Shown here piece by piece: positions 1-64,000 of a stretch of 64,000 bases of DNA; position 1 is the first letter of the stretch; every line of letters begins with the position of its first letter. The DNA lies in contig NZ_CP041191.1 of assembly GCF_006517275.1 (NCBI RefSeq), forward strand, positions 4,893,001-4,957,000, in the 5' to 3' direction. Source of the stretch: Labrenzia sp. PHM005. Lineage in GTDB: Bacteria; Pseudomonadota; Alphaproteobacteria; Rhizobiales; Stappiaceae. The notes under the pieces are model-generated. The model searched no databases. It had not been told where the DNA came from and was given only the letters and a program-made list of their open reading frames with translations. The position numbers and the translations under genes are program-made.

Positions 1-543
1 AATGACCAGATCGTTGGATTTACGCAAGTGGCCGATGCGGCTTCCCATTTTTTCCGGCATTGCCTTCAAAAGGCGGTCAAAATCTTCCGGAGCGATGTCT
101 GCGCCCAGATTGGCCGACACCGACAATTTGATTTCATTGTCGCCGAGCGCGATCAAGAGATCGGTGACCTCGCGGTCAAGAACATCCCTGTTGGAGATGG
201 CAAGCCGGTGGCCGTTGCTTTGCTCACGGACCAGCTTTTTCAGATCCTTCGTCGTCAGCACCGGCGAATTGGTCAGAATTGGCGCGGCAATGGTCAATGT
301 TTCCTGTGCCAGACGCATGGCCAATGAATTGGACGTCGCCGATGAGGACGCCAGGCTCTCCGAAATTTGGCGTTTGGCCTCATTGCCAAGACTGTCGTAG
401 GCCCCTTCAATTGCAGAGTTCAGTTCGTTGACGTCACTTTGTGCCAAACCGCCCGCACCGGAACCCAAATGCTGAGCCACAAGAGCGGCGACCTGCTCCT
501 TCTTGTAGTCCGGACATGTTTCCATCAGTGAGCGCAAGGCCAT
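1..543 (-). CDS. DUF2336 domain protein, C-terminus beyond left edge
   Basis: An open minus-strand frame runs without a stop from an ATG at 543 to the window edge, giving the first 181 residues. The translation starts MALRSLMETCPDYKKEQVAA. Near residues 95-155 it holds the hallmark SPVLTTKDLKKLV, then ISNRDVLDREVTDLLIALGD, which I recognise as the DUF2336 family of alphaproteobacteria (alpha-helical, repeat-like, function unknown). A likely ribosome site AGGTG lies about 11 bases before the ATG. Its neighbours on the same strand are flagellar-type genes (FlhB-like and FliK-like), but almost 700 bases separate them, so co-transcription is unlikely. The family call is fairly sure; the role is unknown. 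Confidence 0.8.
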   Translation of the reverse strand, partial: MALRSLMETCPDYKKEQVAALVAQHLGSGAGGLAQSDVNELNSAIEGAYDSLGNEAKRQISESLASSSATSNSLAMRLAQETLTIAAPILTNSPVLTTKDLKKLVREQSNGHRLAISNRDVLDREVTDLLIALGDNEIKLSVSANLGADIAPEDFDRLLKAMPEKMGSRIGHLRKSNDLVI

Positions 544-1230
544 GATCGCAAGTACACCTGGTTGTTTGAACCGTTCGTATTTACGTAGGGCCAAAAAAAG
601 AATTCATTTCACCAATACAGCACTTTTTAAATAATAAAATTTTCGACAGATAATTCTAAAATATATTGACCAAATTATAATTTTAACAAAATCCAGAATA
701 AATTTTATATATTCAAACATCAACTCAAAGTCGACTTAATCTTCAAATAGAAGAACGCTGCGTCATCCATCCAATAATCTACCTAGTTTTGCCAATACGT
801 ATTTTTCAAGATCAAGTTGCTCTCCGAGACAATCCGATCACCACAACGGTCACCTGACAAAGTTTGAAGCCTGTGAATTTTTTTTCGTGTTTTTTTCAGA
901 CTTAATGTACCAGCCAGCGTTTTTTGTACGCCACGCTACACTGTAGATGCCGATATTGAGAGGATGTTATTGACAGCAGCTCAGCGGCTCTCGGGTTTTT
1001 ATAGTGTTGTCGGCTGTCTCGATATCGCCACGTGTCACTCGGTTAGTGCCGAAGCAATGAGCGGACTCTGTTGCGATTGAACCACCTCCCTTCTGGCGGC
1101 CAGTCAACACCGTTGACAAAATCCGTCGGAATCTCAGAGCGAATTTCCTTGCCGGTACGTTTCGGGGATAAAGGAGCTTCTGCCCGGTAGAACTCTACAT
1201 GAGATCCAGGTTTGCCCCCTCATCGTGGAG
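544..1230. other. Non-coding AT-rich spacer
   Basis: About 690 bases hold no convincing gene on either strand. Bases 600-760 are strongly AT-rich, as are short tracts near 880-900. An imperfect inverted repeat pairs 952-961 with 1017-1026 (9 of 10 bases). The left part should hold the promoter of the DUF2336 gene, which reads leftwards from 543. The right part is the 3' flank of the FlhB-like gene. I see no clear intrinsic terminator. Confidence 0.5.
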
Positions 1231-1512
1231 CTAATCAGGCGCATTCTGCGCCTGGCCCGTGCGCATGATGAAGCCAATGAGGACCGCGACCGCCTGATAG
1301 AGCTCTATCGGGATTTCGTGGTCCACTTCGATTTGCGACAGGGCTTCGGCCATCATCGGGTTCTGCTCGATCGGAACACCAGCTTCACGGGCAATCTCTT
1401 CGATCCGCTCGGCCGCCGTGCCTGTTCCCTTGGCGCTAACGACCGGCGCCCCCTCTTCTTGGCGGTACTCAAGGGCAACGGCGATCTTGTCTGGAGTTTT
1501 GGAACTGCTCAT
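1231..1512 (-). CDS. Orphan FlhB C-terminal-domain protein (FlhX-like)
   Basis: This 93-residue protein matches only the cytoplasmic C-terminal domain of the flagellar export switch FlhB. The conserved pattern IAVALEY, then APVVSAKG, then IPIELYQAVAVLI covers almost the whole length. Full FlhB has an N-terminal membrane domain and self-cleaves at an NPTH motif; here there are no membrane helices and the NPTH position reads KTPDK, so the protein resembles the already cleaved half. Such stand-alone copies (FlhX) are known in other bacteria. It lies 7 bases downstream of the FliK-like gene and is surely co-transcribed with it. I chose the ATG at 1512, with GAGG 5 bases upstream, over the GTG at 1515. 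A role in the export specificity switch together with FliK is inferred. Confidence 0.85.
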   Translation of the reverse strand: MSSSKTPDKIAVALEYRQEEGAPVVSAKGTGTAAERIEEIAREAGVPIEQNPMMAEALSQIEVDHEIPIELYQAVAVLIGFIMRTGQAQNAPD

Positions 1513-1519
1513 CACCGCC

Positions 1520-4036
1520 TCACGATTGCCGGTTGATCAAGGCGCCATATTTGGCGGCGGTTTTCGGCGGAAGTCCGCGAATGAAGCGCAGTTCTTGAAG
1601 ATCAAGGCCAGCATCTGCAAAGGCCGCCTCCATGGTTTCTTTCTGTCCGGTCAAAAGATCCAGCGTTTCCTTGCGGTCGACCCAGAGCGAGACAAAGGTG
1701 CCACCGCCCCGCAAACTGACGGCCGCCTCCAATGGACCCGTCGCCGTCAGGTCCAGAGCAAAGCGCAACCGCCAGGCCGGTTCGTCTTCCTCTTCGCCGT
1801 TTTGACCGCCACCGTCCCGGCCGATCTGCATTTGCATGACAGCTGTTTCCTGACCAAAGGCAATCGGCAGTTCCACGACCGCGTCCATTGGCTTGCCGGT
1901 TGCTGCCTGCGCGCCGTCATCACCGGCAAGACCGCCATTGACCAGCTGGGTCAACCGCATCCGGGCCAGTGCCGCGTCGGTTTCCTGCAGCAAGGATTGA
2001 AGGTTCTGTGGCGCGGATCCGGCCCAATAGCCGCTTGAAGTCTGCGGCGCTTGGCCCTGCGGGCTGCCATGCCGCGACGTTGGTGCGGGCTGGCGCGCCG
2101 GAAACCGGACGGCAGGCTCCGCGCCAAGCTGCTGCAGCAAGGATTTGAAGGATAGCAGTGCACTCTTTAGATCCGGCAGAGGTGTTTGCTGCCCGCCCGT
2201 TTGCAGCGGCACCTGGCCTTCCTTGAATTGTCCGGACTGGCGCACAGCTTGCTGCAGGGACGTTCCTGTCACCGGTTGACTGGGATTCAACCGCAACCCC
2301 AGGATCTGCTGCATGGCCTTTTGAACCGCATCCGGCATGGACACCTTCCCCGCCGACTGGGCAGACATCAAAGAACCGATCTGGGCAAACAACGCCCCAA
2401 GGCTGGCCTGTTGCTCTGAAAGCGGCTGGCGCAGAACGGACGCGGCCTGCTGCACCGGGGTTGCGGGCGCTGTTGCCACGGACGCGGCTGTCGATGCTCC
2501 CCCGCCAGCCGTCAGACCTGTAGGCATTGCAGTTTTGGCCGCCGAATAGGCTTGAGCAGGCGCGTGCGCTGCCGATGCCCCTGACGGGTTTGCGGCGGGA
2601 AGTCCGCTTTGCTGGTGCATCGTCTGAGAGACAAGCCCTGCAGATAATCCAGGCGCAGGCCCAGCTGGTCCCGTTGGCGCCGCTGGCGGTGCAGCTGGCG
2701 CTGCCTGTTGCCCGCTCCCTGAAACAGCTGCCTGCCCACCATGGCCAGCCGCATTGGCCGGCAACGGTGAAGCCTGCGGCGCTTGCCCGCCCGGTAATTG
2801 TTGAGCACCTGGGGCCGGGACTGCACCGGTAGGAGAAGCAGCTCCAGCGGTTGGTTGGGCCAGATTTGCGGGGGCCGGTGGTCCGCCCGTTTGCGCACTG
2901 GCAGATGGTCCTGGGGCCACGGGTCCCGTTGCTGTTGGCGGAATGTTTGGTCCACCCTGTCCACCCACCGGGACCGTAGCTGCAGACGGAAGGCCGGGCA
3001 GACTTCCTGCGGACGGCTGAACCACCGTTTGTGCACCGGAGAGAGCACCAGTTTGTGGAGCGGCCGGATTGTTTGACTGCGGTACAGACGATGCAGCGCT
3101 GGCGCCTGTGCTCGCCGGACCCGGCTCAGCCGCTGATTGGGTGCTGGTTGTCAAACTTGCCCCAGCTGCCCCTGGCCCAGCCACACCGAGCGACGTGTTT
3201 CCCAAGACCGGGCTCGTGCCCCCAGTGGATCCGCCTCCAATCGGGGCACCAGCGCCGAGTGCCGCCCCCTGCCCGGCTTGAGGTGCTCCGGCCTGGGATT
3301 GCCCCAAAACCACCGGACTGCCGGAGGTCGTTGTAACGCCCCCCTGCCCGGATTGGATATTTGTCGTCGGCGTGGCTCCAGTCGAAGTGGCGCCCGTCCC
3401 CGCCGCTGGCGACGGGTTTGATACCGGTATGGTGCCTTGGGTCGAAATTGAATTGGTGCCTGCCTGGCCTGCCGCCGGTTGTCCAGGCCCAGCATTCGTA
3501 GCCCCCCCGGGCACTGGCGCCGAAGCTGTTGGCAGCACTTGGTGAAGGGGTGTTGACAGAGCTGGCGTTTGCACGGGAAAACCTGTTTGCCCCGTTTGCG
3601 GCAAAACGCCCGTGGCCTGCAAAAACTGTGTCACGACCGGGGCCGGCTGCAGCAAACCATTTGCTGGCGGCGCCGGCTGCGGAGAGCTTGCTGGTGCAGA
3701 TGGTTGCGCTGCAGGCGGCGGTGTCCCGCTGCTTGGCACCTGTTGTGCTGGAGGTTGACCGGAAGCGGGCGCATTCCCAGTTCCCGTTTGCGGGGTCAGG
3801 ACAATAGACGGCTGCTGCTTCGTCCCGGATACAGTTACAGTGACATCGGAGCCGACCGGCAACGGCGCCGGCACCCGGAGTTCCACCGTTTTCGCCTCCG
3901 ACGTCAGACGAACGACGCCCCCCGGCAGATTGGCATCGACTTTTGCGCGCAGTTCCGTGCCCGGCTCCAGGTCTTGGGCCGCCGTTCCACTTTGTGCTGT
4001 CGCTGGCAGCGGCTGTGCGCTGACCGTTTCCACCAT
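1520..4036 (-). CDS. FliK-like flagellar hook-length control protein
   Basis: The 838-residue protein has three parts. Residues 1-80 form an ordered domain (GTELRAKVDANLPGG and beta-rich sequence). Residues 80-560 are a very long low-complexity linker rich in Pro, Gly, Ala, Gln, Ser and Thr. The C-terminus from about 680 (LPIAFGQETAVMQMQIG, then LTATGPLEAAVSLRGG) matches the FliK C-terminal domain. FliK is secreted during hook growth, measures hook length and tells FlhB to switch substrate. The adjacent FlhB-like gene supports this role. The length is well above the roughly 400 residues of enterobacterial FliK, mainly because of the linker. No other flagellar genes are visible here, so a paralogue with another role remains possible. 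Confidence 0.75.
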   Translation of the reverse strand: MVETVSAQPLPATAQSGTAAQDLEPGTELRAKVDANLPGGVVRLTSEAKTVELRVPAPLPVGSDVTVTVSGTKQQPSIVLTPQTGTGNAPASGQPPAQQVPSSGTPPPAAQPSAPASSPQPAPPANGLLQPAPVVTQFLQATGVLPQTGQTGFPVQTPALSTPLHQVLPTASAPVPGGATNAGPGQPAAGQAGTNSISTQGTIPVSNPSPAAGTGATSTGATPTTNIQSGQGGVTTTSGSPVVLGQSQAGAPQAGQGAALGAGAPIGGGSTGGTSPVLGNTSLGVAGPGAAGASLTTSTQSAAEPGPASTGASAASSVPQSNNPAAPQTGALSGAQTVVQPSAGSLPGLPSAATVPVGGQGGPNIPPTATGPVAPGPSASAQTGGPPAPANLAQPTAGAASPTGAVPAPGAQQLPGGQAPQASPLPANAAGHGGQAAVSGSGQQAAPAAPPAAPTGPAGPAPGLSAGLVSQTMHQQSGLPAANPSGASAAHAPAQAYSAAKTAMPTGLTAGGGASTAASVATAPATPVQQAASVLRQPLSEQQASLGALFAQIGSLMSAQSAGKVSMPDAVQKAMQQILGLRLNPSQPVTGTSLQQAVRQSGQFKEGQVPLQTGGQQTPLPDLKSALLSFKSLLQQLGAEPAVRFPARQPAPTSRHGSPQGQAPQTSSGYWAGSAPQNLQSLLQETDAALARMRLTQLVNGGLAGDDGAQAATGKPMDAVVELPIAFGQETAVMQMQIGRDGGGQNGEEEDEPAWRLRFALDLTATGPLEAAVSLRGGGTFVSLWVDRKETLDLLTGQKETMEAAFADAGLDLQELRFIRGLPPKTAAKYGALINRQS

Positions 4037-4249
4037 GCCACCATCTCCAAGGGCGCTGTTTCCTCGACTACATTAGCGCTTCGAGTATGGCGGCTTTCTT
4101 AAAGCTTGGCGAGCGTTGACACGGATCAAGGCACCGACGGCCCAAAACCGTCATCTTATGTCCAGTTGTGCGGAATTCCGGAGGAATCCGGGCATCGGCT
4201 GAACCGATTTAATAGCCGCAACCAGACACGCAGGAGAGAGGAGATACCT

Positions 4250-4501
4250 GTGAACTGGATGGACCGATTGAACGAACGCGCTGAGCTTATGGGGCGCATG
4301 CTTGAGACCATAGGGGCGATGAAAGGCCTGCCTGGGGAGGACCATGCCGACATCGACCTGGAAGTCGCAGCAAGGCGCTGCATCAGCTGCGAGGGAACAG
4401 AAGAATGCCGGCATTGGCTCGACAGCCATTCTGATGGGGCAGACGCGCCCTTAAAGGCATGTCCGAACGCAGCCCTGTTCCAAAGCTGGCTGAAAGTCTG
4501 A
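4250..4501 (+). CDS. DUF6455 family small protein
   Basis: This 83-residue protein starts at a GTG (4250) with an excellent Shine-Dalgarno stretch AGGAGAGAGGAG just upstream, which decides the start over longer frames. It matches the DUF6455 pattern: LMGRMLETIG near the N-terminus, then ARRCISCEGTEECRHWLD and KACPNAALFQSWL. The four cysteines (RCISC, EEC, KAC) suggest a metal site. The function is unknown; members are common in Rhodobacterales and relatives. It appears monocistronic, with a strong terminator 8 bases after the stop. Confidence 0.75.
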   Translation: MNWMDRLNERAELMGRMLETIGAMKGLPGEDHADIDLEVAARRCISCEGTEECRHWLDSHSDGADAPLKACPNAALFQSWLKV

Positions 4502-4508
4502 ATAAGCG

Positions 4509-4549
4509 GGCTCCCGCGTCCCTTGTTGGCTGCGGGAGCCAAATTTTTT
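4509..4549 (+). terminator. Rho-independent terminator after DUF6455 gene
   Basis: A perfect 9-bp stem GGCTCCCGC/GCGGGAGCC (4509-4517 with 4532-4540) is followed by AAATTTTTT. It ends the transcript of the preceding small gene. Confidence 0.9.
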
Positions 4550-4772
4550 GCTGTTTCCTCAAATACATCTCATTGCGATGCGCGTGTCGCGATCTGTGAT
4601 TGTTCAACACCAAAATGGCTGCGCCGGGCGATTTTTGTCTCGTCTCGGGTCGTCCTTGGCTGATTTGCATAACCTCCCGCATTGCAAGTCGCCTGCCAGC
4701 TTTTACACCCTGGCATCTAGCGCAGCAGTCCTCTCATGCTAGTCTGGCTGGACAAACAGGGAGGGATGTCAC

Positions 4773-6044
4773 ATGCGCTGTGTTGCGACCTTACTATTGA
4801 ATCTGCTGGTGCTCTGCTGCCTGTCTATACCGGCATCGGCGCAGCTCTTTGGCCACGAGTATGAGGGAACCCAAACTCCTATCCGTCCAGGAGAACAGCC
4901 GGTCGTTCCTCTCGACACTGAAGATCCGAGCTACAACGCCTGGCGCACACCGCTTCCCAGTTTCGAGGGATCGAAAGAAGGCCGAACACCTGGCCTTGTG
5001 GATCCGCAGCGGTTTTTTGGACAGGGCTACATGCAGCTGCCGACATTCCTGCACCAGCCGCTGGCTTTTACGCCAGAGGATCTGGCGGCCGGTAAAGTTG
5101 ATGTGGCCATTATGGGCGCCTTCACCGACATGGGAAGTGGTGCCCGAGGCGCCTCTCGCGGGCCGAACGCGGTGCGCAATTCGTCGATTTATCTTGGGTA
5201 CGGCGGCCGGCAGCCGCATATGCATGTCATGGTCGATCCCTTGCAAGACATGACGGTCGTCGACTACGGCAATGCCCCAAATGACATGATGAGCACGGAG
5301 CGCACGATCCACGCCGTCCGGTCTTTTGTGCGCCAGGCGGCAGAAGTCCAGCATGAAGACGGCAGCCGTGTCATCCCCTTCATCATTGGCGGCGATCATT
5401 CTCTGATGTATCCGGATGTGGCTGCTCTCACCGATGTTTACGGCAAAGGCAATGTGGGTGTGGTGCATTTCGATGCTCATTACGATGCCGGAAAATACGG
5501 CATGGGACACCTGATCAATCACGGTATGCCCGTCTATAGATTGATTGAAGAAGGGCTCGTTGAGGGCAAGAATTTCATTCAGGTCGCCTTGCGCGGTTAT
5601 TATCCCGACGAAAAGGCTTTCGAATGGATGCGCAACAACGGTTTCCGCTATCACACCATGGCCGAGATCGAACGGCGCGGGTTCGACGCTGTGATGGAAG
5701 ACGTGATCAAAGAGGCAAATGACGGCCCGGAATACATCTTCGTCTCATTCGATATTGACACGCTCGACCCGGCGTTCGTGCCTGGAACCGGCACACCTGA
5801 GCCCGGCGGTCTGATGCCGCGCGAGGTGTTCCCGATCATTCGGCGGTTGTGCGCAGAATCGAATGTGATTGGCTTCGAGCTCGTGGAGCTCGCGCCTTTG
5901 ATGGACCCTACCTATGTGTCAGCACTGAACGCCAACAGGGTGATCCGGGAATGTCTGACTGGCATCGCCATGCGCAAGCAAGGCCTGACCGACCCGCACT
6001 ACCTCAGTCCTTTGACGGTCACGCATGGCCAAAGCGGAAACTAA
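4773..6044 (+). CDS. Exported agmatinase/arginase-family ureohydrolase
   Basis: This 423-residue ureohydrolase has all six Mn-binding residues of the family: His209 in GGDHS, Asp234/His236/Asp238 in DAHYD, and Asp327/Asp329 in SFDID, followed by DPAFVPGTGTPEPGG. Family members hydrolyse a guanidino group to urea plus an amine (agmatine, guanidinobutyrate and similar). Residues 1-23 form a typical Sec signal peptide (MRCVATLLLNLLVLCCLSIP, then ASA-Q as cleavage site), and a 75-residue extension precedes the catalytic domain. That is odd, because agmatinases are usually cytoplasmic. The ATG at 4773 follows GGGAGGG. The DUF3299 gene overlaps its end by 20 bases. The exact substrate is unknown. 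Confidence 0.85.
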   Translation: MRCVATLLLNLLVLCCLSIPASAQLFGHEYEGTQTPIRPGEQPVVPLDTEDPSYNAWRTPLPSFEGSKEGRTPGLVDPQRFFGQGYMQLPTFLHQPLAFTPEDLAAGKVDVAIMGAFTDMGSGARGASRGPNAVRNSSIYLGYGGRQPHMHVMVDPLQDMTVVDYGNAPNDMMSTERTIHAVRSFVRQAAEVQHEDGSRVIPFIIGGDHSLMYPDVAALTDVYGKGNVGVVHFDAHYDAGKYGMGHLINHGMPVYRLIEEGLVEGKNFIQVALRGYYPDEKAFEWMRNNGFRYHTMAEIERRGFDAVMEDVIKEANDGPEYIFVSFDIDTLDPAFVPGTGTPEPGGLMPREVFPIIRRLCAESNVIGFELVELAPLMDPTYVSALNANRVIRECLTGIAMRKQGLTDPHYLSPLTVTHGQSGN

Positions 6045-6570
6045 CCGCCTATTCCTGAGCGTTTTTGCACTTTTTTGGGTTTGGGGCGGATCGGCACAAG
6101 CAGACCCTGTGGCGGTGACCTGGGCCGATCTGCGCGCAGATCGGCCGCCGTCTTGCGAAACTTTGATTGAAGGTTACCAGTCTCCGGCAAAGTGCAGCCA
6201 GCAGGCGGCCTCGGCCCGGCTGCTTTCCCGTCAGTACGAGAAATGCACACCGGGAAGGAGCGACCTCAACGGCCGGATTGTCCAGATTGCCGGATACGCT
6301 CACCCGCTTGAATTCGAGTTCCGGGATGTAAAAACTTTTTTGCTGATACCGCCCTTACGCCAGGATTGCAGCCACCCGCCACCGCCTCTACCGGACCAAG
6401 TGATTTCGGTGAGCTTTCCAGATGGCCTTAATGTGAACGCCGATCCGGTCTGGGTGACGGGCAGGCTTACGGTCGAGCGCGGTAAAACGCATTTGGCAAC
6501 GGCCCGGTACGCGCTCGAAGCAATATCGGTCACGCAAGCAACAATCCCTGAGGTCGCTGCCAGGAAATGA
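6025..6570 (+). CDS. DUF3299 family exported protein
   Basis: The 181-residue product has a signal peptide (LFLSVFALFWVWGGSAQA, cleavage near residue 26) and the DUF3299 core LNGRIVQIAGYAHPLEF, FLLIPPLRQDC, HPPPPLPDQVI, then VWVTGRLTVERG. The conserved Cys-x-His-PPPP segment is diagnostic. Function is unknown; DUF3299 proteins are exported and often occur near ABC transporters or metal-related genes. The start codon lies inside the end of the agmatinase gene, so the two are translationally linked and both products are predicted to be exported. Confidence 0.8.
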   Translation: MAKAETNRLFLSVFALFWVWGGSAQADPVAVTWADLRADRPPSCETLIEGYQSPAKCSQQAASARLLSRQYEKCTPGRSDLNGRIVQIAGYAHPLEFEFRDVKTFLLIPPLRQDCSHPPPPLPDQVISVSFPDGLNVNADPVWVTGRLTVERGKTHLATARYALEAISVTQATIPEVAARK

Positions 6571-6609
6571 GATTTTGCAGGTCTTCGGAAGTTCTGGCCG
6601 TCGTTCTGC

Positions 6610-6915
6610 CTAGTCGGCAGCGCCCCGGCGGCGGCTGAGCCAATAAGCAACGCCCCCTGCGGCGGCCCCGCCAACAAAGCGGAACGGGAACATAGCCAGT
6701 GCACCGGCATCCTGGGATATCGGCAGCGGCAGTTGAATCAGTCCGACGGCAGCTTCCAGAATCAACGAGAGCGCAGCTGCGGCAAAACCGGCAATCCAGA
6801 GTTTGCCGGTCTGATCCGCGCGCCAGCCGAGATAAATCCCGATCAACAGAGCGAAGGGGTTCAAAAAACCGGACAGGGTGAAAAGGTCAACCCATGTGTC
6901 AGAGAGCGATACCAT
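6610..6915 (-). CDS. Small integral membrane protein, unknown
   Basis: A 101-residue hydrophobic protein with about three membrane segments (roughly residues 14-31, 40-60 and 73-92) and a basic C-terminal tail (WLSRRRGAAD). I do not recognise a family. It converges on the DUF3299 gene with only 39 bases between the stops. Its own promoter must lie between 6916 and 7119. Confidence 0.6.
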   Translation of the reverse strand: MVSLSDTWVDLFTLSGFLNPFALLIGIYLGWRADQTGKLWIAGFAAAALSLILEAAVGLIQLPLPISQDAGALAMFPFRFVGGAAAGGVAYWLSRRRGAAD

Positions 6916-7119
6916 AGCGCTGTCTTAGCGCCGCTATAACCAAAAAGCGAGTGCAATTCCGCCTCTGCTTTCGTGCGCGGTCAATCAACGCCGCAATACT
7001 CCAATTGCGCAGAAATTGTTGCTTTACATTCACGCCTTCCCAGAGGATGAATGACCTGTAAAAATATTCTTCTCTGAAATCGGAAGTTTCGAACTCAAAT
7101 CTGTTCGAAAAATATTAAA

Positions 7120-7374
7120 ATGACCGCACAGACATCGGACGCTGAACAAGACCCGACAATCGGAACACTTGAGGAAAGTGACCGGAGACTGGGAATTATC
7201 TGCGGTCACTGCAGCCGGTTCCGGTATTTAAGGTCCGCGCGCTATGCTGCTGATCTCACGCTTTCGGCTCTCGGGGCCTCTTTGACCTGCTCAAGGTGCG
7301 GATCAGACGATGTTCAGGCCATTGCCATCAGCCGCGATCCCCACAACGGGTATTGGCCAGCAGAGCGCAGCTGA
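7120..7374 (+). CDS. Small zinc-ribbon-like protein
   Basis: An 84-residue protein with two cysteine pairs, ICGHCSRFRYL and LTCSRCGSDDV, spaced about 40 residues apart. This predicts a zinc ribbon; similar small proteins are common in Stappiaceae and rhizobia, without known function. An AT-rich leader with AAAATATTAAA precedes the ATG, but there is no strong ribosome site. About 280 bases without a recognisable gene separate it from the YjhX gene. Confidence 0.6.
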   Translation: MTAQTSDAEQDPTIGTLEESDRRLGIICGHCSRFRYLRSARYAADLTLSALGASLTCSRCGSDDVQAIAISRDPHNGYWPAERS

Positions 7375-7657
7375 CGCCCACTCCAAATCTTGCAGGATTG
7401 CAACACCTGTCCCGTCTTGACCGGCCAAACCGGTTAGGCCCCTTGTGGTGATTTTTCCGTTGTGATACCGCCTATACCGCATTCTTTGAGAGGTTTTATG
7501 CGCGGATACAGCGAGTCCCGGTAAAACCCGGTTCGTTTCAGGGCCCTTCAGCCAAGATCGAAGGGACCAAATTAGCCGGGTCATCAAAAGTCCCACGCCG
7601 CATGCGTTAGCTGCGGTGACGGGTTTCTTTTGCTCAAAGACTGAAAATCACAGAACA

Positions 7658-7915
7658 ATGGACATATCGAAAGCCGAACAGCGGGTTCTGCACCTGCTGG
7701 CTCAGGGCGGCTATATCCTTACCGAAAAGGACGAGGACGGCCGTATCTTGAAATACGAGACAATCACCCGCGATGGCTGGTTTTGGGCAGGCTGCTCGCC
7801 GCAGCTTTTTCACAAACTGAAGTACCGCAGGCTGATCGCCTCAAAGAAAAGCGGGCCTTACCGGATCACCAATCTGGGCTTGCGGCGCGTCCGCTCTCAG
7901 CTGGACAACCGGTAA
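7658..7915 (+). CDS. YjhX (UPF0386) family protein
   Basis: The 85-residue product matches the YjhX/UPF0386 family along its full length: ISKAEQRVLHLLAQGGYI at the start, FHKLKYRRLIASKKSGPYRI in the middle and the conserved end RVRSQLDNR. It looks like a compact winged helix. Some database entries call the family a toxin, but no antitoxin gene lies next to it here and I do not endorse a toxin role from sequence. The ATG at 7658 was chosen because family members start exactly at this MDxSxxEQR segment; a longer in-frame extension from 7616 is not conserved. Confidence 0.8.
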   Translation: MDISKAEQRVLHLLAQGGYILTEKDEDGRILKYETITRDGWFWAGCSPQLFHKLKYRRLIASKKSGPYRITNLGLRRVRSQLDNR

Positions 7916-7936
7916 CGGCTCCTCCTCACCAATGCT

Positions 7937-7965
7937 GCCCCGGACTTGATCCGGGGCCAATTTTT
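7937..7965 (+). terminator. REP-like palindrome acting as terminator
   Basis: A perfect stem CCCCGGA/TCCGGGG with loop CTTGA, extended by one G-C pair, is followed by CCAATTTTT. The hairpin belongs to the same repeat family as the copies at 26523-26559 and 26639-26675, with an identical loop. It sits 22 bases after the YjhX stop and can serve as its terminator. A related degenerate palindrome (GTCCCG...CGGGAC) follows at about 7980-8000. Confidence 0.6.
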
Positions 7966-8010
7966 ACACATCAGATCAGGTCCCGGCTCAAGGTCGGGAC
8001 GGCACAAAAG

Positions 8011-8039
8011 AAAAAGCGCGCCGGAAATCCGGCGCGCTT
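8011..8039 (-). terminator. Rho-independent terminator of phoX
   Basis: An 11-bp stem AAGCGCGCCGG/CCGGCGCGCTT with loop AAAT. Read on the minus strand it is followed by a U-rich tract (the complement of AAAAGAAAAA just left of the stem). It lies about 25 bases after the phoX stop codon. Confidence 0.85.
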
Positions 8040-8064
8040 CTAGATTTGACCAAAGCTGTGAAGG

Positions 8065-9966
8065 TTAGCCGATCAGAGCGTTGTCCGCGCGCTTGACGGC
8101 GATGACGGCTGAGCGGGCCAGTTTGCCGTCGCCGTCCGGGAACGGCGCCTTCGGGTGCTGGATGCCGACAAAAAGCGTGCGGCGGTCAGCGGACCAGGTG
8201 ACACCCGTCACTTCGGCGCCATAGGGCACGGTCATGAAACGCTCGATCTGACCGGTGACCGGGTCGCCAACCAGCATCTGGTTGTTGCCCATACCGGCGA
8301 AATCGCCTTCGTTTTTGTAGTTGCCGTCCGTCTGGATCCACAAAAGGCCCGACGTATCGAACATCATGCCGTCCGGCGAGTTGAACATGTTGCCGGCGTT
8401 GACGTTGGACGAGCCTGCATAGGCACTGTCACCGTGAACCTCCGGGTTGCCGGCCATAACATAGAGATCCCACTTGAAGGCACTTGCCGCATGGTCGTCA
8501 TTGGCCGGGTACCAGCGGACGATTTGGCCGTAGTTGTTCTTCTCGCGCGGGTTCGGGCCGTTGACGGCGGTGTCGTCGCCACCGGCGTTCGGTTTGACGC
8601 CGCGGTTCTTGTTGTTGGTCAGCGCGCAGTAGGCTTCAACAGACACCGGGTTCACAGCTACCCATTCCGGACGGTCCATGGTGGTTGCGCCAACTTTGGA
8701 CGCTGCCATGCGGGAGAAGATGCAGATCTCTTCCTTGCTCATGCCAGTTGCTTCCGGAGTGAGAGCCACCCATTCACCGTTGCCGTCGTCAGCGAACTTG
8801 GCAACATAAAGCTGACCGTCGTCCAGAAGACCGTCGGTTGGGGCACCTGGCGTATAGGTGCCATTGGAGACGAATTTATACAGGAATTCGCCGCGCTCAT
8901 CGTCACCCATGTAAACAACAACCTGGCCGCTCGGCGCGAGCGTACAAGCGGCGTTTTCGTGCTTGAAACGGCCGAGAGCTGTGCGTTTGACCGGCGTTGA
9001 ACTCGGGTTGGTCGGATCAATCTCAACGATGTAGCCCGCGCGGCGCGGCTCGTTGACGTTTTTGGAAATGTCGAACCGCGCGTCGAATTTTTCATAGCTG
9101 TAGCGGCTCTCGTTGGAGATCCCGTAGCGCTTGTAATCGTGCGGGCGCTCGAAGGTATCATCGGTGGACCCGAAATAGCCGTTAAAGTTTTCTTCGCAGG
9201 TCAGATATGTGCCCCACGGGGTCTTGCCGGCACCACAGTTGTTGAAGGTGCCGAGAGATTTGGTGCCGGTTGGGTCGGCGTCGGTCTTCAGAAGGTCATG
9301 ACCGGCCGCAGGACCGGAAATCCGCATTTCCGTGTTATGGGTGATGCGGCGGTTGAACGGGCTGTCGACGACCACTTTCCAGCCGGCCGCCCCTTCTTCA
9401 ACTTCCATCACGGTCACGCCCTGGAAGTTCTGCAGCATCTTAACGTCGTCAGCCGACCGCGGTTTGCCGTCTCCGGTGTGCGGCAGGTTGATCTTCGGGT
9501 TCACATATTCGCTGTTGACGGCAATCACTTGCTTGTCGCCAACAACAAACAGCTCCATGCCGTCAGTGTTTTCGCCGAAGACACGATCAGAAGAGGCGAC
9601 CGGAACACCCGTCTCGCTGTCAAAATCAGCGGCGTCTGAGAACAGCTTATCGCCCCATTTCACCAAGATGTCCCAGGTATACCCTTCCGGAACATGCACG
9701 GTCGCATCGGTGGCAATGCCAACCGGAGAGAAGGCAAACCGGCCGGATGCCGCCTGAGCTTGTACAGATGTGGACGTCATCAAGCTGGCACCGGTGCCAA
9801 GGCCCATAACAGCCGCACCGGAACCAAAGGCAACCAGACCGCCAAGGAAACCGCGGCGCGACAGGCCCGCTTCAACAACACGGTCAAATTCGGTGATTTC
9901 TTCGGCCGGACGAACCAGCTCGTCCCACTCGTCCCAGGACAATTCGTCTTTGTTGATATCGGTCAT
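8065..9966 (-). CDS. phoX: PhoX-family alkaline phosphatase, Tat-exported
   Basis: The 633-residue protein is a PhoX/DUF839 phosphatase, which releases phosphate from organic esters in the periplasm using Ca and Fe. A twin-arginine signal is at residues 36-41 (SRRGFLGG, then a hydrophobic stretch to about 70). The family signatures are clear: NNCGAGKTPWGTYLTCEENFNGYFG in the middle, FKHENAACTLAPSG, VVYMGDDERGEFLYKFV, and GLLWIQTDGNYKNEG with a following mature C-terminus. The ATG at 9966 follows GGAGAG. The promoter carries a PhoB-box-like site (10037-10054), so induction by phosphate starvation is likely. It is monocistronic with its own terminator. Confidence 0.93.
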   Translation of the reverse strand: MTDINKDELSWDEWDELVRPAEEITEFDRVVEAGLSRRGFLGGLVAFGSGAAVMGLGTGASLMTSTSVQAQAASGRFAFSPVGIATDATVHVPEGYTWDILVKWGDKLFSDAADFDSETGVPVASSDRVFGENTDGMELFVVGDKQVIAVNSEYVNPKINLPHTGDGKPRSADDVKMLQNFQGVTVMEVEEGAAGWKVVVDSPFNRRITHNTEMRISGPAAGHDLLKTDADPTGTKSLGTFNNCGAGKTPWGTYLTCEENFNGYFGSTDDTFERPHDYKRYGISNESRYSYEKFDARFDISKNVNEPRRAGYIVEIDPTNPSSTPVKRTALGRFKHENAACTLAPSGQVVVYMGDDERGEFLYKFVSNGTYTPGAPTDGLLDDGQLYVAKFADDGNGEWVALTPEATGMSKEEICIFSRMAASKVGATTMDRPEWVAVNPVSVEAYCALTNNKNRGVKPNAGGDDTAVNGPNPREKNNYGQIVRWYPANDDHAASAFKWDLYVMAGNPEVHGDSAYAGSSNVNAGNMFNSPDGMMFDTSGLLWIQTDGNYKNEGDFAGMGNNQMLVGDPVTGQIERFMTVPYGAEVTGVTWSADRRTLFVGIQHPKAPFPDGDGKLARSAVIAVKRADNALIG

Positions 9967-10036
9967 AATTGCTCTCCAGAAGGATGGCTACTTAGATACG
10001 CTCATATGTGAGGTAAACAGCGATACCGAAAACAGC

Positions 10037-10054
10037 GTGACGCTAGCATGACAA
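10037..10054 (-). promoter_or_regulatory. PhoB box upstream of phoX
   Basis: Read on the minus strand the site is TTGTCATGCTAGCGTCAC: two 7-base half sites separated by 4 bases, the 11-base periodic layout of Pho boxes (CTGTCAT-N4-CTGTCAC). Matches are 6/7 and 5/7. A third, weaker half site (CTTTGAC, 5/7) lies exactly 11 bases further upstream. The site is about 70-90 bases before the phoX start. Confidence 0.7.
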
Positions 10055-10200
10055 CAACGTCAAAGTTGCCCTGTTCAGCCACGGGATAAACTTGCTTTTG
10101 ATCGTCGCCGAACGAACGAGTTTGGCCGCTCCCCTTAATACACCGCTGTCTCCTTACTTTTGGGCGGCAGACCGGGTTTTCAAATTAATTTTCAGAAAGG

Positions 10201-10668
10201 TCAGCCCTCGTCCGGCAGATCGGGAACATCTCCCAAAAGATAGCGCGGGCCCCGCCCGTGGCGGCTGGCCGCATCGCCGGCGTTGTAGAGCTTGCATTTC
10301 TGCATCGACAGGCAACCGCAGCCAATACAGCCATCCAGTTTTTCCCGAAGAGCCATCAATCCCTCGATCTTTCGATCAAGATGCGCCCTAAAGCCCCTAC
10401 TGATTTTGGTCCAGTCCGACTTTGTCGGCGCTCGGCCGTCTGGTAATTTCTGAAGTTGTTCGGCAATCTCGGTGATGGAAAATCCGAATTCCTGCGCCAC
10501 CAACACAAAGGAGAGGCGCCTTAAATCTGCACGCAAAAAGCGCCTCTGGCCGCCTTTGTTGCGCACGGAGGTGACCAAGCCTTTTGTCTCGTAAAAGCGG
10601 ATCGCCGACACCGACACCCCCGTCCGCTCGGCCAGCTCCCCGATTGACAATAAATCCGTGCCTTTCAC
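10201..10668 (-). CDS. soxR: SoxR redox-sensing regulator
   Basis: This 155-residue MerR-family protein has the N-terminal helix-turn-helix (LLSIGELAERTGVSVSAIRF, wing with GGQRRF), a dimerisation helix, and the SoxR cluster motif CIGCGCLSMQKC (Cys114, 117, 119 and 125; CX2CXCX5C) that binds [2Fe-2S]. Oxidation of the cluster by redox-cycling compounds switches on target promoters. I chose the GTG at 10668, preceded by GGAGG at 7-base spacing, over a TTG at 10680 that overlaps that site. It is divergent from a VOC gene, and the shared region holds a near-perfect SoxR box. No soxS is expected outside enterobacteria. Confidence 0.95.
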   Translation of the reverse strand: MKGTDLLSIGELAERTGVSVSAIRFYETKGLVTSVRNKGGQRRFLRADLRRLSFVLVAQEFGFSITEIAEQLQKLPDGRAPTKSDWTKISRGFRAHLDRKIEGLMALREKLDGCIGCGCLSMQKCKLYNAGDAASRHGRGPRYLLGDVPDLPDEG

Positions 10669-10702
10669 AAGCACCTCCAAAAAATGATGTTTCAGCCCTT
10701 GA

Positions 10703-10720
10703 CCTCAACTTAACTTGAGG
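10703..10720. promoter_or_regulatory. SoxR operator in divergent promoter
   Basis: CCTCAACTTAACTTGAGG differs by one base from the classic SoxR box CCTCAAGTTAACTTGAGG. It sits between a -35-like TTGACC (10699-10704) and a -10-like TATCTC (10724-10729) for the + strand gene. The 19-base spacer is the unusual length typical of MerR-family activated promoters. The VOC gene is therefore the predicted SoxR target. Confidence 0.92.
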
Positions 10721-10767
10721 AATTATCTCTGGTGTCCAACACAAGTCAAATCTTGAAAGGACACACA

Positions 10768-11157
10768 ATGTCAGGCGCATTTTTGGAACATGTGAACGTC
10801 ACCGTGAGTGATCCAGAGGCCACAGCAAAACGGCTGAATGACTGGTTCGGCTGGGAGATCCGCTGGAAGGGTGATAGCTTGGGCGGCGGCACCACCTACC
10901 ATATCGGCAATGATACCAGTTATATCGCCGCCTATACGCCGCCAAAGAAGACCGAAGCTCTGCAAGGTGAGAGCTACGGTATCCGCGGTGGTCTCAATCA
11001 CATTGCGGTCGTTGTCGACGATCTGGACGCGACGGAAGAGCTAATAAATGCCGGTGGCTATCAGACCAAGAACCACGCCGACTACGAGCCTGGCCGCCGG
11101 TTTTACTTCGACGATGACGACGGCATCGAGTTCGAAGTGGTCAGTTATTCGGACTAA
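10768..11157 (+). CDS. VOC-family protein, SoxR target
   Basis: The 129-residue protein has the two-module beta-alpha-beta-beta-beta layout of the vicinal oxygen chelate superfamily (glyoxalase, dioxygenase and antibiotic-binding proteins). It begins FLEHVNVTVSDPEATAKRL and has GLNHIAVVVDDLDATEELI for the second module and FYFDDDDGIEFEVVSYSD at the end. Candidate metal ligands are His8 and His74 and the late Glu residues. The ATG at 10768 follows GAAAGGA. Direct placement behind a SoxR box suggests a role in sequestering or detoxifying a redox-active compound. The substrate is not predictable. Confidence 0.85.
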   Translation: MSGAFLEHVNVTVSDPEATAKRLNDWFGWEIRWKGDSLGGGTTYHIGNDTSYIAAYTPPKKTEALQGESYGIRGGLNHIAVVVDDLDATEELINAGGYQTKNHADYEPGRRFYFDDDDGIEFEVVSYSD

Positions 11158-11318
11158 CGAACGCTCCGAGCCGAACCGGTATCAGATGCCAGAAAAACTG
11201 CCCCGTCTCCCAAGAGTTTTGAGAGGCGGGGGCGGTCTGGCGAACCCTCGATTTGGCAATAGGAAAATGATCTGCTGGCGTTTACGGTGTGTCCGGAATC
11301 ACGAAGGACGGACCCGGA

Positions 11319-12464
11319 ATGACAATTTCAGACTCTCGATTTGATGCACTCGAAACCCCATCGCTGATAGTTGATGAACAGCGAATGACACGAAACATCC
11401 GTCGCTTAGCAGATCACATCAAAATCAAAGGCGGCACGCTCCGGCCGCATTTGAAGACGGTCAAGTCGAAGGAGATTGCCAAGCGGCTTTTGACGGATGG
11501 AACAGGTCCAGCAACGGTCTCGACCCTCGCAGAAGCTGAAGTGTTTGCCGAAATGGGCGTGCGCGACATCACCTATGCGGTTGGTATCACGCCGCAAAAG
11601 CTAGACCGGGTGGCAGCAATCCAGACCCGCGGCTGCGATCTTTCCGTCATCCTCGACAGTGTGGCCCAGGCACAAGCCGTGGCGGATGCCTCCGAACGGC
11701 TTGGCCAAAAAATTCCTGCCCTGATCGAAATTGATTGTGATGGCCATCGCAGTGGTGTTGCCCCCGAAGATCCTGTTTTGCTCGAAATCGGCAAGATCCT
11801 GGCGGATAGCGCGGAGTTGCGCGGTGTGTTGACCCATGCCGGGGAAAGCTATGAGGTATCGGGCAAAAAAGCTCATGCGGACTTCGCCGAAATGGAACGC
11901 AGGGGCGCAACGCGGGCAGCCGATCGGCTGCGTGCCGCCGAACTGCCCTGCCCGGTCGTCAGCATTGGTTCCACCCCAACAGCGCATGCCGTTCAAAATC
12001 TCGAGGGCGTAACGGAAGTCCGCGCCGGTGTTTATGTCTTCTTTGACCTGGTGCAGGCCGGGATCGGTGTCTGTGACGTTGATGACATCGCCCTGTCCGT
12101 TCTGACAACCGTGCTGGGGCATCAGCGCGACAAGGGCTGGATCATCACTGATGCCGGTTGGATGGCCATGTCCCGGGATCGCGGCACGGCGGCACAAGAG
12201 GCCGATCAGGGCTATGGTCTTGTCTGCGATGAAACTGGCAAGGTTCTACCAGACCTAATCGTGATCAAGGCCAATCAGGAACACGGGATCATTGCCCTTC
12301 GGCCTGGAAGCACAACTCCCCTGCCCGATCTGCCACTTGGAACCCGGCTTCGCATTCTTCCCAATCACGCCTGTGCGACTGCCGCACAATATGGCGCCTA
12401 CCATGTTGTCCCAGCTGCCCCCGGCGCTGACCTCAAAACATGGCGACGTTTCGGCGGCTGGTAA
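11319..12464 (+). CDS. DSD1-family PLP enzyme (D-threonine aldolase / D-serine dehydratase type)
   Basis: The 381-residue protein is a fold-type III PLP enzyme. The PLP lysine lies in RPHLKTVKS near residue 48. The C-terminal domain carries the Zn-binding LPNHACATAAQY segment seen in D-threonine aldolases and eukaryotic-type D-serine dehydratases. Conserved blocks ETPSLIVDEQRMTRNI, GDxHRSG-like EIDCDGHRSG, and EVRAGVYVFFD support the family. It cleaves or dehydrates a D-beta-hydroxy amino acid; the exact substrate is open. I chose the ATG at 11319 over a GTG at 11289 because homology begins there. It is not obviously in an operon; the next gene converges on it. Confidence 0.85.
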   Translation: MTISDSRFDALETPSLIVDEQRMTRNIRRLADHIKIKGGTLRPHLKTVKSKEIAKRLLTDGTGPATVSTLAEAEVFAEMGVRDITYAVGITPQKLDRVAAIQTRGCDLSVILDSVAQAQAVADASERLGQKIPALIEIDCDGHRSGVAPEDPVLLEIGKILADSAELRGVLTHAGESYEVSGKKAHADFAEMERRGATRAADRLRAAELPCPVVSIGSTPTAHAVQNLEGVTEVRAGVYVFFDLVQAGIGVCDVDDIALSVLTTVLGHQRDKGWIITDAGWMAMSRDRGTAAQEADQGYGLVCDETGKVLPDLIVIKANQEHGIIALRPGSTTPLPDLPLGTRLRILPNHACATAAQYGAYHVVPAAPGADLKTWRRFGGW

Positions 12465-12523
12465 CAATAGAAAATCGGGCGGAAGACCACCCGTTTCCTA
12501 TCCCGAAACCCAAGGGCGAACAC

Positions 12524-13291
12524 TTACCGCGGCGCCATCCGGATCGCGCCGTCGAGACGAATGGTTTCGCCGTTGAGCATGTCGTTTTCGCAGATGGCTT
12601 TAACCAGCTGAGCATATTCCGTCGCCCGGCCGAGGCGGGACGGGAACGGCACTTGCTGACCAAGGGAATCCTGAACCTCTTGAGAAAGGCCCAGCAGCAT
12701 TGGGGTCTCGAAAATACCGGGCGCGATGGTCATAACCCGGATGCCGGTTTTCGAGAGATCCCGGGCAACCGGCAGCGTCATTCCGGCAACACCCGCCTTG
12801 GATGCAGCATAAGCGACTTGACCGATCTGGCCATCGAACGCCGCAACCGAAGCTGTGGAGACAATGACACCACGGCCGCCATCGGCAGTCACCGGATCAA
12901 GAGTGGTCATGCCAGTGGCAGCCAAAGAGATGCAGCGGAAAGATCCGATCAAGTTGACCGAAATGACCTTCTCGAACATATCCATCGGATGTGGCTCACC
13001 GCGCGACGTGGTTTTACCCACTGGCGCAATGCCGGCGCAATTGACCAGAATGCGTTCCTGGCCGTGGGCCGCGCGGGCTGTTTCAAACCCGGCTTCAACG
13101 CTGGCCTGATCGGTGACATCAACGTCGGCAAACACGCCGCCGATTTCCTGCGCAACGGCGGCGCCTTGTTCCGCGTTTCGATCGAACAGCGTCACCTTGA
13201 CACCTTCCGCTGCCAGCATCCGCGCGGTCGCCGCGCCCAGACCTGACGCTCCACCAGTGACAACAGCTGCCAAAGATTGATCCAGCTTCAT
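12524..13291 (-). CDS. SDR dehydrogenase, HSD10-like (3-hydroxyacyl-CoA type II)
   Basis: This 255-residue short-chain dehydrogenase has the NAD motif VVTGGASGLGAATARMLA, the NAG variant VNCAGIAP, and the catalytic Ser-Tyr-Lys set (STASVAAFDGQIGQVAYAASKAG). The acidic residue in LFDRN after beta-2 predicts NAD preference. The C-terminal LGQQVPFPSRLGRATEYAQL and LNGETIRLDGAIRMAPR are typical of HSD17B10-like 3-hydroxyacyl-CoA and 3-hydroxy-2-methylbutyryl-CoA dehydrogenases of fatty acid or isoleucine breakdown. The ATG at 13291 follows GAGGAGG; a longer frame from 13327 has no such site. A palindrome 55-70 bases upstream may be its operator. Confidence 0.88.
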   Translation of the reverse strand: MKLDQSLAAVVTGGASGLGAATARMLAAEGVKVTLFDRNAEQGAAVAQEIGGVFADVDVTDQASVEAGFETARAAHGQERILVNCAGIAPVGKTTSRGEPHPMDMFEKVISVNLIGSFRCISLAATGMTTLDPVTADGGRGVIVSTASVAAFDGQIGQVAYAASKAGVAGMTLPVARDLSKTGIRVMTIAPGIFETPMLLGLSQEVQDSLGQQVPFPSRLGRATEYAQLVKAICENDMLNGETIRLDGAIRMAPR

Positions 13292-13345
13292 CAAAGCCTC
13301 CTCAGAATTTAATCTATTGATATTCAACAGATAATTATTAGTTGA

Positions 13346-13361
13346 TTGACGAAAACGTCAA
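13346..13361. promoter_or_regulatory. Perfect inverted repeat upstream of the SDR gene
   Basis: TTGACGAAAACGTCAA is a perfect 6-bp palindrome with a 4-base AT spacer. It sits in the promoter position of the dehydrogenase gene. It resembles sites of MerR-type regulators of branched-chain amino acid catabolism (LiuR), which would suit an isoleucine-pathway enzyme. That link is an inference from memory of the motif. Confidence 0.45.
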
Positions 13362-13447
13362 TTTGAGAGGCAAAGTGTCTGAGTTTCCGCCATTCGTCAA
13401 GCTTGATTGCGCTGATTTGCTGGAAATGCGGAGACTGAGAAGTTGTG

Positions 13448-14803
13448 TCAGTTAGACAGCACTGCGAGATCGACCGGGTCCGGAATGCCGCCAACCGAGC
13501 TTGCACGGCGGATGTCCACAGCAGGTCCGGAATAACCTTGCGCTTTTGCAAGTTCCAGCGATGCACAATCGGTCAAAGCGGTACTTTTCTGCGCTTTATT
13601 GGCATCTTCCAGCTTGGCCGCCCGGTTAACCGCATCGCCGATCACTGTAAATTCAAGCCGGTCCTTGGATCCGATCACCCCGACCGTGACCGGACCGGCA
13701 GCGACCGCCGTGCCGATCCGCAATTCGTACGGCCAGCCGGCATCCTTGAACCGGTCCTGCGCCGACTTGACCGCTTCCGCCAACCCTTGTGCTGCACGCA
13801 AGGCATCGGCGGCATAGGTCTGCGATGGCGCCACTGCGCCAAAAGTGGCCAGGATACCGTCCCCCAAGAACTTATCGACCTGTCCGCCTTCCCGATTGAT
13901 CACCTCAACGGCCAGATTCTGATATTCTGCGAGCACCGCTAGAACCTTTTCCGGCGGCAGCAGTGCCGATGTCGATGTAAACGATCGGATGTCGGCATAG
14001 AGGATCGCAGCTTCCCGAAGACTGCCCTCCCCGGCCTCCAAGGCTTGATGGGCGTCGGTAATGGAAGACGCCACTTCCGGCGCAAAGAACCGTTTCAGAT
14101 CCTCAGCTGCGCTATGTTCCCGCGTTGCTTCAAACAGCATTGATCGCCCGCGGAACAGGGCGACGGACAACAGCACCGTGACGGCTAATATGACCATGGT
14201 CTTGTCGAGTTCCGCACCGATCAGGATGCTGTTGCCGGTGAGATATTCAACATAGTTGCGGGTCACCCGCATGCCGCCCATGTCTGAAAAAACCGCGTAA
14301 AACACCAACCCGATCCAGCCAGCGATTGCAACCATTCCCGTGGTTAGAACAAATCTTGGATCGAACCGCAGCGCCCGCAACCCAATGAAAATGAAGACAT
14401 ACATCAAGGTCGGTGTCTTCAAATAAAAGGTCGGATGCTGGTCATATTGAATATGGAAGGAAAAAATCAGCCCGACGAGAAGTGCCATATCCACGCAAAT
14501 GGATATCAGCAGAAACCATTGCGGCAATTCAAAGCGGTAGGACAGCGCCAGCCGGGTGACGGTGAAAAGGAAATAAGTCCCAAGTGCAATCGGCACAAAA
14601 TTGAACCCGGCAGATCCTTCCGCCCGGGGCGCAATGATATAGAGCGTTGAAAAAAACAGGACGAGCGCCAGTTGGACCCAACCGATCAGCCGCTCAGACG
14701 CGGCCTCACGCGCTGCGATTTCCGCCCGAACTCGATCGGGCAGGCCGGTGTCCGGCGGTCCGCCACGCAAAATATATCGGATGGTTTCGCTCAATCTCGC
14801 CAT
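13448..14803 (-). CDS. Membrane-bound class III adenylate cyclase
   Basis: The 451-residue protein has six membrane segments in residues 38-218 and a C-terminal cyclase domain from about 260. Catalytic residues are visible: metal-binding Asp271 (ILYADIRSFTS) and Asp315 (KFLGDGILATFG), substrate-defining Lys311 with Thr386 (the adenylate-type pair), and Asn393. The transition-state Arg four residues after Asn is Lys397 (VNRAAKLE). Such substitutions occur in rhizobial homologues, but activity should not be assumed. I chose the ATG at 14803; the longer 14857 start is less likely. No partner is evident. The product would be cAMP in response to an unknown membrane signal. Confidence 0.88.
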   Translation of the reverse strand: MARLSETIRYILRGGPPDTGLPDRVRAEIAAREAASERLIGWVQLALVLFFSTLYIIAPRAEGSAGFNFVPIALGTYFLFTVTRLALSYRFELPQWFLLISICVDMALLVGLIFSFHIQYDQHPTFYLKTPTLMYVFIFIGLRALRFDPRFVLTTGMVAIAGWIGLVFYAVFSDMGGMRVTRNYVEYLTGNSILIGAELDKTMVILAVTVLLSVALFRGRSMLFEATREHSAAEDLKRFFAPEVASSITDAHQALEAGEGSLREAAILYADIRSFTSTSALLPPEKVLAVLAEYQNLAVEVINREGGQVDKFLGDGILATFGAVAPSQTYAADALRAAQGLAEAVKSAQDRFKDAGWPYELRIGTAVAAGPVTVGVIGSKDRLEFTVIGDAVNRAAKLEDANKAQKSTALTDCASLELAKAQGYSGPAVDIRRASSVGGIPDPVDLAVLSN

Positions 14804-14880
14804 GGCACACCCGTTGACTGTTGGGCTGAATGTCGCTGCTGACGCCCAGTTTGACAAGCCGACCGCGCCGGAATGTGAGC

Positions 14881-16056
14881 TTATGTGATTGCCCCGGCAT
14901 TTGGAGCATCTGAACCGGACATACGCAACTTCTCAACAGCCATAACGAGATCCGCCTGGCGTCGGCAGCCGCTTTTTGATAGCGCCGATTTGATCTGATT
15001 GCGCACCGTATGGATGCTCACAGACCGGTGGCTGGCAACTTCGGCTGCCGTCATGCCATCCGCCAGAAGTAATGCGATCTCAGCTTCCACCTGACTCAAA
15101 CCAAGCGTACTCTGGACCACACCACCAATTTCCAGAACCGGCGCTTCCGCCTTTAGTGCCAACAAGAGCGCGGCAGTTGATCTGTCAAAAAAAGCGCCAA
15201 AGGGCGAGCGGTCCATGTCGCCAAGGCACAATCCGATCGCCCGGCAGGTCCAGCTTTGTCCCCTTTCACCGTCAATGTGCCAGCTTCGGAAGACCGATTG
15301 TTTGCCTTTGGATTGAAGGCGCGCCAGCTGAGCAATGCATGTCTGGACGGAAGATGAGGTAAGCCGCAATTTCCCGCCTAAGCTGGTCTGGATTGGCTCA
15401 CCGCGCTCAATCAACCGTTCAGCTTCCGAGCTGGCATAATGAATCCGCATCTCGGGATCGACCAGAACGACAGCTGTTTGCGATCCCAATTTGTGCTGAT
15501 CAGCAGCCCATTTTTCAAAGGACAGGCCCGAGATCATCCGGTTGATTTCCAAAGACTGGCGCATGATCGGGGCGATGCGTGCGCACAAGGACAACCAGCG
15601 TTGCTCGTGGCCTTCTTGATCTTTGGCGCGCATGTTGCCGCCGAACAGGAACATCCGGTTTTCATCGCGAAGAAGCAACGTCCCGCCGCCGTAATAAATG
15701 TCCTCTGACGGACGCAGCAAATCGGCATAAAAGCCGGTCTTTTTCATAACCTCAGCAGGACACAATTCAGTGGAAGAGGCAACTTGGCCCACCTTCATGG
15801 CCTCAAAGTTTAGCGCGTAAGGATTTTCATCGAGATAGTGCTCTTGGTAGAGCTCCAAGATTTCGGGGTCATAGCCAGATGCATATGCAAGCGGGGCGGC
15901 GCTAGTTTCAAGATCGTATCCCATGATCTGGGTGCAGACCTGAGGCCCAAGGACCCTGCCAAGGGAATCAACAACTTGCTGCCAGCGATCAGGTTCCATG
16001 GCCGCTGCAAGGATGTCATTAGAAACATCCGCAAATTGTTCAACTGTAACTGGCAC
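14881..16056 (-). CDS. LuxR-type transcriptional regulator
   Basis: The 391-residue protein ends in a LuxR helix-turn-helix (LGLSQVEAEIALLLADGMTAAEVASHRSVSIHTVRNQIKS split over residues 325-365). The N-terminal ~300 residues look like a sensory region with a PAS-like segment (VVLVDPEMRIHYASSEAERLI near 205-225). No receiver domain and no acyl-homoserine-lactone-binding motif are evident, so it is not a response regulator and probably not a quorum-sensing receptor. The GTG start follows GGAGGG. The 300 bases upstream hold structured sequence (see 16225-16327). Target genes are unknown. Confidence 0.82.
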   Translation of the reverse strand: MPVTVEQFADVSNDILAAAMEPDRWQQVVDSLGRVLGPQVCTQIMGYDLETSAAPLAYASGYDPEILELYQEHYLDENPYALNFEAMKVGQVASSTELCPAEVMKKTGFYADLLRPSEDIYYGGGTLLLRDENRMFLFGGNMRAKDQEGHEQRWLSLCARIAPIMRQSLEINRMISGLSFEKWAADQHKLGSQTAVVLVDPEMRIHYASSEAERLIERGEPIQTSLGGKLRLTSSSVQTCIAQLARLQSKGKQSVFRSWHIDGERGQSWTCRAIGLCLGDMDRSPFGAFFDRSTAALLLALKAEAPVLEIGGVVQSTLGLSQVEAEIALLLADGMTAAEVASHRSVSIHTVRNQIKSALSKSGCRRQADLVMAVEKLRMSGSDAPNAGAIT

Positions 16057-16224
16057 ACGCCCTCCAATTCCCTTTTGGTCCGTCGATCATGTCCAGACCT
16101 GAAACAATTTACTATGGCATAGCCCAAATGGGTCATGCCTGCTGCAAGAAATTTGTATACAAGATTTTTGATTGCGTTGATCGCTTTGCCGATACGGAGT
16201 TTTCCTCCCAAAGCATCGCGAGCC

Positions 16225-16327
16225 TGAATTGCACTCATGTGCTCCCACAAGCACGCAATTCAAAAAACGGATCGATTATTGAAAATCCATACTCAAGTTT
16301 GGCGGCCGTTTTGGCCGCCTCTTTTTT
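16225..16327 (+). ncRNA. Possible small RNA end: hairpin plus intrinsic terminator
   Basis: In the gap between the LuxR and MBL genes the + strand shows two stem-loops. The first pairs TGAATTGC (16225-16232) with GCAATTCA (16255-16262) and has an inner GTGCT/AGCAC stem. The second pairs GGCGGCC with GGCCGCC (16301-16319) and is followed by CTTTTTTG, an intrinsic terminator on the + strand. No + strand gene precedes it, so the terminator would need an unannotated transcript starting between about 16080 and 16220. The boundaries given cover only the visible structures. Weak support. Confidence 0.3.
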
Positions 16328-16357
16328 GAGGAACATCGCTCGAAGCGTGGCACGCCG

Positions 16358-17182
16358 TCACGGTGTCAAAAGCATGCCTTCGCGGGCAACGACTGTTCCG
16401 GGATGGATTTTTTGCGCCGCTTGGCCAATCTCATCGAGTTCATCATCAGACCGGCATGGATCATGATGAAACAATACGGGAGTTTTGACTTTGGCGGTTT
16501 GGGCCAGTTCGACAGCTTTTTGCCAGGTTGAATGCCCCCACCCCTTGAACCTTTCATATTCGGCATCGGTGAACATGGCGTCGTAGATCATGATATCCGC
16601 GCCTTGAACAAACTTTGGCAACGCGGCATCGATTTCGGGGTCTCCATGTTCATGATCAGTAATGATGCAAATGGACTTGCCTTGATAGTCGAACCGGTAT
16701 CCGCACGCACCGCCCGGGTGGTTGAGGCGGACCGTTTTGATCACCAAATCATCGGTCCTTGGCAGGGCATCTCCTGCCGTAAAAGTTTTGAAGTCCACAG
16801 CCTTCAGTGTTTTGGCCGCGACTGGAAAAATCGGCGGCGACATGATCCGGCTGACAATGTCCACCAAACTGGTGCCATCTTGGAAATGCCCGGCCCAGGC
16901 TGTTACGGAGAAATTGGGATCGTATGCGGGCTTAAAGAACGGCAGGCCACAAATGTGATCGAGGTGCGTGTGCGTGAACAGAAGATCAAAGGAGCGAGAC
17001 CCGGCGCAGCACAATTCCAGTCCCAGATTGCGGGCACCTGATCCACAATCGATCTGCACGAGCGCATCACCGGCCCGCAGCTCAAAACAGGCTGTTTCGC
17101 CGCCATACCGCAGAGTTTTTTGACCAGGCGTTGGTGTCGACCCGCGCACGCCCCAGCACCGAAGTGAGAAATTCTCTGCCAC
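16358..17182 (-). CDS. MBL-fold metal-dependent hydrolase
   Basis: The 274-residue metallo-beta-lactamase-fold enzyme has the motifs THTHLDHICG near residue 90, LNHPGGACGYR, the Asp in IITDHEHGD, and a late FHHDP. The N-terminal CWGVRGSTPTPG with GGETACFEL is typical of the cyclic-nucleotide-phosphodiesterase-like / RNase Z-like branch often encoded beside cyclic-nucleotide-binding genes. The GTG at 17182 follows AAGGAG. It lies 10 bases after the cNMP-binding gene and so is in one operon with it and probably the ABC gene. A phosphodiesterase role is possible but unproven. Confidence 0.82.
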   Translation of the reverse strand: MAENFSLRCWGVRGSTPTPGQKTLRYGGETACFELRAGDALVQIDCGSGARNLGLELCCAGSRSFDLLFTHTHLDHICGLPFFKPAYDPNFSVTAWAGHFQDGTSLVDIVSRIMSPPIFPVAAKTLKAVDFKTFTAGDALPRTDDLVIKTVRLNHPGGACGYRFDYQGKSICIITDHEHGDPEIDAALPKFVQGADIMIYDAMFTDAEYERFKGWGHSTWQKAVELAQTAKVKTPVLFHHDPCRSDDELDEIGQAAQKIHPGTVVAREGMLLTP

Positions 17183-17192
17183 TTACAACTCC

Positions 17193-17675
17193 TTACCCGC
17201 CGCTGTTGCCCTGACGGGCTTCAGCTAGATCCCGGGTCGTGCGTTCCAAACGTAAGGCCAACGTCCGCATCACTTCCAGCGAGATATCCGGAAACTCATT
17301 CAAAAGCTTTAAGAAATCGTCTTTTGAGACCATCAGCACATCCATGCTGTTGGCGGCAACCAGAGTGGCCGTTCTTGGAACGTCGCAAAGAATTGCGATT
17401 TCGCCGACGATGGAGTTCTCCGAAACCTGGGCGACCTTCTTTTCACCCGCTGGGGTTTGCACCAGAACATCAGCATCACCAGCCAGAATGATAAACGCGC
17501 TGTCGCCTTCCTCCCCTTGCGTACACAGGCGTTCCCCCGCCTGAAACTCAGTCCTGTCGCTGATAAAAGCCAGCAACCGGAGCTTTGTTTCGTCAATGCC
17601 GCGGAACAAGGGCACTTTACGCAGTGCTTCAACTTCGGCTTCAAGCGTCACAATCTTCTCCATAGAGCCATTCAT
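17193..17675 (-). CDS. Stand-alone cyclic-nucleotide-binding protein
   Basis: This 160-residue protein is a single CNB domain. It runs from LRKVPLFRGIDETKLRLLAF through a jelly-roll with the phosphate-binding cassette VGEIAILCDVPRTATLVA (Glu and Arg conserved as in cAMP-binding proteins) to a helical tail. It has no DNA-binding domain, unlike CRP/FNR. It may therefore act on a partner protein. I chose the ATG at 17675, preceded by AAGGGG. The gene lies 70 bases after the ABC gene and 10 bases before the MBL gene. A cNMP-controlled switch for this export locus is inferred. Confidence 0.85.
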   Translation of the reverse strand: MNGSMEKIVTLEAEVEALRKVPLFRGIDETKLRLLAFISDRTEFQAGERLCTQGEEGDSAFIILAGDADVLVQTPAGEKKVAQVSENSIVGEIAILCDVPRTATLVAANSMDVLMVSKDDFLKLLNEFPDISLEVMRTLALRLERTTRDLAEARQGNSGG

Positions 17676-17744
17676 TCGGCCCCTTCGTGTTATTCCCCTC
17701 AAACCCGGCCTAAACAGCCGGCCACTTTTCTGTCCGGTACCGTG

Positions 17745-20330
17745 TTATTTTTTTGCGTCCAATACACGCCCCTGATCCAAGGTAAACCCATGTTCAAACT
17801 CAGCGGCAATTTCGGCATTGGATGTTCCGAACAGAAATGTCTTTCCGGACAATATGCTTCTGAGGTTTTCGCGCAAGACTTTGTCGTCTTCCGTCAGTCC
17901 AGTCGCTATATCGTCCAAGATGGTTGTTTGTGCGTTTTTCAGAAGCCCGCGGACCAGCGCGATCTTGCGCCGCTGTCCTGCAGACAGGCGCGACCCGGCC
18001 ACGCCGACATGATAACCGAACCCGGCAAAAATGATCGGCTGGCGTAGTCCGGTTTCTTCAACAATGGTGCGGATCACTTCGTCGATCCGCCGACGGGCGT
18101 CCCGGCGGTCGACACGGGCGCGGCCGAACAGCAGGTTGTCTTCGATCGTCAACGGCGGCAGATAAACCTTAGGATCGAACGCGACAAACTCTTGGTTTGC
18201 AGCAACGACTTTGTCGAGGAACTTGGTCCGCGCCGCGATGATTTCCGCCTTCAGTTCGTCGGTCATCACACCCAAGCGATGGCGGGCCGGAACCAGCTTG
18301 AAGGCAAGCCCAGTCAAGCGAGAACGGTCATTGTCGGTCAAGCCTGGGCGGGTTTGTCCCGACCGCGCGATCCGCACGATCCGCTCGAATTCCGGCAGAT
18401 CATCCTGGGTAATGAACGAATATGATCCCAAAAGCCCGCTGCTGCCAGAGACGTTGGAGAAGAGTTCCAGCATGGTTTCGGCGATCTGCAGACCAATGTC
18501 TTGAAGTTTTTTGTCAAATCCGTTGCTGGATAAGAACTCCTTGACCACCGGCAAATCTGGCACCTGATCCATTGTGATTTCCGGATCAGAGGGAACGGCA
18601 AAAAACAGGTTGTCGGCAAGGCTGGCGCTGGCATTGAACGTGCTGGGATCCCACAGCTCCACGAGCCCGGCAAGCGTCGGATCTGCTGCAATCCTGTCCG
18701 CCAATTCCTTGCGCACATTCAAGATCCGTTCGGCAAACGTGTCATTCATCGACGGATCAAACCGGGATTGGAGCCCAAGCCGGTAAATATCGGCATCCAA
18801 TTTCACCGCAGCCAATAGCTCCAGTGCTTTCAGATCCAAGTCGTCGGCATTGTCGACGCCGGCGATCGCCAGATCATGCCATTCCGCCTCGAGATCATAG
18901 GACGGATTTTTTGTCTCTTTAGCTTCGCTGAGGCTTCGTTTGTAGTTTTTGAGTGCGTCGCCTTCACGCTGAACCTCAGTCATCGGCCTATGCCGGAGAC
19001 CGTAATAGAGGTTTTCCCGAATCGTCCCGGTCCAGACATGGACGGCGCCACCGACATAAGCGATTTCACGGCCAAGGGTTGAATCGGTCAATTTGTCGAG
19101 ATCGTGATCACCGATACAGACCTTTCCGCTCGCCGGTGACACCAGGCCAGCGGCCAATTGGAGGACTTCCGCTCGGCCCGAACCATCCGCACCGACAATT
19201 GCGCTGGAGGTCCCGCTCTTGATCGTAAGGGACACATCGGTCACTTCCTGACCCGCGGCACCACCAGAAAACGCCACATGTTCAAACTTCAGATCACCAC
19301 GCAGTTTTACAGTTTCATCAGCGGTCAGCCGCTCTGTGTCATAGATGTCTTGCGGATCAAAGTTTTCGACAACCGTTTGGTATTTAATGCCGACATCAAC
19401 TGTCATCTGGTAATAGGCCAGCAATTCTTTCCAGGGACCGGCAAGGTCCTTATAGGCGGCGATGACAGCCAGCAGAGCGCCGATACTCAAGTTCCCCTCA
19501 ATCACCAGGTAACCGCCGATCAGGTAGAAGAAGAACGGCGTCAACTGATTCATGAAGTTGTTGAGAAACTTGATGAAAAACTTTCTGTTGTAGATTTCGT
19601 AGCGGATCTTGAAGTTTTCAAAGAGGCGGTCGGAAATGTCGGCCGAATGCCAGGCGGAAGCATCATTGGCGTGAATCTCGGCAACACCCGTAATACTCTC
19701 GCCTACCTTATCGGAGATAAGACGTATGTTTTTGACCCGCTTGCGTGACAGCAACGCCACTTTCTTTTGCAACATCGGGATAACATAGCCCTGGACAGGG
19801 TAGGACGAGATTGCGGCGAGGCCCAGAAGCGGGTCTTGCATGAAAATAAAGCCGAGCTGAACAACCAGCATACCGCCTTGGTAAGCAGGCAGAGAGAAAG
19901 CCTCCCCGACGAAACCGCCAACATCCTCCACTTCCGATGTGATCATCGGAATGATTTCACCGGAGCTGACTTTGCGGAAATGCGGCAGCCGGAACCTTAG
20001 AACACGTTGGAAAAGTTCGAACCGCAACCGGCGAAGCATGCGCTCGCCGAGGCGGCCTTTATAAACATTCAAATAAAATTTCAGCCCGTTGGAGACCACC
20101 ACGAGGGTAAGAAAGCAGCAGCACAGAAAAAGCAAATACGGGATTTGATCGAGGTCGAAGCCCAAAATAGTGCGCGGAAAATTGTCTCCCTGGACTGCGT
20201 CATTGACGATCAATTTCGGCAGCTCAAGCAGGATATAGATGACCGGATAGGTCAGAACCGTGATCAGAAGAATGTAGATTTGCTGGCGTGCGCTGTACTT
20301 CCAAATGAAGCTAAAAAGGCTTTTTTCCAT
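17745..20330 (-). CDS. Aberrant ABC exporter-like protein with long NBD insertion
   Basis: The 861-residue protein has an N-terminal six-helix exporter-type membrane domain (residues ~15-305) and one C-terminal nucleotide-binding domain. That domain is unusual. Walker A reads GADGSGRAE (from 380), with Arg for Lys and Ala for Ser/Thr. The signature is LSAGQ (782-786). Walker B ends ILDD, with Asp for the catalytic Glu, and the H-loop reads FGTSN without His. Between the Q-loop region and the signature lie about 280 extra residues. These contain two further copies of the TIREN-type element: SLADNLFFA (570) and TIEDNLLFG (728), besides TIRENLYYG (436). I chose the first ATG (20330, after GGAAAAG) over an upstream TTG. 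It is divergent from the glycosyltransferase operon and is probably linked to it. A non-hydrolytic or weak ATPase is predicted. Confidence 0.85.
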   Translation of the reverse strand: MEKSLFSFIWKYSARQQIYILLITVLTYPVIYILLELPKLIVNDAVQGDNFPRTILGFDLDQIPYLLFLCCCFLTLVVVSNGLKFYLNVYKGRLGERMLRRLRFELFQRVLRFRLPHFRKVSSGEIIPMITSEVEDVGGFVGEAFSLPAYQGGMLVVQLGFIFMQDPLLGLAAISSYPVQGYVIPMLQKKVALLSRKRVKNIRLISDKVGESITGVAEIHANDASAWHSADISDRLFENFKIRYEIYNRKFFIKFLNNFMNQLTPFFFYLIGGYLVIEGNLSIGALLAVIAAYKDLAGPWKELLAYYQMTVDVGIKYQTVVENFDPQDIYDTERLTADETVKLRGDLKFEHVAFSGGAAGQEVTDVSLTIKSGTSSAIVGADGSGRAEVLQLAAGLVSPASGKVCIGDHDLDKLTDSTLGREIAYVGGAVHVWTGTIRENLYYGLRHRPMTEVQREGDALKNYKRSLSEAKETKNPSYDLEAEWHDLAIAGVDNADDLDLKALELLAAVKLDADIYRLGLQSRFDPSMNDTFAERILNVRKELADRIAADPTLAGLVELWDPSTFNASASLADNLFFAVPSDPEITMDQVPDLPVVKEFLSSNGFDKKLQDIGLQIAETMLELFSNVSGSSGLLGSYSFITQDDLPEFERIVRIARSGQTRPGLTDNDRSRLTGLAFKLVPARHRLGVMTDELKAEIIAARTKFLDKVVAANQEFVAFDPKVYLPPLTIEDNLLFGRARVDRRDARRRIDEVIRTIVEETGLRQPIIFAGFGYHVGVAGSRLSAGQRRKIALVRGLLKNAQTTILDDIATGLTEDDKVLRENLRSILSGKTFLFGTSNAEIAAEFEHGFTLDQGRVLDAKK

Positions 20331-20559
20331 CAGCTTTTCCGTACAGGTCTGGATCAATCCTAATGCACATTGTCCGAATTTGGGATACTAGGTCCAGCAA
20401 TCGAACGTGCCTGCCAAGATCGAAACTTGCCACACAATAATAAATTCGCGCCGCTGCTTCTTGTCGATAGTCACCAGAGTATCTGATATCTGGACGTGAC
20501 AACGGCTATCCTTATGAGACATAAAGCCTACGGGGCCGCATTACAATTCCAGGGGCAGT

Positions 20560-21777
20560 ATGAGTTCCACCACACCGAAGATCCTGATCTACAGCCATGA
20601 CTCTTTCGGGCTTGGCCACTTGCGCCGGTGCCGGGCGATTGCCCAGTCTTTGGTCGGCGACTTCAGTACGCTGTCTGTCCTGATTCTGTCAGGCTCACCG
20701 ATCATTGGCAGTTTTGAGTTCCGTGCGCGGGTTGATTTTGTCCGCATTCCGGGCGTGATCAAGTTACGAAACGGCGAATACACACCGCTGTCGCTACACA
20801 TCAACATCGATCAAACCCTGGCCATCCGGTCCTCCATCATCGAGCATACGGCCAAGGTTTTTGAACCAGATATCTTTATTGTCGACAAGGAACCGACGGG
20901 TTTTCGCGGGGAAGTGCTTGGCACTTTGGAAGCACTCAAAGGCACGGACACCCGTCTTGTCTTGGGTTTGCGCGATGTGATGGACGATCCGGAAACGCTC
21001 GCAGAGGAATGGGACCGGAAAAATGTCTACCCGGCCTTGGAAAACCTTTACGATGAGATTTGGGTTTATGGCCCTGAGGGAATTTGCGATCCACTCGACG
21101 GCTTGGATCTCCCCGCCACGATAACGGACAAGCTTCGCTACACAGGATACCTGCGCCGGAACCTCCCGAAGTCTGCAGAAGACCAGCCTGCGCCTGCCCC
21201 ATTTGGCGAAGAGCCGTACATTTTGGTCACGCCCGGCGGCGGCGGCGATGGCGTTGAAATGGTCGACTGGGTCATGAAGGCCTATGAAGCCCGTCAGCGC
21301 CCGCTCTTTCCCGCCCTGATTATTCTTGGCCCATTTATGCCGGCCGCCGCGGCAGCCGACTTCACCGAACGGGCCGAACACCTGCGTGACGTGGAGGTTC
21401 TGCGCTTCACGCCACAGATTGAGCCTTATTTGAACAGCGCGACTGCAATTGTCGGCATGGGCGGCTACAACACCTTCTGCGAGATCCTGTCGTTCGACAA
21501 ACCGACCTTGATGGTGCCCCGAGTGGTTCCGCGCAAAGAACAGGCAATCCGGGCTGAGCGGGCTGAAAAAAGTAACCTTTTGAAGGTTCTGCCGATCGAT
21601 CATTACCCGGATGCGGACCTGATGGCCCTGGCTCTTTCAGAACTGCCGCAATCGCCGCCGCCGAGCACTGCGGGTGTCGACAATCTTCTGGGCGGCCTTG
21701 AGGTTGTCGGCCAGCGGGTTGGAGAGATTTTTGCAGCAAAGCAAGAAACCCTTGCACCAAAACTGGTCAATTTCTAA
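20560..21777 (+). CDS. Glycosyltransferase, MurG/GT28-like
   Basis: The 405-residue protein has a two-domain GT-B layout. The N-terminus carries IYSHDSFGLGHLRRCRAIAQ, a glycine-rich acceptor loop of MurG type. The C-terminal nucleotide-sugar domain carries VTPGGGGDG and GMGGYNTFCEILSFDKPTLM near residue 300, typical of GT28-like enzymes. No signal peptide is present, so it acts in the cytoplasm or on the inner face of the membrane. The ATG follows CAGGGG. It is the first gene of a six-gene + strand operon and shares a 229-base divergent promoter region with the ABC gene. Donor and acceptor are unknown. Confidence 0.85.
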   Translation: MSSTTPKILIYSHDSFGLGHLRRCRAIAQSLVGDFSTLSVLILSGSPIIGSFEFRARVDFVRIPGVIKLRNGEYTPLSLHINIDQTLAIRSSIIEHTAKVFEPDIFIVDKEPTGFRGEVLGTLEALKGTDTRLVLGLRDVMDDPETLAEEWDRKNVYPALENLYDEIWVYGPEGICDPLDGLDLPATITDKLRYTGYLRRNLPKSAEDQPAPAPFGEEPYILVTPGGGGDGVEMVDWVMKAYEARQRPLFPALIILGPFMPAAAAADFTERAEHLRDVEVLRFTPQIEPYLNSATAIVGMGGYNTFCEILSFDKPTLMVPRVVPRKEQAIRAERAEKSNLLKVLPIDHYPDADLMALALSELPQSPPPSTAGVDNLLGGLEVVGQRVGEIFAAKQETLAPKLVNF

Positions 21778-21818
21778 CGTCCCGTTCCTGCCAATTCCAA
21801 AGATCTGAAGTCTTGTAA

Positions 21819-23039
21819 ATGTCCCGTATTGCCGTAGTGGTCAAAGGCTATCCACGCCTGTCTGAAACTTTTATTGCCCAGGAAATTCTGGGACTGGAAC
21901 GGCGGGGAATTGAAATTCTGATCGTCGCCCTGCGCCAGCCGTATGACCCGTACATTCATGATCTTCACCGGCAGATTTCAGCCGAAGTGATGTATCTGCC
22001 GGAATACGTCAAGGACGATCCGGCCCGGGTTGCCCGGGCCAAGCGTTGGGCCCAGACGCAACCGACCTACGAAGCAGCCAAAGCGCTGTTTGACAAGGAC
22101 TTTGCTCAGGAAAGCAATGCCAACCGCCAGCGGCGGTGGGCACAAGGCTGTGTCTTTGCCCATGAACTGCCTGAGGATGTGACCTGGATCCACACGCACT
22201 ATCTGCATACCCCGTGTTCGGCATCCAGGTACGCGGCCCATTTGGCAGGCCGGCAATGGTCATTTTCCGCTCATGCCAAAGATATCTGGACCAGCCCGGA
22301 ATGGGATCTTCGGACAAAACTGGATGATTCCGCCTGGGGCGTTACCTGTACCGGTGTAAACGCGGAATATCTCAAGAGCCTCAGCCAGGATCCGGACAAG
22401 GTAGAACTTGTCTATCACGGCCTGGACTTCTGCGGCTTCCCAATGCCCTCGGAAACACCGTCAGCACGGGACGGCAGCGGCGCGCCGGTACAACTTCTTT
22501 CCGTTGGCCGTGCGGTGGAAAAGAAAGGCTACAACGACCTTTTGACCGCGCTTAACAAGCTGCCGGATGACCTCAACTGGCACTTCACGCATATCGGCGG
22601 CGGCGCGCTTTCGGAAAAACTGAAAGCCCGGTCAGAAAAACTTGGATTGTCGGACAAGATTACCTGGCGCGGGGCACAGCCACGCGAAGAGGTGATCAAG
22701 TCGTGCCAGGAAGCGGATCTCTTCGTCCTGCCGTCCAAACTCACCAAATCCGGCGACCGCGATGGCATCCCGAACGTTTTGATGGAAGCCCAATCCATGG
22801 GCATTTGCTGCCTGTCGACCAATGTCTCGGCCATACCTGAACTGATCACAGATGGGGAAACGGGCCGACTTGTCCCGCCAGCCGAACCGGCAACTCTTGC
22901 CAAGGCCCTGGAAGAGCTGATTAAAGATCCGAAGGAACGCGACCGGCTTGGCCACGCATCGGCCAACAACGTGCGCACAAATTTTGCGACCCATCCGGGA
23001 CTGGACCATTTGGCGGAGAAATTCCGAAAGGTGATTTAG
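21819..23039 (+). CDS. Family 4 glycosyltransferase (WcaL-like)
   Basis: The 406-residue GT-B enzyme begins VVVKGYPRLSETFIAQEILG, the signature of the colanic-acid WcaL-type branch of GT4. The C-terminal domain holds LLSVGRAVEKKGYNDLL, then the donor-binding E-x7-E segment DGIPNVLMEAQSMG and ISELI-like IPELITDGETG. It transfers a sugar from a nucleotide sugar to a growing glycan or lipid. It lies 41 bases after the previous glycosyltransferase gene; its ribosome site is weak, so translation may depend on reading of the upstream gene. Confidence 0.88.
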   Translation: MSRIAVVVKGYPRLSETFIAQEILGLERRGIEILIVALRQPYDPYIHDLHRQISAEVMYLPEYVKDDPARVARAKRWAQTQPTYEAAKALFDKDFAQESNANRQRRWAQGCVFAHELPEDVTWIHTHYLHTPCSASRYAAHLAGRQWSFSAHAKDIWTSPEWDLRTKLDDSAWGVTCTGVNAEYLKSLSQDPDKVELVYHGLDFCGFPMPSETPSARDGSGAPVQLLSVGRAVEKKGYNDLLTALNKLPDDLNWHFTHIGGGALSEKLKARSEKLGLSDKITWRGAQPREEVIKSCQEADLFVLPSKLTKSGDRDGIPNVLMEAQSMGICCLSTNVSAIPELITDGETGRLVPPAEPATLAKALEELIKDPKERDRLGHASANNVRTNFATHPGLDHLAEKFRKVI

Positions 23040-23066
23040 GACCCAAAACGAAAAGAGTCATCCTCC

Positions 23067-24221
23067 GTGAAGATTGCCTTCACAGCCCCGATGAAACCGC
23101 TGGACGATCCACAGCCATCGGGCGACCGCACCATGGGCCGGCTGATCCTAAGGGCGCTGGAAATTGGCGGTCATGAGGTCCGCATCGCGACCCGCTTCCG
23201 GTCTTGGCGTAAGGAAGGCGGCGACAATGCTCTCCTGGCGGTCAAGAAAGCTGCACTGGAAGAAGCTGAACGGATTGGCGATGCCTGGACACGTGAAGGC
23301 TACCGGCCGGACCTTTTCCTGACCTATCACCTTTATCACAAGGCTCCGGACTGGATCGGCCCGGCACTCGCCGACCGCTTTGACGTGCCATATGCCGTGA
23401 TTGAGGCAAGCCGCGCCCGCAAACGCCGCACAGGCCCTTGGGCTGTTGGCTTTCAAGGAGCTGATGATGCGCTGAAACGCGCCGATGGGATAGCCGCGCT
23501 GCATAATTGGGACCGGGACCGTCTCTTGCCGTTTTTTGAAGAAACGGAAACAGATCCGGCTAAGCGGCTGCGAACGGTTTTGCCGTTTCTCGATCTGAGC
23601 GCTTTTGGATCAGTCGGCAACGCTTCACCCAGCACAGAGCCTGCAGAGCCTTTAAAATTGCTGACCGTTGGCATGATGCGCGAAGGGGACAAGACGGCCT
23701 CCTATGAGGTGCTGGCAGCAGCGCTTTCAGAACTCGTAGACCGTCCCTGGCAACTGACGGTTGTTGGCGATGGGCCGAACCGCGAGAAAATTCTCAGCAA
23801 GTTCCCGCAAGACAGGATCACCTGGCTCGGTGCGCTTTCGCCGGAAAATGTGATTGTCGAATATCCGAAGCATGATCTGTTTGTCTGGCCGGCGATCCGG
23901 GAAAGCTTTGGGTTTGTGCTGCTCGAAGCCCAGGCCTCCGGCCTCGGCGTGATTGCCGGGGATGCGCTCGGTGTCCCGGAAATCATGGCCGATGGCACCT
24001 CCGGACTGCTAGCGCCGGAAGGCGCTTCCTCAGCGTTTGCCGCCAAGTTGCGGCAGGTTCTGGACACTCCGGCGCTTGCCGGACAGTTCGGGGAGGCGGC
24101 CAAAATCCGCATGATCGAGGTGCATTCGCTTCAGGCAGGTGCGGAACGGCTTGACGCCTTTCTCAAAGCCGCACTAGACCACTACCAACACCGCCAGCTT
24201 GACCAAGCCAAGGATCGCTGA
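23067..24221 (+). CDS. Family 4 glycosyltransferase
   Basis: The 384-residue GT-B enzyme starts at a GTG 27 bases after the previous gene. The C-terminal domain is clearly GT4: LKLLTVGMMREGDKTASYEVL, LTVVGDGPNREKI, and the E-x7-E motif RESFGFVLLEAQASGLGVI followed by GVPEIMADGTSGLL. The N-terminal acceptor domain is less conserved (MKPLDDPQPSGDRTMGRLIL) and resembles a group of GT4 proteins that begin with a Pro/Gly-rich loop. Part of the six-gene glycan operon; sugar specificity is unknown. Confidence 0.87.
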   Translation: MKIAFTAPMKPLDDPQPSGDRTMGRLILRALEIGGHEVRIATRFRSWRKEGGDNALLAVKKAALEEAERIGDAWTREGYRPDLFLTYHLYHKAPDWIGPALADRFDVPYAVIEASRARKRRTGPWAVGFQGADDALKRADGIAALHNWDRDRLLPFFEETETDPAKRLRTVLPFLDLSAFGSVGNASPSTEPAEPLKLLTVGMMREGDKTASYEVLAAALSELVDRPWQLTVVGDGPNREKILSKFPQDRITWLGALSPENVIVEYPKHDLFVWPAIRESFGFVLLEAQASGLGVIAGDALGVPEIMADGTSGLLAPEGASSAFAAKLRQVLDTPALAGQFGEAAKIRMIEVHSLQAGAERLDAFLKAALDHYQHRQLDQAKDR

Positions 24222-24226
24222 ACACC

Positions 24227-25384
24227 ATGCCCCTTTCCGCCTTTATCTACGTTCAACATCTTTTGGGCACCGGCCATGTGGTACGGGCAACGGCAATCGG
24301 CAAGAAGCTTGCCGAACGCGGTGTCGACGTTACCCTGGCCTCCGGCAACCAGATCCCGCCAACCCTCGATGTCGAAGGTCTCGAAGTACTTGAGCTCCCA
24401 GGCGCCAAGACGGCCAATGCCGAATTCTCCCGGCTGATCACACTCGACGGCAAGGACCTGGACGATGACTGGCGGGCAATGCGAACTGCCGCAACCCTCA
24501 AGGCCTTCGCCGCCAAGCCCTACGACCTTCTTTTGACCGAGACCTACCCTTTTGGCCGCCGGCAGTTCGAGTTTGAGCTTTCTGTTTTGATGGATACGGC
24601 GAAAAACCGGGACAATCCGCCGGTGATCGCCAGTTCCATCCGCGACATTCTGGTGCCCAAGCAACAGCTTTGGAAAGAAGAGTGGATGGCTGATAAGGCC
24701 CGTGATTATTTCGACACGGTGCTGATCCACGCCGACCCGGATTTCATCACGCTGGCCGACAGTTTTCCCTTTGCCCACAAGGTGGAAGACCTTCTGGCCT
24801 ATACCGGTTACGTGGTGCGTGAGGGCGACCGGCCGGAGCCGCCGGACGGCGATGGCGAAGACGAAGTGGTCGTCTCCTGCGGCGGCGGTGCCATGTCGGA
24901 AAGCCTGCTCAGCGCGGCTATCGATGCCAGGCCCCTCTCGCGGCGGGGCGGAGACTGCACCTGGCGGGTTCTGGCCGGCCACAATGTGCCGGAAGACGAA
25001 TATCAGGACTACAAGGCCCGCGCTGGTGATGGTGTCATCGTCGAACGGGCCCGGCCCGATTTTCCGGGCCTTTTGAAGCGCGCACGCCTTTCCATCAGCC
25101 AGGGCGGCTACAACACGGTTCTTGACGTTTTAGAAGCCGGGGTTCCCTCCGTGATCGTGCCCTTCGCGCTGGCAACGGAGACCGAGCAGGAGCAGCGAGC
25201 CAAGGCCCTGGCAAACCATGGCCGGGTGGTGGTCGCCAGCGAGGACATGCTGACACCGGAGCGTCTTGCACAGGCCGCCGACGATGCGCTGGCACTGCCC
25301 CGCAGTCATCACAAGGTTCTTTTGGGCGGCGCGGATCGCAGTGCAGACATCTTGATGGAAAAACTTAAAGGCTGCAGCGCATGA
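24227..25384 (+). CDS. Glycosyltransferase, MurG/GT28-like (second)
   Basis: The 385-residue protein has the same architecture as the first gene of the operon. It begins YVQHLLGTGHVVRATAIGKK (glycine-rich acceptor loop) and ends with a donor domain carrying SISQGGYNTVLDVLEAGVPS and VPFALATETEQEQRA. It starts 5 bases after the previous stop and its own stop overlaps the next start (ATGA), which implies tight coupling. The two GT28-like enzymes flank the two GT4 enzymes, so a product of at least four sugar additions, or parallel branches, is plausible. Confidence 0.85.
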   Translation: MPLSAFIYVQHLLGTGHVVRATAIGKKLAERGVDVTLASGNQIPPTLDVEGLEVLELPGAKTANAEFSRLITLDGKDLDDDWRAMRTAATLKAFAAKPYDLLLTETYPFGRRQFEFELSVLMDTAKNRDNPPVIASSIRDILVPKQQLWKEEWMADKARDYFDTVLIHADPDFITLADSFPFAHKVEDLLAYTGYVVREGDRPEPPDGDGEDEVVVSCGGGAMSESLLSAAIDARPLSRRGGDCTWRVLAGHNVPEDEYQDYKARAGDGVIVERARPDFPGLLKRARLSISQGGYNTVLDVLEAGVPSVIVPFALATETEQEQRAKALANHGRVVVASEDMLTPERLAQAADDALALPRSHHKVLLGGADRSADILMEKLKGCSA

Positions 25385-26154
25385 ACGCGGATCTCGACCG
25401 CTTCCGCTCAGAGCTGACGGCCCATCTGGACTGGTTCGCCGAGCACGGCCGCAAGGTCCGTTTTTGGTGGCGTGACGATGACGCGTTTGAGCCGACGCCA
25501 CCGCTCGACCGGATGCTTGGGCTTGCCAACAAACATAATGTTGAAATCGCTCTCGCCGTTATTCCGAAGAACGCTGGCGAGGCCTTGAGCGCCCGCCTGG
25601 AGACCGAACCGCTTGCGCAAGTGCTGCAACACGGCTGGCACCACAAAAACTATCAGCGCAAGGATCTTGGCGAGCGCGCGGCCGAACTCGGCAGCCGCCG
25701 GGACATGGACGAACTGCGCGCCCAGCTCACAGACGGCAAGGCCAACCTTGAGCGGCTCTTTGGAACCAAATTCATTCCGGCCATGGTGCCACCGTGGAAC
25801 CGGATTGCCCGGCCGGTTGCCGATATGCTGCCGGAGATCGGCCTGCCGGGTCTCTCAACCTTTACCTGGCTCAACGCGCCGCGCGCCCATCAGGTCCAGA
25901 GCCACGTCGACATCATCAAGTGGAAACGCGAAGTCCGCTACATCGGCTGGAAAAGCGCCGCACAGCGGTTTGACCTGCAGCTTTGCCGACGCCGGACCAA
26001 CCCACAGGAGCCGCTCGGCATTCTGACCCATCATTTGGTCCATGACGACGGTTGCTGGGAATTTCTGGACGAGTTTCTCGCCATTGCCGCCCACCACCCG
26101 GGGGCTGAGTGGCCACACATCAAAGATCTTTTTGCCTGTCCGCCGACCTTATAA
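25381..26154 (+). CDS. Polysaccharide deacetylase-like protein
   Basis: The 257-residue protein fits a divergent NodB-homology fold. The metal-binding Asp lies in RFWWRDDDAFEPTPPLDRM (residues ~34-52) and the two His in LQHGWHHKNYQ near residue 80. VPPWNRI near 135 corresponds to the Arg/Pro-rich motif 3. It would remove acetyl groups from an amino sugar or glycan. There is no signal peptide, so it may act on a cytoplasmic precursor, unlike most exported deacetylases. Its ATG overlaps the stop of the preceding glycosyltransferase by 4 bases. Confidence 0.82.
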   Translation: MNADLDRFRSELTAHLDWFAEHGRKVRFWWRDDDAFEPTPPLDRMLGLANKHNVEIALAVIPKNAGEALSARLETEPLAQVLQHGWHHKNYQRKDLGERAAELGSRRDMDELRAQLTDGKANLERLFGTKFIPAMVPPWNRIARPVADMLPEIGLPGLSTFTWLNAPRAHQVQSHVDIIKWKREVRYIGWKSAAQRFDLQLCRRRTNPQEPLGILTHHLVHDDGCWEFLDEFLAIAAHHPGAEWPHIKDLFACPPTL

Positions 26155-26174
26155 ACCGTTGAAGGCCTGCCGTT

Positions 26175-26480
26175 ATGACCGACACGCTTTATCTGCTGAA
26201 ACCCGGATTTGAAGATCCTGCCTATCCGGACACAACCTTCTATTGCTGGCACTGCGCCCTCATGGAAGGCGTGCTGGCGTCCTTCCCGGAACTTGGTGCG
26301 GACCTGGACGTCAAGCGTATCGCCTGGCCGCGTCCGCGAACCGAAATCGTTGAGCTTTTAGGTGAAGAAAACCAGAGCCTGCCGGTGCTGATCCTGGACG
26401 ACGGCGGTTTCATTGATGACAAGGATTCCATTCTGGAAGCGCTCACAGAACGTCACGGATTTCCGGAGCCACATCCGTAA
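26175..26480 (+). CDS. DUF3088 family protein
   Basis: The 101-residue protein matches DUF3088: LYLLKPGFEDPAYPDTTFYC followed by WHCALMEGVL, KRIAWPRPRTEIV, and LPVLILDDGGFIDDKDSI. It looks like a thioredoxin/glutaredoxin fold with a CWHC motif at residues 24-27 and a cis-Pro (SLPVLIL). A redox or thiol-transfer role is conceivable but undemonstrated. It is the last gene of the glycan operon, 20 bases after the deacetylase gene, with GAAGG before its ATG. Confidence 0.78.
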   Translation: MTDTLYLLKPGFEDPAYPDTTFYCWHCALMEGVLASFPELGADLDVKRIAWPRPRTEIVELLGEENQSLPVLILDDGGFIDDKDSILEALTERHGFPEPHP

Positions 26481-26522
26481 CGGTTTCCCCACGTCTCAAT
26501 TGCTGTCCCTATCGAGATGTAT

Positions 26523-26559
26523 CGGCATGGATTACCCGGTCAAGCCGGGTAATGACGAA
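26523..26559 (+). repeat. REP-like palindromic repeat, copy A
   Basis: The 37-base unit is CGGCATGGATT, hairpin ACCCGG-TCAAG-CCGGGT, then AATGACGAA. It is the mirror partner of the copy at 26639-26675. A truncated relative (GCATGGGTTACCCGGTCAAGCC) lies at 27533-27553. Confidence 0.75.
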
Positions 26560-26638
26560 GTGTGAGGATCAATGCGAGTGTATCCTCAGCCCCGCCGTTC
26601 AAAGAAAAATGTTTCCAGATACCCAGCCTCACCCCGCG

Positions 26639-26675
26639 TTCGTCATTGCCGGACTTGATCCGGCAATCCATGCCG
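26639..26675 (-). repeat. REP-like palindromic repeat, copy B (inverted)
   Basis: Read on the minus strand it is CGGCATGGATT, hairpin GCCGGA-TCAAG-TCCGGC, then AATGACGAA. It differs from copy A at six bases, all inside the stem and all forming three compensated base pairs, so the hairpin is kept while the sequence changes. Flanks and loop are identical. Confidence 0.75.
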
Positions 26676-27118
26676 TTACGGTTGTTGCATTCGCAACACT
26701 TAAGCATTTCAGCGTGTTCCCAGATCGAACCACCCAGGATTTAGGGCTTCAATCAACTCGATCTTACAAACCCAAACTGCATTAACGGACAATAACAAGT
26801 GGCATGCCGTCGCTTACAATTATCAATGCCTCTGGACCATTAAACGAATCGTCTTCCTAGCTGACTGTTAGCTGCCGGAATCCAGCAAAATAAAAACAAA
26901 TGCTTTTGGGTCACCTGCTTCTACATGGCTAACCATTAAACCGACCAAATCATTGATATTTCAGGAAGATAATTCGTATTTATTATAGATACTTACAATA
27001 AAACCACACGAAAATTACAATTGCAAATTATCATGTACTACTAAAACCTTCGTCACTTTCTCATCGAGAATACCGTCTAAGTTGTTTGTCTGCATCGTGG
27101 TGTCACAGTCTTGATCAC

Positions 27119-27433
27119 TCATACCTCCGTCACCCTCAACTCATAGACATCCCATTCAGGTGGATCTTCCTTCAAAGATTCGATTGCCAAATTGTTGATC
27201 ACACCCGCAGAACCGGGATCACCGGTCATGATCTTTTTATCGAAACAAGAGGCCATTTTCAGCATGTATGAGCCGTCTGAAAACAATGGTCCGCCCTCCA
27301 TGCCATAGACTTGAAGGCCACGATCATCGAGTTGTTTCAGGATCTCGAGAACTGCGGAGCGCCGGACCAAAACATCCGCCGGGCATCTCAAGTCGAAGAA
27401 CTCAGACGCATTTTTAATGACTTTCCGTTGCAT
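27119..27433 (-). CDS. Unknown protein, 104 residues
   Basis: I do not recognise this protein. It is soluble, mixed alpha/beta in character, with no signal peptide or membrane segment (start MQRKVIKNASEFFDLRCPAD; end PPEWDVYELRVTEV). The ATG at 27433 has AAAGGA at 6-base spacing; the longer frame to 27505 lacks such a site. It stands alone between an AT-rich tract and two REPIN-like repeat doublets. Size and isolation recall immunity or orphan accessory proteins, but nothing in the sequence proves that. Confidence 0.55.
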   Translation of the reverse strand: MQRKVIKNASEFFDLRCPADVLVRRSAVLEILKQLDDRGLQVYGMEGGPLFSDGSYMLKMASCFDKKIMTGDPGSAGVINNLAIESLKEDPPEWDVYELRVTEV

Positions 27434-27613
27434 GCGAATTCCTTTGCAGAACCCTTTTTGGCGATTACACGATCCACACAAGATAGATAAGGAAGCACAC
27501 ACCACAAACTCTGTACCCGTTGAAAGAGAGCAGCATGGGTTACCCGGTCAAGCCCACTGGTATGGGAATAAGAAATTGTAAAACGGAAGCCGCAGAATTC
27601 TGCTCTTTGTTTT

Positions 27614-27714
27614 GACGCCCCAGAGAAGGCTGGGGTCTAGTAATCACATGAATTGAAGCTGTCTCTGATCGCTAACGACACGGAGTACTGGCTCCCAGCC
27701 TTCGCTGGGACGAC
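27614..27714. repeat. REPIN-like doublet of two inverted hairpins
   Basis: The left hairpin CCCCAG-AGAAGG-CTGGGG (27618-27635, preceded by GACG) and the right hairpin TCCCAG-CCTTCG-CTGGGA (27693-27710, followed by CGAC) are inverted copies of one unit about 57 bases apart. The outermost stem pair is C-G on the left and T-A on the right, a compensated change. The interior has no gene. The layout is that of a short non-autonomous mobile repeat. Confidence 0.65.
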
Positions 27715-27833
27715 AATTGAGAGAGTTCAATTTTCGTTTAGAACTCTCACAAGATGAAACTCTAATGTGATTTCAGTCACTTCAAATGCGCCGACCTGAT
27801 TAAGCCGGACAGCCGGTAACTTGCTGCAAGGCC

Positions 27834-28364
27834 CTACTCCGCCGCCTCGACATCTTGCCGCAGGACAGCCGCATAGTCCCGCCGGAGGAGGGCCAGTTTC
27901 GGATCGATGTAACTCTTGCAGAAGGGCCGGTCCGGGCCTTTTAGATAGTAGTTCTGGAACTGGTCGTCAGACGCCTTAAAGTCCGCCAGGAACAAGGCTT
28001 TGGTGACAAGCGGTTCATCAAAACCCTTTTGGAGTTTGTGCAGAATACGCCCGACACGGACGCCGGTCCCGGCGTCATAGACGTAGATCGCACTGCGGTA
28101 TTTGCCGCGCATTTTGTGGTGGGAGGTCGCTGCGTGGGTGCGCAAGTGGACTTCGATCAAGACCTCAAGAGGGAGTTCTGCAGGATCGAAAGTGATCAAG
28201 ACTGCTTCCGACCACGACGCATTGGGCGGATCAGAACGAATAAAGCCCTGTTCCACCTGAGAAATGCCAGCAAGTGTCTGAAAGACGGCTTCGGTGCACC
28301 AATGGCAGCCGCCGCCAAGCCCGATCTTCACCTCAGTCTCCAATGTCCTAAAGAGAACGATCAT
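27834..28364 (-). CDS. msrA: Peptide-methionine (S)-S-oxide reductase MsrA
   Basis: The 176-residue enzyme repairs oxidised methionine (S epimer). The active-site motif reads GGGCHWCTEAVFQTLAG, a variant of the usual GCFWC with Cys kept. Other family features are the Glu in TEAVF, FDPAELPLEVLIEVHLRTH, and the YRSAIYVYD segment (usually YRSxIY). The C-terminus ends near DYAAVLRQDVEAAE with one further Cys (FCKSY) that could serve as resolving cysteine. I chose the ATG at 28364, with GAGGA upstream, over a longer frame to 28493. It stands alone and points away from the GNAT gene. Confidence 0.85.
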   Translation of the reverse strand: MIVLFRTLETEVKIGLGGGCHWCTEAVFQTLAGISQVEQGFIRSDPPNASWSEAVLITFDPAELPLEVLIEVHLRTHAATSHHKMRGKYRSAIYVYDAGTGVRVGRILHKLQKGFDEPLVTKALFLADFKASDDQFQNYYLKGPDRPFCKSYIDPKLALLRRDYAAVLRQDVEAAE

Positions 28365-28633
28365 TCTGCCGGTCCTCAAAAGATTCTCAAAACGCCCTGG
28401 CAAAGTTTCCCCCAAAGCAATGAGTTCTGACCGAGTTGACACACAACTATAACTAGAGGACGCTGCTTGAATGATCAAATGGCTACCCTTCAAGTTGCCC
28501 CTTCCTCCGGTGTTGCCTCGTCCAGGGAATACGATCGGGTTGGGTCTTCGGCCGCTTCATCATCTTGCAACCCTGTCTCGACGAACAGGGTTTCTGGCAA
28601 GACCTGCTTCCCGGCAAAATGAAGAGACCTGCC

Positions 28634-29197
28634 ATGGATATTGACACGCCCTCTCCTGCACATTTTCAGCCAATCGCCCGCAATGTGCCGTGGGTCAACG
28701 GCTTGACCATACGCGCACAAAAACGATCCGATGCCCCCGAGATTGCAGCATTACAAAGTCTACCGGGCTACCGCTATGGCACCTTGCAAATGCCCTATCC
28801 GCGACTGGCTGATGTTGAAAAGGAGTTGGACGGCAGCACTCCCGGTCAGGTTTTGCTGGTTGGTTTCCTAGATGGCGTGCTGGTAGCCCACGCAGGTTTC
28901 AGCCGTTATTCGGGCCGCCGCAGCCATACCGCAGGACTGGGGATCGGTGTCCATGATGCCTACACGGGGCGCGGTATCGGCCAGGCCCTGCTAGCCGAAC
29001 TTTTAGCCATTGCAGATGACTGGATGGACGTTCGGCGCATGGAACTAACTGTCATCGCTGACAATGCCGCCGCAGTCCGTCTTTATGAAAAAGCCGGTTT
29101 CATGATCGAAGGCACCTTGAAGGCCTATGTCTACAGGGACGGCGAATATGTGGACGCCTATGCCATGGCACGGCTGCGCAAAGCGTCATCCAGTTAG
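28634..29197 (+). CDS. GNAT-family N-acetyltransferase
   Basis: The 187-residue protein has a GNAT fold: the acetyl-CoA loop is GIGVHDAYTGRGIGQALLAEL (read as GIGVHDAYTGRGIGQALLA), followed by LTVIADNAAAVRLYEKAGFM and GTLKAYVYRDGEYVDAYAMA. It acetylates an amine or a protein N-terminus; members with this ending are often annotated as RimL- or phosphinothricin-type. The start is uncertain: ATG at 28634 was chosen, with 28619 as alternative. It stands upstream of the nitrile hydratase operon but has an 83-base gap and probably its own promoter. Confidence 0.8.
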   Translation: MDIDTPSPAHFQPIARNVPWVNGLTIRAQKRSDAPEIAALQSLPGYRYGTLQMPYPRLADVEKELDGSTPGQVLLVGFLDGVLVAHAGFSRYSGRRSHTAGLGIGVHDAYTGRGIGQALLAELLAIADDWMDVRRMELTVIADNAAAVRLYEKAGFMIEGTLKAYVYRDGEYVDAYAMARLRKASSS

Positions 29198-29239
29198 AGC
29201 GCAGAACAGGTTTGCTCCCTTGGAATTTTCCAAGAAGTG

Positions 29240-29255
29240 CCTAATATCCATTAGG
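29240..29255. promoter_or_regulatory. Inverted repeat upstream of nitrile hydratase operon
   Basis: CCTAA-TATCCA-TTAGG is a perfect 5-bp palindrome with a 6-base spacer, ending 25 bases before the nthA start. A second short repeat CTTGG-AATTTT-CCAAG lies at 29219-29234. Either may be an operator; no cognate regulator is adjacent. Confidence 0.35.
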
Positions 29256-29280
29256 TATTCTGATCACACCCGGAGCCACC

Positions 29281-29913
29281 ATGTCTCACGATCACAGCCA
29301 TGATCACGATCATTCGGAACTCTCCGAAATCGAATTGCGCGTGCGGGCGCTGGAAACGCTTTTGACCGACAAGGGATACATCGATCCGCCCGCGCTCGAT
29401 GAGCTGATCGAGACCTATGAAACCAAGATTGGCCCGAAAAACGGTGCCCGGGTGGTGGCAAAAGCCTGGTCTGATCCGGATTATCTGGACCGGCTGAGAC
29501 GTGATGCGACCGCAGCGATTGCCGAATTCGGTTTCACCGGCCGTCAGGGCGAACACATGGTGATTGCCGAAAATACCGAAGACACCCACAACATGGTCGT
29601 CTGCACCTTGTGTTCCTGTTACCCGTGGACCGTTCTGGGCCTGCCGCCGGTCTGGTACAAATCCGCACCCTACCGCTCCCGTGCGGTGCGCGACCCGCGC
29701 GGGGTTCTGGCCGAATTTGGTGTCACCTTGCCGGAGGACAAAGAAATCCGGGTGTGGGATTCGACCGCAGAAGTCCGCTATCTGGTGATCCCCGAACGGC
29801 CTACAGGCACTGAGGACTGGCCGGAGGAAAAACTCGCTGAGCTCGTCACCCGGGACAGCATGATCGGCACTGGCCTCGCTCTTAACCCTGCCACTTTGGA
29901 GGTGTCCTCATGA
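29281..29913 (+). CDS. nthA: Nitrile hydratase alpha subunit, cobalt type
   Basis: The 210-residue subunit carries the metal-claw motif VCTLCSC (Cys108, Thr109, Cys111, Ser112, Cys113) followed by YPW. Thr in the second position marks the Co(III) class; Fe enzymes have Ser. In the mature enzyme two of these Cys are oxidised. The enzyme hydrates nitriles to amides in the cytoplasm as an alpha-beta heterodimer. An unusual His/Asp-rich start ([11 protein letters not shown]) may bind metal. GGAG precedes the ATG by 7 bases, and the stop overlaps the beta-subunit start (ATGA). Confidence 0.95.
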
Positions 29914-30569
29914 ATGGCGCGCAGGATCTCGGCGGCCAGATGGGATTCGGCCCGATCGAGCTGGAAGAAAACGAGCCGAATTTTCACGCCAAGTGGGAAG
30001 AACGGGCCTTTGCCATCACGCTTGCCATGGGCGCCACCGGCAGCTGGAACATCGATACCTCGCGCCATGCCCGAGAAACGCTGCCGCCGCCGATCTATCT
30101 GAGCTCCAGCTACTACAAGATCTGGACTCTCGGCCTGGAAAAGCTCTGTCTCGACAAGGATCTGATCACAAAGGAAGAACTTGCCAGCGGCACAGCTCAA
30201 GACCCGGCGAAACCAGTCAAACAGATCCTCAAGGCAGACAATGTCGCCGCCGTTTTGGCCAAGGGCGGACCGGCCGACCGGCCGGAAAACGCCCCTGCCC
30301 GCTTCAAGACGGGAGACAGGATCCGCACCAAACGCATGCACCCGGAAGGCCATACCCGCCTGCCCCGCTATGCCCGTGATACGATCGGCACCATCGATGC
30401 TGTTCATGGCGTGCATGTCTTCCCGGATGCCAATGCTCATGGGCGCGGCGAACAGCCCACCTGGCTCTACAGCGTTGCTTTCAAGGGTACAGATATCTGG
30501 GGGCCGGACAGCGACCCCAAACTCACTCTTCGGATCGATCTTTGGGAGCCTTATCTTGACCCTGCCTGA
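29910..30569 (+). CDS. nthB: Nitrile hydratase beta subunit
   Basis: The 219-residue protein starts [16 protein letters not shown], the invariant beginning of NHase beta chains. Later conserved parts are [37 protein letters not shown] and [26 protein letters not shown] and the final [14 protein letters not shown] also match. The Arg residues that contact the oxidised cysteines of the alpha chain are present. The 4-base overlap with nthA ensures equal translation. The accessory gene overlaps its end by 14 bases. Confidence 0.95.
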
Positions 30570-30906
30570 TCCCGTTCTTAGCACCCCGAACCTGCCGCTC
30601 GATCAGGACGGCGGTCCGGTTTTTACCGCACCTTGGGAAGCCAGGGTGTTTGCCATGACGCTGCAAGCTTATGAGAGCGGTGTGTTCACCTGGCAGGAAT
30701 GGGCCGAGACTCTGGGTGCGGAACTCGCCAAGGATGGCGATGGCAGTGGCGACACACTCGGCTACTACGATCATTGGCTGAATGCGTTTGAAACCCTGCT
30801 CACTCGCAAGGAAGTAGCGGAAGCCAGCCAATTACAGGGGCTGCGGGATGCCTGGGACAAGGCGGCCAAATCCACGCCCCACGGCCAGCCGATTGTTTTG
30901 GGTTAA
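30556..30906 (+). CDS. Nitrile hydratase activator (metallochaperone)
   Basis: The 116-residue protein is the small accessory factor (beta-like protein, P14K family) needed to load cobalt into the alpha subunit. Typical segments are VFTAPWEARVFAMTLQAYESG, FTWQEWAETLGAEL and GYYDHWLNAFETLL. No ATG fits; a TTG at 30556 has GGGAG 8 bases upstream and begins LTLPDPV, which matches how family members start. It overlaps nthB by 14 bases. Coupled translation is expected. Confidence 0.88.
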   Translation: MTLPDPVLSTPNLPLDQDGGPVFTAPWEARVFAMTLQAYESGVFTWQEWAETLGAELAKDGDGSGDTLGYYDHWLNAFETLLTRKEVAEASQLQGLRDAWDKAAKSTPHGQPIVLG

Positions 30907-30910
30907 AGAC

Positions 30911-31369
30911 GTGTCTTTGGAACTAAAAGTCCCGCCCGTTGTGGTTTTTCTGATCGCCTTGGCGCTCCTCTACGCCGGTCATGTCGCCCTTCCCTTTGCC
31001 AGCATTTCACCTGCTTTTCAGGGAACTGTAGCCTTTGTCGTCGCGTTGATCGGCTGTGCCTTTGGCGGTCAAGCGGTGGTTGCCTTCATCAAGGCCAAAA
31101 CCACCGTACATCCAATGAAGCCCGAAGAAGCAAGCACGCTGGTCACTACGGGCTTTTTCAAGGTGAGCCGCAATCCGATGTATTTCGGGCTCCTGTGCCT
31201 TCTGCTCGCCGCTGGGATCCACTGGGGAACGCTGACGCTTGTTATCATCGGCCCGCTGTTCATCTGGTACATGACTGAATTCCAGATAAAACCCGAGGAA
31301 GAACGTCTGAAAGAGGTCTTTGGCGAAGACTATCTGGCGTATCTTGAGAAGGTCCGCCGCTGGATTTGA
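30911..31369 (+). CDS. Isoprenylcysteine carboxyl methyltransferase-family membrane protein
   Basis: The 152-residue membrane protein has about four membrane segments and the ICMT/PEMT signature: TTGFFKVSRNPMYFGLLCLL, then EFQIKPEEERLKEVFGEDYL and a final VRRWI. Bacterial members are SAM-dependent membrane methyltransferases of mostly unknown substrate. The GTG at 30911 lies 4 bases after the stop of the NHase activator, so it is part of that operon. Its link to nitrile metabolism is unclear; it may only share the transcript. A terminator follows directly. Confidence 0.8.
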   Translation: MSLELKVPPVVVFLIALALLYAGHVALPFASISPAFQGTVAFVVALIGCAFGGQAVVAFIKAKTTVHPMKPEEASTLVTTGFFKVSRNPMYFGLLCLLLAAGIHWGTLTLVIIGPLFIWYMTEFQIKPEEERLKEVFGEDYLAYLEKVRRWI

Positions 31370-31374
31370 TGACA

Positions 31375-31403
31375 GGCCGCATGCTTATGCGGCCCGGCTT
31401 TTT
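31375..31403 (+). terminator. Rho-independent terminator of nitrile hydratase operon
   Basis: A perfect 8-bp stem GGCCGCAT/ATGCGGCC (31375-31382 with 31387-31394) with a GCTT loop is followed by CGGCTTTTT. Confidence 0.9.
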
Positions 31404-31418
31404 AGTAAGTGGTGAAAC

Positions 31419-32330
31419 CTATTCTGCGGCAACTTGAAGGGCCGGTCCGCGCTCTTCCCGCTCCATGCGGTCCGCCCATCTGTCAGCAAGATTGATCATC
31501 AGCGCCCGAATGGTGCGGAAGCCGACCATCTGCATCATCAACGCCGTTATCCCGTTCTTTGGTTCAACCTTGATGACCACTGAAAACTCGGCTGCGGATC
31601 CCTTCGATGTCACAGACCAACGGCCCTGTACCCGTTTAAACGGATAAGGATAATCGACCGCGTCCGTGTGGACCTTGAAGCCGAAGACTTTGCCGTCTTG
31701 ATAAAGATCGCAGGTTTCCGTCCAGCTCTCGCCTTTCGGGCCATAACATTTGCGGCGGGTGTTGGGGCCCTCTCCGCTAAGAACATCGACTTTGGAGAGA
31801 TTGTCCGCGACATCGGCATACCCCGGATGATCGGTCATAACCTGCCAAACCGTTTCTGCGGAGGCGCGCGTCTCGCGGGTCACTGATATCTCAAATCCCT
31901 TACCAGCTTTGGCCATTGAAAACCGGCTGCGAGGCGGTGAAAGCCGCAGCGCTATCAAAGACTGCGAGACTGCAAATCCGGCGACCCCGGCTGCGACAGC
32001 CGCCACCGCATACCAACCAAAACTGGTCAAATGCGCGGAAAAAAACACAAGAGCGGCGATACTCGCCAATACCCATGCATCATCCGCAACGGACACAAGA
32101 TAAAGATCTTTGGTCGTTAAAAACTTGTCCCTGGCGATCAGAGCGACATCGAAGGCGAAGATCAAAAGACCGCCCCCAACCAGTGCTGTTCCCAGAACAT
32201 GGGCGCTTGTTGGGGCGGCAAACAGAAGGTCGGCGAAGACACCAGGGAGTAAAAGCAAGGCGAGACCGGAGATTGCGGACGTCGCTGCGTTGGCAGTCAA
32301 TAAAGCTTGGGCAAACCGGCGTGTAGACAT
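31419..32330 (-). CDS. Membrane domain-SRPBCC (START-like) fusion protein
   Basis: The 303-residue protein joins an N-terminal four-helix membrane domain (residues ~5-130) to a C-terminal SRPBCC lipid- or polyketide-binding domain from about 148 (GFEISVTRETRASAETVWQV, MTDHPGYADVADNLSKVDVL, FKRVQGRWSVTSKG). SRPBCC domains bind hydrophobic ligands; fusion to a membrane anchor is uncommon. The ATG at 32330 follows AGAGG. It is divergent from an XRE regulator, with an inverted repeat in the shared region, so regulation by that protein is likely. Function unknown. Confidence 0.75.
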   Translation of the reverse strand: MSTRRFAQALLTANAATSAISGLALLLLPGVFADLLFAAPTSAHVLGTALVGGGLLIFAFDVALIARDKFLTTKDLYLVSVADDAWVLASIAALVFFSAHLTSFGWYAVAAVAAGVAGFAVSQSLIALRLSPPRSRFSMAKAGKGFEISVTRETRASAETVWQVMTDHPGYADVADNLSKVDVLSGEGPNTRRKCYGPKGESWTETCDLYQDGKVFGFKVHTDAVDYPYPFKRVQGRWSVTSKGSAAEFSVVIKVEPKNGITALMMQMVGFRTIRALMINLADRWADRMEREERGPALQVAAE

Positions 32331-32386
32331 AACGAACACCTCTCAAAGATTGTGAATGCCACGAAGCATGCCTGATCGCTGAATGA

Positions 32387-32402
32387 TCTCAATTACGTGA
32401 GA
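32387..32402. promoter_or_regulatory. Inverted repeat in XRE/SRPBCC divergent promoter
   Basis: TCTCA-ATTACG-TGAGA is a perfect 5-bp palindrome with a 6-base spacer. It lies 57 bases before the SRPBCC start and 41 bases before the XRE start, a natural operator position for an autoregulated divergent pair. Confidence 0.45.
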
Positions 32403-32442
32403 GGTAATGGACAAACGCCAATGTTCCGCTGAATAGTGTGGC

Positions 32443-33228
32443 ATGTCTGAAAACCACACAGCTTTTCCCAGCCTTTTGAAAACCTGGCGTTCCCGGCGCC
32501 GGCTCAGCCAGCTTGACCTTGCGCTTGAGGCAGGTCTTTCCCAGCGGCACATCAGTTTTTTGGAGACCGGCCGGTCACAGCCGAGCCGTGCGGCCATTGC
32601 TCAGCTGGGCTTTGCGCTGCAAATGCCGGCGGCCGAAATCGATACCTTGTTGATTTCCGCCGGGTTTGCGGCCCCCTCCATGGACACCCGCTGGAGCGCG
32701 GACACCAGAACCGCCGTGCAGGCTTCCATTGATCATGTTCTGGCAGGCCATGAGCCGTTCCCTGCCTTCAGCGTCGACCGGATCTGGAGCATTCAAAAAG
32801 CCAATGCGGCCGCGCAATCGTTCTTCGGCGAAATCGGCAATGTCACAGAGCTCAATATCTTGAGGGCGATCATGATGCCGGGCCCGGTGCGCGACAGCCT
32901 CGTTAATTGGCAGCCGAACACCCGGGCGCTCATGCGGCTTTTAGAGATGGAAGTTGCGCGCCGGCCAAATGACCTCGACGCTCAGGCTCTTTTGAAGGAG
33001 CTTGTGGAACTACCCGGTGTACGGGAAGCGCTCGAGAGCGCACCAACATCTGCGCCTGTGCCGGTCCTGACCATGAACTTCACGGTTGGCGATGCAGACC
33101 TCAATTTATTTTCGATGATTGCGACCATCGGCATGAGCGCCGATGCGGCATTGGACGACATCCGGATTGAAACCCTGCTGCCGGCAGACGATGCCACCCG
33201 AAACTGGTTTCTGGCGCGCGTACACTAA
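32443..33228 (+). CDS. XRE-family regulator with MmyB-like ligand domain
   Basis: The 261-residue protein has an N-terminal Cro/C1 helix-turn-helix (LLKTWRSRRRLSQLDLALEA, then GLSQRHISFLETGRSQPS; residues 10-48). A C-terminal domain of the MmyB/MLTR type (from about 85: ASIDHVLAGHEPFPAFSVDR, later NWQPNTRALMRLLEME) probably binds a small ligand such as a fatty acid. It is likely the regulator of the divergent membrane-SRPBCC gene and of itself. A convergent LysR gene ends 9 bases after its stop. Confidence 0.85.
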   Translation: MSENHTAFPSLLKTWRSRRRLSQLDLALEAGLSQRHISFLETGRSQPSRAAIAQLGFALQMPAAEIDTLLISAGFAAPSMDTRWSADTRTAVQASIDHVLAGHEPFPAFSVDRIWSIQKANAAAQSFFGEIGNVTELNILRAIMMPGPVRDSLVNWQPNTRALMRLLEMEVARRPNDLDAQALLKELVELPGVREALESAPTSAPVPVLTMNFTVGDADLNLFSMIATIGMSADAALDDIRIETLLPADDATRNWFLARVH

Positions 33229-33237
33229 GCGAGCAGA

Positions 33238-34128
33238 CTATCCCCCAGTGTAAAGGCTGCCTTTGTGCGCAAAAGCCTCTGCGGCAAAGCGCATGAAGGT
33301 CCGGATGCGAGCAACATTTTTCAAGTCGGGATGGGTCAGCAGCCAAATGTCGAGATAAAACTCCGGCTCTAGCCCAGGCAACCGCATCAGTTCCGGATCC
33401 GGATCGCCCATGAAACACGGCATATTCACAATTCCGAGCCCCGCTTTGGCTGCGGCATGGGCCGCAATCATGTCATCGGCCAGCACACTGACATGGGCGT
33501 TCGGATACCGGGCCTTGATCCGCTTGGGCACACGCTGTGAAGCCCATTTGAACACAAGGCAACCGATCGAAATGTCTGAGGGACTGGCTGTCAGCGCATC
33601 GCCGAACCGGCGGGCGTAATCTTTGGAGATGTAGTAAGTGCGTTTTTGGCGTGTCGCCATTCTGCCAAACAGCGTCTCATCCGGCTTGTTTGTGACACGC
33701 ACCGCAACGTCCGCCTCGCGCCTATGAAGACTCAAGACCTCGTTGGCCGCGATCATCTCCATCTGGATCCGCGGGTGCCGTTCGGCAAAGGCCTTCATGA
33801 TCTCCGACAGCTGCACCTGAAACATCAACTGGGGCGCGGTGATCCGGAGTGGTCCTTCCAGCCCGGCATCTTGGGCGGTGATGCTTGTGTCGAGCGCCAG
33901 CAGTTCTTTTTCCACCCGCGCACCGGTCTCCAGGGCTTCTTGTCCGGCAGCCGTAGGCACAAACCCGTCCGGGATCCGCTCAAACAGGCGGGTCCCGAGT
34001 TCTTCTTCCAGACTGGCAAGGCGCCGCGACACGGTCGAATGTGTCACCTTCAAAAGACCCGCCGCTTTGGTGATGCTGCCCGCCTTTGCAATGGCGAGCA
34101 CAAATTTCAGATCATCCCACTTTTCCAT
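33238..34128 (-). CDS. LysR-family transcriptional regulator
   Basis: The 296-residue protein starts with a winged helix (WDDLKFVLAIAKAGSITKAA, then LKVTHSTVSRRLASLEEELG) and continues into a periplasmic-binding-protein-like effector domain (from about 90). The SRRL variant of the recognition helix and the effector part resemble LTTRs of the GcvA/DsdC broad group without a specific match. The start is uncertain between ATG 34128 and 34137; the longer frame to 34242 would overlap the divergent gene. It is divergent from the DUF1330 gene, 98 bases away, its most likely target. Confidence 0.88.
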   Translation of the reverse strand: MEKWDDLKFVLAIAKAGSITKAAGLLKVTHSTVSRRLASLEEELGTRLFERIPDGFVPTAAGQEALETGARVEKELLALDTSITAQDAGLEGPLRITAPQLMFQVQLSEIMKAFAERHPRIQMEMIAANEVLSLHRREADVAVRVTNKPDETLFGRMATRQKRTYYISKDYARRFGDALTASPSDISIGCLVFKWASQRVPKRIKARYPNAHVSVLADDMIAAHAAAKAGLGIVNMPCFMGDPDPELMRLPGLEPEFYLDIWLLTHPDLKNVARIRTFMRFAAEAFAHKGSLYTGG

Positions 34129-34226
34129 GCCGTGCATTTTTGCACAGAAGTTGTTCGATATTGAAGAATTTTTATCATGCCACCAACTGCCTATCTTGAC
34201 CTTGTCACAAAAAAGGAGAGTTCCGC

Positions 34227-34514
34227 ATGACCACTCAAGCACTTGCCCTGATCACGGTTACTGACAAAGACGCCCTCGGCGCTTATCGCGAGAAAGCCCC
34301 AGATGCCCTTGCCCGGCACGGCGGCTCAGTCGTGCGCGCAGATCCAGAGCCCGTCGTTCTGGAAACAGCCGGCGATCGGCCGAACATCGCCGCGCTGTTG
34401 TCCTTCCCAAGTGCAGAAGCTGCTCAGGCATGGATCAACGATCCGGATCTTGCCGACGTTCATGCCTTGCGCAACAAGGGCGGCAAATCCACGATTGTTG
34501 TCATCCCGAACTGA
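34227..34514 (+). CDS. DUF1330 family protein
   Basis: The 95-residue protein is a dimeric alpha-beta barrel of the DUF1330 family: ALITVTDKDALGAYREKAPD at the start, ARHGGSVVRADPEPVVLE in the middle, and LLSFPSAEAAQAWINDPD. Members share a fold with EthD-like and monooxygenase-like proteins; function is unknown. AAAGGAGAG precedes the ATG. It is followed by a terminator and is divergent from a LysR regulator that may control it. Confidence 0.82.
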   Translation: MTTQALALITVTDKDALGAYREKAPDALARHGGSVVRADPEPVVLETAGDRPNIAALLSFPSAEAAQAWINDPDLADVHALRNKGGKSTIVVIPN

Positions 34515-34554
34515 GCAAATGGACATATGGGATTGCTGCATTAGAAAAGAAAAA

Positions 34555-34590
34555 CGGCCATCAGGTAGTCACCAGATGGCCGGCAGTTTT
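34555..34590 (+). terminator. Rho-independent terminator after DUF1330 gene
   Basis: A perfect 8-bp stem CGGCCATC/GATGGCCG (34555-34562 with 34575-34582) with a 12-base loop is followed by GCAGTTTT. The U tract is short, so efficiency may be moderate. Confidence 0.7.
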
Positions 34591-34638
34591 AGGGGGAATG
34601 AGCGCGGTAATTAGATGGGGCCACGCGCTATTTTTGGT

Positions 34639-34890
34639 TCAGGTCAGGTCTATTTTTTCTCTGATTTCCTGAACCAGAGCATCGATGCTGCCAAGAACGT
34701 CAGACTTCAAGCAGTCTGACATAAATTCGAAATTGGCTTCCGCTTTCTCCACGTCAGCAGCCAAGCGATCAATGTCCTCACAAATCTCAAAAAGATCTGG
34801 ATCTGTGGCACATCTTTTCAAGATCGACTGCCATTCGTTCGGAAACACCCTTTTTATTCGTTCCACATCGAGCGCCGTAAGTACTTCCAC
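34639..34890 (-). CDS. Small helical protein, unknown
   Basis: An 83-residue acidic, mostly helical protein. It resembles a loose group of short proteins with the layout RxxFP...CxDPxLFEICEDIDRLAADV found beside various genes in rhizobia and relatives; no function is known. The GTG start at 34890 has only a weak ribosome site, and a GTG nine codons later is an alternative. It is isolated between a terminator and the TPR gene. Confidence 0.55.
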   Translation of the reverse strand: MEVLTALDVERIKRVFPNEWQSILKRCATDPDLFEICEDIDRLAADVEKAEANFEFMSDCLKSDVLGSIDALVQEIREKIDLT

Positions 34891-35012
34891 CTATTCCAGT
34901 CTAACATTCCTTATCTCGCAGAGGAATGTAAGTGAAATATAGTGATACTCACGGTGACGCTAAGCCACCAAGCGTTGAAAATTAAGCGGTTTTATAGAAT
35001 ACTGGGCATGTT

Positions 35013-36407
35013 ATGCCGGATCAGGTAACCACTAATATTACACGTGAATTTCACCGTGACTCGCCGGATATCCTATCTGCGCTCCATGACGTTTTAGCCA
35101 GTCCGAGCTTTTCAAATGCCGACCGGCTCAAGAGTTTTCTTGAGTATGTGGTCACCGAAACACTCTGTGGGCGCTCTGATGCAATCAGAGGCAAAACGAT
35201 TGCCCAGGATGTATATGGCAGAACAGCTGCGACCGATGGTGACCCGGAAAATGTCGTTCGTGTGGATGCCAGACGCTTGCGCCGCCGCCTGGCGGACTAC
35301 TACGCCGATGAAGGCCGGAATTCCCGGATTCGCATTCACATCGACAGCGGCGGCTATGTACCCCGGTTCGAGTATTCCGGACAGAAGACAGATGACCTTC
35401 AGCCGGAAACAGCTGAGAACAAGCAGGCCAGTCCGGAAACACAGAAATTTGTTCTCGGTCTGAAACCGCGACACCTGATTGCAGGCGGGCTTTCCCTGGC
35501 AGTTACAGTCCTTCTTGTCTTCGTTTATCTTGGCAATTTCCAGGTAACACAAGATAGCGGTGAAGCCGGAGAAAACAGGGCATCGCAACGCCAGGCGCTT
35601 TTAGAAAAATCTCCTACAGCGCTTCAGGCGGTGACGATGGCCGAACAAGCGCGCGATATGATGCTGCCATTGTTTGACTTGACGCGGCAAAAGCTGTCGC
35701 TCGGTTTCTTTCAACAGGCCATTAATCTGGATCCGGGATATTCGGGTGGATATGCTGGTGCCGCACAAATCCTGGGTACTCTTGCCGTTCTTTCCCCTCC
35801 CGGACCTCAAAAGACAGAGTTCACAGCCCAGTCCCGCCAGATGGCCGACAAGGCGATTGAACTTAATCCAACAGATCCTTGGTCACAGTCAGCGGCCTCC
35901 TGGTCCAAATATGCGATTAAGGAGTATGACGAAGCTGTACGCCTGTCCGCGCTGGCTTTTTCAATGGCGCCCGACAACCATCAGATTCTCGAGATTTACG
36001 GTGCGGTCGCTCTTTGGAACGGAGAGTTCCCCCTGGTGCTGGAGCTTCTGGAGACAGCGGCGATGAATCCTGTGATGGGAAGCCGGTCCGGCGCAGGAAA
36101 CGTTTATGCCGCCGCAGCGTTCTTTCTTGAAGACTATAAGGGCGCTTTAAAATCAATAAGAACTTCGACAGAGGCCGGTGGGCCAGTTAGTCCTGCAGTT
36201 GTGGCAATACAGACTGCAGCAAGCCATGCCTCGGGCAACATGAAACAAGCCCGTCGTTATGCGGCCAAGCTCCAGGACACTTGGCCATCAGTTCCAATCG
36301 ACAAACTGCTGTTGCGGTTGTTCAGATATCCGGAACACCCAAATGAGATCATTTGGCGTTTGAAAGACGCTGGCTGGCAAAATACTCCATCGCCAACGTC
36401 TCAATAA
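35013..36407 (+). CDS. Membrane-anchored winged-helix / TPR protein
   Basis: The 464-residue protein has three parts. Residues ~20-115 match a widespread domain found at the start of bacterial TPR proteins and cyclase-like proteins: SPSFSNADRLKSFLEYVVTE, TIAQDVYGRTAATDGDPENV, then VRVDARRLRRRLADYYADEG. One membrane helix lies near 148-168 (GGLSLAVTVLLVFVYLG). The remainder is TPR-like helices (ALQAVTMAEQAR, QAINLDPGYSGGYAGAA, DKAIELNPTDPWSQSAAS). The topology, a cytoplasmic DNA-binding-like head and a periplasmic TPR tail, recalls ToxR/CadC-type sensors. A regulatory role is inferred only. Confidence 0.75.
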   Translation: MPDQVTTNITREFHRDSPDILSALHDVLASPSFSNADRLKSFLEYVVTETLCGRSDAIRGKTIAQDVYGRTAATDGDPENVVRVDARRLRRRLADYYADEGRNSRIRIHIDSGGYVPRFEYSGQKTDDLQPETAENKQASPETQKFVLGLKPRHLIAGGLSLAVTVLLVFVYLGNFQVTQDSGEAGENRASQRQALLEKSPTALQAVTMAEQARDMMLPLFDLTRQKLSLGFFQQAINLDPGYSGGYAGAAQILGTLAVLSPPGPQKTEFTAQSRQMADKAIELNPTDPWSQSAASWSKYAIKEYDEAVRLSALAFSMAPDNHQILEIYGAVALWNGEFPLVLELLETAAMNPVMGSRSGAGNVYAAAAFFLEDYKGALKSIRTSTEAGGPVSPAVVAIQTAASHASGNMKQARRYAAKLQDTWPSVPIDKLLLRLFRYPEHPNEIIWRLKDAGWQNTPSPTSQ

Positions 36408-36455
36408 TGCGTGCCGCCCTCCCTCTTGGGAAGAACGTCAAAGCCTCACTGCGCC

Positions 36456-37049
36456 TCAAACAACCGGTTTCACCAGCCGCATGCGCCAGGTGACATTCTT
36501 CTTGTCAGACTGAAGCCTATAATCGTCCAGAACGTCCCATTTGCTGTCGTCGCTTGTGGCGTCCCAAAGCTTGGCGATCAGCTTGTTGGCACCGGACTCC
36601 GGCTTGTTCGGTGCATACATGGACAGTGCAATGACACCGTCCTCTTTCAGGAACGGCACATAACGGGCAACAACTGCAGCAGGATCTTCAGCGAAATGCA
36701 GAACTTCGTTGAAAACAATCGCCGAGAACTGCTCGCCTTCGTTTGGTTCAAAGGTATGCATATCGCCCGCGCGCAAGGAGGCAATTTCCGGATCTACGTC
36801 CGCGATTTCCAAAGAGGCCGGTGACAAATCCATACCGACATACCGTTTGACACCCATCGGCTGAAGCCGCTCATAAAGCAAACCTTCGCCACAGCCGATA
36901 TCCAACACTTCATCCATGGAGTTGGTCAGCGTCAACCACATGCCGATGATGCCATAACGGCCGCTTTCCGGCAGCGAGCGCAAAAAGGCCCAGCGCCCGG
37001 CTTCGTATTCTTCATCCCAGCCTTCGGCAGTGCTCGCGTTTTTCGACAT
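36456..37049 (-). CDS. SAM-dependent methyltransferase (importer operon, last gene)
   Basis: The 197-residue class I methyltransferase has the SAM-binding motif EVLDIGCGEGLLYERL near residue 48, acidic YVGMDLSPASLEIA (motif II), and FNEVLHFAEDP (motif IV region). TLxGS-like FLKEDGVIALSMYAPNK follows. It methylates a small molecule; the acceptor is unknown. The ATG at 37049 follows TTGGAG. It lies 62 bases after the permease stop and is the last gene of the peptide importer operon, which suggests that it acts on the imported substrate. Confidence 0.85.
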   Translation of the reverse strand: MSKNASTAEGWDEEYEAGRWAFLRSLPESGRYGIIGMWLTLTNSMDEVLDIGCGEGLLYERLQPMGVKRYVGMDLSPASLEIADVDPEIASLRAGDMHTFEPNEGEQFSAIVFNEVLHFAEDPAAVVARYVPFLKEDGVIALSMYAPNKPESGANKLIAKLWDATSDDSKWDVLDDYRLQSDKKNVTWRMRLVKPVV

Positions 37050-37111
37050 ATCTACTCCAATGGACAGAGCGGGCCAAACCGGCCCGCCAGTACAAATCAT
37101 TTCTCAAGGGA

Positions 37112-38293
37112 TCACTTATAGGGATCGGCGGCGTCGCGCAAACCATCCCCGAGGAAATTAAACGCCAAAACCACAATGATGATCGGGATGACCGGCGCCA
37201 TCAGCCAAGGATAGACCGTCACAACAGAAATGTTCTGCGCTTCGTTCAACAGAACCCCCCAGGAGATCGCAGGACGGCGAAGCCCCAGATTGAGGTAGGA
37301 CAGCGCGGTTTCACCCAAGATCATCGCCGGGATCGACAGGGTTGCCGACGCGATGATGTGGCTGGTGAAGCCTGGCAGCAGATGGCGTGTTATGACCCGC
37401 TTCGGCTTGGCGCCCATCATGACGGCGGCCTTGGCGTATTCTTCCTCGCGCAAAGACAACAGCTTGGAACGCACCGCCCTAGCAAGTCCCGGCCAATCAA
37501 GCAGTCCCAGAATGATGGTCAGGCCGAAATAGACCCAGACCGGACTCCAGGTGACAGGCAGTGCCGCCGACAGTGCCATCCACAAGGGCAATTCAGGCAG
37601 GGACCGCATAATCTCGATCAGCCGTTGGATCAGAGTGTCGGCGATGCCACCGAAATACCCGGCAATGCCGCCAAAAAACAGGCCCAGGACAATCGAGATG
37701 GTCACCCCGACAAGACCGATTGTCAGTGAAAGCCTTGCGCCATAGACAAGGCCGGAGAATTGATCACGCCCAAGCCGGTCTGTGCCAAGGAGAAAAGCTG
37801 TCCCCCCTTCAGCTGCGCAGAACAGGCGGAACTTGGCCGGAAAGAGCCCCCAGAATTGGTAGGTGTCTCCACTACAGAAAAACCGCAGTTTTTGAACCTT
37901 TTCCGGATCGGGAGAATACTCCCACTGCAGGGTTTCCATATTGATTTCGGACTTCAGGCCGTAAACGAACGGGCCGACGAATTGGCCCTCATGGAACAGG
38001 TGTAGCGGCTGCGGCGGCGCATAAAGGTGATAGCTGTCCCGGCTGTTCGGCGTGTAGGGCGCAATCACTTCGGCAAACGGAACGCAGAGGTAGAACAGCA
38101 GTAAGACCACTCCAGACCAGACGGCCAGTTTGTGGCGTTTGAACTTCCACCACATGATCTGCCACTGGGAGGCCTGATAAAACCGCTCCTGCTCCGGGCT
38201 CAGTTCTTCGACAACGGCCGGATTGAACGGCGCCGGATCGACATAATGACCGGCGTCGCGCGTGCCGTCCTTGGTTTTGACATCCTTCGTCAT
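37112..38293 (-). CDS. Oligopeptide-type ABC permease (DppC/OppC-like)
   Basis: The 393-residue permease has an N-terminal OppC-type cytoplasmic region, one helix (residues ~57-78), then a long extracytoplasmic insertion of about 110 residues (a CSGDTYQFW segment with further Cys) before the core five helices. The EAA loop reads VMMGAKPKRVITRHLLPGFT; the final FLGDGLRDAADPYK-like end (FNFLGDGLRDAADP) is typical. The insertion, also present in YejE-like permeases, is longer than in E. coli OppC. Its ATG overlaps the stop of the second permease by 4 bases. Confidence 0.9.
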   Translation of the reverse strand: MTKDVKTKDGTRDAGHYVDPAPFNPAVVEELSPEQERFYQASQWQIMWWKFKRHKLAVWSGVVLLLFYLCVPFAEVIAPYTPNSRDSYHLYAPPQPLHLFHEGQFVGPFVYGLKSEINMETLQWEYSPDPEKVQKLRFFCSGDTYQFWGLFPAKFRLFCAAEGGTAFLLGTDRLGRDQFSGLVYGARLSLTIGLVGVTISIVLGLFFGGIAGYFGGIADTLIQRLIEIMRSLPELPLWMALSAALPVTWSPVWVYFGLTIILGLLDWPGLARAVRSKLLSLREEEYAKAAVMMGAKPKRVITRHLLPGFTSHIIASATLSIPAMILGETALSYLNLGLRRPAISWGVLLNEAQNISVVTVYPWLMAPVIPIIIVVLAFNFLGDGLRDAADPYK

Positions 38294-39315
38294 GATGCAG
38301 CCCCCCCGCCAAGACGGATCCTTGGATCCAGCACTGCCAGGAGGAGATCGGAAATCAACATGCCGATCAGAGTGAGTATGGCAACGAACAGCAGCACAAA
38401 TCCGGCCAAAAACTGATCTTGCGATTGCAAGGCCGACAAAAGAACCGGGCCTACAGTCGGTAAGCTCATGACAACCGAAACAATGACCGAACCGGAGACC
38501 AGAGACGGGATCAAGTTCCCGATATCGGCAATAAACGGGTTGATCGCCATGCGCAGCGGATATTTCACCAACAGCTGGCCTTCCTTCAAGCCTTTGGCCC
38601 GGCCAGTAGTGACATATTGCTTGTGAAGTTCATCCAGAAGATTTGCGCGCAGACGCCGGATCATGCCGGCCGTACCAGACGTTCCGATCACGACAGTGGG
38701 CACGATCAGATGGGCCAAAACCGACATCGCCTTGTCGAAACTCCAAGGTTGATCGATGTATTCGGGAGACATCAGCCCTCCGACGGACAGGCCGAACCAA
38801 CGATTGAAGAAATAAAGGAGGATCAGCGCAAGCAAGAAGTTTGGCGTTGCCAACCCCACGTATCCAATGAACGTAAACCCATAATCACCCCAGGAGTACT
38901 GGCGGGTAGCTGAATAGATGCCGATAGGGAAAGACACCACATAAACGAACAGGATCGTCGCGAAATTGAGAACAACGGTCAGCGGCAATGTCGGCCCGAT
39001 CACGTCAGCAACGGGTTTGTCGAATTCAAATGACCAGCCCCAATTGCCTTGCAAAAGGCCGTCGAAGCCGTGCGGACCCGGCCACATGCCGATCCAGATC
39101 AGGTACCGCTCAAAAAACGGACGATCGAGGGAAAACTCCTTACGCAAGAATTCCAGCTTGGCAATAGAGGATTGTTCACCGGAGGTCTTCAGCGCGGCAA
39201 TCTGGTTGGAAATGTAATCGCCGGTCGGCAATTCAATAATGAAGAACACCAGAAAGCTGATCACGAACAAGGTCGGGACCATCATCAATATCCGGCGCGA
39301 AATATAGTACAGCAC
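38290..39315 (-). CDS. Oligopeptide-type ABC permease (DppB/OppB-like)
   Basis: The 341-residue inner-membrane permease begins with the OppB signature YYISRRILMMVPTLFVISFL and has six helices. The EAA loop is TTGRAKGLKEGQLLVKYPLR. It pairs with the OppC-like permease for ATP-driven import of peptides or similar molecules. The GTG at 39315 follows GGGGAA, and the stop overlaps the next start (ATGA). Confidence 0.92.
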   Translation of the reverse strand: MLYYISRRILMMVPTLFVISFLVFFIIELPTGDYISNQIAALKTSGEQSSIAKLEFLRKEFSLDRPFFERYLIWIGMWPGPHGFDGLLQGNWGWSFEFDKPVADVIGPTLPLTVVLNFATILFVYVVSFPIGIYSATRQYSWGDYGFTFIGYVGLATPNFLLALILLYFFNRWFGLSVGGLMSPEYIDQPWSFDKAMSVLAHLIVPTVVIGTSGTAGMIRRLRANLLDELHKQYVTTGRAKGLKEGQLLVKYPLRMAINPFIADIGNLIPSLVSGSVIVSVVMSLPTVGPVLLSALQSQDQFLAGFVLLFVAILTLIGMLISDLLLAVLDPRIRLGGGAAS

Positions 39316-39386
39316 CTACAATTCCCCTCAGCCCAATCCCTGCACGGGTTTCCCCAACCCGCGCACAGCACCTTACAGCCTTATTA

Positions 39387-40049
39387 CTACGACGTCTTTA
39401 GAGCGAGCGTCAGCCCATCGGAAAACGGCAGCATAGATATTACGACCCGTTCGTCCTGATTGAGTTTCTGGTTTAGCTCGCGGATGTCGTCAACGGCCGG
39501 ATCACTCACCGATGAATTGATGACATCGCCAAGGCGCAACATATTGTCGAAAACCAGGATCCCGCCGGTGCGCAGCAGTTTCAGCGCCAACTCGTAATAG
39601 CGTGTGTAACTCTTCTTATCGGCGTCGATAAAGATCAGATCGAAAGTGCTGCCTTCTCCAGCATCGAGCAGCGATTCGATTACCTTTTCTGCCCGCCCGA
39701 CGCGAAAGTCGACCTTGTTCCGGACCCCCGCTTCCTGCCAATGGCTTTCAGCAATCGCCTGCCAATCCGGGCGTTTGTCGATCGCAATCAGCTTGCCGTC
39801 GTCCGGTAGCGCAGACGCCATCCACAAGCTGCTGTATCCGGTGAAAACACCGAGTTCCATGACCTTCTTTGCGTTCAAAGTGCGGATCAGGAAATGCAGC
39901 AGCTGCCCCTGCTCCTGCGGCACACGCATATCTGCCTCTTGGAGGCTTTGCGTGCGCTGCCGCAGTTTGGCCAAGGCCGGCGTTTCCCGTGTGCCAACCT
40001 CACACACATAGTCAATCAGCTCTGACGTCATTTCCAGCCGGTCAGCCAT
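39387..40049 (-). CDS. O-methyltransferase family 3 (CCoAOMT-like)
   Basis: The 220-residue enzyme has the family pattern KKVMELGVFTGYSSLWMASA (SAM motif I), LIAIDKRPDWQAIAESHW, DLIFIDADKKSYTRYYELAL (metal-binding Asp pair) and GGILVFDNMLRLGDV. It uses Mg and SAM to methylate a catechol or similar hydroxyl. It sits inside the peptide importer operon between the binding protein and the permeases, an unusual place. The substrate is probably the imported compound or its breakdown product. AAAGGG precedes the ATG. Confidence 0.88.
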   Translation of the reverse strand: MADRLEMTSELIDYVCEVGTRETPALAKLRQRTQSLQEADMRVPQEQGQLLHFLIRTLNAKKVMELGVFTGYSSLWMASALPDDGKLIAIDKRPDWQAIAESHWQEAGVRNKVDFRVGRAEKVIESLLDAGEGSTFDLIFIDADKKSYTRYYELALKLLRTGGILVFDNMLRLGDVINSSVSDPAVDDIRELNQKLNQDERVVISMLPFSDGLTLALKTS

Positions 40050-40099
40050 AGTTCGCCCTTTGAAGTCGCGTAGGGGTGGATCCAGGTCTCGTTCAGACC

Positions 40100-41986
40100 T
40101 TACTTAGCCATATAAAACTCATCCATGCGATGAATTCCATAATGCGCACCCGGATCCCAGCCATAGATGCCTTCGAGCGGAACGTTTTTGACCCCCTTGA
40201 CCACGACAGGCTGGCGGACGCCTGAAACCAAGCCAATGCGGATGGTTTCGTCCGCATGGATCTGGAGCATTTCTTGCCAAATCGCCGTGCGCTCGTCCGG
40301 TGTCTTGGAAACCAGCCAGGCTTCATAAAGCTCCATCAACCGCTTGGCAGGCGCCCAATCCATTGGTTCACCGCCAGATCCCTTGGTTTCATAGTGATCG
40401 CCCCAGGCGTGCCAGGTCAGGCTCTCCGATTGCACCGGTGCAAGCTCCTCTGGGTCCATATCAGCGGTCGGAATACCATTATCCATGCCCCACCAAACCG
40501 ACATCACCAGATCACCGGTGATCGCGCGTTCACGCAGGTTGTCGCGCTGGCTCGGCTTGGCAAACAGCTTGACGCCGATGTCTTTCCAGTTCTCAGCAAT
40601 CAGTTCAAGAGCATCGGATTGGGTTTCGCTCTCGCCGGACGTCTCAACAATGATCTCCAGTGGCCGTCCGTCAGGCATCAGGCGGATCCCCTTGCCGTTC
40701 CGCTCCGTGAGGCCAATTTCGTCCAGCAGCGCATTCGCTTTTTCTGGATCGTATTCGGCCCACTTCCTGGTGTATTCCGGCAAATAAAGCGGGCTCATGC
40801 TCAACACGGTGTCGTTGCCCGGTGTTCCGAGGCCGAAAAACAGAACCCGGTTCAAGAGGTTCCGGTCGATCCCGATCGACAAAGCATGACGGAAACGGGT
40901 GTCACGCATCAGTTTCCGCCAGACAGGGTCCTTGACGGTCAAGTTTGGCAGGATCGACATTTCCGACCCCTTGGCATTGGACCAAAGCGCGGTCACATAA
41001 TCGTTCAGCTTCTCGCCCTTTTTCAGCACGGTGATGTCAGAAAAGCTCAAATTACGCGCCTGAAGATTGCTTTCTCCGGCTTGGGTCTTTGCCGGGATCA
41101 GCTTGCCATCGGCAACAGTCATGATGACTTCGTCGATATACGGCAGTTGCTGGCCCGTGCTGTCGATGCGGTGGTAGTACGGATTCCGTTCTAAGATGAA
41201 CCGCAGGTCACTGTTGTCATTGCTGCGCACCCAAGGCTGAAGCGTCGGCAGGTCCACATTGCGGGCGCTGTACATTTCGTCTTTCTTGCCGTGCAGAGGC
41301 GCCCAGCTGCGGGCTTTTACCTTGGCAGCCTCGGAGGCAATGAAATCCGGATCGCCGTATTTCTCATGGTATTGCTTCAAATAATGCGCCGGACGGTAGA
41401 TGAACGGCGGGCGCGCCTTGGCAAGATGTGGCAAGAACAAGGGATTGGGAGCATCCCAAGTAAAGCGGACAGAAGTCTCGTCAATCACTTCGAATTTCGG
41501 ACCTTTGCCATCCGCCAGAAGAAACGGCGGCAGGCCGGATGGGGTCAGCTTCTCGTTGGTGACGACATCTTCAAAATAGTAGCGGAAGTCTTCAGCCCCA
41601 AAAGGATGCCCGTCAGACCATTTGTGACCTTCCCGGGTATGCAGCGTAAAGATACGCCCGTCCTCGACTTCAACACTCTCCAGCAGATCTGGAACCAGTT
41701 CGAGCTTGTCGTTGTAGCCCATCAGGCGCGCATAGCCCCAAACATTGATCAACCGAACGTCTTTTGCTCGCCCAATCAAAGTATTCAGAGAACCACCATG
41801 CTTGCCTATGGTCCGCCCTTTGGCTTCCAAATCCACGACAAGTGGTTCAGACGGCACGCGCTCAGCAACAGGTGGCAAATTCGGATCGAGCCCCGGAATT
41901 TCTTTCAATTCCAGGGCGGCCACAGGCCCGGCGAGCGCAAAGGCGGACAGGAAGACACCTGACGCCAAGGCTTTTTTAAAGTTCAT
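40100..41986 (-). CDS. Family 5 extracellular solute-binding protein
   Basis: The 628-residue periplasmic binding protein has a Sec signal peptide (KKALASGVFLSAFALAGPVA, cleaved near residue 25) and the SBP_bac_5 (DppA/OppA/NikA) fold: LVPDLLESVEVEDGRIFTLH, REGHKWSDGHPFGAEDFRYY, RHALSIGIDRNLLNRVLF and EYDPEKANALLDEIG. At over 600 residues it is of YejA-like size, larger than DppA. Its ATG overlaps the ATPase stop (ATGA) and follows GAGGGGAC. Substrates would be peptides or peptide-like natural products. Confidence 0.92.
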   Translation of the reverse strand: MNFKKALASGVFLSAFALAGPVAALELKEIPGLDPNLPPVAERVPSEPLVVDLEAKGRTIGKHGGSLNTLIGRAKDVRLINVWGYARLMGYNDKLELVPDLLESVEVEDGRIFTLHTREGHKWSDGHPFGAEDFRYYFEDVVTNEKLTPSGLPPFLLADGKGPKFEVIDETSVRFTWDAPNPLFLPHLAKARPPFIYRPAHYLKQYHEKYGDPDFIASEAAKVKARSWAPLHGKKDEMYSARNVDLPTLQPWVRSNDNSDLRFILERNPYYHRIDSTGQQLPYIDEVIMTVADGKLIPAKTQAGESNLQARNLSFSDITVLKKGEKLNDYVTALWSNAKGSEMSILPNLTVKDPVWRKLMRDTRFRHALSIGIDRNLLNRVLFFGLGTPGNDTVLSMSPLYLPEYTRKWAEYDPEKANALLDEIGLTERNGKGIRLMPDGRPLEIIVETSGESETQSDALELIAENWKDIGVKLFAKPSQRDNLRERAITGDLVMSVWWGMDNGIPTADMDPEELAPVQSESLTWHAWGDHYETKGSGGEPMDWAPAKRLMELYEAWLVSKTPDERTAIWQEMLQIHADETIRIGLVSGVRQPVVVKGVKNVPLEGIYGWDPGAHYGIHRMDEFYMAK

Positions 41987-43875
41987 GCTGCAGTCCCCTC
42001 AAGCGCCCCGGCATTCTTAAGGCCAGGTGCGCAGACATAATGTTCTGGTTCTATTTCAAAGAGCGATGGACGGTCACCACCGGTCAGCCGAAAGGGTTCC
42101 GGCCAAAGGTGCGGTTCCGATGCACGATTGGCATCGAGAGCCGCAAAATCTAGAGGCGCCGACAGATCTGGCTCCGGAACAGCCGACAACAGCGCCTTTG
42201 TGTAAGGATGAAGCGGATTGGAGACGACTTCCCGGGTTTCTCCAAGCTCGACCAGCCGGCCGCGGCACATCACGGCGATCCGGTCTGCGATGTAGTCGAC
42301 AACCGCCAAATTATGACTGACGAACAGATACGTGAGATTGAGGTCCCGCTTCAGATCTTGAAGCAGGTTCAAAATCTGCGCCTGTACCGACACGTCCAGC
42401 GCGGACGTCGGCTCATCGCACAAAATAAATTCTGGATTGAGAGCAAGCGCTCGGGCGATTCCGATCCGCTGACGCTGACCGCCGGAGAAGGAATGCGGAT
42501 ACCGGCGCAGGAACCTTGGGTCGAGCCCTACGAGTGTCATAAGACCGCGGACCCGCTCGGCCCGTTCTTCCGCAGTGCCAATGTTATGCACCTCGAACGG
42601 TTCGGACAGGATGTCGTTGACAGTCATTCGCGGGTTTAGCGAGGAAAACGGATCCTGGAAAATCAGCTGAACCCGGCGGCGGTAGTCCATCAAATCAGCG
42701 CCAGACAGATCGGCTATGTTTTCAAGCCCGTGGCCGCGATTGTAGACGACTTCGCCGTGTTCCAGGCCAATCGCCCTCAGGATCGCCTTAGCAGCCGTCG
42801 TTTTACCCGATCCCGATTCACCAACCAAACCAAGGCATTCGCCGCGTTTGATGGTCAAATTGATGCAATCCAGCGCTGTCAGGGTTTTGGGTTTCGATCC
42901 GAAAAAAGATCCCTTGCGAAGGGTGAATTCCTTGGTCGCATTGCGCATTTCGACCAGCGTCTCACCTGGCAACACATCACACTTCGGCCGGTTCTTCGTT
43001 AGGTCATCCGACTTTACTTCGATTGGACGGATCGGCACCAGCCGCTCGTTTTTGTCCATATGAAAGCCTGGAACCGCATTCAAAAGCGCCTTCAGGTAAT
43101 CATGCTGCGGGTTGGAAAAGAGCTGCTCTGCGGTGCCTTTTTCCATGATCCGGCCATGATAAATCACCGCAATCTCGTCTGCCATATTGGCGACCACACC
43201 AAAATCATGGGTGATCATCAGAACTGACATTCTGAGTTCTGATTGCACATCGCGAATGAGTTTTAAGATCTCCGCCTGAATGGTTACATCGAGCGCAGTC
43301 GTCGGCTCGTCGGCGATCAGCAGCGCTGGCCGGCAAATCATGGCCATCGAAATCATCGCACGCTGGCGTAATCCGCCGGACAATTCGAACGGATACGTGT
43401 CCAAAGCGCGCGCGGGGTCCGGAAACTGAACCAAACGCAGCATTTCTTGTGTCAGTTCACGGGCTTCCGCTCCAGAAACGTTGCGGTGGAGCATGGCCGC
43501 TTCGCCGATCTGATCGCCGATCGTATGCAGTGGCGACAAAGACGTCATCGGCTCTTGGAAAATGATCGCGACCCGATTGCCGCGCAGATGGCGCATTTGC
43601 GGGCCCTTACGGTCCAACGCGGCAATGTCGACTGGCTGCTCGGTGCCGGTAGGATCAGATAGGATAACTTTGCCGGCGGTTACCGACGCCGCCTGCGGCA
43701 GCAAACCCATGATTGTCTGGGAAATGACCGTTTTTCCGGAACCAGACTCTCCCACGAGAGCCACGGTCTTGTTCTCCGGCACAACGAAAGACACATCGTC
43801 GACGGCCTGCGTCCGGCCTTCGGCAGTATTAAACTCTACTGTCAGCCCCTCGATGGAGAGAACATTCACCGTCAT
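41983..43875 (-). CDS. Fused dual-NBD oligopeptide ABC ATPase
   Basis: The 630-residue protein fuses two oligopeptide-type ATPases (DppD and DppF equivalents; YejF-like). NBD1: Walker A GESGSGKT (residues ~40), signature LSGGLRQRAMI, Walker B LLIADEPTTALD. NBD2 from about 310: GESGSGKTTAAK, FSGGQRQRIGIARAL, ILCDEPTSALDVS. Both sites look fully active. It is the first gene of the operon; ATG at 43875 follows GGGAGG. The promoter region holds a consensus CRP-type palindrome 110 bases upstream. Confidence 0.95.
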   Translation of the reverse strand: MTVNVLSIEGLTVEFNTAEGRTQAVDDVSFVVPENKTVALVGESGSGKTVISQTIMGLLPQAASVTAGKVILSDPTGTEQPVDIAALDRKGPQMRHLRGNRVAIIFQEPMTSLSPLHTIGDQIGEAAMLHRNVSGAEARELTQEMLRLVQFPDPARALDTYPFELSGGLRQRAMISMAMICRPALLIADEPTTALDVTIQAEILKLIRDVQSELRMSVLMITHDFGVVANMADEIAVIYHGRIMEKGTAEQLFSNPQHDYLKALLNAVPGFHMDKNERLVPIRPIEVKSDDLTKNRPKCDVLPGETLVEMRNATKEFTLRKGSFFGSKPKTLTALDCINLTIKRGECLGLVGESGSGKTTAAKAILRAIGLEHGEVVYNRGHGLENIADLSGADLMDYRRRVQLIFQDPFSSLNPRMTVNDILSEPFEVHNIGTAEERAERVRGLMTLVGLDPRFLRRYPHSFSGGQRQRIGIARALALNPEFILCDEPTSALDVSVQAQILNLLQDLKRDLNLTYLFVSHNLAVVDYIADRIAVMCRGRLVELGETREVVSNPLHPYTKALLSAVPEPDLSAPLDFAALDANRASEPHLWPEPFRLTGGDRPSLFEIEPEHYVCAPGLKNAGALEGTAA

Positions 43876-43984
43876 TTACCTCCCAGCGCCCGGATTGTCC
43901 GCGAGACCTACTAAGCCCATGTTGCAAAACAAAGACAATCAAATTCGTGCTGCATTAGCAACGCAATAATCTAGTATCGGGCGC

Positions 43985-44000
43985 TGTGATCTAAATCACA
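43985..44000. promoter_or_regulatory. CRP/cAMP-receptor-type palindrome
   Basis: TGTGATCTAAATCACA contains the perfect CRP half sites TGTGA-N6-TCACA, with the flanking T/A also symmetric. It lies between the importer operon (start 43875) and the 3' end of an adenylate cyclase gene (44059), both on the minus strand. Regulation of the importer by a cAMP-binding CRP/FNR-family protein is the simplest reading. Confidence 0.75.
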
Positions 44001-44058
44001 TGTTCAGAATAAACTTTTGAAAGGCGTATTATGCCCACAGGTAAGGACAAAACCGCCC

Positions 44059-45939
44059 TTACTCTGCGGCGGAAACCGGGGCAATGCCGGGCTCTTCTTC
44101 CTGCGCTGACACCGCTCCCACTGGGTCGAGCCAATAGACATCCATTCGGCCGCTACGGCCGCGCAAGTGGTGCGCACCCACTTCTTTCTGGCTTCGCTCA
44201 TTGGGAAGGCGGCGCACGGTTTCAGCGCTGGCAAGAATCGTCACCTCTGGATCCCCTGCCACCTCGCGGCCCAAATGCTGCAGCCGTTCGGCGGCGTTCA
44301 CCGTGTCGCCCACAACCGTGTAGTTCCAGCGATCAAGGGCGCCGACATTGCCGACCAAGGCTGGACCGGTGTGAATGCCGATACGCATGCGAATCTGCGG
44401 CAGGCCCTCCGCTTGTGCGGCTTCATTGGCCTCTTTTAAGGCAGCCGCTATCTTGCGGGCCGTCCGCACAGCCGCTTCCGCATGATCCGGCTGGTCATCC
44501 GGCGCACCCCAGAAGGCAAGCATGCCGTCGCCCAAGAATTTGTCGACAGTCCCACCTTCACTCTCAACGGCTTCCACCAGAATCGCAAAATGCTGGTTGA
44601 GCAAAGCAGCTGCCTGTTCAGCGCTCATATTCTCAGAAAGCGCGGTGAAGCCGACAATATCGCTGAACAGAATCGTCAGCTCCGCTTTGCGGGCTTCCGC
44701 AGCCTTCTCTCCCCCAAGCCGCATCAACTTGATGAACAAAGACCGGGGCACATAGGTGTTCATGGCTTTTAGGCCTTCAACCATCGCGTTGAAAGCCGAC
44801 GCCACCTGATCCATTTCGGCGATCCGGCTTCTCGGCAATGGCTCAACATCATGCAGCGATAAAGTTGCTACCTTTTCGGATTGCCGCGACAGGTTCCGCA
44901 AAGGTCGTGAGAACCGGCGGCCGAGCCAAATGGCGATCAGAACGGAAACAACAAGTGCTCCAAGGCCAACAAATCCGGACCCGGCCAAACGCTCGACTTC
45001 CCGAGAGACGGTCGCGCCCAAATAATACTGTCCGACGGTCAACGGTTCGGCACTGAAACCTGATACTGTACTCCGCATCATCAGATAAACATCAGCTTCC
45101 GTCTCGATAACTGAAACTTCGATACCAAGTTTCGACGCGCGCCCAAATTCATCCAGCGGATCTTCTTGGCCGATGGCTGCTAAAACCGGATCTCCGACGG
45201 TTTCCCAGGATCCAGGCAAGTTTTGAGATATGCTTCCGCCGGTCTGTATCCAGTCGGCGTCAGAGTGCATCAGCACCTCGCCATCACCACCCAGAATGAA
45301 AACCGTGTTGTCGACACCCTCATCCTGCCCGGCAACAATCTGCGCCAGGTTCTCCATGGAGCTTGCAGCGGTTAAGGCGGCAAACATTTCACCTTCATAG
45401 ACCAAAGGCACCGTCACATTGGCGAACAAGCCCACCTCGTGACGCATAATCGGACCCCAAACCGGACCGCTCTCAGCAGTGATCTCCGGAAAATTCTCCG
45501 GTTTCATTCCCGGTGCAGGCACATCGGAGTTGATCCGCCACAGTTTTCCGCTTGGAGCACGATAAACACCAATTCGCCGCCCTTCGCTGTCTGTAACGGC
45601 AAGAGTAGTCAAATCCGTGTTGGTTTTGAGGGCAATGGAAAAGTCCTCAAAAATGCGCTTGCGATCTTCAAGGGATAGAGTGCCGTCTTCAAAAAACGGC
45701 TTGAGCCCAACCACAGCATTTTCAACGGACTGAAAATGGGTCTGAATTTGGCTTTCCAGCGCTTGGGTGCTCAAGATCGTCTTGTCGTTCAACAAAGAGA
45801 ACGTATTCTTGATATTCGCTGACACTGACAAGGCCAGCACGAGCCCGATAGCGATAGCAACAAAACCGCCAAAGCCCAGCCCGACGATCGTCGCGAGCTT
45901 CAGCCGAAACCGGCTGGGTTTGCGGAAAATGCGCACCAT
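44059..45939 (-). CDS. Cache/HAMP adenylate cyclase
   Basis: The 626-residue protein has an N-terminal helix (residues ~15-40), a large extracytoplasmic sensor to about 310 (dCache-like: WGPIMRHEVGLFANVTVPLV, AALTAASSMENLAQIV), a second helix near 320-340, a HAMP domain (RRFSRPLRNLSRQSEKVATL) and a C-terminal class III cyclase domain. Catalytic residues are complete: ILFSDIVGFTALSE (metal Asp), KFLGDGMLAFWGAP (second Asp and adenylate-type Lys), WNYTVVGDTVNAAERL (Thr, Asn, Arg). The ATG at 45939 follows AAAGGA; the earlier ATG at 45957 overlaps that site. It senses an external ligand and makes cAMP. Confidence 0.9.
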   Translation of the reverse strand: MVRIFRKPSRFRLKLATIVGLGFGGFVAIAIGLVLALSVSANIKNTFSLLNDKTILSTQALESQIQTHFQSVENAVVGLKPFFEDGTLSLEDRKRIFEDFSIALKTNTDLTTLAVTDSEGRRIGVYRAPSGKLWRINSDVPAPGMKPENFPEITAESGPVWGPIMRHEVGLFANVTVPLVYEGEMFAALTAASSMENLAQIVAGQDEGVDNTVFILGGDGEVLMHSDADWIQTGGSISQNLPGSWETVGDPVLAAIGQEDPLDEFGRASKLGIEVSVIETEADVYLMMRSTVSGFSAEPLTVGQYYLGATVSREVERLAGSGFVGLGALVVSVLIAIWLGRRFSRPLRNLSRQSEKVATLSLHDVEPLPRSRIAEMDQVASAFNAMVEGLKAMNTYVPRSLFIKLMRLGGEKAAEARKAELTILFSDIVGFTALSENMSAEQAAALLNQHFAILVEAVESEGGTVDKFLGDGMLAFWGAPDDQPDHAEAAVRTARKIAAALKEANEAAQAEGLPQIRMRIGIHTGPALVGNVGALDRWNYTVVGDTVNAAERLQHLGREVAGDPEVTILASAETVRRLPNERSQKEVGAHHLRGRSGRMDVYWLDPVGAVSAQEEEPGIAPVSAAE

Positions 45940-46028
45940 CGGGCTTTGTCCTTTCATAACTTCAGTGTTTCATTGCCTGACAGTTGCCGTCAAATTATGG
46001 CAATCAACACAACAAAGCCTTTCCAATT

Positions 46029-46628
46029 TCATTTCGTATCTGAGGTAGCGAGTGTTTTGCTCAGTGCAAGATCTTGCAGGAGAATCACGGTTTTTGCATC
46101 CCGGATCCGGCCGTCGCCTATCATTTCGAGGGCCTCCGTCAGTGGAATATGAAGCACTTCAATATCTTCGCCTTCATGTTCTGCACCGCCGCCCTCACCC
46201 TTTTTGTGGCCATCGAGGTAGTGGCCGCGGAAGAAGGATAGAAATTCGGTGACCGACCCGGGGCTCATTTGCAGGTCATAGAGATGTTCCAACTCCGACA
46301 CCTCAAAGCCGGTCTCTTCCATCAGTTCCGACCGCATGCGCTCTTCCGGATGAGCTCCTTCCAGGAGCCCAGCGGGCGCTTCGATGAAGCTTTCCGTCCC
46401 GTCGACCAGCCAGACCGGCAGACGGAACTGGCTTGTTAGAAGAACACATTCTGTTTCTGGATTATGGAGCAAGCAGACCGCGCCGTGGCCTCGGTCGTAA
46501 ACTTCGCGGGTTTGCTGCTGCCACGCGCCGTCCCGCCGCCGGTAATTCAGCGTGTATTTGGTCAGTTTGCCCCAGTTTTGCGATAGAACCTCGGATTGAA
46601 GGATTTTCAGTTTTTCTTCATTGCTCAT
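46029..46628 (-). CDS. NUDIX hydrolase, NudK-like
   Basis: The 199-residue protein has the Nudix box: the Glu/Arg core is GLLEGAHPEERMRSELMEET followed by GFEV (residues ~88-112, the REx-type acidic cluster SELMEETG). The preceding LTSQFRLPVWL and ESFIEAPAG match the GDP-mannose pyrophosphatase NudK / ADP-ribose pyrophosphatase branch. It hydrolyses a nucleoside diphosphate linked to another group. It starts 15 bases after the CoA-transferase stop. They look co-transcribed, but a functional link is not obvious. Confidence 0.85.
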   Translation of the reverse strand: MSNEEKLKILQSEVLSQNWGKLTKYTLNYRRRDGAWQQQTREVYDRGHGAVCLLHNPETECVLLTSQFRLPVWLVDGTESFIEAPAGLLEGAHPEERMRSELMEETGFEVSELEHLYDLQMSPGSVTEFLSFFRGHYLDGHKKGEGGGAEHEGEDIEVLHIPLTEALEMIGDGRIRDAKTVILLQDLALSKTLATSDTK

Positions 46629-46642
46629 GAAAACTCCAAAAA

Positions 46643-47821
46643 TCAGTCTTTTTCCGCCAATCCCAATTCCTTGAGAATCTCTGCCGTGTGTTCCCCAAGC
46701 GCTGGTGCTGCCCTTTCCAGAACGAGATTGCCGTTTTTGAAACGGATCGGCGAGCGGACCGAAGCTACAGAACCGCCCTCAACATCCGTGGCAGGCAGTT
46801 CCACTTTCATGGCGCGGTGCTGGATCTGCTTGTCTTCGAAAACGTCTTCGACGGAGTTGATCGGCCCGGCCGGCACGCCTTCCAGTTCCAACGCTGCCAG
46901 GAGGTCGTCGCGGGTCCTTGCCGCAGTCTCGGCAACCAGAATCTCAACCAGCTCAGTCCGGGAGGCGACACGTGCCGCGTTTGTTGCATACCTTGGATCT
47001 TCAGCCAGCTCCGGCCGCCCGAGCACACCGCACAAACGCCGGTATTGGCTATCATTGCCAACTGCAATGATCAGATGGCCGTCTTTTGCCGGAAACACTT
47101 GATAAGGCACGATGTTGGGATGGGCATTGCCGAGGCGCTTTGGTGTTTTGCCGGAGACAAAATAATTAAGGGCCTGGTTCGCCAGCACGCTCACCTGCGC
47201 ATCCAAGAGCGCCATGTCGACCCATTCACCGTCACCGGTTTCATCCCGGCGGCGGAGCGCAGCCAGAACCCCGATCACGCCATATAGGCCGGTAAAAATG
47301 TCGGCAAAGGCAACGCCGATTTTTTGCGGATCACCGTCCGGGTCACCGGTGAGATCCATGATCCCCCCCATGCCCTGGATCATAAAGTCATAGCCGGCCC
47401 GATGCGCATACGGCCCCTCTTGGCCAAATCCGGTGACCGAGCAATAGACCAGCTTCGGGTTGACAGCAGAAAGGTGCTCGTAGTCGAGCCCGTATTTGGC
47501 AAGGCCGCCGACCTTAAAATTCTCAACCAGAACATCAGCATCCGCGACGAGTTTGCGAACAATTTCTTGCCCCTCCTCGGTGCGGAAGTCGACCGTAATC
47601 GAGCGTTTGCCGCGATTGCACGAGTGAAAGTAAGCTGCATCGCCTGCTTCGCCCTCGGACGTGGTCAAGAAAGGCGGCCCCCAGCCGCGCGTGTCATCGC
47701 CCTGCGGACTTTCGACCTTGATTACTTCGGCGCCGAGATCAGCAAGCGTCTGACCAATCCAGGGCCCCGCGAGAATACGGGCCAATTCTACGACCTTGAT
47801 GCCTTTGAGCGGCGCAGTCAT
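46643..47821 (-). CDS. Family III CoA-transferase (CaiB/BaiF type)
   Basis: The 392-residue protein matches family III CoA-transferases: LKGIKVVELARILAGPWIGQ at the start, LGAEVIKVESPQGDDTRGWG, RGKRSITVDFRTEEGQ, and the catalytic-Asp region GGIMDLTGDPDGDPQKIG near 170. These enzymes move CoA between carboxylates (formate/oxalate, carnitine, succinate and others). The acceptor here is unknown. AAGGAC precedes the ATG; 25 bases separate it from the methyltransferase gene upstream. Confidence 0.9.
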   Translation of the reverse strand: MTAPLKGIKVVELARILAGPWIGQTLADLGAEVIKVESPQGDDTRGWGPPFLTTSEGEAGDAAYFHSCNRGKRSITVDFRTEEGQEIVRKLVADADVLVENFKVGGLAKYGLDYEHLSAVNPKLVYCSVTGFGQEGPYAHRAGYDFMIQGMGGIMDLTGDPDGDPQKIGVAFADIFTGLYGVIGVLAALRRRDETGDGEWVDMALLDAQVSVLANQALNYFVSGKTPKRLGNAHPNIVPYQVFPAKDGHLIIAVGNDSQYRRLCGVLGRPELAEDPRYATNAARVASRTELVEILVAETAARTRDDLLAALELEGVPAGPINSVEDVFEDKQIQHRAMKVELPATDVEGGSVASVRSPIRFKNGNLVLERAAPALGEHTAEILKELGLAEKD

Positions 47822-47846
47822 TCGTTTTGTCCTTGAAGTTCCGGTA

Positions 47847-48344
47847 TCAGGCTTCGGATGTCTTGCGATAGATGAAGTTGCGGTCTGCCTTAATCCCTTC
47901 CGGGTTTTCCAGAAGTTCGAAGTTGGCCAGTTTCAATTCCAGGCCGGTCAGAACATAACCGCCGACCGCCATGCGGTCGTTGATCAAGGGGGCAAGCCAG
48001 TGAACCGTTGCAAGATCCGTTGTCGGATCGCCGGAGCCCAGATCAACATGGGCAAAGGACGCTTTGCCGCCGACACGCGGCTCGCAGAAGCCCAATGTGT
48101 CGCGAATATCGCCCTGGATCATATGGTGGGCGTCCGGCGCGCAGCTCGGATGGCAGGTGAGCGCATGATCAAAAACGAAGATTTCCTTATTCGGATAAAT
48201 CTCGCGCAGGTGATCATAGGTCCGGCCGTTGCCTAGTCCCAATTCAAGGATTGGGCCTTCGACCTCGTTCACCTTGTCGACAAGGTACTCAAGGATGATT
48301 TTCTGGGAAGTCATACGGCGGATGAAGCTGTCCAAACGGCTCAT
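47847..48344 (-). CDS. Class I SAM-dependent methyltransferase, short
   Basis: The 165-residue protein contains a shortened Rossmann core: GPILELGLGNGRTYDHLREI (SAM motif I near residue 30), IFVFDHALTCHP, then GDIRDTLGF and FAHVDLGSGDPTTDLATVHW. It resembles a class annotated as class I SAM-dependent methyltransferase in Rhizobiales; the acceptor is unknown. It is the first gene of a minus-strand group with the CoA-transferase and NUDIX genes and shares a 215-base divergent region with pepN. Confidence 0.78.
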   Translation of the reverse strand: MSRLDSFIRRMTSQKIILEYLVDKVNEVEGPILELGLGNGRTYDHLREIYPNKEIFVFDHALTCHPSCAPDAHHMIQGDIRDTLGFCEPRVGGKASFAHVDLGSGDPTTDLATVHWLAPLINDRMAVGGYVLTGLELKLANFELLENPEGIKADRNFIYRKTSEA

Positions 48345-48559
48345 TTAAAAAGTCCTGACTGTGCAACACGGTTGCACTGCATAGACCGTGTCCTGCATCA
48401 GGTCAAAGCCGATAAGGTGCAGTTTTCGAAGTATTGCTCCGCAAACACTTCAACTGCAGGGTAAAGGCGGCCTTGCCCCGTTGACGAACCGCCACAATGT
48501 CTGCAAACGGGACAGCTAACAAAAACCGCACGCACGCGGAGCACTTCGGGGAGACATCG

Positions 48560-51205
48560 ATGCAATCCAAAACGGCGCCCGCCATCCGCCTGGAAGACTA
48601 TCAGCCGCCGGCCTACCGCATCGAAACCGTTGATCTCGATATCCGTCTTGATCCCAAGGCCACGATCGTCGCCGCAGAGCTGTCGGTCGTCCGGCAGCCG
48701 GACACAGCCGGCCATGTGCCGCTGGTGCTGGATGGCGACAATTTGAAATTGCTGTCGCTTGAGCAGAACGGCAAAACCGTTCCGGAAGACCACTACAAAA
48801 CATCAAAAACGGCTTTGGAACTGGCCGCGCCGGAGGAAGATCGTTTCACACTGACGATCACCACAGAAGTCAACCCGGACGCCAACACCCAGCTGATGGG
48901 GCTTTACCGTTCGTCTGGAACCTATTGCACCCAATGCGAAGCTGATGGGTTCCGCCGGATCACTTACTTTCCGGACCGCCCGGATGTTCTGTCGGTCTAC
49001 ACCGTGCGCCTGGAAGCGCCTAAGACCAGCTGCCCGGTTCTGCTCGCCAACGGCAATTTGAAAGAAACCGGTGAAATCGCCGGGACCGGCAACCATTTTG
49101 CCATTTGGCACGATCCGCACCCCAAACCGGCTTACTTGTTTGCGCTGGTCGCTGGGGATCTCGCTAAAGTTCCCGACAGCTTTATAACGGCCTCAGGAAA
49201 CGCCGTTGAACTGAACATTTATGTCGAACACGGCAAGGAAGATCTCTGCGATTGGGCGATGGATTCTCTCAAACGGTCCATGCGCTGGGATGAAGACGCC
49301 TTCGGGCGCGAATATGACCTTGATGTCTTCAACATCGTTGCCGTCTCGGACTTCAACATGGGCGCGATGGAGAACAAGGGCCTTAACATCTTCAACGACA
49401 AATATGTGCTGGCGGACCCGGAAACGGCAACAGATCAGGACTATGCCAACATCGAAGCGGTGATCGCCCACGAATATTTCCACAATTGGACGGGCAACCG
49501 CATCACCTGCCGGGACTGGTTCCAGCTGTGCCTGAAGGAAGGCCTGACCGTCTTTCGGGACCAGGAGTTTTCAGCGGACATGCGCTCGCGACCTGTAAAG
49601 CGCATTTCCGATGTCAAACTTTTGAAAATGCACCAGTTTCCGGAAGACGCCGGGCCGCTCGCCCACCCTGTGAGGCCGCGCGCCTATCAGGAGATCAACA
49701 ACTTCTACACGGCAACCGTCTATGAAAAAGGCGCGGAAATCATCCGCATGCTGAAGACCTATCTTGGAGCAGAAGATTTCCGGTCCGGTCTTGATCTTTA
49801 TTTTGACCGCCATGATGGCGAAGCGACAACAATAGAAGCGTTTCTCACCTGCTTTGAAGACGCCACAGGGACCGATCTCGACCAGTTCTCTCTCTGGTAC
49901 GAACAGGCCGGCACACCTTTGGTCACGGCTGACACCAAATACGATCCGGACCAGCAAACCCTCACCGTGTCGCTCTCTCAGGAAATCCCGCCTCTTCCCG
50001 GCCAGAAGACAGCAAGGCCATCTGTCGTTCCGCTGCGCTTTGGACTGATCGGCGCCAATGGCCAGGATCTTGAGATTTCCGAGTGCGACGGCGCCGACGT
50101 ATCTGGCGGTGTGTTGGTGCTCAACAAGGCGCGCCAGAAAGTCACTTTCAAGCAGATCCCGGACGCCCCGGTTCTGTCGCTCCTCAGAGACTTTTCAGCG
50201 CCTGTCCGCCTGACCCAGACCCTACCCTCAGAGGATCTGGTGTTCCTCGCCCGTCATGACACCGATCCCTACAATCGCTGGCAGGCAGTCCAGACCCTCG
50301 CGACACAAACTCTGATTGCCCGCACAGAAGCCGTGCAGCAGGGCACCAGCCATACAGACACAGACAGCTTGATCGATGTTTTGCGGAGCATTGTGGACGA
50401 CCAGCAACTGGATCCTGCGCTGAAAGCCCAGGCTCTAACCCTGCCGACGGAAGCCGACATTGCTCAGGAGATTGGTAAAAACGTTGACCCGGACGCCATT
50501 CATAAGGCGCGCAACAACTTGCGCTCCGATATTGGGAGCGGCTTGAGCCAACATTTCCGAATGATCGCGGAAGAATTTTCTGCAATGGGTAAGTTCACCC
50601 CGGACGCCGAATCTGCCGGAAAACGCGCCCTCTCTAACCGGGCATTGCATTATTATGCGCTGTCTGGTGATCCATCCGCCAGCGCATTGGTCTCAGACCG
50701 GTTTGCGGCCGCCAATAACATGACCGACCGGCTGGCCGCTCTCACCATCCTGGTGCATGAGGCGATGAATGGCTCTGCCGAGGCTTTGGCGGCCTTTCGC
50801 GACAGGCACCAATCCAGTGCATTGGCGATGGACAAGTGGTTCATGACCCAGGCCACGGCGCCGCAAGACGAAACGCTGGATGCGATTTCCGAGTTGATGG
50901 CTAATCCGCTTTATGACGCGACCAACCCCAACCGGGTGCGCGCTGTCTTACATTCATTTGCCACCGGAAACCCGACCCAATTTGCCCGCCCTGATGGCAA
51001 AGGTTTTGAGCTCATTGCCGAATCAGTTCTTGAAATCGACAAGCGAAACCCGCAGGTCGCCTCCCGACTTTTGACAAGTTTCCGCTCTTGGAGGGCTTTG
51101 GAGAAACACCGGTCTGCCCTTGCAGAATCTGCGCTCCTGAGGATTTCATCAAGCGAAGAACTGTCGAGAGACTGCCGCGACATTGTCGACAGGACCCTGC
51201 AATAA
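48560..51205 (+). CDS. pepN: Aminopeptidase N (M1 family)
   Basis: The 881-residue zinc aminopeptidase removes N-terminal residues from peptides in the cytoplasm. The substrate-anchoring motif GAMENKGLNIFN is near residue 275 and the zinc site HEYFHNWTGNRI (HExxH-x18-E with the Glu in LKEGLTVF) near 310. The C-terminal PepN-specific helical domain ends with DRTLQ. The ATG at 48560 follows GGGGAGA; a longer frame from 48497 lacks this site. Length matches E. coli PepN (about 870). Likely a monocistronic housekeeping gene. Confidence 0.96.
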   Translation: MQSKTAPAIRLEDYQPPAYRIETVDLDIRLDPKATIVAAELSVVRQPDTAGHVPLVLDGDNLKLLSLEQNGKTVPEDHYKTSKTALELAAPEEDRFTLTITTEVNPDANTQLMGLYRSSGTYCTQCEADGFRRITYFPDRPDVLSVYTVRLEAPKTSCPVLLANGNLKETGEIAGTGNHFAIWHDPHPKPAYLFALVAGDLAKVPDSFITASGNAVELNIYVEHGKEDLCDWAMDSLKRSMRWDEDAFGREYDLDVFNIVAVSDFNMGAMENKGLNIFNDKYVLADPETATDQDYANIEAVIAHEYFHNWTGNRITCRDWFQLCLKEGLTVFRDQEFSADMRSRPVKRISDVKLLKMHQFPEDAGPLAHPVRPRAYQEINNFYTATVYEKGAEIIRMLKTYLGAEDFRSGLDLYFDRHDGEATTIEAFLTCFEDATGTDLDQFSLWYEQAGTPLVTADTKYDPDQQTLTVSLSQEIPPLPGQKTARPSVVPLRFGLIGANGQDLEISECDGADVSGGVLVLNKARQKVTFKQIPDAPVLSLLRDFSAPVRLTQTLPSEDLVFLARHDTDPYNRWQAVQTLATQTLIARTEAVQQGTSHTDTDSLIDVLRSIVDDQQLDPALKAQALTLPTEADIAQEIGKNVDPDAIHKARNNLRSDIGSGLSQHFRMIAEEFSAMGKFTPDAESAGKRALSNRALHYYALSGDPSASALVSDRFAAANNMTDRLAALTILVHEAMNGSAEALAAFRDRHQSSALAMDKWFMTQATAPQDETLDAISELMANPLYDATNPNRVRAVLHSFATGNPTQFARPDGKGFELIAESVLEIDKRNPQVASRLLTSFRSWRALEKHRSALAESALLRISSSEELSRDCRDIVDRTLQ

Positions 51206-51362
51206 ACTTCAATACTGAAAAGTGTTAATGTAGCCGCTCGTATAAGACGGCTTTGTTAACCATTTTCTTCTTGGCCGACTCTAGACAAATACTGGCGTAT
51301 TGATTCAAATGGAAGTGATTCGGGGCCTTGCTCCGGACCGGCGGTATTGAGGCACACTTCCA

Positions 51363-53738
51363 ATGTCAAGAGCACTGGCTGGCTCCACTTCAGAGCGGAG
51401 CGGCACTAAGGATTCAGGAAGCAAAACAGAGGCAGGCGCACAAAAAGCGGCTTGGCCGGACCTGTTGAGTGCGGCCCGCTTCCAGCTCGAACGCTCCGAC
51501 GGCTTGATGCGCCGCCTCATCCCTGCTCTGGCAATCTTCTTTCTCCTAATTCTAGCCGCTTACCGCATCGCCGAATTGGCGGCTGATTACACCGACACCC
51601 GCATAGAAGCCGAAACAACGCTCGAACTGATGGCGTCGGTAACCGCAGCACCTCTCAATGCAGCCAGCACGGAGATGCCGGAGGCGGGTTATCAAACCAC
51701 CTTAAAGCGCGTACTGGCTGACAGCTTACCGGCAGGCGCGACCAGCAGTGGCCGGACATTTCTTATTTCGGGCGCTGACGGCAAAATCGCGGCATCTGCC
51801 CCCTTACAACCATCACTGGAAGGCCGCCCTCTTACGGACCTGCTAGGCCCATCCCAACCGCTGACCGTCTTTGGCGCCCGCGCGGGAGTTTTGTCCATTC
51901 CGATCGATCTGGATGGCCGGGACGACGCGGAACAAGTTTTAGCAACCGTGCGCCACCTGGATGGCCAGTTGGGCATGATCGCCGCGCTTCAGCCGGAAGC
52001 TGCCGTGTTTGCCAAATGGCGCAGCGCGCTCTCTGCCAATGTGACCATGTTCGTTGGCACATCGCTGGTGCTTCTCGCGGTCATCTACGGCTTCTTCAGC
52101 CAGGCAACCCGAGCCGAACAAGCGGATGAGCATTACGCCGCAACGCGCGCCCGTATTGACACCGCACTGACCCATGGCCGCTGCGGCCTATTTGACTGGG
52201 ATCTGTCCCGCGGCCGGATCTTCTGGTCGTCTTCGCTGTATGAGTTGCTTGGCCGCGAACCCAAAGACGATATCCTCAGCTTTGCGGATGTCGCAGACAT
52301 CACCCACCCGGACGACATCGACCTCTTGGGCCTTGCCGAACATCTTCTGGAAAGCGGCGAAACCCTGGTCGATGAAACTTTCCGCATGCGCCATGCCGAC
52401 GGCAGCTGGATCTGGCTGCGCGCCCGCGGCGAAATCCAGCCGGAACCCGGCCGCGCCGAACCTCATCTGATCGGCATCTGCATCGACATCACGGAACAGC
52501 ATCAACTGGCCGAACAAAGCCAGATGGCGGACCTGCGCCTGCGCGATGCGATCGAAACGATCTCCGAGGCTTTCGTGCTTTGGAACGCCAGCAACGAGCT
52601 GGTGATTTGCAACTCCAACTATCAGGCCTTGCACAATCTACCCGCCCATGCAGTCAAGCCGGGCACGCCCTATAAGACCGTCATGGCATCGGCCGAAAAC
52701 GGCGCAGTTTCTCCGCAGCCGGTTCAAACCAGCCAGCGCCCAGGCGGCCCGGAAGGCGCTTATGAAGCCCAATTGGAAGATGGCCGCTGGCTGCAGATCT
52801 CGGAACGCCGGACCAAAGACGGCGGTTTCGTCTCGGTCGGCACGGACATTACCGCACTCAAAAAACACGAGGAGCGGCTGACAGATTCCGAAAAACGCCT
52901 GAAAGCCTCCGTTGCCGATTTGCAGCGCTCCCGGAAAACGCTGGAAACGCAGACACAGCAGCTGTCAGAAATGGCGGAGAAATACCAGGAAGAAAAGACC
53001 CGCGCGGAAGCCGCCAACCAGGCAAAATCTGAGTTCCTCGCCAATATCTCCCACGAGCTGCGCACACCGCTCAATGCCATCATTGGCTTCTCCGACATCA
53101 TGACGCAGGAGATGTTTGGACCGGTTGGAACCGATCGTTACGCCGATTACTGCAAGGATATCTATTCCTCCGGCACCTATTTGCTCAATGTGATCAACGA
53201 CATTCTTGACATGTCGAAAATCGAAGCCGGCCGCATGCAAATCGAAACGGAGGTCGTGAACGCCTTCGAAGCGACCCTGGATGCGGCCCGGATCGTCACC
53301 GGGGCCGCGACCGAAAAGAACATCACTGTCATCACCGATGTCGCCGAAGACCTTCATGTCGATGCAGACAAGCGCGCCCTGAAACAGGTGCTGTTGAACC
53401 TCCTGGCCAATGCCGTGAAATTCACGCCGGACAATGGCACCGTCAGCCTGAAAGTCCGGCCACGTGGCGATAAGCTGCGCTTCGAAGTCACCGATACCGG
53501 CATTGGCATTTCCGAGCGCGATATCGAACGGCTGGCACAGCCGTTTGTGCAGGTGGAAAACCAGTTTACGAAAACCCACCAGGGCTCCGGACTTGGCCTC
53601 GCCATTGCCCGCTCACTGGTGGAAATGCACGGCGGCAAACTGAACATTCAGTCCGAGGTCAAAAAAGGCACCGTCGTCAGCTTCTCCCTGCCCCTGGTGG
53701 ACGAGGACAGCTGCGAAGCAACTGCCCAATCCGCCTGA
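51363..53738 (+). CDS. PAS-domain membrane histidine kinase
   Basis: The 791-residue kinase has an N-terminal helix (~50-72), an extracytoplasmic region to about 215, a second helix (~220-242), then a PAS domain (WDLSRGRIFWSSSLYELLGR with PAC), a second degenerate PAS (LWNASNELVICNSNYQALHN), a coiled coil, and the kinase core. The H-box is SEFLANISHELRTPLNAIIG; ATP-binding motifs are LLNLLANAVKFTPD, VTDTGIGIS and GSGLGLAIA. The sequence after the H-box (FSDIMTQEMFGPVG) is typical of the alphaproteobacterial PleC/DivJ/PdhS-like group. No receiver domain or partner response regulator is adjacent, so it is an orphan kinase. Confidence 0.92.
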   Translation: MSRALAGSTSERSGTKDSGSKTEAGAQKAAWPDLLSAARFQLERSDGLMRRLIPALAIFFLLILAAYRIAELAADYTDTRIEAETTLELMASVTAAPLNAASTEMPEAGYQTTLKRVLADSLPAGATSSGRTFLISGADGKIAASAPLQPSLEGRPLTDLLGPSQPLTVFGARAGVLSIPIDLDGRDDAEQVLATVRHLDGQLGMIAALQPEAAVFAKWRSALSANVTMFVGTSLVLLAVIYGFFSQATRAEQADEHYAATRARIDTALTHGRCGLFDWDLSRGRIFWSSSLYELLGREPKDDILSFADVADITHPDDIDLLGLAEHLLESGETLVDETFRMRHADGSWIWLRARGEIQPEPGRAEPHLIGICIDITEQHQLAEQSQMADLRLRDAIETISEAFVLWNASNELVICNSNYQALHNLPAHAVKPGTPYKTVMASAENGAVSPQPVQTSQRPGGPEGAYEAQLEDGRWLQISERRTKDGGFVSVGTDITALKKHEERLTDSEKRLKASVADLQRSRKTLETQTQQLSEMAEKYQEEKTRAEAANQAKSEFLANISHELRTPLNAIIGFSDIMTQEMFGPVGTDRYADYCKDIYSSGTYLLNVINDILDMSKIEAGRMQIETEVVNAFEATLDAARIVTGAATEKNITVITDVAEDLHVDADKRALKQVLLNLLANAVKFTPDNGTVSLKVRPRGDKLRFEVTDTGIGISERDIERLAQPFVQVENQFTKTHQGSGLGLAIARSLVEMHGGKLNIQSEVKKGTVVSFSLPLVDEDSCEATAQSA

Positions 53739-54053
53739 CCCCATAAATTTGCAAATTGTCTATGACGCTCAGGCTCCATGCGCAATTGGGTGTGCTTTTG
53801 CCGTCCGCAATCCTGCCATACAAAAAATATTTCGTAAGGCGTTTTCTTTTCGCAGCTAAATTGTTTTACCAATGAGATCAACAACGAACTAAGATAAAAT
53901 AAGTTTTTACTCCAAACAAAACACGCAAAACAAATTTCCTACGCTACACATACAACAATTTCAAAATTTTTATTTACCCATCATTCACTGATTCCCCAGA
54001 CTATTCTTTTCCATATTCGCCTTTTCCGATAATTACTCTAGGTAAGCATTGCA
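53739..54053. other. AT-rich promoter region of the chemoreceptor gene
   Basis: The 315 bases upstream of the chemoreceptor are far more AT-rich than the flanking genes, especially 53820-54040. They hold no gene. Near the 3' end TTCCGATAA (54020-54030) resembles a sigma-28 -10 element, but no matching TAAA -35 box lies at the right distance. Confidence 0.5.
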
Positions 54054-56498
54054 ATGCTTGTTATGAAATTCTTCAAAAATCTAAACTTCACTTATAAAGT
54101 TTGCGGAGGCTTTGCTGCGATCCTTCTGTTAACTGCTGTTGTTGGCGGGATGGCAACCTTGGCTATTCTTGGGTTATCCGAACGAACACAAGTGTCGGAT
54201 CAAGCCTCAGCTGCCATGGCCGGGTTAAGCAGAGTCTCCAGCACCCGGGAAACCTACCTCAACGCTCCGACCGAGCAAAGCGCATCACTTGCCAAGGACA
54301 GTTTGCAGAGCCTGCAAGCCCTGCTGAAACCGCTGCGCGGTGCCGTCACTCCAGGATCAGATGAGGCAAACAAGCTCAATACAGCGATCCAGAAGGTCGG
54401 TGTTTTCAAAATTACATTACAGAAGTTGACCGCCGCGATGAGTGCGCAACGATCCGCTCTTGAAACCGTCATGGTCTCCAGTGGACAGCTGGCCAATCTG
54501 ACCCAAGTGATCAGCGACCGCGTCGCCAAGGAACAGCAATCTGCCGAGTCGGCGGCGGAGGCTGCCAAAACAACCCAGGACGCCGCCCGGGTCTACGGAA
54601 GCGCCGCAGCTGCCATGCAAGCAGAAGCGCTCCGGCTTGCTCCTCGATTTGGCATTGGAGGCAAATACAAAAAGAAGGAGCTGACCGATGCAGTCATGGC
54701 CGAAATCAACGAGAGCCTAACCAAGCTGGTTGCAGCATCCAATGAACTTCAAACTGCAAACTTGTCGACGCTGAAGCCAGAAGACACAAAACTTCTGGCG
54801 GACCATGCGAAGGCTCTGACCGCGGCTCTTCCGGACCTTCTTGGAGAGACCAACCTTTTCAATAAGGCCAACAAAAAGAAGACCGTAGCCGATCTGATCG
54901 AGCACTTGAAAACCAACAGCTTGAGTGCCCGAATTGCCATTTATGAAACCTTTGGCGAAGAACTGGAAAAAGCAACACAGAACCAGACTCGTTTGGCGGC
55001 TCTGGCAGGCATCAGCCGGAACGCGATTGGCTTGGCCCAATCTGCCACATTAACCCGCGCCGGCACCGTTGAATATGCAACCGGCCTTGGCACGGCAAAT
55101 GCGGATGCAATTCGGGCCATATCTAATAAACTTCAGCTGATTTCTGCCGATTTGGGAAAAGCTCACCTTACCATTCCAGAAGTCGCTGACAGTCTTGCAT
55201 CCATCCAATCGGCAACAGCGGATTTTTCGAAGGCTTTCGAAAAAATCGTTACTGCAAAGACGGAACGGGATGCCTTGCTGGCGCAGATGCAAGAGTTGTC
55301 GGGTGAAGTTGCCAAGGACATCACAGCAGTTGCTGCGAGCCAATCAGACCTGACCCGATCTGCCAGCCAGAATGCTTTATTCCAGATTGGCGTCACGCTT
55401 GCCATCGCAATTGGTGCCGGCATTGTCCTGGCCTATTTCCTCAGCTTGGCTACCACACGGCCGATCCGGTCCTTGACCCTGGTCATGTCTCGCCTTGCCG
55501 GTGGCGAACGTGACATGGATATCCCGAACACGGACAGACAGGATGAAATCGGCGCCATGAGCCGCACGGTGGAAGTCTTCAAAACAAACGCACGAGAACG
55601 GGCCCGCCTTCGTGAGCAGCAAGAAACCGAGGCAGAAGCCCGACAAGCCCGCCAACGCCAAATCGACAGTCTCATCAATGGCTTTAGGGCAACTGCAAAA
55701 GACCTTTTGGGATCGGTTGGCTCAACAGCCGAAACGCTGGATGCCACGGCTCGGGACTTGACCGGAATTGCCCGGAACAGCGCAGCGAGGGCCGAGGCCA
55801 CATTGGCCGCCTCGGGGGACGCTGCCCAAAACGTACAAACCGTCGCCTCGGCTGCGGAAGAATTGGCCGCCTCCATCGGCGAAATCAGTTCCCAGGTCGC
55901 CCGCACAACCGAAGTGGTTGGCCGCGCCACGGACGGCACCCGAACCACGAACCAGAAGGTTGAAGGCCTGTCTGCCTCCGCCTCCAAGATCGGCGAAGTG
56001 GTCACCCTCATCCAGGCAATTGCCGAGCAAACCAATCTGCTCGCCCTCAATGCAACCATCGAAGCCGCACGGGCGGGTGAAGCTGGCAAGGGGTTCGCGG
56101 TGGTCGCTGCCGAAGTCAAGGAACTGGCGACACAGACCTCAAAGGCGACCGAAGAGATTTCTTCCCAAATCGCAGCGATCCAGGTGGCGACGCAGGAATC
56201 AGCGGAGGCGATCGGCGCCATCACTGAAACCATGGATGAGGTGAACAGCTACACCAACGCCATCGCAATCGCAGTCGAACAACAGGGTGCGGCGACTTCA
56301 GAAATCTCCCGGAACATTCAACAAACGTCGGAGGGAACCCATGTGGTGACCAGCAATGTTACGGAGCTGAACGACGCAGTCACGCAGACCAACTCCTCAG
56401 CCGACCGGGTTGTTACCGCATCTAATGATCTCAATGCCAAAACTGACGCTCTTCAGACAGCCGTCGACCGTTTCCTGGAAGATGTTGCTGCGGCATAA
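54054..56498 (+). CDS. Methyl-accepting chemotaxis protein
   Basis: The 814-residue receptor has helices near 17-42 and 440-462, a large extracytoplasmic sensor domain between them (~395 residues, mostly helical), a HAMP domain ([20 protein letters not shown]) and a C-terminal signalling domain. The hairpin tip reads [20 protein letters not shown] followed by [17 protein letters not shown], the invariant MCP signature. Methylation helices flank it. There is no CheR-tethering pentapeptide at the C-terminus. The sensor family is not recognised. Start is uncertain between 54054 and 54063. A strong terminator follows. Confidence 0.95.
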
Positions 56499-56523
56499 CA
56501 CGGCATTGCACTGCGCACTAAAA

Positions 56524-56558
56524 GGGCATCCGCTTCATAGCGGATGCCCTGTTCTTTT
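56524..56558 (+). terminator. Rho-independent terminator after the chemoreceptor gene
   Basis: A perfect 11-bp stem GGGCATCCGCT/AGCGGATGCCC (56524-56534 with 56539-56549) with a TCAT loop is followed by TGTTCTTTT. Confidence 0.92.
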
Positions 56559-56592
56559 GCTGTGTACCACTATGTGCGATTTACGCGTGATT

Positions 56593-57471
56593 TTAGGCAA
56601 CCAAGTCTACAAGAATTTCCCGGGCACGGGTCCAGAGTAGGGAACCGCCCTCGTCTTCAAAGAAGTACCGGGTGGCGTTTTGAAGCCGGGTTTCCAAGAA
56701 GGCACCACCGTCCGGCGAGTGCACCGGGCTGACATCCTGGCCGCCATACCAGAGGCTGACCGGGCATGAGATACCCCCCCATTCAAACGTCCAGGGTGCC
56801 ATGGCGGCTACGGTGTCCAGCGCATAACCTTTCGGGCCTTGCTGAAAACCGGCTTTGAGGCCCCGCCTGAAAGCCGACAGGAACGGTTCGGCGCTATAGA
56901 ACGCCTTATCCAGATCCGAACTTGTCGATACGATGAACTCCAGAAAGCTCTCAGGTTCGGCGAAACTTTCCAGCATCGCGATCAATCCGGTCGGATCGGC
57001 TTCGGCTTGCTCGACCATCTGGCGGAGCTGGTCAGGCAGTCCGGACAAGAATTCCGGCTGGCAGAGTTCATCCTGCCCGGAGACAATTGCCAGTTTGCTC
57101 ACCGGACCCATCGCGGCAAGCGCCAGGGCAAAGGGCACACCTTGGGACACCGCCGCAACCGGGATCTTTGCCGGGCTCAACCGGGTGATCAGTTCAGAAA
57201 AATCGCCGGCAACGGACAGCAAGGTCTTGTCCGGATCGAAGTCAGAACGTCCAAGACCGGGCCGGTCCGGTGCGATCAGACGGATGTTCAATTTCTCTAA
57301 TGCATCCAAGCCAAAGGCAAATTCACCCGACGTCCCGGCGCCAGATATATAGAGAACCGGTTGTCCGGCCTCCGGGCCCCATTCGGACCAAGCCAGAGTG
57401 CGGCTATCTTGAAGAGTCATTTCAGCTATGCGGTCCGGCTGGCGGACGGCTTCGAGAGAGAGGGAATTCAT
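56593..57471 (-). CDS. Alpha/beta hydrolase
   Basis: The 292-residue protein has an alpha/beta hydrolase layout: LYISGAGTSGEFAFGLDALE (oxyanion region), RLIAPDRPGLGRSDFDPDKT, nucleophile elbow VSQGVPFALALAAM (Ser near 109), Asp in WYGGQDVSPVHSPDG and His expected in this HSPDG region. The substrate is unknown. The ATG follows GGAG. It faces the chemoreceptor terminator and has 123 bases to glnE downstream of its promoter side. Confidence 0.82.
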   Translation of the reverse strand: MNSLSLEAVRQPDRIAEMTLQDSRTLAWSEWGPEAGQPVLYISGAGTSGEFAFGLDALEKLNIRLIAPDRPGLGRSDFDPDKTLLSVAGDFSELITRLSPAKIPVAAVSQGVPFALALAAMGPVSKLAIVSGQDELCQPEFLSGLPDQLRQMVEQAEADPTGLIAMLESFAEPESFLEFIVSTSSDLDKAFYSAEPFLSAFRRGLKAGFQQGPKGYALDTVAAMAPWTFEWGGISCPVSLWYGGQDVSPVHSPDGGAFLETRLQNATRYFFEDEGGSLLWTRAREILVDLVA

Positions 57472-57594
57472 TGTAAATCTCCGGGCAACGGAAAAGGTTC
57501 ACTCGCTAGGAGTGATCAAAATCAATATTCAGGCCGCCGGCGCGGTGTGCTTCTACACCACTTTTCGATTCACTTCACCTGGAATAGTTATTTT

Positions 57595-60594
57595 TTACGA
57601 GGCCTCCGCCGCCTCAACAGGCCCAACAAGCCGTTCGAAGACTGCTCGAACCTGCTGCTGCAACTCGCCCAATTCGGCTTCCAGCCGTTCAAACGCCGGA
57701 CTGCCCGAGGCCTGGAGCAACAGATCCAGAACGCCGCGCGGCGCTTCTGCCGGAACGAATTTGCCAGACAGTGCCAGCCGGAGAACCTGGGTCAAGCGGT
57801 GATAGAGGCGCAAGGCCTCCAGAAGCAGGCCGGAATCACCGCTCTCCAGACACCCGGCATCGCGAAGGTTTTCCAGAGCCTGTTCCGTGCCCTGCGCCAG
57901 AATCTCAGGATGATCATGGGCATGGGCCAGTTGCAGGTACTGAGCTATGAACTCGATATCGACCAGGCCTCCGGCCACCTGCTTCAAATCCCAGATGTCC
58001 TTGGTGCCTTTTTCCTTCTCGATCTTGGCCCGCATGGTCCGAACATCATCGGCGAGCTTTTGAATGTCCCGCGGCTGAACCAAAGTGCTGCAAATGCTGT
58101 CGTGGATCTTGTTTGAATAGGCCTCAGAGGTGGAGGCGATCACCCGCCCTCGGGTCAGCGCCATATGTTCCCAGGTCCAGGCCTCGTTCTTCTGATAGGA
58201 AATGAAGCCGTCAAGGTTGGTCGCCAGAGGTCCCGCATTGCCGGACGGGCGCAGCCGGAAGTCAACTTCGTACAGCGCGCCTTCTGCGGTTGGTGCCGAT
58301 AAGGCCGTTACAAGCCGCTGGGTCAGCCGGGTGTAAAACTGGCTGATGGCGAGCGGGCGTTTTCCATCCGATTGTTTGACATCTTCCGGCGCTTCATAGA
58401 GCAAGATCAGATCAAGGTCAGACGCCGCCGTCATTTCGCGGCCGCCGAGTTTGCCCATGGCCAGAACCGCGACCTCTCCCCCCGGCACAGTGCCGTGGCT
58501 TTCGCCCACATGATCAACCACCTGGGTCATCAACCGGTCGACGACAACTTCCGCAAGCCGGGCAAGTGCAAAGCCGACCCGGTCTGCGGACAGGGTGTCA
58601 GAGATCAGACGGAGGCCAATCAGGAACTGCTGCTCCTGGGCAAAGATCCGCGCCCGGTCGAGCGCTTCTTCATAAAATTGGGATTGGGAGAGCGTGCGGT
58701 CGAGACCAATCCGGAACTCTTCAACACTTGGCATGGCGCCAAAAAACGCCGGATCCAGAACGGTATCAAGCACATGAACACGCTTGGACACAGTATCGGC
58801 CATGCGCGGTGCAGCGCCCATGGTTGTCGCCAAAAGCGTGAGCAGTTGCGGGTTTGATCTGAGCAACGAGAACAGTTGCACGCCCGCCGGCAGTTTGGCC
58901 ATGAAGCTATCAAACGCCCGCAAGGCTGCATCCGCGTTGTCCGTTGCAGCGAGCGCGTTAAGCAGGACCGGGTGCATTTCGGTCAGACGTTCACGTGCCT
59001 TTGTCGACCGGGTGCAGGGATAGCGGCCAAAGTGCCAGGATTTGACGATCCCCGCCGCTTCGGCTGGCTGCTGAAATCCAAGTTTCGACAAGGTTTCCAG
59101 TGTGTCCGGATCATGATCATCGCCGGTGAAGACCAGATTGCCGGTTTCGGATGCAAGCGCTGGTTCGTCTTCAAACAATTCTGAATAATGATGCTGAACC
59201 TTGCGGAAATGGCCGAGAAGTTCCGTTTCAAAGGCGTCCAGCGTATCGAACCCCATCAGAGCGGATATCCGATTCAGGCCCTCCTCATCCTTGGGCAGAA
59301 GCTGGGTCTGTTCATCGTTCAGCATCTGAATGCGGTGTTCGACGGTGCGCAAAAATGTATAGGCGGCACCCATTTCATCCCGAGCCTGCGGCCGGATCCA
59401 ATCTGTCTCGGTCAGTGCGTCCAGCATGTCGAGCGTGCGCCGTCCGCGCAGGGCGGGATTGCGCCCGCCGGCAATCAACTGCTGGGTTTGGACGAAAAAC
59501 TCCACTTCGCGAATACCGCCGCGGCCAAGTTTGACGTTGTGGCCCGCGACCGCAATGGCACCATGGCCTTTATGCATATGGATCTGCCGCTTGATCGATT
59601 GCACATCGGCGATGGCGGCAAAGTCGAGATATTTGCGCCAGATGAACGGCGTGATTTCCTTTAAAAAGGCCTCCCCGGCCGGGATATCGCCTGCACAGGG
59701 CCGCGCCTTGATCAAGGCTGCCCGCTCCCAGTTCTGGCCGAGAGACTCGTAATAAACCAGCGCCGCCGGCATCGACATGGCCAGCGGGGTCGCACCGGGG
59801 TCCGGTCGCAGCCGCAAATCCGTGCGGAAGACATAACCGTCCGCGGTCCGGTCCTGCATGATCTTGACCAGCCGCCGGGTCATGCGCACGAATTCCACCG
59901 GCGCTTCGGCAGATCCGGCCATCGGCGCCTTGTCCGGATCGTAGAGCACGATCAAATCGATATCGGAAGAGTAATTCAGCTCATTGGCGCCGTGTTTGCC
60001 CATGGCCAGCACGATCAAACCGGAGTCGAGTTCCGGCTTCTCCGGATCTTTCGGTTCGAATTTTCCCCGCCGCGTCAGATCGCTGAGGCAGAACCGGATT
60101 GCGGCGGTCAGTGCCGCATCTGCAAATCCCGCAAGGGCTTTTGTGACTCGGTTAAGGCCAATCGCGCCGCAGATGTCGGCAAGGCCAAGCGTCAACGCCA
60201 AATCCTGTTTCAACAACCGAAGATCCCGGGTGATTCCGGCTTCATCATCGGCCTGGGCATTGCGGGCATTTTCCAAAATAGACGCCAGGCGGCGTTCCGG
60301 CGCATCTGAAACGATCTCCAGCAGCCGAACTGGATCCGTCATGATCAAATCGCGCAGATAGGAGGAGTTGCAGATGATCCCGGCCAGCAGCTCTTCCAGC
60401 TCCGGCGTTTTGTTCAAAAGGGTTTTTAGGGGCTCACCGGCTTCGGGATGCGCCAAAAGATCGGCTATGAAAAGACTGGCCCGGTCAAGATCCGTCACCA
60501 ACGGAATGATCGCGATCCGGTCGGCAAGCGAACCGGCCTGTCCGTCATCCGTCTGTTGATGTGTCCCGTCCACTGCCATGCCCGTCTTGTCCAT
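57595..60594 (-). CDS. glnE: Glutamine synthetase adenylyltransferase/deadenylylase
   Basis: GlnE adjusts nitrogen assimilation by adding AMP to glutamine synthetase or removing it, under PII control. Both nucleotidyltransferase halves are visible: the N-terminal deadenylylase site GKHGANELNYSSDIDLIVLY near residue 205 and the C-terminal adenylylase site GKLGGREMTAASDLDLILLY near 690. Each keeps the DxD pair. The length, about 1,000 residues, is near the family norm. The start is uncertain: ATG 60594 (GGAAACAG upstream) is used here; 60579 and 60636 are alternatives. All lie inside or close to the 3' end of the kinase gene, so translation is coupled. Confidence 0.95.
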   Translation of the reverse strand: MDKTGMAVDGTHQQTDDGQAGSLADRIAIIPLVTDLDRASLFIADLLAHPEAGEPLKTLLNKTPELEELLAGIICNSSYLRDLIMTDPVRLLEIVSDAPERRLASILENARNAQADDEAGITRDLRLLKQDLALTLGLADICGAIGLNRVTKALAGFADAALTAAIRFCLSDLTRRGKFEPKDPEKPELDSGLIVLAMGKHGANELNYSSDIDLIVLYDPDKAPMAGSAEAPVEFVRMTRRLVKIMQDRTADGYVFRTDLRLRPDPGATPLAMSMPAALVYYESLGQNWERAALIKARPCAGDIPAGEAFLKEITPFIWRKYLDFAAIADVQSIKRQIHMHKGHGAIAVAGHNVKLGRGGIREVEFFVQTQQLIAGGRNPALRGRRTLDMLDALTETDWIRPQARDEMGAAYTFLRTVEHRIQMLNDEQTQLLPKDEEGLNRISALMGFDTLDAFETELLGHFRKVQHHYSELFEDEPALASETGNLVFTGDDHDPDTLETLSKLGFQQPAEAAGIVKSWHFGRYPCTRSTKARERLTEMHPVLLNALAATDNADAALRAFDSFMAKLPAGVQLFSLLRSNPQLLTLLATTMGAAPRMADTVSKRVHVLDTVLDPAFFGAMPSVEEFRIGLDRTLSQSQFYEEALDRARIFAQEQQFLIGLRLISDTLSADRVGFALARLAEVVVDRLMTQVVDHVGESHGTVPGGEVAVLAMGKLGGREMTAASDLDLILLYEAPEDVKQSDGKRPLAISQFYTRLTQRLVTALSAPTAEGALYEVDFRLRPSGNAGPLATNLDGFISYQKNEAWTWEHMALTRGRVIASTSEAYSNKIHDSICSTLVQPRDIQKLADDVRTMRAKIEKEKGTKDIWDLKQVAGGLVDIEFIAQYLQLAHAHDHPEILAQGTEQALENLRDAGCLESGDSGLLLEALRLYHRLTQVLRLALSGKFVPAEAPRGVLDLLLQASGSPAFERLEAELGELQQQVRAVFERLVGPVEAAEAS

Positions 60595-62023
60595 TACTGT
60601 TTCCGCCGCTTCCCGGCTCAGCCGGGGAAAGATCAATCCGGGCTATCAGACCCGGGTTTCCATTTGTGAAACGCAAGTTTCCACCATGCAAGCGGGCAAC
60701 GGCTTTGACTAGGCTCAATCCCAAGCCAGTTCCAGGTTCTGACCGGCTTTCGTCCAGGCGCACGAACCGGTCCTGCACTCTTTCCTGTTGCTCATCGGGA
60801 ATACCGGAACCATTGTCTTCAACACTCAACACGATCCGGGCGTCTTTTTCTTTTGCGGACAGACGGATCTTGAGATCGCCTTCTGACGGCCGACCATATT
60901 TCAAAGCATTTTCGATCAGGTTCACCAGACCTTGAACAACCAGCTCTTTCTGACAGCTGGCAAACACTCCATCTGTGACATTGATCTCCAGAACACCGCC
61001 CTCGTCTTCAATCAGCGGTTCATAAAGCTCAGCGATTTCGCTGACCAAACTCTTGACGTCAACACGCTCCAGACCGTCGCCCGGTGCCATGGCTTCGATG
61101 CGAGCGATACGCAGAAGGGCATTGAAAACCCTGAGCAATTGATCGGTTTCTGAGAGCGTATCTTCCAAAGCCGTTCGATATCCCTCACCGCTTTCCGCAT
61201 CGCGCAAGGCACTTTCCACCCTGATTTGCAGCCGAGTGAGCGGCGTCTTCAAGTCGTGCGCGATGTTGTCGGTCACGTCTTTCATGGATCGCATCAGGAG
61301 TTCGATCCGGTCCAGCATCGTGTTCAAACTGACAGCAAGCCGGTCAAATTCATCATCATTTCCGGCGACCGGAAGCCGTTCGGTCAAATCCCCGGTCATG
61401 ATGGTGCGGCTGGTATCGGTGATTTCATCGATCCGTTTCATCACCCGCCGGCTGACAAAAATCCAGGTGATTGCGGCCATGACAACAACCACGATGAGCC
61501 ACAATCGCAGGGCATTTGCCAACAGGTTTGAGAATCTGAGTTGCTCGCCCAAATCGCGCCCGACCAACAGGCGGAAACCACCCCGCAGTTCAAAGGTGCG
61601 AACCATGGCCTGGCGTTCAACATCTGAGATATCCTGACCTTGCCGTGTGTAATGCACCCGGCGCAAACCACCATCAGCTTCTTCCAAAACAAGCGTTGGC
61701 AGGCGGGCGATGTTTCCGGCGAGGGCATTTCCAGCAAAGTCGACAAGAAGGTAGAGGCTGGCATCGGGGTGGCGGGAGCGCCGGTCGATGGTTTGCACCA
61801 GATCCCGGACACCGCCGCGGACATAGATATCCGACAGGCCGTTGAGTTCGGCATCGATGGTTTGCACCACCTGTTCCGACATCAGATTGTCGGTGTTCTG
61901 GGAAATATAGACCAGCAGGAACCCGGACAGCAGCGTGAACACCGCGATATAGAGCAGTGACAGCTTAAAAGCTGTGGTGCGGGTTACCCTACTGAGCCGC
62001 GTCACGGATCGTATATCCAGCAC
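60545..62023 (-). CDS. HAMP sensor histidine kinase
   Basis: The 492-residue kinase has two helices (residues ~20-40 and ~165-188) around a ~125-residue periplasmic sensor, then HAMP (RRVMKRIDEITDTSRTIMTG), the H-box VTDNIAHDLKTPLTRLQIRV and the ATPase domain (LVNLIENALKYGRP, VEDNGSGIPDE, GTGLGLSLVKAVARLHGG). It should phosphorylate the response regulator encoded upstream, whose end it overlaps by 35 bases if the GTG at 62023 is used; a GTG at 62005 is an alternative start. Its own 3' end overlaps glnE. Confidence 0.93.
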   Translation of the reverse strand: MLDIRSVTRLSRVTRTTAFKLSLLYIAVFTLLSGFLLVYISQNTDNLMSEQVVQTIDAELNGLSDIYVRGGVRDLVQTIDRRSRHPDASLYLLVDFAGNALAGNIARLPTLVLEEADGGLRRVHYTRQGQDISDVERQAMVRTFELRGGFRLLVGRDLGEQLRFSNLLANALRLWLIVVVVMAAITWIFVSRRVMKRIDEITDTSRTIMTGDLTERLPVAGNDDEFDRLAVSLNTMLDRIELLMRSMKDVTDNIAHDLKTPLTRLQIRVESALRDAESGEGYRTALEDTLSETDQLLRVFNALLRIARIEAMAPGDGLERVDVKSLVSEIAELYEPLIEDEGGVLEINVTDGVFASCQKELVVQGLVNLIENALKYGRPSEGDLKIRLSAKEKDARIVLSVEDNGSGIPDEQQERVQDRFVRLDESRSEPGTGLGLSLVKAVARLHGGNLRFTNGNPGLIARIDLSPAEPGSGGNSNGQDGHGSGRDTSTDG

Positions 62024-62675
62024 CGCGGATCGTGTGTAGCAACGGCGCTCCGAACCCTTTGTCGATCTTGCCGCGCAGCCTTGAGATATGCACGTCGATC
62101 ACATTGGTCTGCGGATCGAAATGATACTCCCAGACGTTCTCCAACAGCATGGTCCGGGTGACCACCTGACCGGCGTTCTGCATCAGATACTCCAGCAGAC
62201 GGAATTCGCGTGGCTGCAATGGAATTTCAGTTTCGCCGCGCCGGCAGGAGTGGGCCATGCGGTCCAGCGTCAAGTCACCAACCGTATAGGTCGTTTCTAT
62301 CTGACTGGCTGTTTTCGGGCGCCGTGCCAGCGCTTCGACCCGCGCCTGAAGTTCGGTAAACGCATAGGGCTTCGGCAGATAGTCGTCTCCGCCGGCTTTC
62401 AGACCTGTCACCCGGTCATCGACTTGCCCCAGCGCAGACAGGATCAAAACGGGTGTGTGATTGCCGCTCTTGCGCAGCTCCTCAATGACCGACAGTCCGT
62501 CGCGCTTGGGCAGCATGCGATCAACAATCAGGATGTCATATTCGCTCTCAAGCGCCATTTGCAGGCCTGTTTCGCCGTCTCCGGCTTTGTCGGCCGTATG
62601 CCCCAGCTCGCTCAATCCCTTGACGAGATAGTTCGCAGCTTCGGGGTCATCTTCAATTACAAGAATCCGCAACAT
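61989..62675 (-). CDS. OmpR-family response regulator
   Basis: The 228-residue regulator has a receiver domain with Asp9-Asp10, phospho-acceptor Asp52 (ILIVDRMLP) and Lys in YLPKPYAF. A winged-helix domain of OmpR type follows (LQPREFRLLEYLMQNAGQVV, RGAGYTI). The acceptor Asp is followed by RMLPKRDG rather than the common MMLPxxDG. I chose the ATG at 62675, where the receiver begins; the 62762 frame adds an unconserved tail. Its partner is the overlapping kinase. Target genes are unknown; the neighbouring Do-type protease gene and glnE are possible but unproven targets. Confidence 0.93.
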   Translation of the reverse strand: MLRILVIEDDPEAANYLVKGLSELGHTADKAGDGETGLQMALESEYDILIVDRMLPKRDGLSVIEELRKSGNHTPVLILSALGQVDDRVTGLKAGGDDYLPKPYAFTELQARVEALARRPKTASQIETTYTVGDLTLDRMAHSCRRGETEIPLQPREFRLLEYLMQNAGQVVTRTMLLENVWEYHFDPQTNVIDVHISRLRGKIDKGFGAPLLHTIRGAGYTIRDAAQ

Positions 62676-62848
62676 GGCTTTGTTGTACCGTGTGAGCGTT
62701 GAGAAGAAAATGGGCTGGCAACAACGTGGATGTGAAACGCTGCTGCCAGCCGTCATGCGCAAGACCGGCCCGTCGGGGTTGGGGGCAGAGGGCAGACCGG
62801 CCTTGCTCTCAAGAGCGGGAACAGGACCCGCTCCTGATCAGTGTTGGT

Positions 62849-64000
62849 TTACGCCAGCTTCATAGGCAGGGCGACGAACCTTGTTGTGTCGTTGGTCTCG
62901 ACCCGGAACAGCACCGCTTTACGGCCGTCCTCTTCCGCTTTCTTGACCGCTTTCAGAACGTCTTCCGGTGAGTTCACCTTCATGCCCGCAACTTCCAGGA
63001 TCACATCCCCTTCACGCAGGCGCTTTTCTGCTGCCGGGCCATCTGGATCGATCTCAGCGATCACCACACCGTTACCATCAAGACCGGCTTCGGCTTTGGT
63101 GGTCAGGACAAGGCCCATGTCATCAAGACTGGTCGTTTCCTCCTCAACAGCCTCAGATACGGCGGCAGCTTGCTGCTGATCCTGTAGGCGGCCAAGAGTT
63201 ACGGCAATGTCCTGTTCCTTCCCATCGCGCCAGATGGTGAGGTCGACCTTGGTGTCCGGGCTGAAAGCAGCGATGATCTTGGACAGGTCCCGCGGGCCTT
63301 CGACTTTTGTACCTTCAACGGCCAGGATTGTATCTCCTGAGCGCAGGCCAGCCTTCTGAGCCGGGCTGTTATCCTGCGCCTCCGCGACAATAGCGCCGCG
63401 GGTCTCGCCAAGGCCGAGGCTCTCGGCAATGTCGTCAGTGACGTTCTGGATCTGAACCCCAAGCCAGCCACGGACAACAGTCCCGCCGTCTTTGAGTTCC
63501 ATGATGACGTCTTGAGCGGTGGACGCCGGGATCGCAAAGGCAATACCGACATTGCCGCCGGATGGTGAGAAGATCGCGGCATTCACACCAATGACTTCAC
63601 CGTTCATGTTGAACGCAGGGCCACCGGAGTTGCCGCGGTTTACCGGCGCGTCGATCTGAATGAAATCGTCGTACGGTCCAGCGCCGATGTCACGGCCGCG
63701 GGCAGAGACGATGCCAGCTGTCACAGAGCCGCCAAGACCGAAGGGATTTCCGATCGCCACCGTCCATTCACCAACGTCCGGTGCCTCATCGGCGAAGTCG
63801 ACATAGGTGAAATCCTTGCCGCCTTCGATTTTCAACAGCGCCAGATCTGTGCGCTTGTCTGCACCGATCAAGACGGCATCATACTCTTCACCCTCATGAT
63901 CAATAACTGTGAACTCAGTTCCCTTTTCGATCACATGCTGGTTTGTGACAACATACCCATCGCCTGTGATGAAGAAGCCGGACCCTTGCGACATGCCATA
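62849..64000 (-). CDS. Do-type periplasmic serine protease, N-terminus beyond right edge
   Basis: This DegP/HtrA-family protein is open to the right edge; only its C-terminal ~384 residues are seen, starting just before SQGSGFFITGDGYVVTNQHV. The catalytic triad is present: His in NQHV, Asp in ADKRTDLALLKI, Ser in NRGNSGGPAFN. Two PDZ domains follow (from GWLGVQIQNVTDDIAESLGL and from MGLVLTTKAEAGL). It degrades or refolds damaged envelope proteins. The missing part would hold the signal peptide. The gene lies 173 bases upstream of the response regulator gene on the same strand. Confidence 0.93.
   Translation of the reverse strand, partial: YGMSQGSGFFITGDGYVVTNQHVIEKGTEFTVIDHEGEEYDAVLIGADKRTDLALLKIEGGKDFTYVDFADEAPDVGEWTVAIGNPFGLGGSVTAGIVSARGRDIGAGPYDDFIQIDAPVNRGNSGGPAFNMNGEVIGVNAAIFSPSGGNVGIAFAIPASTAQDVIMELKDGGTVVRGWLGVQIQNVTDDIAESLGLGETRGAIVAEAQDNSPAQKAGLRSGDTILAVEGTKVEGPRDLSKIIAAFSPDTKVDLTIWRDGKEQDIAVTLGRLQDQQQAAAVSEAVEEETTSLDDMGLVLTTKAEAGLDGNGVVIAEIDPDGPAAEKRLREGDVILEVAGMKVNSPEDVLKAVKKAEEDGRKAVLFRVETNDTTRFVALPMKLA

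Follow-up and report, generated by a model that had tools for sequence, protein, structure and literature searches.

A conserved alphaproteobacterial gene set suggests control of a cell-surface sugar by a small messenger

Gene layout of the locus

The window, the whole 64,000-nt stretch of DNA that was analysed, contains a minus-strand group of genes around an ABC exporter-like protein and a plus-strand glycosyltransferase (GT) operon that diverges from it. The features are as follows (scores in bits, with the model's cut-off where it applies).

13448..14857, minus strand: CYC, a membrane-anchored class III adenylate/guanylate cyclase of 469 aa (PF00211, 43.9 bits, cut-off 21.9)
14881..16056, minus strand: LuxR-type regulator of 391 aa (GerE, 20.3 bits, slightly below the cut-off of 23.5)
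16358..17182, minus strand: MBL, an MBL-fold hydrolase of 274 aa (PF12706, Lactamase_B_2, 61.0 bits)
17193..17702, minus strand: CNB, a free-standing cyclic-nucleotide-binding domain (PF00027, cNMP_binding, 66.6 bits, cut-off 27.5)
17745..20357, minus strand: ABC, exporter-like, with a degenerate ATP site and a large NBD insert (ABC_membrane PF00664, 63.1 bits, cut-off 28; ABC_tran, 58.4 bits)
18033..18992, minus strand: NBD insert of ABC, about residues 456–775, holding ENL repeats 2 and 3
20331..20559, no strand: intergenic stretch from which ABC and the GT operon diverge, from reading the sequence
20560..21777, plus strand: GT28a, a GT28/MJ1255-like glycosyltransferase of 405 aa (PF04101, Glyco_tran_28_C, 28.1 bits, cut-off 22)
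21819..23039, plus strand: GT4a, a GT4 glycosyltransferase, EpsE/WcaL-like (PF00534, Glycos_transf_1, 122.4 bits; NF041876, 144 bits, cut-off 400)
23067..24221, plus strand: GT4b, a GT4 glycosyltransferase (PF00534, 88.8 bits)
24227..25384, plus strand: GT28b, a second GT28/MurG-like glycosyltransferase (PF04101, 51.0 bits, cut-off 22)
25381..26154, plus strand: DEAC, a candidate cytoplasmic NodB-like deacetylase of 257 aa (conserved motifs)
26175..26480, plus strand: DUF3088 protein (PF11287, 133.5 bits)
36456..43875, minus strand: peptide-type ABC importer segment that includes two methyltransferases, with the ATPase at 41983–43875, the binding protein at 40100–41986 and permeases at 38290–39315 and 37112–38293, all on the minus strand
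47847..48344, minus strand: MT17, a Methyltransf_17 protein (PF12692, 186 bits)

All nine open reading frames (ORFs) that a sequence-only reading had placed at 16358..26480 were found at those positions and strands, and Pfam scores bear out its four glycosyltransferases, two GT28-like and two GT4; its range, however, ends short of the class III cyclase, which belongs to the set. From GT28a through the DUF3088 gene, the plus-strand genes are spaced by 41, 27, 5, −4 and 20 bases. In most relatives, the ABC protein starts at the residue aligned with MEKSLF, at about position 20330. Sugar-nucleotide, Wzx/Wzy and carrier-lipid genes had been reported as missing, and none occurs among the 32 window ORFs scanned against Pfam, which come from about 8–48 kb; nor did the same scan find a flippase/polymerase, a capsule ABC protein or Wza/Wzc.

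Co-occurrence across Alphaproteobacteria

Conserved co-occurrence of all nine genes had been proposed as the test of a single system. The outcome is positive for eight of the nine, which form one conserved system; the DUF3088 protein is peripheral and lies outside the conserved set, its gene being present at 8 of the 51 loci nearest to this one and missing from all 98 of the more distant ones that were tallied. Among 385 sampled Alphaproteobacteria genomes, ABC is present in 132 and GT28a in 127: 125 genomes have both, 7 have ABC only, 2 have GT28a only and 251 have neither. The resulting phi is 0.95, compared with 0.53 for ABC and the control PhoX, all phyletic statistics being inflated by lineage effects. 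ABC and MBL reach a phi of 0.65, little above this control, and 57 of the 385 genomes have MBL orthologues without ABC. Independent occurrence of the two halves, which would have refuted a single system, is not seen at the genome level: GT28a accompanies ABC in 125 of 132 genomes. MBL, however, is also found without ABC. Three of the seven ABC-only genomes (G044, G169 and G266) are of high completeness, which counts against the association.

Genes present in the same genome are not always neighbours. For 35 of the 125 genomes that have both ABC and GT28a, no contig was found to carry them at most 8 kb apart, both still being present. Our class sample comprises 52 regions from 51 genomes, hand-picked at about one per family from the 132 ABC-positive genomes; GT28a is absent from the fetched region at 15 of these 52 ABC loci and all four GTs are absent at 13, some of these regions being ended by contig edges. 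One system is supported at the level of genomes; these loci speak against strict linkage. Distances between MBL and ABC come from at least 45 genomes with both matches on one contig, a biased subset.

Gene order is rearranged in at least three ways with the set still together. Layouts with near-zero gaps are conserved across loci, the gap values for the nearest loci being taken from longest ORFs without stop codons and hence biased towards overlap. MT17 adjoins CNB in many other genomes and is present at 26 of the 52 class-sample loci, and the LuxR-type regulator, at 14 of the 51 nearest loci, is a local addition. In many other genomes, a counterpart of the window's importer segment comes after the GT operon. 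Elsewhere, an ABC gene beyond the GT operon was considered as a second exporter and rejected, the copies examined being double peptide-importer ATPases. At a distant mini-locus, L196, genes for a GT28, a GT4 and a further GT precede that of an ABC exporter whose ATP site is intact, so that a working exporter in the ABC slot may be ancestral.

An ABC protein with a degenerate ATP site

The degenerate ATP site that the sequence-only reading saw in the window's ABC protein proves to be family-wide. Just 2 members of the 146 aligned have a canonical Walker A, GK[ST] (the window has GADGSGRAE), and 1 of 134 has GK[ST] together with a Walker B DE. Walker B is DD in the window, without the catalytic Glu, and DE in 17 of 134 proteins; the switch (H-loop) reads FGTSN in the window, without His, a residue that 30 of 134 proteins have in this column of the alignment. 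The signature is LSAGQ as against LSGGQ, with the Gln kept in 127 of 134 and variable middle positions. The Mg-binding Ser/Thr, Walker B and the switch His are freely variable across the family. The position of the Walker A lysine is basic in 130 of 134 proteins (R in 87, K in 43), and the 43 that retain the lysine mostly have Asp or Glu next to it. The retained lysine makes nucleotide binding possible, which counts against the dead-site reading; elsewhere in the window's order, members belonging to other families lack even the basic residue. Judging from these motifs, ABC has probably lost its ATPase activity.

Within the family, median identity is 62% in the TMD and 35–39% in the NBD and the insert, and TMD-only relatives exist. 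The top matches to the ABC profile are ABCB4/ABCB1 proteins, with MsbA lower in the list. The insert, of about 320 residues, contains two further ENL segments, and its Asn583 and Asn741 are conserved in 146 of 146 aligned members. Profile–profile comparison relates ENL repeats 2 and 3 with a probability of 98%, 1 and 3 with 93% and 1 and 2 with 82%, the segments being hand-chosen and the E-values hence optimistic. The gene set showed no second half-transporter that could supply an intact ATP site.

Cyclic-nucleotide proteins

The free-standing cNMP-binding domain that had been recognized from sequence is borne out by its Pfam score, and CNB matches PKA/PKG domains among solved structures. CNB is adjacent to ABC at 44 sampled loci and fused to it at 6, together 50 of 52; ABC–CNB fusions amount to 7 proteins in 6 genomes. 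Its phosphate-binding cassette, GEIAILCDVPRTAT, is conserved across 17 sequences, with Gly and Arg invariant and Glu at 90% or more; Glu and Arg are the residues expected of such a cassette. The starts chosen for CNB relatives lie about 17 residues further inside than that of the window CNB. CYC is present at 46 of the 51 nearest loci. Around distant MBL genes, it was found in 10 of 20 regions, each spanning about 14 kb. Class III cyclases have 16 matches in the window's genome, so a nearby cyclase is less striking than it appears; only one close orthologue is found among them, CYC itself, at 685 bits, the next reaching 206. The fusions, the conserved cassette and the presence of a cyclase in the set all support the link to cyclic nucleotides that had been proposed.

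In MBL, HxHxDH (H71, H73, D75 and H76), H155, D176 and H240, which we take to be the metal ligands, are invariant in 16 sequences. Its assignment to the MBL hydrolase fold holds; its placement in a phosphodiesterase-like branch is weakly backed, with 38.8 bits against the phosphodiesterase model NF041851, whose cut-off is 400. MBL is a candidate cyclic-nucleotide phosphodiesterase. A scan for cAMP–CRP boxes with up to two mismatches gave 23 sites, where 22.7 are expected by chance, so we claim no CRP control of the operon.

Glycan enzymes

GT28a shares 55–68% identity with 17 of 19 relatives (set A2) and 47% with the other two; a search of solved structures with its profile, at E up to 0.01, gave no match. 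DEAC gave no match to Pfam and NCBIfam at E 0.001 or, as a profile, to solved structures at E up to 0.1. Its motifs RDDD, HGxxH, PPWNR, HxD and HH are invariant in 18 aligned sequences, and we presume them to be the NodB-type catalytic motifs (Asp-Asp, HxxxH, the Pro-Trp-Asn-Arg region and a late His). These motifs, and a simple hydropathy scan that found no membrane segment, agree with the earlier description of a deacetylase-like protein without a signal peptide. The window's genome has only weak matches to the histidine phosphatase (37% and 30%), and CL2 found no match there, an empty result of little weight.

Proposed mechanism and alternatives

These observations suggest that a small messenger molecule governs either the synthesis or the release of a cell-surface sugar, in a system not yet characterised. 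The two GT28-like and two GT4 enzymes would work in the cytoplasm to build a glycan or glycolipid, and the NodB-like deacetylase (elsewhere also the histidine phosphatase) would trim it. ABC probably descends from a type IV exporter of the MsbA kind, having kept the membrane part and lost normal ATP catalysis. CNB would dock on ABC, as its fusion in some lineages hints, so that cNMP binding could serve as a conformational switch in place of the ATP cycle. CYC would make the messenger, presumably cAMP or cGMP, and MBL would probably remove it. The switch may then open a path for the glycan or turn on its synthesis. That a cytoplasmic glycan pathway is under cyclic-nucleotide control through an ATPase-dead ABC exporter homologue seems to us an evenly balanced proposition. 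Only tentatively, and with some doubt, do we extend it to a whole ABC exporter family that works without ATP hydrolysis and is gated by cAMP or cGMP through a docked or fused CNB, which would form a ligand-gated envelope-glycan path in roughly one in three of the sampled Alphaproteobacteria species.

The ABC–CNB pair might instead be a membrane-bound receptor or scaffold that carries no substrate, its cNMP-induced shape change activating or localizing the GTs while another transporter exports the product. c-di-GMP receptors act likewise for other polysaccharides, and the degenerate ATP site in nearly all aligned ABC members and the TMD-only relatives both speak for such a role. We nevertheless consider it rather unlikely: conservation is highest in the membrane half, which fits a path or substrate site, the role is filled by a normal exporter in mini-locus L196, and the transporter often encoded after the GT operon is of the peptide-importer type and not an exporter. 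It is distinctly unlikely, in our estimate, that ABC continues to export with ATP as its drive, using an unorthodox site (GR or GK[DE] for GK[ST]), and that CNB is a simple allosteric regulator. The basic residue at the Walker A lysine position and the retained signature-region Gln would be explained in that way; the free variation of Walker B, the switch His and the Mg-binding Ser/Thr, the loss of the basic residue in other families of the window's order and the lack of an intact-site partner half-transporter in the set would not. Movement of the glycan by ABC, part of the earlier proposal, is accordingly only a possibility: almost every aligned member has a degenerate ATP site, so ATP-driven export should not be assumed from the outset.

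Two further explanations were weighed. ABC, CNB, MBL and CYC could be a separate unit for cNMP homeostasis or efflux that adjoins the glycan genes since both serve the envelope, as the 35 genomes in which ABC and GT28a were not found close together and the wider distribution of MBL would allow; the near one-to-one presence of ABC and GT28a (125 of 132 and 125 of 127) and the joint occurrence of both halves under different gene orders make this highly improbable. We give hardly any credence to a chance neighbourhood or ordinary synteny with no common function: lineage effects do raise the phyletic statistics, even for PhoX, yet the phi of ABC and GT28a, the fusions, the near-zero gaps and the keeping of the set in reshuffled orders all tell against it.

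If true, cyclic-nucleotide gating would be a novel principle of control and would show that an ABC fold can be operated in a novel way, linked to cAMP or cGMP, with a dead ATP site and four GTs. The system's ABC protein is widespread (132 of 385 sampled Alphaproteobacteria), and the defined gene set, natural fusions and reshuffled layouts make the glycan and gating idea directly testable.

Comparison with known systems

Titles and abstract openings returned by a literature search contained no description of this gene system. ABC shares its transmembrane family and the origin of its NBD with type IV ABC exporters and flippases (MsbA and the ABCB family); unlike these, it lacks a canonical Walker A (in 144 of 146 members) and mostly the switch-column His, and has the NBD insert and a CNB partner or fusion. 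In heterodimeric exporters with one degenerate ATP site, the other of the two is intact. Degenerate ATP-site motifs are described in reports on MsRv1273c/72c, TM287/288 and BmrCD (PMC12038006, PMC5216877, PMC4046567). Such motifs are common to those exporters and ABC, but no intact partner half is seen here.

MlaF is an active ATPase. In the MlaFB complex, an ABC transporter is reported to be under the control of a small domain bound to it (PMC7367683). ABC–CNB has a small accessory protein in common with it, although MlaB is a STAS protein and not a nucleotide sensor.

Direct second-messenger control of bacterial polysaccharides is mostly by c-di-GMP; in BcsA/PilZ and Alg44, c-di-GMP-controlled polysaccharide synthases, the messenger acts directly on glycan production. 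The set described here differs in the cNMP class of its messenger and in its sensor fold, and no membrane synthase is seen in it. The sensor domain itself is that of bacterial non-CRP CNB proteins such as the SthK channel and the acetyltransferase Pat, but here it stands alone as the partner of an ABC protein or is joined to one by fusion.

A conserved gene set around the ABC exporter-like protein

All nine open reading frames claimed by the sequence-only reading were found at their positions in the window, which derives from a 6.19-Mb genome, and the family assignments hold except for the deacetylase (DEAC, a NodB-like candidate), which matches no model. Spacing on the plus strand is −4 to 41 bases, and about 200 bases separate the two divergent blocks (relatives of the exporter-like protein, ABC, start at about 20330). 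Two further genes lie just beyond the range of that reading:

13448–14857, minus strand, membrane-anchored class III cyclase (CYC)
14881–16056, minus strand, LuxR-type regulator

The closest named relatives of the window's ABC protein are from Roseibium/Labrenzia. In a scan of species genomes, an ABC relative is encoded in 532 of 594 stretches among the matches listed, of which the best 80 loci were kept; these contain the cyclic-nucleotide-binding protein (CNB) in 80 and the glycosyltransferases GT28a and GT4a in 78 each. Within the 51 nearest loci, ABC, CNB and GT28a occur in all 51, GT4a, GT4b, GT28b and the MBL-fold hydrolase (MBL) in 50 each, DEAC in 49, CYC in 46, LuxR in 14 and DUF3088 in 8. 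The other 29, some truncated at contig ends, hold CNB (29), GT4a (28), GT28a (27), GT4b (26), GT28b (21), DEAC (20), a histidine phosphatase (15), MBL (12) and CYC (6). ABC, CNB, the glycosyltransferases and their partners are thus one conserved set. The proposed co-occurrence of nine genes extends to eight of them (49–51 of the 51 nearest loci) and fails for DUF3088; DUF3088 and LuxR are local additions, given their low counts in the nearest loci.

Joint presence across Alphaproteobacteria

Since the 80 loci were picked by ABC similarity, presence across 385 Alphaproteobacteria genomes (E up to 1e-40 for ABC and 1e-60 for GT28a) is the less biased test. ABC was detected in 132 genomes and GT28a in 127: 125 carry both, 7 only ABC, 2 only GT28a and 251 neither (phi 0.948). 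The control gene PhoX (141/385; phi with ABC 0.53) indicates the size of the contribution from shared ancestry, so Fisher p-values are not to be taken at face value; for the same reason, the link of MBL to ABC (177/385; phi 0.65) draws its support more from gene neighbourhood than from joint presence.

Among the seven ABC-only genomes, two are incomplete (G255, 63%; G071, 82%), and in G283 only the ATP-binding half (NBD) and its insert match, the membrane half of that protein being divergent. The same NBD/insert type is joined to a divergent membrane half at L171:7473–10022, in a genome from the same order that lacks GT28a. In G210 the ABC gene is interrupted (L170:8862–10874) and GT28a is undetected; this locus still keeps CNB, GT4a, GT4b, GT28b, a CYC fragment and MBL, a possible case of system decay. 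G044, G169 and G266 are left without explanation. Of the GT28a-only genomes, G025 is 86% complete and G070 has the mini-locus L196, described in the last section.

Of the 125 genomes with both, 90 have ABC and GT28a no more than 8 kb from each other and 35 have them further apart or on different contigs; 17 regions fetched around a GT28a remote from ABC include GT4a in 14 and GT4b, GT28b and DEAC in 13 each. A phylum-wide sample of 398 genomes gave 28 matches, only one of them outside the class (G490, membrane half only). Three loci labelled gammaproteobacterial (L076, L078, L082) have the ABC gene together with CNB, GT4a and GT4b. Alphaproteobacterial-type copies also occur in records named Anaerolineae (L071) and Mycobacterium (L084, resembling Inquilinus copies), which are probably mis-binned or misnamed.

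Gene orders

The 52 ABC loci of the class sample contain GT4a in 39, GT28a, GT4b and the histidine phosphatase in 37 each, GT28b in 36, DEAC and the family labelled CL2 in 29 each and a Methyltransf_17 protein (MT17) in 26; 13 have none of the four glycosyltransferases in the region. In the commonest layout, MT17-CNB-ABC diverges from GT28a-GT4a-GT4b-histidine phosphatase-GT28b-DEAC-CL2-peptide ABC importer, with median gaps inside the glycosyltransferase operon of −1 to 10 bases. MBL stands at the far end, within 25 kb of ABC in 40 of 45 genomes compared on one contig, among the matches listed, and 10 of the 20 regions examined around MBL contain a CYC-family cyclase.

The window follows another layout, in which MBL and CYC come after CNB, and the peptide importer and MT17 lie at 36–48 kb. 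Positions 36456–48344, encoding a peptide-type ABC importer, a HAMP class III cyclase, NUDIX, CoA-transferase and Methyltransf_17 proteins, look like a second portion of an ancestral supercluster, displaced here. A perfect CRP-type palindrome, TGTGATCTAAATCACA, lies at 43985–44000 between the HAMP-cyclase gene (44059–45957) and the importer ATPase, although a single exact chance match per window is not very unlikely. Shortly downstream of the locus are nitrile hydratase alpha and beta subunit genes (29281–30569), for which no tie to the glycan system was seen.

Other families of the window's order show a third arrangement: GT28a-GT4a-GT28b, then ABC-CNB-MBL, facing DEAC-GT4b. Of 11 such regions, six (L229–L233, L238) hold the full set of eight genes within 20 kb, three (L234, L237, L240) have some of the glycosyltransferases and two (L235, L236) have none.

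The ABC protein

The membrane half belongs to PF00664, and among solved structures the profile matches ABCB proteins best, with MsbA lower down. Across 133 relatives, median identity to the window protein is 62% for the membrane half and 35–39% for the NBD plus insert; ordinary exporters usually show the reverse, with the NBD conserved more strongly than the membrane half. Of 134 proteins, 87 have Arg and 43 have Lys at the Walker A lysine position, the Lys being followed by Asp or Glu in 36 of the 43, and other families of the window's order often have Ala or Gly there. Canonical GK[ST] remains in 2 of 146 aligned proteins, and GK[ST] together with DE in 1 of 134. The genes are not decayed, as no listed match except that of G210 has an internal stop. 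An insert of about 320 residues splits the NBD, and a Q-loop/TIxENL-like segment recurs twice inside it; the three Asn of the ENL segments are kept in 144, 146 and 146 of 146 proteins.

Relatives consisting of the membrane half only (339–413 aa) occur in genomes that also have the full-length protein, and no system genes were found in the surrounding 20 kb:

L172:8168–9391, membrane-half-only relative
L173:8543–9781, membrane-half-only relative
L174:8671–9711, membrane-half-only relative
L175:8548–9747, membrane-half-only relative
L176:8806–9822, membrane-half-only relative

CNB and cyclases

In 44 of the 52 class-sample loci, CNB is a neighbour of ABC at a distance of up to about 620 bases; in 6 it is fused to the ABC C terminus, and in 2 (L151, L153) it is missing. 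Counting L177, there are seven fusions in six genomes, all of which have GT28a and further glycosyltransferase genes elsewhere. The CNB profile matches PKA and PKG domains, and its cassette GEIAILCDVPRTAT is conserved. A less closely related cyclase, with about 25% identity, adjoins ABC or CNB at L146, L148 and L177, three ABC loci that depart from the main layout; in total, 16 cyclase matches occur in the window's genome.

Possible mechanisms and relation to known systems

The chances are evenly balanced that this is a glycan system which cyclic nucleotides control by way of a catalytically dead ABC protein. The stronger form, in which a messenger would gate a path through ABC itself, seems rather unlikely. 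Two readings are live, a regulated exporter and regulated synthesis. Sugar nucleotides would presumably be taken from the general pool.

The component families are already known. No published description of the gene set was found in the open-licence literature; neither the combination, nor loss of the ATP site throughout the family, nor fusion of ABC to CNB appears to have been described there. The distant mini-locus L196:4446–10151 encodes a GT28, a GT4, another glycosyltransferase and then a normal ABC exporter (GETGAGKS, LSGGQ, DE); a further gene, read from its N terminus, is likely a UDP-sugar dehydrogenase. This pairing of glycosyltransferases with an exporter whose ATP site is intact suggests that the dead ABC descends from an exporter that belonged to this pathway, and L196 is perhaps the ancestral, ATP-driven version of the system.
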